Shown piece after piece: positions 1-34,083 of a DNA stretch of 34,083 nt (positions are counted from its first letter, which is position 1; each line of letters begins with the position of its first letter). Below the pieces are notes generated by a model. It searched no databases. It saw only the letters and a list, made by a program, of their open reading frames with translations, and had not been told where the DNA came from. Source of the stretch: Gemmatimonadota bacterium (GTDB lineage Bacteria; Gemmatimonadota; Gemmatimonadetes; Longimicrobiales; Gaopeijiaceae). Both the position numbers and the translations under genes were made by a program. The DNA lies in NCBI GenBank assembly GCA_028873845.1, contig JAPPNO010000037.1, positions 1 through 34,083 of the forward strand, given 5' to 3'.

Positions 1-51
1 TACGTCCACAAATCGCACGATCACAACAAGATGCGCGTCCAGCGGCACTAG
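1..51 (+). CDS. Possible 3' end of an unidentified gene (left edge)
   Basis: Frame 1 of the plus strand is open from the window edge to a TAG at 49-51. It encodes a 16-residue basic, His-rich tail ending in KMRVQRH. I cannot assign a family. The reason to consider it real is that the minus-strand gene next to it stops abruptly at the same place: the tetramer CTAG at 48-51 supplies a TAG stop on both strands. The stretch is far too short to exclude chance. Confidence 0.2.
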   Translation, partial: YVHKSHDHNKMRVQRH

Positions 52-539
52 CTGGAGACGCCTTCGCTCTCGGCGATCGGGGCGCACTCGCGCAGGCAGC
101 GGATCGAGTTCTCGATCGCGGGACCGTCGGCCATGCCCCGGCGGTTGCCGAAGAAACAGATGACGTTGGGGACGCCTTCACGCGCGGCACGGGGGATGTG
201 CTCTTCGAAGGCGCCGATGATGGCGGCGTGGTTGGCGGGCTCGTTCAGCCCGTCCTCGATCGTCCCGGCGCCGACATCGCCGCAGGAGACGGTGAGGCCG
301 TGGTCGTGGGCGACGGACCACTCGTCGACCTTGAGGAGGTCCATGGCGGTGAGGCCCAGATCGGCGACCGACGCGCAGAAGGGCTCGAGGGGAATGTCGG
401 CGAAGCACCAGCGAGCGACGGATTGGGTGATGCCGACACCTGTCAGCCCATTGACACGCCCTCCAACTCCCCCCGCAATCAGCCCCAGCGACGCGGCTCC
501 GGTTGCCCTGAGGGCCTGACGACGCGTAAGGTTCGGCAT
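48..539 (-). CDS. Truncated Tat-exported hydroxypyruvate isomerase-like TIM-barrel protein
   Basis: The 163-residue product starts with a Tat-type signal (TRRQALRATG followed by a hydrophobic, Gly-rich stretch), so export in folded form is likely. The rest resembles the N-terminal half of sugar-phosphate isomerase/epimerase-like TIM barrels of the hydroxypyruvate isomerase type: an early W-C-F strand, then a strand ending in ICFFGNRRGM. Family members are usually about 260-300 residues, so the C-terminal half of the barrel is missing. The frame ends at a TAG at 48-50, and neither of the other two minus frames over bases 1-50 restores a recognisable continuation. I chose the ATG at 539, directly before the twin-arginine motif, rather than the upstream ATG at 572. 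It diverges from the oxidoreductase pair at 614-2961, and such isomerase-like proteins often accompany GMC oxidoreductases. It is probably a broken gene or a rearrangement edge. Confidence 0.6.
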   Translation of the reverse strand: MPNLTRRQALRATGAASLGLIAGGVGGRVNGLTGVGITQSVARWCFADIPLEPFCASVADLGLTAMDLLKVDEWSVAHDHGLTVSCGDVGAGTIEDGLNEPANHAAIIGAFEEHIPRAAREGVPNVICFFGNRRGMADGPAIENSIRCLRECAPIAESEGVSS

Positions 540-613
540 TCTGACACCCCATTCCATGCGGTGAAGGTTCACGACTGCAGTCCGGCAGTCCCGATCAACG
601 GGTACGGTAGCGC

Positions 614-1267
614 ATGAAGCGAAGGCAGGCCATCGGTGTCCTGGGAGGAGTCGCAGCAGGTCCTATCCTCGTGCCTTCAGGCGCCTTCGCGGAGCTGCTG
701 GCGTGGAGCGAGCGCGTCCGCAAATCGTCTCGCTCTCCCGACGCGCCCTCCCGCCTCACCCCGCCCCGCACCCGCGTCATGGCCGCGCTGGCCGAGGTTA
801 TCATCCCCGAGACGGACACGCCGGGTGCATCGCAGGCGGGCGTGACCGAGTTCGTGGCCGCGCTCGTGGACGGCTGGCTCGACGACGACGACCGGGACCT
901 CTTCCTGGCCGGGCTCGACACGGTGGACCCCGCGGCCCGGGAACGCTTCGGCGCCGACTTCGCGGACTGCACCGCCGCGCAGCAGTCCGAATACGTCGGC
1001 GAACTCGACGCACAGGTCACCCGCCAGCGCGAGGACCCCGGCGCGAGTGCATCCAGTCACTTCTTCCACCATGTGAAACGTTTCACAATCACCGCCTACT
1101 TCACCTCGGAGGTGGGCCTGGCGGCCATCGGGCACCGGACCTCCTACCGTACCTTCGAGGGGTGTGCACCGTTGACCCCGGCGGAGGGCGGTCCCCTGCC
1201 CAGGCCCGCCGGCAAGCGTCTTCCCGATTCACCCGTGGGCGCCAACACCCCACTCGGCGGCCCATGA
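614..1267 (+). CDS. Gluconate 2-dehydrogenase subunit 3 family protein
   Basis: This 217-residue protein begins with a twin-arginine-like leader (MKRRQAIGVLGG, then a hydrophobic stretch ending near AFA). It carries the typical core of the small subunit of membrane-bound GMC-type sugar/alcohol dehydrogenases: a helix with LAEVIIPETDTPGA followed by GVTEFVAALVDGWL, and a C-terminal part with FFHHVKRFTITAYFTSEVG. In known complexes (gluconate, fructose and glucose dehydrogenases) this subunit carries the Tat signal and exports the flavoprotein with it. The stop codon overlaps the start of the next gene (ATGA at 1264-1267), so the two are translationally coupled. The last 35 residues are Pro/Gly-rich and probably disordered. 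The substrate of the complex cannot be read from this gene. Confidence 0.85.
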   Translation: MKRRQAIGVLGGVAAGPILVPSGAFAELLAWSERVRKSSRSPDAPSRLTPPRTRVMAALAEVIIPETDTPGASQAGVTEFVAALVDGWLDDDDRDLFLAGLDTVDPAARERFGADFADCTAAQQSEYVGELDAQVTRQREDPGASASSHFFHHVKRFTITAYFTSEVGLAAIGHRTSYRTFEGCAPLTPAEGGPLPRPAGKRLPDSPVGANTPLGGP

Positions 1268-2961
1268 ACATCCGCCCGCGCCGCCAGCAATACGACGCCA
1301 TCGTCGTCGGCTCCGGCATGTCCGGCGGCTGGGCCGCCAAGGAGCTCACCGAACTCGGCGCCCGCGTCCTCGTCCTCGAAGCGGGGCCCATGATCGTCCC
1401 CGAGCGCGACTACGCCGAACATCTCCCCACCTACGAGATGCCGTACCGGGGCTGGAACGACCGCAAGGCGCTGGCCGCCGAGCAGCCCGTGCAGCGTGAG
1501 TGCTATGCCTGCGACGAGGTCGCGCGGAAGTTCTTCGTCAACGACGTCGAGAACCCGTACACGACCGACGACGGCAAGCCCTTCCTGTGGATCCGCGGGC
1601 GCCAGGTGGGCGGACGGTCGATCATGTGGGCGCGGCAGTGCTACCGTCTCAGCGATCTGGACTTCGAGGCCAACGCGCGTGACGGGCACGGGGTCGACTG
1701 GCCCATCCGTTACGCCGACATCGCCCCATGGTACGACCATGTCGAGGCGTTCGTCGGCATCAGTGGGCGGGCCGAGGGGCTGCCGCAGGTCCCCGACGGG
1801 GTCTTTCTGCCGCCCATGCAGATGTCGTGCGTGGAGGAGCATGTGGCCGGGGAGATCGACCGGGCCTTCGGCGGGCGGCGGCGAATGACGATCGGGCGCA
1901 CAGCGGTCCTGACCGTGGACCACAAGGGGCGGAGCGCCTGCCACTACTGCGGGCCGTGCCACCGCGGGTGCCGTACCCGGAGCTACTTCAGTTCGATCAA
2001 TGCGACCCTGCCCGCAGCCGAGGCGACCGGGCTTCTGACGCTGCGTCCCAACAGCGTGGTGCCCGGCGTCATCTGGGATCCTGCCGCCGGGCGCGTGACC
2101 GGCGTCCGCGTCATCGACGCCGAGTCCCACGAGGAGCTCGAATTCCACGCCCGCACGGTTTTTCTGGCCGCTTCGGCCCTGGAGTCCACTCGCATCCTGC
2201 TCAACTCCACGTCTTCCGATTTCCAGGACGGCCTCGCCAACTCGAGCGGAGTGCTCGGCAAGTACCTCATGGACCACACCATGGGCGTCGGCGCGCGCGC
2301 GACCTTCGACGGCTGGGAGGACCGCACCACCCGCGGGCGGCGCCCCAACGGCATCTACGTCGCTCGCTTCGCCAACGTGACCGAGCCTTCGTCCGACTTC
2401 CTGCGCGGCTACGGCTACCAGGGCTCGGCGTCGCGGGCCGGGTGGGGCCGGGGCGTGTCAATGGCGGGATACGGCACGGACTTCAAGCACGAACTCATGC
2501 GGCCGGGACCGTGGTCGTTCGGGATCAACGGCTTCGGCGAGTGCCTGCCCCGCGAGGAGAATCACGTCTCCCTCGACCCCGAACAGGTCGACAAGTGGGG
2601 GATTCCGACTCTGCGGATCAGCTGTGAGTGGAGCGAGAACGAGCGTCTCATGATGAGGGACGCCGCCCACAACGCGGCCGAGATGCTCGACGCGGGCGGC
2701 GGCCGCGACATCACGATCGACGACGAGATGACCCCGCCGGGCCTCACCATCCACGAGATGGGGACGGCTCGCATGGGACGCGACCCGGCCACCTCGGTGC
2801 TCAACGCGCACAACCAGGCGTGGGACGTGCCGAATCTGTTCGTGGTGGACGGGGCGGCGATGACTTCGTCGGCGTGTCAGAATCCGTCGCTGACGTACAT
2901 GGCGCTGGCGGCGCGCGCGAGTCACTACGCGGTGTGGGCGGCGCGGCGGGGGGAGATCTAG
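1264..2961 (+). CDS. GMC family FAD-dependent oxidoreductase (dehydrogenase large subunit)
   Basis: This 565-residue flavoprotein is of the glucose-methanol-choline family. The N-terminal Rossmann motif GSGMSGG (residues 16-22) and VLEAGP bind FAD. The C-terminal catalytic region has HEMGTARMG (His497) and QNPSLTYMALAARAS (Asn540), matching the His/Asn pair of the family active site. A cysteine-rich stretch, C226-x2-C229-x2-C232-x3-C236, lies in the middle; similar Cys groups in sugar dehydrogenase large subunits hold a [3Fe-4S] cluster, but whether this one does is unknown. There is no signal peptide of its own, so export with the Tat-bearing subunit just upstream is the likely route. The start is fixed by the ATGA overlap with that gene. 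Oxidation of a sugar or sugar alcohol in the periplasm, feeding the quinone pool, is the probable role; the exact substrate is not deducible. Confidence 0.9.
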   Translation: MNIRPRRQQYDAIVVGSGMSGGWAAKELTELGARVLVLEAGPMIVPERDYAEHLPTYEMPYRGWNDRKALAAEQPVQRECYACDEVARKFFVNDVENPYTTDDGKPFLWIRGRQVGGRSIMWARQCYRLSDLDFEANARDGHGVDWPIRYADIAPWYDHVEAFVGISGRAEGLPQVPDGVFLPPMQMSCVEEHVAGEIDRAFGGRRRMTIGRTAVLTVDHKGRSACHYCGPCHRGCRTRSYFSSINATLPAAEATGLLTLRPNSVVPGVIWDPAAGRVTGVRVIDAESHEELEFHARTVFLAASALESTRILLNSTSSDFQDGLANSSGVLGKYLMDHTMGVGARATFDGWEDRTTRGRRPNGIYVARFANVTEPSSDFLRGYGYQGSASRAGWGRGVSMAGYGTDFKHELMRPGPWSFGINGFGECLPREENHVSLDPEQVDKWGIPTLRISCEWSENERLMMRDAAHNAAEMLDAGGGRDITIDDEMTPPGLTIHEMGTARMGRDPATSVLNAHNQAWDVPNLFVVDGAAMTSSACQNPSLTYMALAARASHYAVWAARRGEI

Positions 2962-3043
2962 CTTCGCTAACCTAAGTGGGTAACATTGTCGGTCACGCCC
3001 AGGGAACTGTCGTCTATTCGCCCACGCGCATACTTTGCCCGAC

Positions 3044-3448
3044 ATGATACAACCTCGCCCAGCCTGGCAACTGGTAGTTGCAACCATGGTCGTCGGGGTT
3101 GCAGCCTGCGGAGACGGGGGCACGGAACTCCCGGCCAACCGAGCACCCCTCGCGGTCGGCACGATCCCACCACAGTCGTTGCATGTCGGCGATACGGCCA
3201 CCCTCGACGTCGCTGCCTACTTCACCGATCCCGACGGGGACACCCTCATCTATGCGGCAGCGACCTCGAACCCCGCGACGGCCACCGCAGCAGCGAACGG
3301 CAGCGGGATAGCGGTGGCCGCGCTCACCCAGGGCTCAGCCAACGTCACCGTCACCGTGACACTCCCGACGGCCACGCCGGCCAGCGTCACGGTTCCCCCC
3401 GACACCGACACCGCCGCCAGGGTCGTGTCCGACGAGGCTGCCGAGTAG
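3044..3448 (+). CDS. Lipoprotein with a single truncated Ig/cadherin-like repeat
   Basis: The 134-residue product (ATG at 3044; a TTG at 3035 is also in frame) has a lipoprotein signal with lipobox VAAC followed by GDGGTE. Next comes one copy of a repeat starting NRAP and containing AYFTDPDGDTL, a Ca-binding-like loop common in cadherin-like or Ig-like surface repeats. The repeat is cut at VTVTVT. The remaining 29 residues (from about base 3361 on) are the antisense of the neighbouring minus-strand repeat gene and do not look like a natural domain. The signal and first repeat match those of the minus-strand gene at 4458, so the two are paralogues pointing at each other. It is likely a broken or rearranged copy, or one state of an invertible locus. 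No clear ribosome binding site is visible. Confidence 0.55.
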   Translation: MIQPRPAWQLVVATMVVGVAACGDGGTELPANRAPLAVGTIPPQSLHVGDTATLDVAAYFTDPDGDTLIYAAATSNPATATAAANGSGIAVAALTQGSANVTVTVTLPTATPASVTVPPDTDTAARVVSDEAAE

Positions 3449-4458
3449 GCCAGCGTGTCCCCGTCCGGGTCGCTGAAGTGCGTGACCACGTCGATCCCGA
3501 CCGAGTCGCCCACGTACACGTCCTGTTGCGCGACCGCGCCCACCGCGTGAGGCGGCCGGTTCGGGACGGTGACCACGAAGCTCTGCCCGGCCGTCAACCC
3601 ACCCGGGTCGCTCGCCGTGACCGTCACCGCTGCGCCGCCCTTGGCCATGCCCGCGACCGTTACCTCGCTGCCCGCCACCGCCACCGCCACCCGCGTCGTG
3701 TCCGACGCGGCCACCGAGTATTCCAGCTCCTGCCTGTCGGGATCGGTGAAGTACTCCGCCACGTCCACGACCGTCACACTGTCCACCTCGACTTCCCGGT
3801 CCGCGATCGTCCCGACCGCCTGCGGCGCCCGGTTGGGCACCGTCACTCCGAAGCCCTGCTCGGCCGACAGCCCCGCCGTGTCCTGTGCCGTCACCGTGAC
3901 CGTCACGCTCCCCACGGCCACACCGGTCGCCGTCACCACGCTGCCCGCCACCGCCACCACGGCCAGGGTCGTGTCCGACGAGACCGCCCGGTACGCCAGC
4001 TCGTCCCCGTCCGGATCGGTGAAGTACCCGGCGACATCGACCTCGGCCACACTGTCCACGAATACGTCCAGGTCCTCGATCGCGCCGACTGCGACGGGGG
4101 CCCGGTTCGGGACCGTGACGGGGAAGGCCTGCTCCGCGGTCAGCCCCTCCGGATCCCGCGCCGTCACCGTCACCACCGCACTCCCGGCGGCCACACCCGT
4201 CAACGTGACCGTGCTCCCCGACACCGTCACCGACACGTTCGCCACGCTGGACGACACCGCCGAATAGGTCAGCGTGTCACCGTCGGGGTCGGTGAAGTAC
4301 GCCGCGACATCGACGGCCACCGCGCTGTCCACCTCCACTACCTGCTCGGGGATCGCGCCGGCCGCCCGCGGCGCCTGGTTCACGGGCGGTTCCGTGCCCC
4401 CGTCGCAGGTGAGGATCCCGGCTACGGCCAGTGTGGCTGCAAGTCGTCGGCCGATCAC
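3250..4458 (-). CDS. Secreted protein with tandem 91-residue Ig/cadherin-like repeats, 3' end rearranged
   Basis: This 402-residue protein starts with a short hydrophobic signal ending ILTC then DGGTE, an imperfect lipobox. It carries three complete 91-residue repeats (residues 27-117, 118-208, 209-299) and a fourth cut after VTVTVT (300-372). Each repeat begins N-x-A/P-P, holds a (Y/H)F(T/S)DPD motif near position 30 and ends VTVP. The last 30 residues are low-complexity Ala/Val and are antisense to the plus-strand gene, so the natural C-terminus is missing. The start is a GTG with a GGGGGG ribosome binding site, 10 bases after the tyrS stop, so it is the last gene of the menaquinone/tyrS operon. 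A role in surface adhesion is typical of such repeats but is an inference here. Confidence 0.65.
   Translation of the reverse strand: MIGRRLAATLAVAGILTCDGGTEPPVNQAPRAAGAIPEQVVEVDSAVAVDVAAYFTDPDGDTLTYSAVSSSVANVSVTVSGSTVTLTGVAAGSAVVTVTARDPEGLTAEQAFPVTVPNRAPVAVGAIEDLDVFVDSVAEVDVAGYFTDPDGDELAYRAVSSDTTLAVVAVAGSVVTATGVAVGSVTVTVTAQDTAGLSAEQGFGVTVPNRAPQAVGTIADREVEVDSVTVVDVAEYFTDPDRQELEYSVAASDTTRVAVAVAGSEVTVAGMAKGGAAVTVTASDPGGLTAGQSFVVTVPNRPPHAVGAVAQQDVYVGDSVGIDVVTHFSDPDGDTLAYSAASSDTTLAAVSVSGGTVTLAGVAVGSVTVTVTLAEPWVSAATAIPLPFAAAVAVAGFEVAAA
3343..4380 (-). repeat. Four tandem coding repeats of 273 bp (last one incomplete)
   Basis: Repeat 1 spans 4380-4108, repeat 2 4107-3835, repeat 3 3834-3562 and incomplete repeat 4 3561-3343. 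All four are in frame and each encodes the same Ig/cadherin-like unit of 91 residues. A fifth, inverted and incomplete copy lies on the plus strand at about 3136-3360. Over the FTDPDGDTL segment the plus-strand copy and repeat 1 are roughly 80 % identical in DNA by eye, enough for homologous recombination in inverted orientation. Confidence 0.75.
3344..3360. repeat. Palindromic junction between the two convergent repeat genes
   Basis: The core GTCACCGTGAC at 3350-3360 is a palindrome with 5-base arms around one central base, inside a longer stretch that pairs at 14 of 17 positions (3344-3360). It encodes VTVTVT on both strands. Both convergent genes keep recognisable repeat sequence up to this point and lose it immediately after, so it marks the point of inversion or fold-back. 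Confidence 0.6.
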
Positions 4459-4467
4459 CCCGCCCCC

Positions 4468-5736
4468 CTACTTCACCTCCACAACGAAATACCGCCTCTT
4501 CCCCGCGCGCACGATCAGAAACCGCCCGTCGACCGGATCGTCCACCCCCACCACCGCCCCCCGTTCGACCACCCTCTCGCCGTTGAGATACACCCCCCCA
4601 CCCCGCATCAGCCGCCGCGCCTCGCCGCGGGATGCGGTCATCCCGTGGTCGCACATCAGCGCGGCCAGCTCCATCCCGTCCCCCTCGAGCGCCGACCTGG
4701 CCAGCACGGTCGAGGGCACGTCGGCGAAGATCTCGGCGATGTCCGCCGCCCCGAGCCCCTCCAGGCTGCCCCCGAAGAGCACCCGCGAAGCGCGTTCGGC
4801 GCGCTCGAGCTCGCCGGCTCCGTGCACCGTGCGCGTCATCTCGGCGGCAAGCCGTTTCTGGGCCTCGCGCAGGTGCGGCCGCCGGGCCACGGCCGCCGCC
4901 AGCTCGTCCACAGCGGCCCGGTCCAGCAGCGTGAACATCCTGAGATAGCGGACCACGTCGCCGTCGTCCGTGTTCACCCAGAACTGGTAGAAGCGGTACG
5001 GCGAGGTGCGCCCGGGGTCCAGCCACACCGTCCCCTCCTCCGTCTTGCCGAACTTGACGCCGCCAGCCGATTCGACCAGGGGGAAGACGACGGCGTGGCA
5101 CCGGGGACCGCCCATGCGCCGCACCAGGTCGATCCCGGCGGTGATGTTGCCCCACTGGTCGGAGCCGCCCATCTGCAGGGTGCAGCCGTAGCGGCGGTTG
5201 AGTTCGCGGAAGTCGTACGCCTGCAGCAGCTGGTAGCTGAACTCGGTGAACGAGATCCCCGACTCCTCGTCGGCCAGGCGGCGGCGCACCGATTCCTTGC
5301 GGAGCATCGCGTTGACCGAGAAGTGCTTGCCGACGTCGCGCAGGAAGGCCACCAGCTTGAGGCCGTCCAGCCAATCGAGGTTGTTCGCCATGCGGGCCGG
5401 AGCGCTGCGAGACTCGAAGTCCAGGAAGGACGCCAGTTGGCGGTGGATCCCCGCGGCGTTCTCCTCGGCCTGGGCGCGGTCCAGGAGCGACCGCTCCGAT
5501 GCCTTGCCCGACGGATCTCCGATGAGCCCGGTCCCGCCCCCGACGAGCGCGATGGGACAGTGGCCCGCGCGCTGCAGATGAACGAGCCCCATGATCGGGA
5601 CGAGCGACCCCACGTGCAGCGACGATGCCGTCGGGTCGAAACCGATGTAGCCCGTCACCTGGCCGGCCGCGAGGGCCGCCGCCGCGTGTTCGCTCGCGTC
5701 GGCGAGGAGGCCGCGCCAGCGGAGTTCCTCGATCAT
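4468..5736 (-). CDS. tyrS: Tyrosine--tRNA ligase
   Basis: The 422-residue enzyme attaches tyrosine to tRNA-Tyr in the cytoplasm. It has the class I signature HVGS at residues 41-44, preceded by GFDPTASSLHVG, and the second signature as KFGKT at 228-232 in place of KMSKS; a KFGKS-type signature is normal for one bacterial TyrS group. Tyrosine/tRNA pocket motifs include SYQLLQAYDF and QMGGSDQWGNI. The C-terminal S4-like RNA-binding domain is seen in RGEARRLMRGGGVYLNGERV. The length is usual for the family. The ATG at 5736 overlaps the menE stop (ATGA), so it is translationally coupled to the menaquinone operon. The stop is followed after 9 bases by the GTG of the repeat protein gene. No T-box leader is present. 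Confidence 0.95.
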   Translation of the reverse strand: MIEELRWRGLLADASEHAAAALAAGQVTGYIGFDPTASSLHVGSLVPIMGLVHLQRAGHCPIALVGGGTGLIGDPSGKASERSLLDRAQAEENAAGIHRQLASFLDFESRSAPARMANNLDWLDGLKLVAFLRDVGKHFSVNAMLRKESVRRRLADEESGISFTEFSYQLLQAYDFRELNRRYGCTLQMGGSDQWGNITAGIDLVRRMGGPRCHAVVFPLVESAGGVKFGKTEEGTVWLDPGRTSPYRFYQFWVNTDDGDVVRYLRMFTLLDRAAVDELAAAVARRPHLREAQKRLAAEMTRTVHGAGELERAERASRVLFGGSLEGLGAADIAEIFADVPSTVLARSALEGDGMELAALMCDHGMTASRGEARRLMRGGGVYLNGERVVERGAVVGVDDPVDGRFLIVRAGKRRYFVVEVK

Positions 5737-7307
5737 GTCGTCTCCATCGGGTTTGTGCTCGAGCCGGGGCCGCGGAGGGGCGCCGGGTCCGGCTCCGGTG
5801 CGAAGCGCTCCTTCACCTTGGGCCGCAACACCTTGCCGGTCCAGGTGCGGGGCAGCTCGTCTACTACCACGATGCGTGTCGGGCAGCGGCCGCGCACCAG
5901 GTGCCTCCTGCAGTGGCGATCCACGCCGGCGGGGGTCACGGCCGCCGGATCGGCCTCGACCACCGCGGCGACGACCTCGCCCCACTCCTCGTCGGGGAGG
6001 CCGAGTACCACGGCTTCGCGGACTCCCGGAAAGGCCTCGATCACCCGCTCGACATCGCCGGGACTCACGTTGAGCCCCCCGCTCACAATGATCGCGCCGG
6101 CGCGCCCCTCGATCCAGATGAGGCCGTCAGGGTCGATGCGGCCGAGGTCGCGGGTGGTGAACCAGCCGTGCGGGCCGGTGGGGAGGGGCCGCGGAGTCGC
6201 GCCGGGACCGGGGATCATGGCGGATGCGAGGGTCGGGCCGCGGACCTGGAGCGTTCCGCCGGGCCCGGGTCGGACTTCGATGCCGGGCAGGGGAGGTCCG
6301 GCGGTGCCGGGGTGTCGGCGGGCGAGGGCGGGGGGTGCGGTGGCGACCTGCGAGGCGGTCTCGGTCATGCCCCAGGTGGTGGCGATGGGAAGTCCCGCGG
6401 CCCAGGCCCTGTCGAGGAGCGCACGGGGGGCGGCCGCGCCGCCGACCAGGACGCAGCGCAGGGTCTCGGGGACGGGCCGGTCGCGCAGACGGGCCAGGAT
6501 GCGCCGGAGCATGGTCGGAACAATGGCCAGATGGGTCACCTCGCCGGACAGGATGGCGCGGGCCACGGCGAGCGCATCGAAGGTGGGCCACAGCCGCACG
6601 GACGCCCCCGTCATGACCGACCGCACGATGAGCGAGAGGCCGCCGATGTGTCCCGGGGACAGGCAGAGGCCCCAGCGGTCGCCGGGGCCGAGCCCGAGGC
6701 GGCTCGTGACCGCGGTCGAGGAGGCGGCGAAGGTGTCGCGGGTGAAGCCGAACGCCCTGGGGGGGCCGGTGGAGCCGGAGGTGAGGATGTATGCGATGAC
6801 GTCGGGGTGAGCGGAGGGATGACGCCCCGGCCGGGCCACTTCGGCCTGATCCTCGCGGGGGGCCCCTCCGGAATCTCGAAGCAACTCGTGTAAACTCTGG
6901 TTGTCAATATGTAAACTGGCGTTTACAGTTTGGCGTGCGTGGTCGATTTCGGACGGGGTGAGGCGCTGGTGTAGCGGCACGGCGGCATATCCGGCCTTCC
7001 ACAGGGCGAAGAGGGCGGCGACGGCGTCGGGGCCGGGGGTGGCGCAGAGGGTGGCCGTGACGGGAACGGCCTGGCTGCGGCGGCCGGTAGCGGCCGGCCC
7101 GGTCGCGGCACGGGTGCGCAGGTGAACGGCCAGTCCGGCCGCGCGCGCCTCCAGTTGCCGGTAGGTCAGGCGGCCGCCGTCCCGGACCAGGGCGGTGGCC
7201 GACGGGGTTTCAACCGCTTGACGGGCCAGATCGGCGGCGGGGGTCGGCGGGGGTGGCGCATGGGCCGGGCCGGGCCGGGGCCGGGTCGAACCGGGTTCCG
7301 CGGTCAA
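5733..7307 (-). CDS. menE: o-Succinylbenzoate--CoA ligase (AMP-forming)
   Basis: The predicted 524-residue member of the AMP-binding (ANL) superfamily would activate o-succinylbenzoate to its CoA thioester, the step before MenB. Seen motifs: phosphate loop TSGSTGPPRAF (from residue 176), TWGMTETASQ, the hinge region GGLNVSPGDVE and the C-terminal catalytic lysine in RTWTGKVLRPK. The family assignment from sequence alone is only acyl-CoA ligase; position between menA and tyrS in a men operon makes MenE the best call. The start is uncertain: the TTG at 7307 lies 2 bases after the menA stop and is the most plausible, with an N-terminal Pro-rich tail. Residues around 125-150 come from an AT-richer DNA patch holding a palindromic operator-like site, between the N-terminal subdomain and the phosphate loop. 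Confidence 0.85.
   Translation of the reverse strand: MTAEPGSTRPRPGPAHAPPPPTPAADLARQAVETPSATALVRDGGRLTYRQLEARAAGLAVHLRTRAATGPAATGRRSQAVPVTATLCATPGPDAVAALFALWKAGYAAVPLHQRLTPSEIDHARQTVNASLHIDNQSLHELLRDSGGAPREDQAEVARPGRHPSAHPDVIAYILTSGSTGPPRAFGFTRDTFAASSTAVTSRLGLGPGDRWGLCLSPGHIGGLSLIVRSVMTGASVRLWPTFDALAVARAILSGEVTHLAIVPTMLRRILARLRDRPVPETLRCVLVGGAAAPRALLDRAWAAGLPIATTWGMTETASQVATAPPALARRHPGTAGPPLPGIEVRPGPGGTLQVRGPTLASAMIPGPGATPRPLPTGPHGWFTTRDLGRIDPDGLIWIEGRAGAIIVSGGLNVSPGDVERVIEAFPGVREAVVLGLPDEEWGEVVAAVVEADPAAVTPAGVDRHCRRHLVRGRCPTRIVVVDELPRTWTGKVLRPKVKERFAPEPDPAPLRGPGSSTNPMETT
6889..6927. promoter_or_regulatory. Operator-like palindrome with an extra half-site, inside menE
   Basis: TGTAAACTGGCGTTTACA at 6910-6927 has perfect 7-base arms and a 4-base spacer. 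A third half-site, TGTAAAC, sits at 6889-6895, exactly 21 bp (two helical turns) from the first arm. The patch is much more AT-rich than the surrounding gene. The form TGTAAA-N6-TTTACA equals the textbook TyrR box of enterobacteria, but no TyrR homologue is visible here. A near copy (TGTAAAC-N4-GTTTCCA) lies at 27248-27265. Confidence 0.45.
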
Positions 7308-7309
7308 GA

Positions 7310-8227
7310 TCAGCCGAAGGGACCGATCGCCCCGAAAAGAGCACCCCCGCCCAGCGCCACTCCGTAGAGTGCAACACCGCGCGCGGTCATCCCCAGCGCC
7401 GGATTCAGGGTGCGCCGGTCCACGGTCCCGGAGTCCCGCAGCACCGCCACGACGAGGGGCGCCGCCGGCAGGCATGGCAGCCAGCCGGCCAGGGACTGAA
7501 GGGTCCAGGCGGACCAGTCCATCATCACCATGCCGACGACCGGCACGGCGGCCGCCAGCGCGAGGCAGGCGAAGTACTGCACCACCGAGAACGTGTCGCC
7601 GTACCGGACGGCCAGGGTGCGCTTGCCGGCGGCGCCGTCGGTTTCGCGGTCACGCAGGTTGTTCACCACCAGCATGGCCGTGCTGAAGGCGCCGAGTCCC
7701 ACGCCCGCCAGGATCGCGCCCGGGGACCATGCCTGCGCCTGTACGAAGTAGGTGGCGGCCGTGGCGACCGGGCCGAAGAAGACGAAGACGAAGACGTCGC
7801 CCAGCCCATGGTAGGAGAGCGGGTAGGGACCGCCCGTGTAGCAGACCCCCATGAGCATCGAGACGAGCCCCACCGCGATGACCGGCCAGCCCGCGACCGA
7901 CGCAAGGTACACGCCGGTCAGGGTGGCCAGTCCCAGCGTGACCACCATGCCGCGAAACACGGCCTCGGGCGGGAGAATGCCCGCCTGGGTCACCCTGACC
8001 GGGCCGAGCCGGTCGCCCGTATCGCCGCCCTTGACGAAGTCGTAGTAGTCGTTGGCCAGGTTGGTGGCGATCTGGATCAGGAGCGCGCCGACCAGGGCGG
8101 CCAGCGCGGGGAGCGGGGCAAAGACGCCGTCGGCCGCGGCGAACCCCGAACCGGCGACCACGGGGGCGGCGGCCGCGGAAAGGGTGCGCGGACGGGTGGC
8201 CAGGATCCAGGCCTGGGTCCGGGTCAC
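7310..8227 (-). CDS. menA: 1,4-dihydroxy-2-naphthoate polyprenyltransferase
   Basis: The 305-residue integral membrane prenyltransferase of the UbiA family would join 1,4-dihydroxy-2-naphthoate to a polyprenyl chain. The first Asp-rich site is [17 protein letters not shown], followed by the MenA-type VTQAG. The second is [20 protein letters not shown]. About eight hydrophobic helices separate these loops. The start is GTG at 8227, overlapping the menB stop (GTGA), which removes the unrelated N-terminal extension of the longer open frame. It lies between menB and menE in the operon. Length and motifs fit MenA rather than other UbiA members. Confidence 0.93.
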
Positions 8228-9063
8228 CACGGGAGCCACGGATACTTCCGGAAGTCCGGCTTCCGCTTCTGCAGGTAGGCGTCCCGCCCCTCCTGCCCCT
8301 GTTCGGTCATGTAGAAGAGCAGCGTGGCGTTGCCGGCCAGCTCCTGCAGCCCCGCCTGTCCGTCCACGTCCGCGTTCATGGCCGACTTCAGCAGCCGGAT
8401 CGCCAGGGGGCTGTGCTCGAGGATCCGTTGCGCCCACCTGAATCCCTCGTCCTCGAGCTCTTCCACCGGCACCACCTTGTTGACCAGTCCCATCTCCACC
8501 GCTTCGGCCGCGTTGTACTGGCGGCAGAGGTACCAGATCTCGCGCGCCTTCTTCTGCCCCACGATGCGCGCCAGGTACGACGAGCCGAAGCCCCCGTCGA
8601 AGCTGCCCACCTTCGGCCCGGTCTGTCCGAAGACGGCGTTGTCCGCGGCCAGGGTGAGGTCGCAGACGACGTGCAGCACATGGCCGCCGCCGATGGCGTA
8701 GCCCGCGACCAGGGCGATGACCGGTTTGGGCATGGTGCGGATGAGCCGCTGCAGGACGAGGACGTTGAGGCGCGGCACGCCGTCGCCCCCCACGTAGCCG
8801 GCGTCGCCGCGCACGCGCTGGTCACCGCCTGAGCAGAAGGCGTACTTGCCGTCCTTCGACGGGCCCTCGCCGGTGAGCAGCACGACCCCGATCGAGGGGT
8901 CCTCGTTGGCGTCGTTGAAGGCGTCGAGGAGTTCGAAGAGGGTCTCCGGACGGAAGGCGTTGCGCACCTCGGGACGGTTGATCGCGATGCGCGCAACGCC
9001 GTCGCGCTTCCCGTAGGTGATGTCCTCGTAGGACTTGACGGGCTGCCAATCGGTGGCGGTCAT
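8224..9063 (-). CDS. menB: 1,4-dihydroxy-2-naphthoyl-CoA synthase
   Basis: The 279-residue crotonase-fold enzyme closes the second ring of the naphthoquinone. It has the MenB-specific pattern: [20 protein letters not shown] near the N-terminus, [11 protein letters not shown] for the oxyanion hole, [20 protein letters not shown] and [20 protein letters not shown], then the C-terminal [13 protein letters not shown] seen in most MenB proteins. The ATG at 9063 overlaps the menD stop (ATGA) and the stop overlaps the menA start (GTGA), so it is translationally coupled on both sides. Confidence 0.97.
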
Positions 9064-10895
9064 GTCTCTTCCCGGTTCATGAGTTCGTGCACGCGGCGGG
9101 CGACCCGCGCGCGGGTGCGTTCGTGGCTCTCCCGGTTCCGCTCGCGGTCGGTCCGGACGCGGATGATCTCCGTGCCTGCGCGGCGGCAGGCGGCCGCGAC
9201 GGCCTTCTCCAGGTCGGCCGGGGTGGCCGCGTCGGTGAAGCGCAGTCCGTACAACTTCGCCGCGTGCCGGAAGTCGAGTCCGTGCGGCGTCGCAAAGTAC
9301 GGCGTGAACGCCGGCTCGAAGTCGCGGATGGGGAGCATGTGAAAGATGCCGCCCCCGTCGTTGTCCACCAAGACGAAGACGACGTTGAGCGTCCTGTCGC
9401 GCGCGGCCAGGAGGCCGTTCATGTCGTGGTAGAGGGCGATGTCGCCGATCAGGCCCACCACGGGACCGGCACCGCCCCCCGCGCACCCCATCACCGACGA
9501 GACGACGCCGTCGATCCCGTTTGCGCCCCGGTTGCCGAGCACCTGGACGTCCAGGGGGGCCGGGCGGCCGTACGCGTCGACATCGCGGACGGGCATGGAG
9601 GAGGAGACGAACAGGGTCGCGCCGGTCGGGAGAGCGCGGAGGGTGGCGGCCGCGTAGGCGCCTTCGTGGTCGGCGTCGGCGTGATCGTCCCCGATGGCGG
9701 ACCAGGCGGCCGCTTCGATCTCCGTCCAGGTGCGCGTCCAGGGCGAGTGGGGAGGCGGGTCAACGTCCTGTTCGTCGGCCAGCCGGTTGAGCACCCGTCC
9801 GGCCGACGCGTGAAGGTAATGCCGGGCGAGGCCCTGGTGGTCCTTGCGGTGCGCCCCGTCGTCGATCACGACCTGCGTGGCCTCGTGCCAGGTCTCCAGC
9901 GCACCCTCCAGTGCCCCCGAGGTGGGAGTGCGGCCGATCCGGATGATCAGGTCGGGGTGCAGCCGGCGAAGCACCTCGCCGTCGCGCAGGAAATGGTCGT
10001 ACGCACCCAGGACCGGGGCCGTCGGCGGGTCGCCGAGGGCGCGCTCGAAGCGGGCGCCGGAGAGAGGATCGGCGAGCGCGGGCACACCCGTTTGCGTGGC
10101 GAAGCGGACCACGGCCGGACCGTCCAGACCGGGATCGGTGACAGGACCCGCAACCAGGAGCGGCCGTTGCGCGGCCTCCAGGCGGTGGGCCAGCAGCGTA
10201 TCCTGGTCGCGTCCGCGCCCACGCCGGCCGGCCTCCCACCTGCCCGGCGCGCCGGCTTCAACCCGTCCGACCACCTCGGCGGCCGCGGTCAGATTCGGAG
10301 GCACCTCGCCGCCGCCACCATCCCGTTCCAGTCCCTCCGGCGCCTCCGGCTGCAACGGCTTGTCGAAGGGGACGTTGAGGTGCACGGGTCCCCCCGGAGG
10401 GCCCGTCGCCTGCCGCGCGGCGCGCCGCACGATCTCGATCACGGAACGGGGCCCCACCGCCCTGAGTCCGTGCACCGACGGCAGCGGAAGGTCGGCCTCG
10501 AAGCGCACCCGCTCGCCGAAGATGCCCGGCTGCAGGATCGTCTGGTTGGCGTCGGCACCGCGCATTTCCGGGGGCCGGTCGGCACTGACCACGATCAGCG
10601 GCACATCCGACATGTCCGCCTCGACCACCGCCGGCAGCAGGTTGGCCACCGCGGTTCCCGAGGTGGTGACGACCGCGGCCGGGCCCAGGTGGCTCCGCCC
10701 ATACCCGACCGCGAAGAACCCGGCGCAGCGTTCGTCCAAATGAACCCGGATCCTGATCCCGGCCAGCATCTGCGCGGCCAGCACCAGGGGAGCGGAGCGG
10801 GAGCCGGGCGCGATCTCCACCTCCTCGACGCCGCACTCCGCGAGGGCCTCGAGAATGGCGCGGGCCCACTTGAGGTTGAACTCGCCGCTGGTCAA
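9060..10895 (-). CDS. menD: 2-succinyl-5-enolpyruvyl-6-hydroxy-3-cyclohexene-1-carboxylate synthase
   Basis: The 611-residue thiamine-diphosphate enzyme condenses isochorismate with 2-oxoglutarate. The N-terminal domain shows [30 protein letters not shown] (with the catalytic Glu) and [18 protein letters not shown]. The central domain has a poorly conserved Gly/Arg-rich linker. The C-terminal cofactor-binding region shows [15 protein letters not shown] and [15 protein letters not shown]. The start is probably TTG at 10895, preceded by GGGGTG at an 8-base spacing and lying just past the menF stop; no ATG fits the family N-terminus. The stop overlaps the menB start. Confidence 0.95.
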
Positions 10896-10902
10896 CGCAC
10901 GA

Positions 10903-12300
10903 TCACCCCGAACCGGTCGCCGCATGTGCCGAGAACTCGGCGCGCGCGATCGCCCTGAGCACCGAATCGAACTTGAGCTCGGTCTCCTCCCACTCCAGCG
11001 ACGGGTCCGACCCGGGCAGGATCCCCGCCCCGGCGAAGAGGCGCCAGCCGGCGCCGCGCGAAACGGCCGAACGCAGCGCGGGCACGAACATTCCCTTTCC
11101 GTCCGATCCCATCCAGCCCACCGGTCCCGCATACCAGCCACGGTCGAAGACTTCGCTCCCGGTGAGGATCGAGAGGGCGGCGTTGCGGGGCATCCCGCAA
11201 ACGGCAGGTGTCGGGTGAAGAGAGGCGAGGATGTCGAGAAGCGTGACGCCTTCGGGGATCCCGGCGGCGATCTTGGTCTCCAGGTGCTGAATGCGGGCCA
11301 GGGTGAGCACATGCGGCTCGACGTCCCGCTCCACCGTGCAACCGAGCCCCGACAGTCTGGCCAACATGTCCCGGACCACGAGATCGTGCTCGGCCCGGTC
11401 CTTGTCGCTGTTGAAGAGACGGCGCGCCAGCTTCGCGGTCTCGACCGAATCGGCACCGACCCGCACGCTTCCGGCCACCGCCGTTGCGCGGACGACACCG
11501 TTCACCACCGTCGCAATCGTCTCGGGAGCCGCCCCCACCAGAGCCTCCGCGGGAGCGGGTTCGAAGAGAAACACATGGCTCCCGTGGCCCTCCTGCCAGA
11601 GCGCGAGGACCAGGTCCAGCGGGGGCACCGGACGGGTCGGCGTCACGTCCAGGGTGCGGGCCAGCACCACCTTCTCCGCCTCTCCGGCCTGGATCCGGTG
11701 GAGCGTCCGCCAGACCATCCGGCTCCAGGCGGCCCGCTCGGCGGCCCGCGCCTTCCGTGCCGGCCGGACGCCCGGCCTGCCGCGCCGGGGTGGCCCGGGG
11801 CTTTCCGCCGCGCCACTCCGCGACAGCGTGTCCGCCCACCGACCCCACGACTTCTCCGCCTCCTTCCGATCCGCGCCGCGGACCAGCAGTGAACACTGCC
11901 CCGCACGCGGATCGTGCTCCAGTTCGGCTTCGGGCAGCTGGAAACGGGCCGGCGGAAAGGAGGACCAGACCGGATCTCCGCAGGGACGCGCCGAGAATGC
12001 GAAACCTCCGAACAGACGTGCGCCGCCCTCTCCGCCGATCTTCGCGAACAACCGCGCCGAGTGGTCCTGGACGACAGCGAAGCGGGAACGTCGATCCGGC
12101 GACCCGGCGTCCTCCCGGCCACCGTCAACCCCGACTTCGGCGACCGCCCCCGCGTGGGCCACCCAGCGACGGCCGGATGCCCAGAACCCGCGCGGCTTGC
12201 CGTGGGCCGCGGCGAGAAAGGCGGCCGGCGAAACCGCGGTCAGGTCGCGCCGGATCTGGTACAGGCGCGGCCGCGTCTGCGGCAAAACGGGTCGCGCCAA
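10903..12300 (-). CDS. menF: Isochorismate synthase
   Basis: The 465-residue chorismate-utilising enzyme makes isochorismate for MenD. The catalytic C-terminal half shows AGEAEKVVLAR (the lysine acting as base), HVFLFEPAPAEALVGAAPE, SDKDRAEHDLVV, HPTPAVCGMPR, DRGWYAGPVGW and AGILPGSDPSLEWEETELK, the last holding Mg-binding glutamates. The family's usual AGT-R motif here reads AVAGSVRVGA. The N-terminal third is divergent, as is normal. The start is TTG at 12300 with GGGTG upstream. It follows the lipoprotein gene by 14 bases and precedes menD by 7, so it is an internal operon gene. A salicylate or anthranilate synthase role is unlikely given the men context. Confidence 0.93.
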   Translation of the reverse strand: MARPVLPQTRPRLYQIRRDLTAVSPAAFLAAAHGKPRGFWASGRRWVAHAGAVAEVGVDGGREDAGSPDRRSRFAVVQDHSARLFAKIGGEGGARLFGGFAFSARPCGDPVWSSFPPARFQLPEAELEHDPRAGQCSLLVRGADRKEAEKSWGRWADTLSRSGAAESPGPPRRGRPGVRPARKARAAERAAWSRMVWRTLHRIQAGEAEKVVLARTLDVTPTRPVPPLDLVLALWQEGHGSHVFLFEPAPAEALVGAAPETIATVVNGVVRATAVAGSVRVGADSVETAKLARRLFNSDKDRAEHDLVVRDMLARLSGLGCTVERDVEPHVLTLARIQHLETKIAAGIPEGVTLLDILASLHPTPAVCGMPRNAALSILTGSEVFDRGWYAGPVGWMGSDGKGMFVPALRSAVSRGAGWRLFAGAGILPGSDPSLEWEETELKFDSVLRAIARAEFSAHAATGSG

Positions 12301-12314
12301 GGCTACACCCGGGG

Positions 12315-12854
12315 TTAGCGGCCGCCCGCGAACCCGCGGTCAACGTGCGCCATGATGCCGCCGGATGTCGCCACGCCTTCCAGTGCGAAACCATCCTGCT
12401 CCGGGGGCGGACCCATGATGCTGCTCACCCCGCAGTTGTTCAGGAGCGCTTGCGCGTCGGCTTTCCCGGTCTCGGAAGGCGCCAGCACATCCTCCCCCTC
12501 TTCCGGCCCGTCGCTGGCGGTCCAGCCAGCGGCAGCGTCCTGGTCCGCGATTCGCGTGACCGTAACCCTGATGCTGGTCTCGCCGGTCTGCGGGTTGTCG
12601 TAGGCGGTGGCGGTCAGCACGTCGTGGTGGGTGTTGCCCGTGAAGAGCTGCAAGCCGAGCCCCGACGTCTGCTTGCGTCCCCTCACGACGATGCCTTCGG
12701 TAGCGTCTTCGATGGTGTAGCCCATGATGTTCAGTTGGGCCACCGCACACTTGTACGCATTGTCCAGCCCCGGAGGCGCCACCCCGTAGTACTGGACGGG
12801 GGCGGACGAACAGGCGGCCAGCAACACGGTGAGGAAGGCTGCGTGTTTCTTCAT
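12315..12854 (-). CDS. Putative lipoprotein of unknown function, first gene of the men operon
   Basis: The 179-residue product starts MKKHAAFL and has a clean lipobox, LLAAC followed by SSAP, so it should be lipid-anchored in the envelope. The mature part has an alpha/beta look, with the segment AQLNIMGYTIEDATEGIVV resembling small envelope proteins that fold from a hydrophobic helix plus beta strands, and RVTVTRI further on. I do not recognise the family. The ATG at 12854 has GAGG 8 bases upstream; longer frames starting at 12905 would bury the signal. The stop is only 14 bases before menF, so it probably shares the operon's promoter, which should lie in 12855-12954. A functional link to menaquinone synthesis is not shown. 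Confidence 0.75.
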   Translation of the reverse strand: MKKHAAFLTVLLAACSSAPVQYYGVAPPGLDNAYKCAVAQLNIMGYTIEDATEGIVVRGRKQTSGLGLQLFTGNTHHDVLTATAYDNPQTGETSIRVTVTRIADQDAAAGWTASDGPEEGEDVLAPSETGKADAQALLNNCGVSSIMGPPPEQDGFALEGVATSGGIMAHVDRGFAGGR

Positions 12855-12954
12855 TCTCGGGCCTCGTTGACCTTTCTTTCCGAGTGTGTGAGCACAAGGC
12901 CCCACGAAAGCAAATTGGTCGCCGCCGCGCCGCCCGTCAACCGAAAGGGGAGCG
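12855..12954. other. Divergent intergenic region between the men operon and ppk
   Basis: These 100 bases separate the lipoprotein/men operon (-) from ppk (+) and must hold the promoter of the men operon and perhaps that of ppk. I see no convincing -35/-10 pair, hairpin or repeat in it. GGGGAG precedes the ATG at 12955 at a short spacing. Confidence 0.4.
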
Positions 12955-15282
12955 ATGGGTGCGCTGGTCTCGTCCGCCGTGGGACCATATGTTTACGCCA
13001 TGTCCGAGACAACAACACGGCGCGAGGTTGCCGGGGCCGCGGAAAAGGACCTGGCGCGCTCCGATCATGTTACCCGGTCCGTACCGGCGCGTTCCTCCGG
13101 TCCCCCCGAACCGGCACGGTTTCGCACGCGCTGCGACCCCACTCCCATCCCGGACCCCACCGACGGGCACGACCTCGGCCGGCCGGAGTACTACCTGAAC
13201 CGCGAACTGACCTGGCTCAACTTCAACTTCCGCGTGCTGCACGAGGCCCAGGACCGTCGCACACCGCTGCTGGAGCGCCTGAAGTTCCTGTCGATCGTGG
13301 GGTCGAACCTGGACGAGTTCTTCATGAAGCGGATCGGGGGACTCAAGCAGCAGGTCGAGGCGGGGATCACCGAGCTCACCGTGGACGGCCGCACACCGGG
13401 TGAACAGATCGAGCAGTGCTACACGGTGGTACGCGAACTCGAGGCGCGGCAGCGGGCGACCGGGGCCGAGATCCTGGCCGCGCTGGCTGACGAGGGCATC
13501 CGGGTCACGTCGTGGCAGGAGCTCAGCCAGGCGCAGCGCAAGTGGCTGCGCAAACACTACGTACGCAACATCTACCCTCTGGTCACGCCCCAGGCGACCG
13601 ACCCGGCCCACCCCTTCCCGTTCATCTCGAACCTGTCGCTCAACCTGCTGGTCACCCTGCGCTACAAGGGTGACGAGCACACCTCGAAGGCACGGGTGAA
13701 GGTACCCGTGGGCGCGGGGATTCCGCGTTTCGTCCAGGTCGCCGAATCAGGGGACTGGGTACCGCTCGAGAGCGTCATGGCCAACAATCTCGACCTGCTC
13801 TTTCCCGGCATGAGAGTCGAGGACTGCGAGATCTTCCGGGTCACCCGGAACGCCATCTACGACGTGGACGAGGACATGGCGGACGACCTTCTCGAGCTGA
13901 TCGAGGCGGGGCTCCGGAAGCGTCACCTGGCCCCGATCGTGCGCCTGCAGGTCGAAGAGGGGTTCGATCCCGGACGGCGTACCGTGCTCGCCAACGAGCT
14001 CGGGCTGAGGGAGGACGACATCTTCGAGGGCGACGGGCTGCTGGGCTGGGCGGACCTGCTGGCGCTGCACGACCTGCCCTGGCCGGAGCTCAAGGATCCC
14101 GCACACCACCCCGCCGAGCACCCGGACCTGCTGACCAACCGCCCCATCTTCCACATCATCAGGGAGGACGGCCCGGTTCTGCTTCATCATCCGTACCAGG
14201 CCTTCGACACCTCGGTGCTCCGCTTCCTGCGCGAGGCGTCGCGGGATCCGAAGGTGCGCGCGATCAAGATGACCTTCTACCGCATGGCGCCACGGAGCAG
14301 CATCGTCGATCATCTGGTGCACGCGGCCCGCCAGGGCAAGCAGGTGGCGGTCGTGATCGAGCTGCGGGCGCGCTTCGACGAGGCCGCCAACATCCGGTGG
14401 GCGAACGCCCTGTCGGCACACGGCATTCACGTCACCTACGGGGTGCTGGGGCTGAAGACGCACTGCAAGCTCATCCTGGTCGTGCGCCAGGATCACGACG
14501 GGCTGCGGCGCTACGCGCATGTGGGGACCGGCAACTACCACGTAGAGACGGCCCGCCTCTACTGCGACCACGGCATCCTGACCTGCGACCCCTCGATCGG
14601 CGCGGACCTGACCGAACTCTTCAACTATCTGACCACCGGCTACCGTCCCAAGCGCAAGTACTGGAAGCTGCTGGTGGCTCCGAAGCATCTGCGCGGCGGA
14701 ATCCTGGACCGGATCGAACGCGAGATCTCGCTGCACTCGGAGGAATCCCCCGGCAAGCTCCAGTTCCAGATGAACGCGCTGGAGGACCCCGAGGTGACCC
14801 GGGCGCTGTACACGGCGTCCGCGAAGGGCGTGTCGGTGGACCTGATCGTGCGCGACGGCTGCCGTATCCGCCCGGGCATCCCGGGGCTTTCCGAGAACAT
14901 CCGGGTGGTCAGCATCGTGGGCCGTTTCCTTCAGCACTCGCGCATCTACTTCTTCCATAACGGCGGCGACGAGGAGTACTACATAGGCTCGGCGGACTGC
15001 ATGGGACGGAACCTTGGCGCGCGCGTGGAGGCGCTGGTGCCCGTCGAGGACGCCGCACTGCGGGCCGAGCTGCGCCAGGCGCTCGACATCCAGCTCTCCG
15101 ACCGCCGCTGCGCCTGGGAGATGGCCGCCGACGGCAGCTACACGCAGCGGACCCCCCCTCCGAAGCGCGAAACGTGCACCTTCGAATCGATGATCGCCTG
15201 GGCGCACGCGCGAGAGTTCGAGGGGACGCGGCTGCGGAACCGGCGGGCGGTGGGGTTGCTCGAGAGGTGGAAGCGGGACTGA
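12955..15282 (+). CDS. ppk: Polyphosphate kinase 1
   Basis: The 775-residue enzyme reversibly polymerises the gamma-phosphate of ATP into polyphosphate. The N-domain begins at YYLNRELTWLNFNFRVL (about residue 80) with SNLDEFFMKRIGGLKQQ. The phosphorylated histidine is in LKTHCKLILVVR (His503), and the second catalytic histidine in LQHSRIYFFHNGG (His661). Further PPK1 motifs are HVGTGNYHVETARLY and YYIGSADCMGRNLGARVE. About 75 residues precede the conserved start and look disordered. The ATG at 12955 has a GGGGAG close upstream, while an in-frame ATG at 13000 would also work, so the start is uncertain. It stands alone between divergent and convergent neighbours. Polyphosphate supply may matter for the DUF4956 operon further on, but that is speculation. 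Confidence 0.96.
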   Translation: MGALVSSAVGPYVYAMSETTTRREVAGAAEKDLARSDHVTRSVPARSSGPPEPARFRTRCDPTPIPDPTDGHDLGRPEYYLNRELTWLNFNFRVLHEAQDRRTPLLERLKFLSIVGSNLDEFFMKRIGGLKQQVEAGITELTVDGRTPGEQIEQCYTVVRELEARQRATGAEILAALADEGIRVTSWQELSQAQRKWLRKHYVRNIYPLVTPQATDPAHPFPFISNLSLNLLVTLRYKGDEHTSKARVKVPVGAGIPRFVQVAESGDWVPLESVMANNLDLLFPGMRVEDCEIFRVTRNAIYDVDEDMADDLLELIEAGLRKRHLAPIVRLQVEEGFDPGRRTVLANELGLREDDIFEGDGLLGWADLLALHDLPWPELKDPAHHPAEHPDLLTNRPIFHIIREDGPVLLHHPYQAFDTSVLRFLREASRDPKVRAIKMTFYRMAPRSSIVDHLVHAARQGKQVAVVIELRARFDEAANIRWANALSAHGIHVTYGVLGLKTHCKLILVVRQDHDGLRRYAHVGTGNYHVETARLYCDHGILTCDPSIGADLTELFNYLTTGYRPKRKYWKLLVAPKHLRGGILDRIEREISLHSEESPGKLQFQMNALEDPEVTRALYTASAKGVSVDLIVRDGCRIRPGIPGLSENIRVVSIVGRFLQHSRIYFFHNGGDEEYYIGSADCMGRNLGARVEALVPVEDAALRAELRQALDIQLSDRRCAWEMAADGSYTQRTPPPKRETCTFESMIAWAHAREFEGTRLRNRRAVGLLERWKRD

Positions 15283-15284
15283 GG

Positions 15285-15300
15285 CGCCCGGCGCCGGGCG
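15285..15300. terminator. GC-only palindrome after ppk, possible terminator
   Basis: CGCCCGGCGCCGGGCG is a perfect 16-base palindrome (6-base stem, GCGC loop) starting 3 bases after the ppk stop and before the convergent pncA end. There is no T run after it on either strand, so intrinsic termination is only a possibility; stabilising the mRNA end is another. Confidence 0.35.
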
Positions 15301-15354
15301 GGACAGTCGCGCCGACCCCCTCAAGCTGCGTATGGACCCGCGGGCCCCCCCGTT

Positions 15355-16122
15355 CTACGGACCGGCGGCGCCGACCAGCTCGGCCACCGTCACCACCCTC
15401 CCCTTCCCCGCCCACCGCGCCAGCGTCCGGGCCTCCGGCTCGAGCCCGAGCCCCCACGTGGCGTCCCGCACCGCCGTCACCGCGTAGCCGCGCGACTGCA
15501 GCCCGTCGACGGCCTGGGTCATGCACACGTCGCGTGCCACGCCGATCACCACGAACTCGGGCGCGCGGCCGAGCGCATCGCCCAGCGACCGCACGAACGC
15601 CTCGCACGCCGGGTTGCCCTCGAAGACGTTGAAGCGCGTCTTGCGCACGAAGACGGGGCGCCGCTGCCTCACGGCGAGACGGGCCACGAGGACGGCCTCC
15701 TCGTCCACGGCGTCGTGGGTCAGCACGAGCGGGTCCTGCGGGCGGATCTCCGCAATCACCTCCGCGCCGGCGCGCTCGGCCGGATCCTCCGAGCGCCCCA
15801 TGCAGTGCGGCGGGTACGTGTCGCACGCCGGATCGGGCGCCACCGGGTCGATCTCGGCGTCGTCGAGGCCGTGCCAGTCGCCCGTGTAGACGATCACGTC
15901 GCAGTTCGCGCGCATCCATGCCGTGCCGGCCTCCAGCGCGGGGATCACCCGGGACGCGCCGGGATCCGAGTCGTCGAAGAGGTCGCGGACGTACAGACGG
16001 CCGTCCGGCCTCATGAAGTCCTCCTGCACATCGACGATCCAGCCGACGCGGGCCGGCTGGGGTGCCGCGCCGCCCGGCTTCGTCCCCCCACCCCCGGGCG
16101 AGTCAATGGCTCGATCCGTCAC
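15355..16122 (-). CDS. pncA: Nicotinamidase / isochorismatase-family hydrolase
   Basis: The 255-residue cysteine hydrolase most likely deamidates nicotinamide to nicotinate. The catalytic triad is visible: Asp31 in IVDVQEDF, Lys161 in FVRKTRFNVFEG and Cys200 in ARDVCMTQAV. The metal-binding segment characteristic of nicotinamidases follows the second strand: YTGDWHGLDD, then TYPPHCMGRS. The start is GTG at 16122, overlapping the stop of the phosphoribosyltransferase gene (GTGA). That product uses nicotinate, which supports nicotinamidase rather than isochorismatase even though isochorismate is made by the nearby menF. The first 25 residues are Gly/Pro-rich and probably disordered. Confidence 0.88.
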   Translation of the reverse strand: MTDRAIDSPGGGGTKPGGAAPQPARVGWIVDVQEDFMRPDGRLYVRDLFDDSDPGASRVIPALEAGTAWMRANCDVIVYTGDWHGLDDAEIDPVAPDPACDTYPPHCMGRSEDPAERAGAEVIAEIRPQDPLVLTHDAVDEEAVLVARLAVRQRRPVFVRKTRFNVFEGNPACEAFVRSLGDALGRAPEFVVIGVARDVCMTQAVDGLQSRGYAVTAVRDATWGLGLEPEARTLARWAGKGRVVTVAELVGAAGP

Positions 16123-17315
16123 TTCACCACCTCCAGTCTGTCGTTCGGCCGGTGCCAGCGCCCCGCCTTCGCCCTCGGCTCGCCCTCGACGAGCACGATA
16201 TCCGCCGTGTAGTCGTAGGAACCGCCCATCAGCGTCGAGCCCACGCCGTACAGGTCGACCGGCACGCCCGCCTCCTCGAAGGCGCGGATCTTGGCTGCAC
16301 CGAACCCTCCCGAGGCCACGATGCGCACATGGCCGAAGCCCGCCCGGTCCAGCGCTTCGCGCACCTTGCGCACCAGCCGCGAGTTCACGCCGCGCGGGTC
16401 GAAGTCGCCCATCTCGCCCTGCATGGACCGGTCGACCATGGTGCCGGAGGTGTCGAGGCGCACCCCCCACAGCCGCGCGCCCAGCGCACGGGCAACCGCC
16501 AGGGAGGTGCCCACGCTGTCGTTGTCGAAGTCCACCAGCGACACGATGCGCACCTCCTCGGAGAGCGACTCCGCGAGCGCCGCCGTCGCGGCCACCGTGT
16601 CCCCGCCGAAGGCCGCGATCAGGCCGTGCGGCACGGTACCGATCCCCGACGAGCCCCACCACGAGGCCTGGGCGTCGGTCGAGACCCCGATCGCGCCCGC
16701 CACGTGCGCCGCCCATCCGTCTCCGGTCTGTACCCGCCAGTGGTCGTGACGCGCCGGAAAGAACATGATCGACTTGGGCCACGCGGCCTCGACCACCGCG
16801 CGCGTGTTGGTCGCGATGCGGGTGCGGCGGCCCAGCACCCCGGCGCAGAGCGTTTCCAGGTGCACAAAGGCGGGGTACGGCCCGGTGATGAACATGACCG
16901 TTTCCCACGGGCTCGCGCGGTCGCCGTCGCGCAGCGAGCGGACCTTCAGGTCGGCGAAGCCGTAGCCCTCGGTGAGACACAGCTTGAGCATGCCGATGGC
17001 CTCGTCGGTGCCCGCCACGACCGCGTCGCGCTTCTGGAAGACCTGCATGGTGACGTTCGGGCCGCGTCCGCGCGCGAGCAGGAGGTCGCGGGCGCGCACG
17101 AAGTATTTGTCGGAGTAGTAGCCGCCCCGCATCTTCTCGACGGGGAAGTCGAAGATGGCCGGGTCGAGGCGCTCGGCGTGGCGGATGGGGGCAGGGGGCG
17201 TGGACGGCGTGGGGTCGCCGGACGGGGGGAGGTGGGGGGGGTGGGCCGAAGCAGGCGCCGCCCGGGCCGGCGGGGCGGCCGCGGCGGTTGTGCGACTGGG
17301 GTCTTCGCGTGGCAT
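16119..17315 (-). CDS. pncB: Nicotinate phosphoribosyltransferase
   Basis: The 398-residue enzyme transfers phosphoribose to nicotinate, giving nicotinate mononucleotide for NAD salvage. Family features seen: GGYYSDKYFVRAR at the start of the fold, VTMQVFQKRDAVVAG, ITGPYPAFVHLET, a central strand with SLVDFDNDSVGT, GVRLDTSGTMVDRS and the C-terminal phosphate-binding ASGGFGAAKIRAFE and YGVGSTLMGG. The first 45 residues are almost only Pro, Ala and polar residues, and no other start lies before the conserved region, so the ATG at 17315 is kept. It is cotranscribed with pncA. Being of the archaeal/short NAPRTase-QPRTase-like subgroup rather than the E. coli PncB type is my impression only. Confidence 0.87.
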   Translation of the reverse strand: MPREDPSRTTAAAAPPARAAPASAHPPHLPPSGDPTPSTPPAPIRHAERLDPAIFDFPVEKMRGGYYSDKYFVRARDLLLARGRGPNVTMQVFQKRDAVVAGTDEAIGMLKLCLTEGYGFADLKVRSLRDGDRASPWETVMFITGPYPAFVHLETLCAGVLGRRTRIATNTRAVVEAAWPKSIMFFPARHDHWRVQTGDGWAAHVAGAIGVSTDAQASWWGSSGIGTVPHGLIAAFGGDTVAATAALAESLSEEVRIVSLVDFDNDSVGTSLAVARALGARLWGVRLDTSGTMVDRSMQGEMGDFDPRGVNSRLVRKVREALDRAGFGHVRIVASGGFGAAKIRAFEEAGVPVDLYGVGSTLMGGSYDYTADIVLVEGEPRAKAGRWHRPNDRLEVVK

Positions 17316-17377
17316 GACCTGTGCGGCAATCCGGTGGGAGCCGTGCGATGACAGCGGTGACAGACTTCGACTGGAAC

Positions 17378-17401
17378 GTTAGTCTAACAGGAATCGATTC
17401 C
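17378..17401. promoter_or_regulatory. Two adjacent palindromes in the pncB/propeller divergent region
   Basis: GTTAGTCTAAC (17378-17388, 5-base arms) is followed one base later by GGAATCGATTCC (17390-17401, perfect 12-base palindrome). They lie 63 bases upstream of the pncB start and 50 bases upstream of the propeller gene start, a good place for operators. The core GAATCGATTC recurs before leuC at 28786-28795. Confidence 0.4.
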
Positions 17402-17450
17402 ATTCGCCGAGGTGGCCCCATCTCACGGCGAGTCGAGGAGGCTGTCCCAC

Positions 17451-18662
17451 ATGACCGCTCCGGTCGATGCGCTCGCAACGATCGCGGATTCCGCCGTGAG
17501 GAAATGTCGTCGCTCGGGCACCCAGGCGGCCCGTGGGAACAATCTCCCCGGCATCCTCCACGGACTGCTCGGCGTTCTCGTGTTTCCCGCCGCAGCGGTG
17601 GGCGCGTCCTCCCAGGAGGTCACCGTGCTCACGGAAGACCTCTGCGCCTCGTGCTCCATCGAAATCACCGCCGATGTCGTGCTCGGGACCGATGGTGAAT
17701 CGGTGATCGGACTGGCCCTGGACATCGAGCGGCTCCCGGACGGTCGTTTCGCGATGGCGTTCGACGATGTGATGTATGAATTCACGGTCTTTTCGCCGGA
17801 CGGATCCGAGTATCGGCGCGTGGGCCGCGCGGGCGAGGGACCGGGCGAGTACGGCCATGTGTGGTTCATCAGGGAGCACGGCGACCGGCTCCACGTGTTC
17901 GACCGAAGGAGAAGGCGCATGACCGTGCTGGACCACGACTACGAAGTGGTCGGCACGATGCCGGTGGAATGCGTGAGGTGCGACGGAAGGGACATGGCCA
18001 TCCTTCCCGATGGCTCTGCCGCGATCAACTTCTTCGAGCCGCAGGGCGGCTGGGAGCGACGCGACAACGCAAATGCGTGGCTCGTCGTGCATATCCTGGG
18101 AGACGACGGTCGGCCTCGGGTTTCAATCCCCGGGGTTCCCGCGGGGAGTCACGGGTCGCTCATTCGCCACCTCGATATTGCGTCCGACGGGTCCCTGGCG
18201 GTCGCCGAGTCCATGCGGTACCGGATCGAGCGCCGGGACCCGGGAACGGGAGAACTCCTCGAGACCTTCGTGCGCGACGCCGACTGGTGGCCGGACGAGA
18301 ATCCCGTGCATGCTCCCCGGCCCGACCTGCCGCCCGTGACCGCCATGAACTGGATGCATGTGGATGAAGCCGGGCGGCTGTGGCTGTACATCGAACGCCC
18401 CACGGCGGACTGGCGGGACCACGTGGAGAACACCGGACTGCCGGAGCACATGGGTTCCTGGCGCTATGGGCGCGCAGCGACGGAGTGGGTGGTTGAAGTC
18501 GTGGACATGGAAGCGGGCAAGGTGATCGTATCGCAGGTCGTGGACGTGGAACCCGCGCCGCGGGCGCAGTTCTTCGCCCCCGGCTGGCTGGCCGTCCATG
18601 ACGACGAGGACATCGTCCCGAGGTACCGCATGTACCGCCTGCGACTGACCGGCCTGGAGTAA
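17451..18662 (+). CDS. Exported 6-bladed beta-propeller protein
   Basis: The 403-residue protein has a long N-region followed by a hydrophobic segment (LPGILHGLLGVLVFPAAAVG) that should act as a signal peptide or anchor, then propeller repeats. The blade GSEYRRVGRAGEGPGEY is the hallmark of the 6-bladed propeller family common in Gemmatimonadota and Bacteroidota; later blades include MTVLDHDYEVVGTM and LWLYIERP. A pair of cysteines (LCASCSIE) lies just after the signal. The ATG at 17451 was chosen for its GAGGAGG at a 9-base spacing; a GTG at 17412 is in frame but has no such site. It is transcribed alone, divergent from pncB. The molecular function of these propellers is unknown. Confidence 0.8.
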   Translation: MTAPVDALATIADSAVRKCRRSGTQAARGNNLPGILHGLLGVLVFPAAAVGASSQEVTVLTEDLCASCSIEITADVVLGTDGESVIGLALDIERLPDGRFAMAFDDVMYEFTVFSPDGSEYRRVGRAGEGPGEYGHVWFIREHGDRLHVFDRRRRRMTVLDHDYEVVGTMPVECVRCDGRDMAILPDGSAAINFFEPQGGWERRDNANAWLVVHILGDDGRPRVSIPGVPAGSHGSLIRHLDIASDGSLAVAESMRYRIERRDPGTGELLETFVRDADWWPDENPVHAPRPDLPPVTAMNWMHVDEAGRLWLYIERPTADWRDHVENTGLPEHMGSWRYGRAATEWVVEVVDMEAGKVIVSQVVDVEPAPRAQFFAPGWLAVHDDEDIVPRYRMYRLRLTGLE

Positions 18663-18708
18663 GGCACGCTCGGGCACCCCCAAGGACCGCGGAACTCGGC
18701 CGTTTCCC

Positions 18709-19917
18709 TCAATACCGGCCCGAAAGCCCGCTGTGGGAAGGCCGGGCTACGATTCCCGGCGCCGAGCAGGGACTGGCGGGAGCATCCACCGTGTCACCAC
18801 GCACGAAACTCCCGCCATCACGCAGATACCCGTCCGCGTCGACGACGCAGTAGCCGAAGTGATCCTCGGTCGCTCGCACGTACACGAAATGATTGAAGGA
18901 CCCCCGGTCGTCCCGCGGTACCGTTCGCTCATCCTGGTGAAAGGAATCCGGCTCCTTCCCCCCGGCCCCCGTAACGAAATACCGGATGCCGTGCCGGGGG
19001 CGGAGCCGCGCGTACAGGTGCTGGTGGGCCTGAAAGACGACATCCACCCCGTGCTCACGGAAGGTCGGCTCGAGTTCGGCCCGTAGCGCCTCATCCTCAC
19101 GGCGGCATCCGAAACGGAACCACTGACATCTCTTTGGCGCGTATGCCGGATGGTGCATCGCGACGACCTTCCAGCGCGCGCTGGAACGCCGCAGAGCCTC
19201 GGCCAGCCAACGCAGTTGAGGCTGATCGGTGCCATGCGTGAGCTTGGTCTGCTCCTCGCCGAGCGTGTTGGAGTCGAGCACGAACACCTCGACGAGCGGC
19301 GGCTCCCCCGAGCGCGCATCGGCCTGTCCACCGCGCGCGCTCCGGGGCCAGTCGGGTTGCGCTGCCGGAATCTCGATCGAGTAGTAGCGGAGGCCGTCAC
19401 GGTAGCCGAATTCGGGCGTCGCCAGGTGGGATTCCACCTCGCACCCGGACGACGGGTCATAGGCGGTTCCATCCCGGCGAACGGGCCTCAGTCCCGACTC
19501 TTCGCAGTGCTGCACGTCGTGGTTGCCAAGCGCCGCGTGAACCCTCACTCCAAGGGAGAGAATGCCATGGTAGACATCGAGGAACCTGTCGCCGATGGAC
19601 TCCGTATGGCCGTGGTCGTAGACGTTGTCCCCCAGCAGGAAGACGTGAGAAACCGGCACGGCCTCGGCCTGGCGGCGGATCTGCGCCGCAACCCCCCGGG
19701 CGCGGTCGTCACCGGTACCGGTGTCTCCGACGAAGACGAACCGCGCTGCCGGGACCGTGTCCTGGAGCCTCGCGCCGAACGCCGCGCCGCCCGGAGGGCC
19801 GGCCAGGAACCGGACGCCGGTGCCGCACGCGCCAGCCAGGACGGCGACCACCAGAACGGTGCCGGGAACTCCGGCGGCGCCACAACTCAACCGGCACGAC
19901 CTGGAGACCGGAGGCAT
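18709..19917 (-). CDS. Calcineurin-like metallophosphoesterase lipoprotein
   Basis: This 402-residue protein belongs to the purple-acid-phosphatase-like group. The five metal-site blocks are in order: FVGDTGTGDD, LLGDNVYDHG, LGNHDVQ, AMHHPAYAP and FQAHQHLYAR. It carries an N-terminal signal with lipobox LAGAC, so it should be anchored in the periplasm or at the surface. The ATG at 19917 is preferred; a GTG at 19947, overlapping the previous stop by 11 bases, is also possible. The family removes phosphate from phosphomonoesters, phosphoproteins or nucleotides. It is the last gene of the operon headed by the kinase-like/Omp85 protein. This suggests it opposes or completes that protein's phosphotransfer, which is an inference from context. 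Confidence 0.88.
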   Translation of the reverse strand: MPPVSRSCRLSCGAAGVPGTVLVVAVLAGACGTGVRFLAGPPGGAAFGARLQDTVPAARFVFVGDTGTGDDRARGVAAQIRRQAEAVPVSHVFLLGDNVYDHGHTESIGDRFLDVYHGILSLGVRVHAALGNHDVQHCEESGLRPVRRDGTAYDPSSGCEVESHLATPEFGYRDGLRYYSIEIPAAQPDWPRSARGGQADARSGEPPLVEVFVLDSNTLGEEQTKLTHGTDQPQLRWLAEALRRSSARWKVVAMHHPAYAPKRCQWFRFGCRREDEALRAELEPTFREHGVDVVFQAHQHLYARLRPRHGIRYFVTGAGGKEPDSFHQDERTVPRDDRGSFNHFVYVRATEDHFGYCVVDADGYLRDGGSFVRGDTVDAPASPCSAPGIVARPSHSGLSGRY

Positions 19918-19936
19918 CCGAACGGGCGCCGGGATT

Positions 19937-20899
19937 CTACGGGGCACGGCGCCGCTCGTCGCGAGTCGCCCGCTTCGGATAGACGGTCAGGACGGCTCTT
20001 CCGCTACCGCCCTCGTCGGCGACGATCAGAGCTCCGTCCGCGGCGAGCGCGATCCCCTCGATCTGACGATGCCACCCGGCGGTAAACCGCTTTGCGGCCA
20101 GAACCTCGCCGGCCGGCGTCACCTCCGCGATGGCGTCCTGGCGGGCCGCGACCACGAAGTAGTTGCCGGACACCGGGTGTCGCTCGATTCCCGACGGGTG
20201 GTACCGGTTGGATCCGATCCGCCGAGCGAAGTCCGCCACGGGAACGACGGTGGGCGGGTCGCCACTCAATCGTTTCGTGTCGATGGACCAGCGGTACATG
20301 GCCACACGCCCGGCAAGTTCCTCGCTCCGCGCTTCCTTGCACATCAGCAGCAGCTCCCGCCCGCCCGGGTCATGCGCCAGGCCCTCGATTTCGCAGTCGC
20401 GGCCAACGCCCGTGGCATGTTCGCGGTAGAGAACCGACTCCCCGTCCCCCCCCTCGTGGCTCTCGTAGAGCCTGCCCGAACTCGTGACCAGGTAGATCCG
20501 TCCGCCGGCCACCGCGATTCCCTCGAAGTCGTCGGCGACCGGGCCCTTCCTGTCCGCCAGTTCGAATTCCTTGACGATCGAGCCGTCCCGGCGGTCGATC
20601 TCGAAGACCACGCCGACTTCGTCGTTGTGCGCCAATAGCCGGTGGTCGCTTGTGGTTGCCAGGCCGGAGATCTCCCGGAGCCGCCCCGGGAGTTCCACGC
20701 GAGTCGCATTCTCCGGATCCAGCACATAGTCCCCGAGAGATTCCCGGCTCTGGCCTGTTCGCGCGATCCCGCCATCGTCCGCGGGACCACGGGCCATGCC
20801 GATCGCGGCCAACAACAGGAGACAGGAGATACCCCCGAGGGCAAGTCCACCGCGCCGCCTCCATCGTCCTGCCTTCGCATTCATTTGGCCATGCTTCAT
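19937..20899 (-). CDS. Membrane-anchored SdiA-regulated-type beta-propeller
   Basis: The 320-residue protein has a basic N-terminus and one hydrophobic segment (LALGGISCLLLLAAIGMA), then a single propeller domain like the SdiA-regulated/YjiK family. Typical strands are LREISGLATTSDHRLLAHND, VFEIDRRDGSIVKEF, DDFEGIAVAGGRIYLVTS and CEIEGLAHDPGGRELLLMCK, ending with RQIEGIALAADGALIVADEG. The fold probably binds an extracytoplasmic ligand or acts as a lactonase-like or phytase-like domain; the function is unknown. Its ATG overlaps the stop of the DUF4956 gene by one base (TGATG), giving strong translational coupling. The phosphoesterase gene follows directly. Confidence 0.82.
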   Translation of the reverse strand: MKHGQMNAKAGRWRRRGGLALGGISCLLLLAAIGMARGPADDGGIARTGQSRESLGDYVLDPENATRVELPGRLREISGLATTSDHRLLAHNDEVGVVFEIDRRDGSIVKEFELADRKGPVADDFEGIAVAGGRIYLVTSSGRLYESHEGGDGESVLYREHATGVGRDCEIEGLAHDPGGRELLLMCKEARSEELAGRVAMYRWSIDTKRLSGDPPTVVPVADFARRIGSNRYHPSGIERHPVSGNYFVVAARQDAIAEVTPAGEVLAAKRFTAGWHRQIEGIALAADGALIVADEGGSGRAVLTVYPKRATRDERRRAP

Positions 20900-21600
20900 C
20901 AGGTCGAGTCCCCTTGGGGCGCCCCCGGGGCCTTCGCCTGTGCTTCAGGCGGAACGATTCTCCACCCGGACAACACCGCCGGCTCCGCTCCGTAGTTGCT
21001 CTTCCACACGGCCAGCGTTATCGCGACGAAGATCAGCGATGCGAGGTAGGCCACCGTGGTGAGCTGGGTGCCGGTCGCGAGTCCGATCCCGATGGCCATC
21101 AGCATGTAGACGGCGTCCATCGGTTCCTTGATCGTGGCTCGAAAGCGCACGGCGGCGACGATTCCGGCGAGGCCGAAGGCCAGCGGGAGGCTGCCCTTGA
21201 CCAGGAACACGACGAGCGCAATGCCGATCGGCGTCACGAGCAGCGCGTGAATGAACGATTGGCTGTACTTCTTGCGCGGGCGGGTCCAGCGGTACACCCA
21301 GGTGACGGGCAGCGTCACACCGAAGGCCAGCGTCAGCGCGAGCACGACCGGGACCGCGAGGGCCGGATCGGCCAGCTGGCTCACGCCTTCCTGATTGCCG
21401 AGCCGGTCGATGGCCAGCTGGATGTTCTCGAGCATGTCGGACACCTCGTCTCCGGCGGTGTACAGCGTACCCATCAGGAATCGGTCCCGTTCCTGGGAGA
21501 CATAGGAAAGCGCGCGCGGGAAGAAGTGAAACGCCCCCGCAAGGAACGCGAGCCACGACAGATAGTAGATGGCGAGACGGACGATGATGTTTTTCAGCAC
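20899..21600 (-). CDS. DUF4956 integral membrane protein
   Basis: The 233-residue protein has about five membrane segments: residues 5-27, a pair around 85-140, and two in the C-terminal half. The family signature is plain: PLAFGLAGIVAAVRFRATIK, then MDAVYMLMAIGIGLATG. DUF4956 genes are commonly found beside VTC-type polyphosphate polymerase domains and CotH-like kinases, so a link to phosphate-rich polymers or phosphorylation in the envelope is suspected from knowledge of other genomes. No VTC gene is in this window. It starts 20 bases after the Omp85/kinase gene, and its stop overlaps the next start. The segment between TM1 and TM2 contains a predicted amphipathic region. Confidence 0.88.
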   Translation of the reverse strand: MLKNIIVRLAIYYLSWLAFLAGAFHFFPRALSYVSQERDRFLMGTLYTAGDEVSDMLENIQLAIDRLGNQEGVSQLADPALAVPVVLALTLAFGVTLPVTWVYRWTRPRKKYSQSFIHALLVTPIGIALVVFLVKGSLPLAFGLAGIVAAVRFRATIKEPMDAVYMLMAIGIGLATGTQLTTVAYLASLIFVAITLAVWKSNYGAEPAVLSGWRIVPPEAQAKAPGAPQGDST

Positions 21601-21620
21601 GGGTTGTCTCCTTTCCTGGT

Positions 21621-24368
21621 TTAGAACATGTGGCCGGCGCGAACATAAACACCGGTCAGGTCACGGCCCTTCATCACGGCAAGGCTCAGTGTAGCGGCGC
21701 GTTCCAGGAATGACAGCCAGATCCCGCCCCCGGTGCCGTTGTGCCAGTCGTCGCCGTCGTCCGGATCACCGGGACGGAAAACCCGGCCCACATCGGCGGC
21801 TCCGAACAAGCCGAATTCTCCGGGCACCAGTATCCTCACCTCCGCCACCGCCACTCTCAGTTCGACATTCGCGTAGAGCGAGGCGTCGCCCGCGAAACGG
21901 TTCTTGTACAGACCGCGCACGGGGCCGTCCCCCTGGCGCAGGCCGACCCGGCCGGGTCCGCCCAGAAAGGCGCTCTCGAGGAAGGGATACCTCCCCCAGA
22001 CCTTTTTTCCGCCCACTCTCAGGGCCAGCGTGGGGTTGGCACGGATCCGCGCCGTCAGGTAGGTGCGTACTTCGCCGTCCACGCCTCCGAAGGCCGATTC
22101 CACATCCCATGCTTTCGCGTATCCCGCGACGGCAACGCGCGCGAAGAATCCGCGAGTCGGGGAGGTCGGATTGTCGCGGCTGTCGTACTCGATTTCGCCG
22201 CGCGTTCCCACCTGGCCGAAGGATCCCGTGCCGTACAGAGGATGTTCCAGGGAACCGATGAAAGAGCCTTCATTCGCGTCCTCGGGTGTTCTCGACCACT
22301 TGACGACCGGCCCCAGGCGGACGGTGAGCTTCGAGCGATGCGGCTCCGTCCCGCCTTCGGCCGCTTCCCCGTCCTCCGCTCCGGCTGCGAACTCGAGGGC
22401 CGGTGCGAGAACGAAGGTTCCCTGCCGCACCTTGTAGAAGGAGGACGGTTTTTCGAGCTGGAAGTCGTTGCCGAAGCCGGTGAATCGCGTCACCGCGAGT
22501 CCCGAGTACTCGACGGCCAGGTTCGCGTCGACATTGGGCCATACCCGGCGAAAGATGCCTTCATACGACGCAAACGGCTTGTAGCCCCGGCTGGCCATGC
22601 CGACGGAAAGGGAATGCCGGGACGCGAACGGACCCTTGCGGTAACCGAAGTTCGTCCGGCTGTGGGCCATTCGCACGAACGCACCCAGATCGGGATCCAC
22701 CCAGATGGTGGGGAAGGTGAACGCCTGGTGACCCCAGTCGAGTGCGTACCAGTCCGAGAAGGGACGCCGTGGCTGTATCGTGGCCGGGGGACGCCGGTAC
22801 GGGCGCTCATCGATGCCCGCACCCATGCCCTTCACAAACACGTTGTCCCCGCGATGGTCGTAGAAGCGGGTCCTCGAGGCACCGGCCTCGGATGCGTTGG
22901 TGAATGTGTCGCTCCCTCCACCGCCATCGATACGGATGGTAATCCTGCCCGCCGCGCCGACCACTTCCGCACGATCGGCGCCACCCCGGAGGTAGAGGCG
23001 GACCTCCCTGGTTTCCGCGTGACGGAAGGTCCGCTCGAACCAGGGCGGACTCTTCCCCTCCCCGGCCTCTCCCACGACACCGATCCGGACCACGAGATCG
23101 CCGTTCGCCAGGTGCTCGAAGCGCGCGTACTCGTCCTCGTCGGTCGCCTGGATCTCGACTTCGCGTGTAATCAGTCCGTAGTACCGGGCGGCGAATTCCG
23201 GCAATGCGTCGCGCCTCGCCCTGAGCGCCGCTTCGAGGCTTTCGCCGACGAGTTCATGGTACGGCGCGGGAAGCCGCCGCACCGCGTCGTCGATAACGGA
23301 ATCGACGAGAATCGTGCGCAACCAACCCACGGCCTCGTCCCAGGCGGCCCTGTCGAGCTCGGCCAGAAGCCGGCGATCCAACCCCCAGCCGTTGGTCGTC
23401 AGGCCGGCCACGCTCGGGTAGGTGTCCCTGAATCCGACCGCCCTCGGGTAGGGCTTGCGGACCAGCATCATGGCCAACCCGCCATAGTGGATGAACGCCT
23501 GGTCGCGATCCTCCGGTACCGGGAGCCAGGTGTGGCAGTCGCCGTCGGGAAACCGCGCCCATCGCCACTGTCCGGGATGACGGTCTCCGTCGCCGATGAC
23601 GAAGTCCAGCAATCTGGCCTTGAGGAAAGCCACGGCATCCACGCGCTCGCAGGAGCTGTCCTCGAGGTCGTCCAACATGTTCTCGGTCCCGCTGACCTTC
23701 CGTGAACCCGCGAATCCGGGCGTATCGTCCGGCCCCTCCGACGGATGCAGCTGCAGCGTTCCGATCAGGCCCGCGAACTCCTCGCGGTACTCCCCGAGCC
23801 TGGGATCGTCGGGAATCACGACGAGGCTGTACTTGGAATGGAGTATGCCGGCGGCCTCCATGAGTGGATCGACCACCAGCGCCCCCGTCGGCAGCAGCGC
23901 GCTGGCCAGGTCGTGGAGGACCTCGCCCACGACCGTGTTCCGCAGGGCGGCGGCCAGCCTTTTGGTGGTGTCCTTGTCGAGAGAGCGAACCACGTATCGG
24001 ATGCCGTCCGCCCCGGTGAAGTGGAGAGAGATCGACTGTCCGCCGCCGCCGGTTCGAAGCGGCGTGAGCCCGCCTCCGACGCTGTCGAGGTCAAGAACCG
24101 CGACCTCGATGGGGGTGTTCCAGAGGTCCCGGTAATTGTCCCCGTAGATCCAGCGCTTGACCGGACCGGCCCGGAATCGTTCGCCGGGAACCACAAGGTG
24201 GGTCCTGGCGCCCGGCGGCGGAATCGATCGGTGGATTCTGGTGCCGGCCACCGTCCGGGCCTCCTGGGGCGTGGCCAGGGCCGGGGTTGCAAGGGCAAGC
24301 GCCAGCGCGGGAAGGATGGTTCGCCGGGCCCGAACCCCGATGCGTGAAAACCGATCAGCTTTGCACAT
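21621..24368 (-). CDS. Kinase-like periplasmic domain fused to an Omp85/BamA-type outer-membrane barrel
   Basis: The 915-residue protein has a signal peptide with cleavage near Ala-32/Thr-33. A globular domain (about 40-400) has features of atypical kinases: a Gly-rich turn RTGGGG (105-110), a strand with VVRSLDKD (to residue 133), a catalytic-loop-like DGDRHPGQW (260-268) and a metal-loop-like EDRDQAF (286-292). The DRH..QW and DRD pattern recalls FAM20C/HipA/CotH-like kinases. A middle segment contains IRIDGGGGSDTF. The C-terminal 400 residues form a surface-antigen (D15/BamA/TamA) barrel with YDSRDNPTSPTRGFFARV, FLGGPGRVGLRQGD and a terminal Phe (AGHMF), the outer-membrane sorting signal. 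It heads the DUF4956/propeller/phosphoesterase operon. Kinase activity is inferred from motifs only. Confidence 0.85.
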   Translation of the reverse strand: MCKADRFSRIGVRARRTILPALALALATPALATPQEARTVAGTRIHRSIPPPGARTHLVVPGERFRAGPVKRWIYGDNYRDLWNTPIEVAVLDLDSVGGGLTPLRTGGGGQSISLHFTGADGIRYVVRSLDKDTTKRLAAALRNTVVGEVLHDLASALLPTGALVVDPLMEAAGILHSKYSLVVIPDDPRLGEYREEFAGLIGTLQLHPSEGPDDTPGFAGSRKVSGTENMLDDLEDSSCERVDAVAFLKARLLDFVIGDGDRHPGQWRWARFPDGDCHTWLPVPEDRDQAFIHYGGLAMMLVRKPYPRAVGFRDTYPSVAGLTTNGWGLDRRLLAELDRAAWDEAVGWLRTILVDSVIDDAVRRLPAPYHELVGESLEAALRARRDALPEFAARYYGLITREVEIQATDEDEYARFEHLANGDLVVRIGVVGEAGEGKSPPWFERTFRHAETREVRLYLRGGADRAEVVGAAGRITIRIDGGGGSDTFTNASEAGASRTRFYDHRGDNVFVKGMGAGIDERPYRRPPATIQPRRPFSDWYALDWGHQAFTFPTIWVDPDLGAFVRMAHSRTNFGYRKGPFASRHSLSVGMASRGYKPFASYEGIFRRVWPNVDANLAVEYSGLAVTRFTGFGNDFQLEKPSSFYKVRQGTFVLAPALEFAAGAEDGEAAEGGTEPHRSKLTVRLGPVVKWSRTPEDANEGSFIGSLEHPLYGTGSFGQVGTRGEIEYDSRDNPTSPTRGFFARVAVAGYAKAWDVESAFGGVDGEVRTYLTARIRANPTLALRVGGKKVWGRYPFLESAFLGGPGRVGLRQGDGPVRGLYKNRFAGDASLYANVELRVAVAEVRILVPGEFGLFGAADVGRVFRPGDPDDGDDWHNGTGGGIWLSFLERAATLSLAVMKGRDLTGVYVRAGHMF

Positions 24369-24442
24369 GGCGGGGCCCTCGATGCCGGATGTTCCCGATC
24401 AAACAGAGATAACAGGCTACTTCCGACCAGCTTTCCGCAGCA

Positions 24443-24464
24443 AGGGAAAGAACAGGGAAAGAAC
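24443..24464. promoter_or_regulatory. Tandem 11-bp direct repeat upstream of the Omp85/kinase operon
   Basis: AGGGAAAGAAC occurs twice back to back (24443-24453 and 24454-24464), 75-96 bases upstream of the ATG at 24368 on the minus strand. An 11-bp period is one helical turn, as used by dimeric response regulators binding in tandem. The rest of the 135-base gap holds no clear promoter; TTATCT on the minus strand near 24415 is a weak -10 candidate. Confidence 0.4.
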
Positions 24465-24503
24465 CGGGGGCCGGCGCAGCGGGTCTCGATCCGCCGCCCC
24501 ACC

Positions 24504-27287
24504 TCAGAATTCGTACTTCACCCTCACCAGTCCCAGCCGTCCCAACTCCGGCGCACCCACGAACTCCCGGTGCAGGTTGTTCAGCGCGTTGTACACGGTG
24601 AGTTCCAACCGTGCATTGGGCTGGAAGGGCAGCTGGTAGCCGGCCGTCAGGTCCAGCACGTGGTAGGCGTCCACCGGCCCGGCGAAGACGCCCGACCTCA
24701 TGTCGAAGCCGTCGGAGAAGCGCCAGCGCCCGTCGAGCAGGAAGCCGCGGGCGCGGTCGGTGAAGGCAATTGCCAAGGACCCCTTGTGGCTCGGTGCGTT
24801 CAGGGACAGGTCGTCGCTGCCGGGGCAATCGCCGTCCTCGTCGAAGTCGAAACACTCCGCGCTCTGGAACGAGTATCCCGCGGTCAGCGTGACGCGGTCG
24901 GAAGCCAGGACCTGCGCGGAGAAGTCGGCCCCCCAGTAGCTGGCCGACCCGAAGTTGCGGGAGCTCAGCAGGAGATCGGGAGCCTGGAACTGATCGGGGG
25001 CGACGACACCCACCGGAACGGACGAGAGCCCCGCGGCCAGTTCGGCGACCTGTTCGGCCGTCACGACTCCCGCCTGGATCAGCGCGGCGAGTCGGCTGCT
25101 CAGGAAAGCCACGGTCGCGGACGGGTCCAGGAAGACGCTCGGTGACTCCACCTTCAGGGCACCGACGAAATTCTCCACATCGGCGTAGTACACGTCGGCG
25201 GCGAGCCTCACGCGGTCCTCGATCAGCCCCTTGTAGCCCGCCTCGACGGAGTTGAAGACCGTGGGAACGAGCGCGGGAAGATCGGTGGGTCCCTTGTCGA
25301 GCGGGAAGGGGTCGCCCCCGGCCGGACCCAGCGCCTCCGGGTTGAAGCGCCGGAAGACCGTCGCCAGCGCGGGATCGGAGGGCACGTTGCCCGGACCGAG
25401 GAGGAACGGCCGCAGCCCTTCCGGCGCGAATTGCCTGACCAGCAGATCCCAGAACAGCGCCGCGTTCGCCGGGAACTGGCCCGGCACGAACGGAGATTGC
25501 ATGCAGTGCCCCATCAGGCCCCCGGAGCACCGGTCCGCGAAGGTCAGCCCGCCGGCCGGCACGCCGAACGCCCGCAGCCGGTAGCCGACGCCCGGCCCAA
25601 GCGGGAGGAAACCGGTCTCGATGTCGAGGAAGAGCGACGAGGTGGAGGGCGTGGCGAAGGCGCGGTTGTAGGTCAGGCGCAGGTTGTGGCTCTCGGCGGG
25701 ACGGAAGACGAGCGCTGCCCGCGGCGAGAAGTTCACACCGTCCAGACGGTTGTGCAGGTCGGCACGGAAGGCGGTGACCAGATCGAGGCGGTCGCTCAGG
25801 CGCGTCTCCGAATGCAGATACACGCCGGCCTCGACCAGTACGTCGTGGTCTTCGTTGCGGCCGTAGATGGTGCCCTCGGAGCGCGGTTCGATACGCTGCC
25901 AGTCGAGCCCGTAGGTGAAGCGCTGCCGCTCGCCCACGTCGCGCCCGTGCTGGAGCTGGGCCGCCCAGGTGCGCGACCGATCGATGATGGGGCCCCCGCT
26001 GCGCAGCAGGTAGCTGTTGTCGCCGGAGTGCGTCTGGTTCAGGAAGAACTGTCCGAAGAAGCGGCCCTTCCGCAGCCGCACCTGGCCGTAGCGGTACTGC
26101 CAGTCGTGGGTCTGCGCCGAGCCGACGCTCGTGAGGTTGATGCTGCTCAACGAGTTGTTCAGCCCGCCGGAGACGATGAACTCGCCGTCGGCGGCGAACC
26201 GGTAGTCGGTGCGGAGGTCGGCGAAGTAGCGTTCGTTGAGCGGATCGCGCACGCCGATGCGCGGATGGTCGGGGTTCGCCTCGCGAGCCGCCGCTTCCGC
26301 GGGGTCGACGTACTCCCAGTCCCTGCCGCGCAGGTATTGACCGGAAACCTTCAGCCCGAACCGCTCCGACACCGCGTGGGCACTGCGGAAGAGCACCTGT
26401 GCCAGCGACCGCTCGCCACCGGCCACCGACACGGTGCTGCCCGGTTTGTCGATCGGGGAGTAGGTGATGATGTGCATGACGCCTTCGGCCGCGTTGGGAC
26501 CGTAGAGCGCCGCGCCCGGACCGCGCGCCAGCTCGATCCGCTCGATGTCCATGTCGGTCGCCGGGATCATGTTGATGGCGTTGATCCTGAGCGCGGGGAT
26601 GCGCGCGTAGCGGTTGTCGACGATGCTCAGCAGCCGCCCCGACGACACGTTGTTGAAGCCGCGCACGACCACGTAGCTCTGGGTGAGCCCGGTGGATGCG
26701 AGGTCGACTCCGGGAAGCGTCCTGATGTGGTCGGCGGGTGTGCGCGCGATCATGCGCGAGATCTGCTCCCCGCTCAGGGTGGAGATGGAGGCCGGGGCGT
26801 CGAGTTCCTTCTCCTCGCGGCGCGACACGGTGATGACGAGCTGGTTGAGGGCGAGCGCGCGGGAGCGCAGCCGGATGGTGACCGGGACCGTGGCGCCGGC
26901 CTCGACGGCGACCCCGTCGGTGCGGGAGGTCTCGTAGCCGATTCGGGTCACGACGATGGAATGGGTGCCGGCCGGGACGGAAACACGAAACTCGCCTGAC
27001 GGGCCGGTGGCCGCGGACACGGCTTCCTGTCCCGGCACCTGGACGGCGGCGTCGGCGACGGGGGCGCCGGTTTCCAGATCGGTGACGGTTCCGGTGATCG
27101 TGCCCTGTTGAGTGGCGGCCGCGCCGGGGAACAGGGCCGACAGGAGCGTCACGATAAACAAGCCATTTAGCAGCCCGTGGACAAAATCCCCCCGGCATTC
27201 GAGCGGCGATGCATCCGGGCTGGACCGCGGAACCGGCCCGATCACGCTGTAAACTCCCGTTTCCAAGATGTCATGTTTACTATACAT
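24504..27287 (-). CDS. TonB-dependent receptor with carboxypeptidase-regulatory-like domain
   Basis: This 927-residue outer-membrane receptor is driven by TonB. After a hydrophobic signal (GLFIVTLLSALFPGAAAT, around residues 42-59) comes a carboxypeptidase-D-regulatory-like beta sandwich (GTITGTVTDLETGAPVADAA to about 145). The plug follows with APASISTLSGEQISRM, LPGVDL, VVVRGFN and RIELARGPGAALYGPNAAEG, then a 22-strand-type barrel ending in RVKYEF. An extracellular loop near residue 830 has DFDEDGDCPGSDD, which looks like a Ca-binding DxDxDG loop. The ATG at 27287 has AAGGA just upstream, but gives an unusually long 40-residue n-region; a GTG at 27245 with GGGAG at 8 bases is an alternative. 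The ligand is unknown; the uneven size of the loops suggests a large substrate. Confidence 0.92.
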   Translation of the reverse strand: MYSKHDILETGVYSVIGPVPRSSPDASPLECRGDFVHGLLNGLFIVTLLSALFPGAAATQQGTITGTVTDLETGAPVADAAVQVPGQEAVSAATGPSGEFRVSVPAGTHSIVVTRIGYETSRTDGVAVEAGATVPVTIRLRSRALALNQLVITVSRREEKELDAPASISTLSGEQISRMIARTPADHIRTLPGVDLASTGLTQSYVVVRGFNNVSSGRLLSIVDNRYARIPALRINAINMIPATDMDIERIELARGPGAALYGPNAAEGVMHIITYSPIDKPGSTVSVAGGERSLAQVLFRSAHAVSERFGLKVSGQYLRGRDWEYVDPAEAAAREANPDHPRIGVRDPLNERYFADLRTDYRFAADGEFIVSGGLNNSLSSINLTSVGSAQTHDWQYRYGQVRLRKGRFFGQFFLNQTHSGDNSYLLRSGGPIIDRSRTWAAQLQHGRDVGERQRFTYGLDWQRIEPRSEGTIYGRNEDHDVLVEAGVYLHSETRLSDRLDLVTAFRADLHNRLDGVNFSPRAALVFRPAESHNLRLTYNRAFATPSTSSLFLDIETGFLPLGPGVGYRLRAFGVPAGGLTFADRCSGGLMGHCMQSPFVPGQFPANAALFWDLLVRQFAPEGLRPFLLGPGNVPSDPALATVFRRFNPEALGPAGGDPFPLDKGPTDLPALVPTVFNSVEAGYKGLIEDRVRLAADVYYADVENFVGALKVESPSVFLDPSATVAFLSSRLAALIQAGVVTAEQVAELAAGLSSVPVGVVAPDQFQAPDLLLSSRNFGSASYWGADFSAQVLASDRVTLTAGYSFQSAECFDFDEDGDCPGSDDLSLNAPSHKGSLAIAFTDRARGFLLDGRWRFSDGFDMRSGVFAGPVDAYHVLDLTAGYQLPFQPNARLELTVYNALNNLHREFVGAPELGRLGLVRVKYEF
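27248..27265. promoter_or_regulatory. Second copy of the TGTAAAC-N4-GTTTxCA site
   Basis: TGTAAACTCCCGTTTCCA matches the site at 6910-6927 with one arm mismatch and the same spacing. It overlaps the 5' end of the TonB receptor gene, and a further half-site GTTTAC is at 27275-27280. Placement at the start of a receptor gene fits a repressor site. Confidence 0.4.
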
Positions 27288-27642
27288 TTTGTCCTTTTGT
27301 AGCTCCGCTCTGCGTTGCTCCTTGGACGAATAGCGCTGCTATTCGCCCGGCGCCTCGCCGCCCTCGGTGCTCGGGCCGCTTTATCCACGGACTGCAAGCG
27401 CCTGCATCCGGGTCATCTTCCGGGTCCTTCCGCGAGTGGTCAACGATGCCGCAAACTCCATGGGAACATAGAGTAGGGGAAAGTGGGAGCATTCCGCCAG
27501 CGGATCGCCGGCGACGCTGCCCATGCCGGGGTCCGCCACCGCCCCGTCCCGCGGCTTGACTCGCGGCCTCGTCCGGGCCAGCATGACAGTCGCGGGCGTC
27601 CGCCCCGGACGCCGGCCGGGTCGATATGACAGGAAAAACGAC
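27288..27642. other. 355-base divergent intergenic region
   Basis: It lies between the TonB receptor (-) and the NHL-propeller gene (+). Bases 27302-27385 hold a REP-like structured block with the hairpin described separately. The rest (27390-27640) is GC-rich with only short frames and no feature I can name. No tRNA or ncRNA fold was recognised. Confidence 0.5.
27327..27345. repeat. Perfect hairpin CGAATAGC-GCT-GCTATTCG
   Basis: Eight-base perfect arms with a 3-base loop sit in a block that alternates CGCC and GGCG motifs on either side. It resembles REP-type intergenic elements rather than an intrinsic terminator, since no T run follows. Only one copy is in the window. Confidence 0.45.
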
Positions 27643-28776
27643 ATGAAGAAGCACATCCTTTCGCGGGCCCTGGTGTCTTCCGGTCTGGTGTGGGCCATCG
27701 CGGGCGCGCCCGAAGGCTCCGCCGCACAGGACACGACCCGGGAGGATCCCTCCGCCATTGCGGATCCGGCGGCCGGCGGCGCCCTGCCCAGTCCGGCAAC
27801 CCGGGTCGTGACGGACTGGGCCGATCTGCCCGATGGCCGCGAATGGGGTTCCACCGCCGGCGTGGACATCGACCCTGTCGACGGGCACATCTGGGCCTAC
27901 GACCGTTGCGGCGGCGTGGGGCTGGCGGGGGGGTGCGACGAGAACCTGGTCGATCCCGTCTTCAAATTCCACCGCGAAACCGGGGAAATATTGGCCGGCT
28001 TCGGTGCGGGGCTCTTCGTTCTGCCCCACGGCATCCACGTCGACGCGGACGGCAATGTGTGGATTACCGACTCGATGGGTAACTCGTCCGGCACAAAAGG
28101 CCATCAGGTTATCAAGTTCAGCCCGGAGGGCGAGGTGCTGTTGACGCTGGGGAAGCCGGGAGTGCCGGGCAGCGAACCGGGCCTGCTCAACGAGCCGTGC
28201 GACGTGATCACGGCGGCGAACGGCGACATCTTCGTCTCGGACGGGCACAGCGGGCAGAGCCCCAACCCTCCCGAGGGGTCGACCGGGCGGATCATCAAGT
28301 TCTCGCCCGAGGGCGAATACATCATGGAGTGGGGGACGATCGGCGACGGACCGGGCGAGTTTCGCACGCCGCACGGCATGGCCTTCGATTCGCGGGGCCG
28401 GCTCTTCGTGGCCGACCGGGGCAACCACCGCATCCAGATCTTCGACCAGGACGGCAACCACCTCGACTCCTACTACCAGTTCAGCCGCATCAGCGGTCTC
28501 TTCATCGACGGCGACGACAACCTCTACGCCATCGATTCCGAGTCGAACCGCCGCACGCACGACGGGTGGATGACGGGCATCCGCATCGGCCATGTGTCCG
28601 AGGACCGGGTGACCGCGTTCATTCCGCCGCACGCGGTCTCCGCGGAGCGGCCCTTCGGGTACGCCGGCGAGGGTGTGGCGGTGGACGCGGACGGCAACGT
28701 GTACGCGGCGGAAGGGCCCATTTCGCTTCGCGCCGCGGGCGGCGGGCTGACCATGTACGTGGTGTCGCGGAACTGA
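27643..28776 (+). CDS. Secreted NHL-repeat beta-propeller (peptidyl-amidating lyase-like)
   Basis: The 377-residue protein has a signal peptide ([21 protein letters not shown], cleavage near SAAQ) followed by NHL repeats: [72 protein letters not shown] and [14 protein letters not shown]. Propellers with this blade spacing include bacterial peptidyl-alpha-hydroxyglycine alpha-amidating lyase homologues, which are often annotated this way, but the lyase activity is unproven. The ATG at 27643 has AGGA 9 bases upstream; the longer open frame beginning at 27523 lacks a ribosome binding site and hides the signal peptide. leuC starts 20 bases after its stop, so they may be cotranscribed even though no functional link is apparent. 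Confidence 0.82.
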
Positions 28777-28785
28777 AGCCCGGGA

Positions 28786-28795
28786 GAATCGATTC
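28786..28795. promoter_or_regulatory. GAATCGATTC palindrome before leuC
   Basis: A perfect 10-base palindrome overlaps the probable leuC ribosome binding site (GGGAG at 28782-28786) and ends 1 base before the TTG start. The same 10-mer lies at 17391-17400 in another 5' region. It could be chance. Confidence 0.25.
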
Positions 28796-28796
28796 C

Positions 28797-30200
28797 TTGG
28801 GACGGACTCTCCTCCGGAAGGTCTGGGATCTTCACACGGTCCGTACGCTGCCCTCCGGACAGGCGCAGCTCTTCATCGGCCTGCACCTGATCCACGAGGT
28901 GACCTCGCCGCAGGCCTTCGACATGCTGCGCCGCCGCGGGGTCGGAGTGGCCTTCCCGGAACGCACCTTCGCGACGGTCGACCACATCGTCCCCACCCTC
29001 GACCAGCGCCGTCCCTTCGCCGACGACCTCGCCGAGCGGATGATGGCCGCGCTGGAGCGCAACTGCGACGAGTTCGGGATCCGGATCGCGGGGCTGGACA
29101 GCGACCGCCAGGGGATCGTGCATGTGATCGGGCCGGAACTGGGTCTCACGCAGCCGGGCATGACCATAGCGTGCGGGGACAGCCACACTTCGACGCACGG
29201 CGCCTTCGGGGCGGTCGCCTTCGGGATCGGGACCTCGCAGGTCCGCGACGTGCTGGCGTCCCAGTGCCTGGCGATCGCGCCGCTCAAGGTCCGGCGGATT
29301 TCGGTTTCGGGTGAACCGGGTCCGGGCGTCTACGCCAAGGACGTGATCCTCGAGATCATCGCGCGGCTGGGTGTGCGGGGCGGGGTCGGCTACGCGTACG
29401 AGTACGGCGGCGAGGCGGTCGAGCGCATGACGATGGACGAGCGCATGACAATCTGCAACATGTCGATCGAGGGCGGCGCGCGAATCGGCTACGTCAACCC
29501 CGACGAGACCACCTTCGCGTACTTGAAGGGGCGGACGTTCGCCCCGGCGGGCGATGCGTTCGATCGGGCGAAGCAATGGTGGGGGTCGATGGCCTCGGAC
29601 CGGGACGCGGTCTACGACGATGTGGTGGAGATCGACGGCGGCGCCATCGAACCGCGGGTGACGTGGGGGATCAACCCGGGCCAGTCGGTCGGAGTGTCGG
29701 AGCCCATACCGGATCCGGGGGCGTCGGGGACGGCCGGCGACGCGGACGCGATCGGCGAGGCGCTCGAATTCATGGGGTTCGCGGCCGGGGCTCCCCTGCG
29801 CGGAACCCGGGTGGACGTGGCCTTCGTGGGGTCGTGCACCAACGGGCGGCTCTCCGACCTGCGCGAGGCGGCGCGGGTCGTGAAGGGCTCCCGGGTGGCC
29901 CCCCATGTGCGGGCCCTGGTGGTGCCCGGATCGGTGAGGGTGAGGCAGGCGGCCGAGGCGGAAGGTCTCGACGAAGTGTTCCGCTCGGCCGGGTTCGAGT
30001 GGCGGGGGGCGGGGTGTTCGATGTGCCTGGCCATGAATCCGGACAGGTTGAAAGGCCGCGAGGTGTGCGCGTCGTCGTCGAACCGCAACTTCAAGGGCCG
30101 CCAGGGGAGTCCCACCGGGCGCACCCTGCTCATGAGCCCCGCCATGGTCGCCGCCGCGGCGGTCACCGGCGAGGTCACCGACGTGAGGACGATGCTGTGA
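28797..30200 (+). CDS. leuC: 3-isopropylmalate dehydratase large subunit
   Basis: The 467-residue iron-sulfur subunit isomerises 2- to 3-isopropylmalate with LeuD in leucine synthesis. Family landmarks: [38 protein letters not shown] and the three cluster cysteines in VGSCTNGR and [11 protein letters not shown], followed by [13 protein letters not shown]. The length equals that of typical LeuC when started at the TTG at 28797, which has GGGAG 10 bases upstream; no ATG is available before the conserved RKVWDLHTV. Its stop overlaps the leuD GTG (GTGA). A homoaconitase role cannot be excluded by motifs alone, but the neighbours favour leucine. Confidence 0.93.
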
Positions 30201-30793
30201 GCACGGTGCAACCGATCGACCGCGTCGAGGGCACCGCGATTCCGCTGCGGGGCGACAACATCGACACCGACCGGATCATCCCGGCCCGCTTCCTGAAGGC
30301 GATCACCTTCAGCGGGCTCGGCGACCACGTCTTCGCCGACGACCGCCGGTCGATGCCCGGACATCCCTTCGCCGATCCCGCGTACGCAGGCGCGTCCATC
30401 CTTCTCGTCAACCGGAACTTCGGTTCCGGCTCCTCGCGCGAGCACGCGCCCCAGGCGCTCATGCGGTGGGGAATCGGGGCGTGCGTGGGCCGGTCCTTTT
30501 CCGAGATCTTCCTGGCGAACGCCACCACGATCGGGTTGCCGTGTCTCACGGCCGAGCCGGACGACATTGCGGCGTTGATGGCCGCGGCCGAAGCCGAGCC
30601 CGTCACGCGTCTGGCGGTGAGCGTCCGCAACCTGTCGCTCACGGCGGGCGGCCGCACGGTGCCGCTGCATCTCCCCGCCGCCCTGCGCGACGCCTTCCTC
30701 AGCGGACAATGGGACGCGACCGGCCTGCTGCTCCACCGATTCGACGACGTGCACCGCGTGGCGTCGCGACTTCCGTACCTTACAGGATTCTAA
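30197..30793 (+). CDS. leuD: 3-isopropylmalate dehydratase small subunit
   Basis: The 198-residue partner of LeuC provides the swivelling substrate-binding domain. Typical motifs are [35 protein letters not shown] and [20 protein letters not shown]. The length is that of the usual long-form LeuD. The start is GTG at 30197, coupled to the leuC stop. The stop is followed after 54 bases by leuA, which has its own good ribosome binding site (GGAG, 6-base spacing). Confidence 0.95.
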
Positions 30794-30847
30794 CAGCCCG
30801 GATTCCTTCCGGCGCATCCCACCTTCTTTTCCCCCCCGGAGTACCCG

Positions 30848-32005
30848 ATGGCCTCAGACCGACTGTTGATCTTCGACACCACGCTTCGCGATGGCGAACA
30901 AGCCCCCGGTTTCTCGCTCAACACCGAGCAGAAGCTGCGACTTGCCCGCCAGCTCGAGCGGCTTGGAGTCGACATCATGGAGGTCGGTTTTCCGGTCGCT
31001 TCCGAGGATGATGCGCGCGCGGTCAGGCTGATCGCGCGGGAGATTCGGCAGCCGGTGATCGCCGCGCTGGGGCGGTGCATCCCCGGCGATATCGAACTCG
31101 TCGGCGAACTGGTGCGGCACGCCGCCCGGCCCCGGATCCATACCTTTATCGCCACCTCGGACCTGCACCTCCGACACAAGCTGCGGATGAGCCGCGAGGA
31201 GTGTCTGCGGGCGGTCGCGTCGTGCGTCGCCCAGGCGCGGGGCTACACCGACGACGTGGAGTTCTCGGCCGAGGACGCGATTCGCAGCGACATGGACTTC
31301 CTCTGCCAGGTTGTCGATACGGCCATCGCGGCGGGGGCGACGACCGTCAATCTGCCGGACACCGTCGGTTACTCGGTTCCGAGTGAGATCGCGGTGTTCT
31401 TCAAGGCCGTGATGGCCAGGATCAGCGACGCCGACGGCGTGGTGTTCAGCGCCCACTGCCACGACGACCTCGGCCTCGCGGTGGCCAATTCGCTGGCCGC
31501 CGTGCTGGCCGGCGTACGACAGCTGGAGTGCACCGTCAACGGGATCGGCGAGCGCGCGGGCAACGCCTCGCTGGAAGAGATCGTGATGGCGACGCGGGTC
31601 AGGCGCGACCTGTTGCCGTTCGAGACGGGCATCGACACAACCGAACTCTTCCGCACGAGCCAATTGCTGACCGAGCTGACGGGGGAGCCCGTTCAGGCGA
31701 ACAAGGCGATCGTGGGCCGCAACGCCTTCGCACACGAGGCGGGCATACACCAGCACGGCATGCTCCAGGACCGCCGGACCTACGAGATCATGCGCCCCGA
31801 GGACGTGGGCCTGACATCGACGCTGGTGCTTGGGAAGCATTCGGGGCGACACGCGGTGGGCAGGCGATGCGAGGAGCTGGGCTACGAACTGACCCGGTCC
31901 GAGCTCGACCGGGTCTACCGCGAAGTGATCGCCATGGCCGACCGGGGGAAGGCGGCGGCCGATTGCGACCTGGCGGAGATCCTGCGGCGAACGCGGCCGG
32001 ATTGA
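30848..32005 (+). CDS. leuA: Short 2-isopropylmalate synthase lacking the leucine regulatory domain
   Basis: The 385-residue HMGL-type aldolase condenses acetyl-CoA with 2-oxoisovalerate. The catalytic barrel shows [79 protein letters not shown] (metal-binding His-x-His) and [18 protein letters not shown]. The linker has [15 protein letters not shown] and [10 protein letters not shown]. It ends at [15 protein letters not shown], where full-length LeuA (about 510 residues or more) would continue into the C-terminal domain that binds leucine, so feedback control by leucine should be absent. Alternatives are homocitrate or citramalate synthase; position after leuCD favours leucine. No leuB is in this window. 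Confidence 0.9.
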
Positions 32006-32007
32006 CA

Positions 32008-32021
32008 GGACCGGCAGGTCC
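32008..32021 (+). terminator. Weak hairpin after leuA
   Basis: GGACC-GGCA-GGTCC lies 2 bases after the leuA stop. The stem is only 5 base pairs and no T run follows, so it is at best a weak terminator. Confidence 0.2.
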
Positions 32022-32066
32022 GCTGGAAGATCCTCCGTGTGCTCGGGCGGCCTGAACAGGAGCTGG

Positions 32067-32079
32067 GTGCGCTACGCAC
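32067..32079. promoter_or_regulatory. Small inverted repeat upstream of the solute-binding protein gene
   Basis: GTGCG-CTA-CGCAC is a 5-base-arm inverted repeat, 63 bases before the ATG at 32143. It could be an operator or part of a terminator for leuA; neither can be decided from sequence. Confidence 0.2.
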
Positions 32080-32142
32080 AATTGGTAACGGAGCGGCACC
32101 TCTCAGGTTGTGCAACCCCATGCCGGCGCCTACCTTGGAGCC

Positions 32143-33444
32143 ATGCTGTCACGCCGATCGCTCCTGCGCTCCGGGTTCGCCGCGCTGGCCGCCGTGCCCT
32201 GGGCAAAGCCGCTCGACGCCACCTCCCGGCCGGCCAGCCGAAGCCGCCGCGGAGCCGCCACCCAGGACGGTGAAATCGTACTCGGCGTGTCCGCCGCTTT
32301 CTCGGGACCTTCCCGCGGCCTCGGCACGGAGCTGTACCGCGGGGCGATGGCCTATTTCAGCTACGTCAATGACAACGGCGGAGTGAACGGCCGCCGCATC
32401 GTCGTCAAGGCCTACGACGACGGGTATCAGCCCGATGCGTGCGTCGCGAACACCATCCGCCTCATGCAGGACGACGGCGTCTTCCTCCTCTTCGGCTACG
32501 TCGGCACGCCCACCGTCACCCGGGTGTTGCCTCTGCTGAAGAGATTCCGCGAGCAGCAGGTCTACCTGTTCTTTCCCTTCACGGGAGCAGAACCGCAGCG
32601 CGAGCCTCCCTACGGCGAGTTCGCCTTCAACCTGCGGGCCTCGTACCGGCAGGAGACGGCCGGGCTGGTCGACAATTTCGTGCGCATCGGGCGCCGGCGA
32701 GTGGGGGTCTTCTACCAGATCGACGCGTATGGGCGCAGCGGCTGGGCCGGAGTGCGAGAGGCGCTGGCCCGGCACGGGGAGACGATCGTGGGCGAGGCCA
32801 CCTACGCGCGCGGCACGCCGTTCACCGCGAACATGAGGCGCCAGGTGGAAATCCTGAAGGCAACGTCGCCCGACGCCGTGATCTGTATCGGCGCCTACGC
32901 CGCGTGCGCCGCCTTCGCCCGGGATGCCGTCGACCAGGGGTTGCATGTGCCGGTGGCCAATCTGTCGTTCGTGGGCAGCGAAAACCTGCAGCGCGTTCTG
33001 CGCGAGAGACGCGCGGACCCCGATTCCTACACGCGGTTCCTGGTCAATTCGCAGGTCGTACCCGCCTACGACGATGCCACCTTCCCGGCAATCCACGAAT
33101 ACCATCGGCTGATGTTCCAGTACGATCCCCAGCTGCCCGAGGACCTGGAGAGACTTACCGGGGACACGCCGTATCAGCCCCTTGCCCGCGGCTTCGTCAG
33201 CCTGGAAGGGTTTCTCAACGCAAGACTGATGACGGAAATCCTCAGGCGCCTGGGCAGACGTCTGGACAAGTCGCGACTGGAGCAGGCGGTCTTCACCGTG
33301 CGCAACTTCCCCATGGGAATCGACCAGACCGTTTCCTTCGGACCCAATCGCCGACAGGGGATGCAACGAGTGTACTACACCGTTGCCGACGGCAACCATT
33401 TCGAGATGCTCCACGACTGGGAGGCCAGGTTCGGCATGTCATGA
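32143..33444 (+). CDS. ABC transporter substrate-binding protein, branched-chain amino acid/amide type
   Basis: The 433-residue periplasmic binding protein has the Leu/Ile/Val-binding fold (periplasmic binding protein type 1). It starts MLSRRSLLRSGFAALAAV, a Tat-like twin-arginine leader. The mature part opens with EIVLGVSAAFSGPSRGLG, followed by YRGAMAYFSYVNDNGGVNGR, the usual ligand-site region. Later landmarks are RRVGVFYQIDAYGRSGW, ILKATSPDAVICIGAYAACA and the C-terminal FNARLMTEIL-like helix. I chose the ATG at 32143, right before the twin-arginine; a longer frame from 32110 is possible. No ABC permease or ATPase gene follows, and the next gene is a TonB-dependent receptor. The ligand is unknown. 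Confidence 0.85.
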   Translation: MLSRRSLLRSGFAALAAVPWAKPLDATSRPASRSRRGAATQDGEIVLGVSAAFSGPSRGLGTELYRGAMAYFSYVNDNGGVNGRRIVVKAYDDGYQPDACVANTIRLMQDDGVFLLFGYVGTPTVTRVLPLLKRFREQQVYLFFPFTGAEPQREPPYGEFAFNLRASYRQETAGLVDNFVRIGRRRVGVFYQIDAYGRSGWAGVREALARHGETIVGEATYARGTPFTANMRRQVEILKATSPDAVICIGAYAACAAFARDAVDQGLHVPVANLSFVGSENLQRVLRERRADPDSYTRFLVNSQVVPAYDDATFPAIHEYHRLMFQYDPQLPEDLERLTGDTPYQPLARGFVSLEGFLNARLMTEILRRLGRRLDKSRLEQAVFTVRNFPMGIDQTVSFGPNRRQGMQRVYYTVADGNHFEMLHDWEARFGMS

Positions 33445-33498
33445 AGACGCGGCACCAGCGCATTCCGGGACACATTCATTGCAGGAGAGGGATTTCAG

Positions 33499-34083
33499 AT
33501 GGTTAGAAGAGCAGCAGCCATGGCCGGGTTCCTTGCACTCGTGCACGCGGGCTCGGCCGCCGCGCAGGGCAGCCTGCGGGGAACGGTTACCGCGGCAGGC
33601 ACGGGTGGTGCGATCACCGGGGCACAGGTCCGCCTGGCGGGCACGGGAGCATTCACCGGTCCCGGGGGCGCCTACGAGGTCGGAGGTGTCCCGGAGGGAA
33701 TACACGAAGTGGTGGTCACGCTCATCGGCTACGAGGCCGAGCGGCGGCAGGTGATCATTGTGGACGGCCAGCCCACCACACTGAACGTGGTGCTCACCCG
33801 GACGACGCTTGCGCTCGGTAACCTGGTCGCGGTCGGAAGCCGCCGGGCGCAGGCCCGAACCGTGACCGAGTCGCCCGTGCCCGTCGACGTGATGCCACCC
33901 GCCGAGATCCTGCGACAGGGCGACACCGATCTCGCCGACCTGATCCGCAACGTGGTCCCGTCATTCAACGTGAACATCCAGCCGATCAGCGACGCGGCGA
34001 CCTTCGTACGGCCGGCCAACCTGCGCGCTCTGGCCCCCGACCACACCCTGGTGCTCGTCAACGGGAAGCGGCGCCACCGCACG
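33499..34083 (+). CDS. TonB-dependent receptor, 5' part (runs off the window)
   Basis: The frame is open from the ATG at 33499 to the last base with no stop (195 codons). GGAGAGG lies upstream as ribosome binding site. A signal peptide (AAAMAGFLALVHAGSAAAQ) is followed by a carboxypeptidase-regulatory-like domain (GSLRGTVTAAGTGGAITGA through IGYEAERRQVIIVDG) and the start of the plug (SPVPVDVMPPAEILRQGD, IRNVVPSFNVN, NLRALAPDHTLVLVNGKRRH). The plug pattern with LVLVNGKRRHR is typical of large receptors of this type. It begins 54 bases after the solute-binding protein gene and is probably cotranscribed with it. The remainder, including the barrel, is outside the window. Confidence 0.88.
   Translation, partial: MVRRAAAMAGFLALVHAGSAAAQGSLRGTVTAAGTGGAITGAQVRLAGTGAFTGPGGAYEVGGVPEGIHEVVVTLIGYEAERRQVIIVDGQPTTLNVVLTRTTLALGNLVAVGSRRAQARTVTESPVPVDVMPPAEILRQGDTDLADLIRNVVPSFNVNIQPISDAATFVRPANLRALAPDHTLVLVNGKRRHRT

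Follow-up and report, generated by a model that had tools for sequence, protein, structure and literature searches.

What might be the function of an operon in which a protein with kinase-like motifs and an outer-membrane barrel is encoded together with a phosphoesterase, and from where would a kinase in the cell envelope draw its phosphoryl groups? The question is raised by a locus in the window (the whole stretch of DNA analysed, 34,083 nucleotides of contig JAPPNO010000037.1 from a Gemmatimonadota bacterium). Extracytoplasmic kinases require a phosphoryl donor, and for the kinase CotH the source of ATP has been called an unanswered question (PMC7821199).

Organization of the operon

Gene calls on the window gave a minus-strand operon of four coupled genes, 24368–18709 (Table 1). 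Genes 1 and 2 are separated by 20 bases, TGATG forms the junction of genes 2 and 3 (20903–20899) and genes 3 and 4 overlap by 11 bases; the short gap, the TGATG overlap and the tight coupling reported in the preliminary description are thus borne out by the coordinates. The identities that it assigned were largely recovered. In gene 1, termed KinOmp here, the kinase-like motifs VRSLDK, GDGDRHPGQW and PEDRDQAF are present and the barrel matches BamA. Gene 2 scores 43.0 bits against the DUF4956 profile (PF16316; gathering score 30.6), and gene 3 is again a propeller by its profile match, its hydrophobic N-terminus being a membrane anchor or a signal. Gene 4 was described as a calcineurin-like phosphoesterase lipoprotein. 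The enzyme assignment holds, with the metal motifs of PF00149 (GD 74, GDN 106, GNHD 141, HH 264 and HQH 307) in place; the N-terminus has a hydrophobic stretch at 20–38, and the lipoprotein claim is weak because LAGAC is a non-canonical lipobox. The TonB receptor at 24504–27287 was rejected as an operon member, an equivalent being found in one close relative only, and a defence-system reading was set aside as PADLOC gave no match for any of the four proteins.

Table 1. Features of the operon and of the neighbouring polyphosphate kinase gene in the window
Feature	Position	Strand	Basis or remark
Gene 1, KinOmp, 915 aa: signal peptide, kinase-fold domain, all-beta linker, Omp85 barrel	21621..24368	-	Pfam, NCBIfam, model, fold matches
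Kinase-fold domain, residues 56-401	23166..24203	-	Predicted; model pLDDT 89.6; Foldseek and VIA-align matches to PI4KII, CotH, CtkA
K132 codon (VRSLDK), invariant lysine, presumed beta-3 lysine	23973..23975	-	Role by motif
GDGDRHPGQW, presumed catalytic loop (D262, Q267)	23565..23594	-	Role by motif
PEDRDQAF, presumed metal-binding motif (D287, D289)	23493..23516	-	Role by motif
All-beta linker, residues 403-514, without POTRA pattern	22827..23162	-	Predicted model
Omp85-type barrel, 16 strands, residues 547-911	21636..22730	-	BamA Z 22.1 over 525-911; Foldseek 6.9e-9
Gene 2, DUF4956 membrane protein, 233 aa, GTG start	20899..21600	-	Pfam 5.4e-11; four strong hydrophobic segments
Gene 3, Phytase-like / SdiA-regulated beta-propeller, 320 aa, N-terminal hydrophobic anchor or signal	19937..20899	-	Pfam 2.5e-8
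Gene 4, calcineurin-like phosphoesterase, 412 aa, GTG start	18709..19947	-	Pfam Metallophos 9e-14; complete metal motifs
Ppk1 polyphosphate kinase, sole PP_kinase gene found in this genome	12955..15282	+	3.4 kb from operon

Predicted kinase fold and barrel of KinOmp

The model of the N-terminal domain has a two-lobed kinase fold and its top Foldseek matches are kinases without exception, so that the structure check set beforehand as the refuting test for gene 1 came out as a predicted kinase fold. The best fold matches are PI4KII (PDB entry 9hhm; Z 15.6 over 262 residues, 4.4 Å), the spore-coat kinase CotH (PDB entries 5jd9 and 5jda; Z 15.0 over 247 residues; PMC7821199), CtkA (PDB entry 3akk; Z 14.5) and HipA (PDB entry 2wiu; Z 11.8). 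PI4KII, CtkA and HipA differ from KinOmp in being lipid or cytoplasmic protein kinases with neither a barrel nor polyphosphate neighbours. CotH works outside the cytoplasm, as is proposed for KinOmp, and the DxD motif is common to both; however, identity in the structural match is at most 13%, there is no match at the sequence level, and the DRHxxQ loop spacing and the barrel fusion set KinOmp apart. The CotH profile (PF08757) had no match in KinOmp or elsewhere in the genome of the window, and KinOmp is therefore at most CotH-like in its working and is not filed as CotH. A fold match was also obtained for the FAM20 secretory kinases (PDB entries 4kqa and 5yh0; E 3.4e-4 to 1.8e-3). These are likewise extracytoplasmic and have a donor-supply problem of their own. 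Unlike KinOmp, they are eukaryotic Golgi enzymes, for which ATP is imported.

Residues K132, D262, Q267, D287 and D289 are invariant in 25 aligned relatives of about 30–70% identity, their catalytic roles being assigned by motif, without superposition. A sequence search against solved structures gave no homologue of the kinase domain and just a weak match of the barrel. The Omp85 profiles matched the C-terminus under their cut-offs (Pfam E 1.7e-4; NCBIfam Omp85_fam 3.3e-26), and a Larkinella relative exceeded that of Pfam (6.2e-10). The POTRA domains of BamA and TamA are absent from KinOmp, the model of residues 403–514 containing no beta-alpha-alpha-beta-beta unit. PlpD-type (type Vd) fusions also join an N-terminal enzyme to a 16-strand Omp85 barrel, but PlpD carries a patatin lipase and a POTRA domain where KinOmp has a kinase domain and the all-beta linker. 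No description of a kinase with an outer-membrane barrel as its anchor was found in the literature searched. The N-terminal domain of KinOmp is a predicted kinase of the cell envelope, presumably anchored by the barrel.

Recurrence and linkage of the genes

The association extends well beyond the locality: relatives were found in Gemmatimonadota, Bacteroidota, Ignavibacteria, Latescibacterota, Poribacteria, KSB1 and Myxococcota. Confinement of the gene neighbourhood to one genome, the second outcome that would have spoken against the preliminary description, is ruled out by its recurrence in many genera and phyla. Linkage was counted in a phylum sample of 200 Gemmatimonadota genomes with 119 DUF4956 genes, the counts being uncorrected for relatedness. 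KinOmp lies within 10 kb of 36 of these genes (0.54 expected), so that the pairing of a secreted PKL-type kinase with DUF4956, 20 bases apart in the window, has 36 places in the sample. Pairwise linkage of the genes greatly exceeds the chance level in 22 genera from five families, and in other phyla too. The exact four-gene order is kept in close relatives only (loci L032 and L073); at other loci the components have changed order, been fused or been exchanged for others. The phosphoesterase is near or fused at 65 of 118 KinOmp loci and is in one chain with the kinase-barrel at all 23 Bacteroidota loci. The operon and the recurrent linkage of its gene pairs are confirmed as real.

Another secreted family whose motifs resemble those of CotH, termed A3, adjoins 54 of the 119 DUF4956 genes, without KinOmp; no DUF4956 gene lies beside both. 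Profile comparisons of A3 with KinOmp and with CotH gave no significant match, and A3 is accordingly a candidate kinase by its motifs only. The best local alignment of A3 falls, below significance, on the presumed catalytic motifs.

The polyphosphate connection hinted at in the preliminary description proved stronger than first stated. Because Ppk1 is on the opposite strand and 3.4 kb away, its linkage to the operon in the window is suggestive only. Among the 118 KinOmp loci, Ppk1 is within 6 kb in 30, and in many relatives it is a partner inside the operon; CYTH-fused Ppk1 adjoins one or other of the secreted kinases in 28 of 33 places. A majority of the KinOmp loci have neither DUF4956 nor Ppk1 within 6 kb. 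A literature search for papers joining DUF4956 with polyphosphate found none. The linkage pattern supplies a concrete, testable hypothesis for the donor and a likely setting for DUF4956.

Proposed source of the phosphoryl group

We tentatively read the module as an extracytoplasmic phosphotransfer system supplied by polyphosphate synthesis, with a probability of roughly 0.45; catalysis, polyphosphate passage, donor, acceptor and reversibility are the parts of this reading that we infer. The Omp85 barrel would keep the PI4KII/CotH/HipA-type kinase domain either periplasmic or surface-exposed, with the phosphoesterase working on the pool of the kinase and the propeller acting as a scaffold or sensor. 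In the inner membrane, DUF4956 may couple the module to polyphosphate synthesis by CYTH-fused Ppk1 or by VTC. Cytoplasmic polyphosphate would be passed by or through DUF4956 and would become the phosphoryl source, directly or via a nucleotide, and so serve the kinase in a compartment thought to be free of ATP. Against this reading stand the many KinOmp loci with neither DUF4956 nor Ppk1 nearby and the opposite strand of Ppk1 in the window; moreover, we know of no kinase of this fold that uses polyphosphate. The envelope-phosphotransfer interpretation of the preliminary description is partly supported; catalysis, and reversal of the kinase by the phosphoesterase, are its presumed parts.

Kinase types without detectable sequence similarity have DUF4956 and the polyphosphate synthases as common partners. 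A polyphosphate-powered system, in which the product of Ppk1 or VTC crosses via DUF4956 and is the donor for interchangeable KinOmp, CotH and A3, with a phosphatase fused or adjacent, would if true explain kinase work where ATP is absent. We regard it as rather doubtful.

About as doubtful is the alternative of a kinase that draws on a nucleotide as usual and targets envelope proteins or glycans, its polyphosphate neighbours reflecting shared phosphate or energy-stress regulation, or ATP regeneration. PI4KII and HipA, fold relatives of KinOmp, use ATP, and ATP assays of CotH (PMC7821199) agree with this. A TLC ATP/ADP transporter abuts KinOmp at two Myxococcota loci and is near it at three others; all five have neither DUF4956 nor Ppk1 and point to a nucleotide as donor there, which also counts against a polyphosphate supply. 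TLC was nevertheless rejected as a general partner, since just one genome in the sample of 200 has it close to KinOmp, and that count, with the tight linkage of DUF4956 and CYTH-fused Ppk1 to the kinases, argues against the nucleotide alternative.

Polyphosphate could instead be the product, the module making, exporting and anchoring surface polyphosphate or another phosphopolymer while the kinase primes or caps an acceptor and the phosphoesterase acts as an endopolyphosphatase in the manner of Ppn1 and Ppn2. In yeast, the VTC complex couples polyphosphate synthesis to membrane passage and is accompanied by the Metallophos enzymes Ppn1 and Ppn2; it has no kinase-barrel, and to our knowledge DUF4956 is not a relative of the membrane parts of VTC. 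The presence of Ppk1 or VTC, DUF4956 and Metallophos in the gene sets fits such a product, but the priming role required of the kinase is purely hypothetical and many loci have no polyphosphate synthase nearby, which makes it unlikely.

That the kinase domain is a non-catalytic binder, the barrel being the working part as a translocon or anchor, is highly improbable: Omp85 barrels do insert or translocate proteins, and Q267 presumably occupies the position of an Asn in HipA and PI4KII, but the lysine, the catalytic-loop aspartate and both DxD aspartates are invariant across the divergent relatives. Chance neighbourhood of the four genes, for which the rarity of the exact order might speak, is refuted by the pairwise counts and retains practically no probability.

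Comparison with the pel-locus gene set

CotH, polyphosphate polymerase (VTC) and DUF4956 genes are accessory genes of Gram-positive pel loci, where they adjoin Pel exopolysaccharide genes (PMC7112168), an arrangement that is the published precedent for our reading and also counts for polyphosphate as product. This set resembles the KinOmp module in combining a secreted PKL-fold kinase with DUF4956 and, in many relatives though only suggestively in the window, with a polyphosphate polymerase. It differs in that KinOmp belongs to another kinase subfamily, is fused to an Omp85 barrel and is joined by the phosphoesterase and propeller, and in that the polymerase beside KinOmp is Ppk1, often CYTH-fused, instead of VTC. 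Among the loci examined, VTC was present at Larkinella loci only, and a single Larkinella locus carries a propeller, an MPE-kinase-barrel protein, CotH, VTC and DUF4956.

Operon and domain structure

The window is a complete contig (G000:C48) of a 4.05-Mb genome. Gene calls and reading of the junctions bore out the coordinates and couplings of the four minus-strand genes that the preliminary description had presented as an envelope phosphotransfer operon. Pfam assigned DUF4956, a phytase-like propeller and Metallophos to the operon proteins, with a weak Omp85 match; the N-terminal half of the product of gene 1 (KinOmp) was without a match in this search. Ordinary metabolic genes outside the finding are a menaquinone-type set (UbiA, TPP-enzyme and chorismate-binding genes; 7310–12285, minus strand) and an isochorismatase/QRPTase pair (15355–17315, minus strand).

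An alignment of 19 KinOmp relatives was used to model residues 51–530 (pLDDT 89.6, pTM 0.90). The kinase-like domain proposed earlier was predicted to have a kinase fold: the top matches returned by Foldseek from the PDB were all kinases (E values: CtkA, 1.5e-5; PI4KIIalpha, 3.9e-5; Golgi casein kinase, 3.4e-4; CotH, 6.5e-4), and VIA-align gave Z scores of 15.6 for PI4KIIbeta (262 residues, 4.4 Å), 15.0 for CotH (247 residues, 4.0 Å) and 14.5 for CtkA (241 residues, 4.7 Å). The VIA-align matches span model residues ~38–351 (protein residues 88–401). K132, D262, Q267, D287 and D289 are unchanged across 25 full-length relatives. The DRHxxQ loop occurs in 125 of 129 proteins, a count to which only the 41 loci found by other means contribute independently, because 80 loci were selected by the pattern DR[HSG]xxQW. 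Putative catalytic and metal roles were assigned to D-R-H-x-x-Q and D-x-D-x-x-F from the motifs rather than by superposition.

The full-length model (pLDDT 81, pTM 0.80) comprises a helix at residues 14–27, the predicted signal peptide, the kinase up to residue 401, an all-β region (403–514) and a barrel whose 16 strands fall within residues 547–911. The barrel matched BamA (6.9e-9) and TamA (1.4e-8) in Foldseek, with a VIA-align Z score of 22.1. In Omp85 barrels the N-terminal portion normally lies in the periplasm; surface display of the kinase part is a possible alternative.

Recurrence of the gene set

KinOmp was matched in 61 of 200 Gemmatimonadota genomes (39 of 93 genera) and, among the matches listed in a collection scan, in many phyla. 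DUF4956 occupies 119 places in the same sample; KinOmp is no more than 10 kb away from 36 of them, against a chance expectation of 0.54, and no more than 5 kb away from 35. The pairs come from 34 genomes, 22 genera and five families, and the proposed association is not peculiar to one genome.

Genes were called in 118 KinOmp loci and neighbours were counted within 6 kb: a phosphoesterase at 65 loci (26 as the same chain), the propeller at 46, DUF4956 at 42 and Ppk1 at 30. Phosphoesterase, kinase and barrel form a single chain of ~1,130–1,320 residues at 23/23 Bacteroidota and 2/2 Rhodothermia loci, with a propeller close by in 15 of these 25. The phosphoesterases paired with KinOmp belong to at least three lineages; the pairing has therefore been renewed, not only once inherited. 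The exact four-gene order recurs in loci L032 (same genus) and L073. The latter, in a record titled Acidobacteria bacterium bin61, has a kinase domain 74% identical to that of the window, reflecting either horizontal transfer or a misassigned bin.

A KinOmp frame in the same genus (G017:C1:2840275-2841030) lacks residues 138–797 in frame; the gap is either natural or an error of assembly. DUF4956 and the propeller remain downstream of it. Two KinOmp genes, tandem or close, occur at each of loci L075, L079, L080, L117, L057 and L103. Ordinary Ser/Thr protein kinases were found in the vicinity of KinOmp at 19 of 118 loci; those at L036 (15276–17702, minus strand) and L037 (14112–15128, minus strand) stand directly between DUF4956 and Ppk1.

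Proposed exchange of kinases around DUF4956

At 18 of 20 examined loci with DUF4956 and without KinOmp, a secreted family of ~350 residues (A3) was found, which has no Pfam or NCBIfam match. Its motif, NTDWS..ALHN and, ~15 residues on, PxxYDFDWSG, resembles that of CotH from the same phylum (NVDGNL..ST ... PxWDFD). A3 is a predicted kinase family; we infer this from the motif alone, because profile comparison gave no significant match. Phylum-wide, A3 is close to 54 of the 119 DUF4956 genes and KinOmp to 36; no DUF4956 gene has both nearby (Fisher 8e-13, kinship ignored), even though the two families occur together in 21 genomes. A weak CotH match lies close to two of the 29 leftover genes (genomes G090 and G147).

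Features at loci of relatives. The A3 members, from genomes or loci without KinOmp, are examples; others are in the alignment.
Feature	Position	Strand	Remarks
CYTH-Ppk1	L059:4984-8175	-	N-terminal CYTH, extra unassigned region, Ppk1 part
CYTH-Ppk1	L046:5472-8684	-	As L059
CYTH-Ppk1	L056:12144-15302	-	As L059
A3 member	L154:9423-10457	+	Adjoins DUF4956; CotH-like motifs
A3 member	L165:6568-7725	-	As L154
A3 member	L170:9034-10137	+	As L154
TLC transporter	L125:7604-9897	+	Myxococcota; cNMP-binding protein
TLC transporter	L136:585-2821	+	Myxococcota; cNMP-binding protein
TLC transporter	L094:12635-15971	+	Aminicenantes; cNMP-binding protein
TLC transporter	L045:4462-5916	+	Gemmatimonadota
TLC transporter	L047:12389-13801	+	Gemmatimonadota

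Polyphosphate and possible phosphoryl donors

The triphosphate-tunnel fold is common to CYTH and VTC. Operon partners of ~1,050 residues are Ppk1 with an N-terminal CYTH domain (family: PMC8233210; E = 1.7e-8 in L059 and 1.1e-6 in L046, both above the cut-off). The N-terminal region of these proteins (A4) occurs at 33 places in 200 genomes, 28 within 10 kb of either KinOmp (16) or the CotH-like A3 family (12) and 21 close to DUF4956. DUF4956 or a secreted kinase almost always adjoins the fused Ppk1. The single Ppk1 of the window's genome is unfused (12955–15282, plus strand). A Larkinella locus (L130, 7977–16887) combines the propeller, a phosphoesterase–kinase–barrel chain, CotH (9.7e-62), VTC (1e-27) and DUF4956 (2.5e-50).

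We tentatively read this operon type as an extracytoplasmic kinase–phosphatase module supplied by polyphosphate synthesis (probability roughly 0.45). Polyphosphate as the direct phosphoryl donor is the boldest step of the proposed mechanism and is rather unlikely. Ordinary nucleotide use by the kinase and polyphosphate as the product of the module are both live alternatives.

Every fold is already known, and a related set of CotH, polyphosphate polymerase and DUF4956 is in print for Gram-positive pel loci, where functions of these genes were not demonstrated (PMC7112168). The literature searched, with most subscription journals outside its coverage, gave no description of a barrel-anchored kinase, of its fusion to a phosphoesterase or of DUF4956 as one partner of several kinases, a negative result of little weight.

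For spore-coat CotH, the ATP source has been called an unanswered question (PMC7821199). TLC-family ATP/ADP transporters adjoin KinOmp at five loci, with DUF4956 and Ppk1 absent among the neighbours listed; numbers are small, with one case in the 200-genome sample. This lead is compatible with an alternative donor supply.
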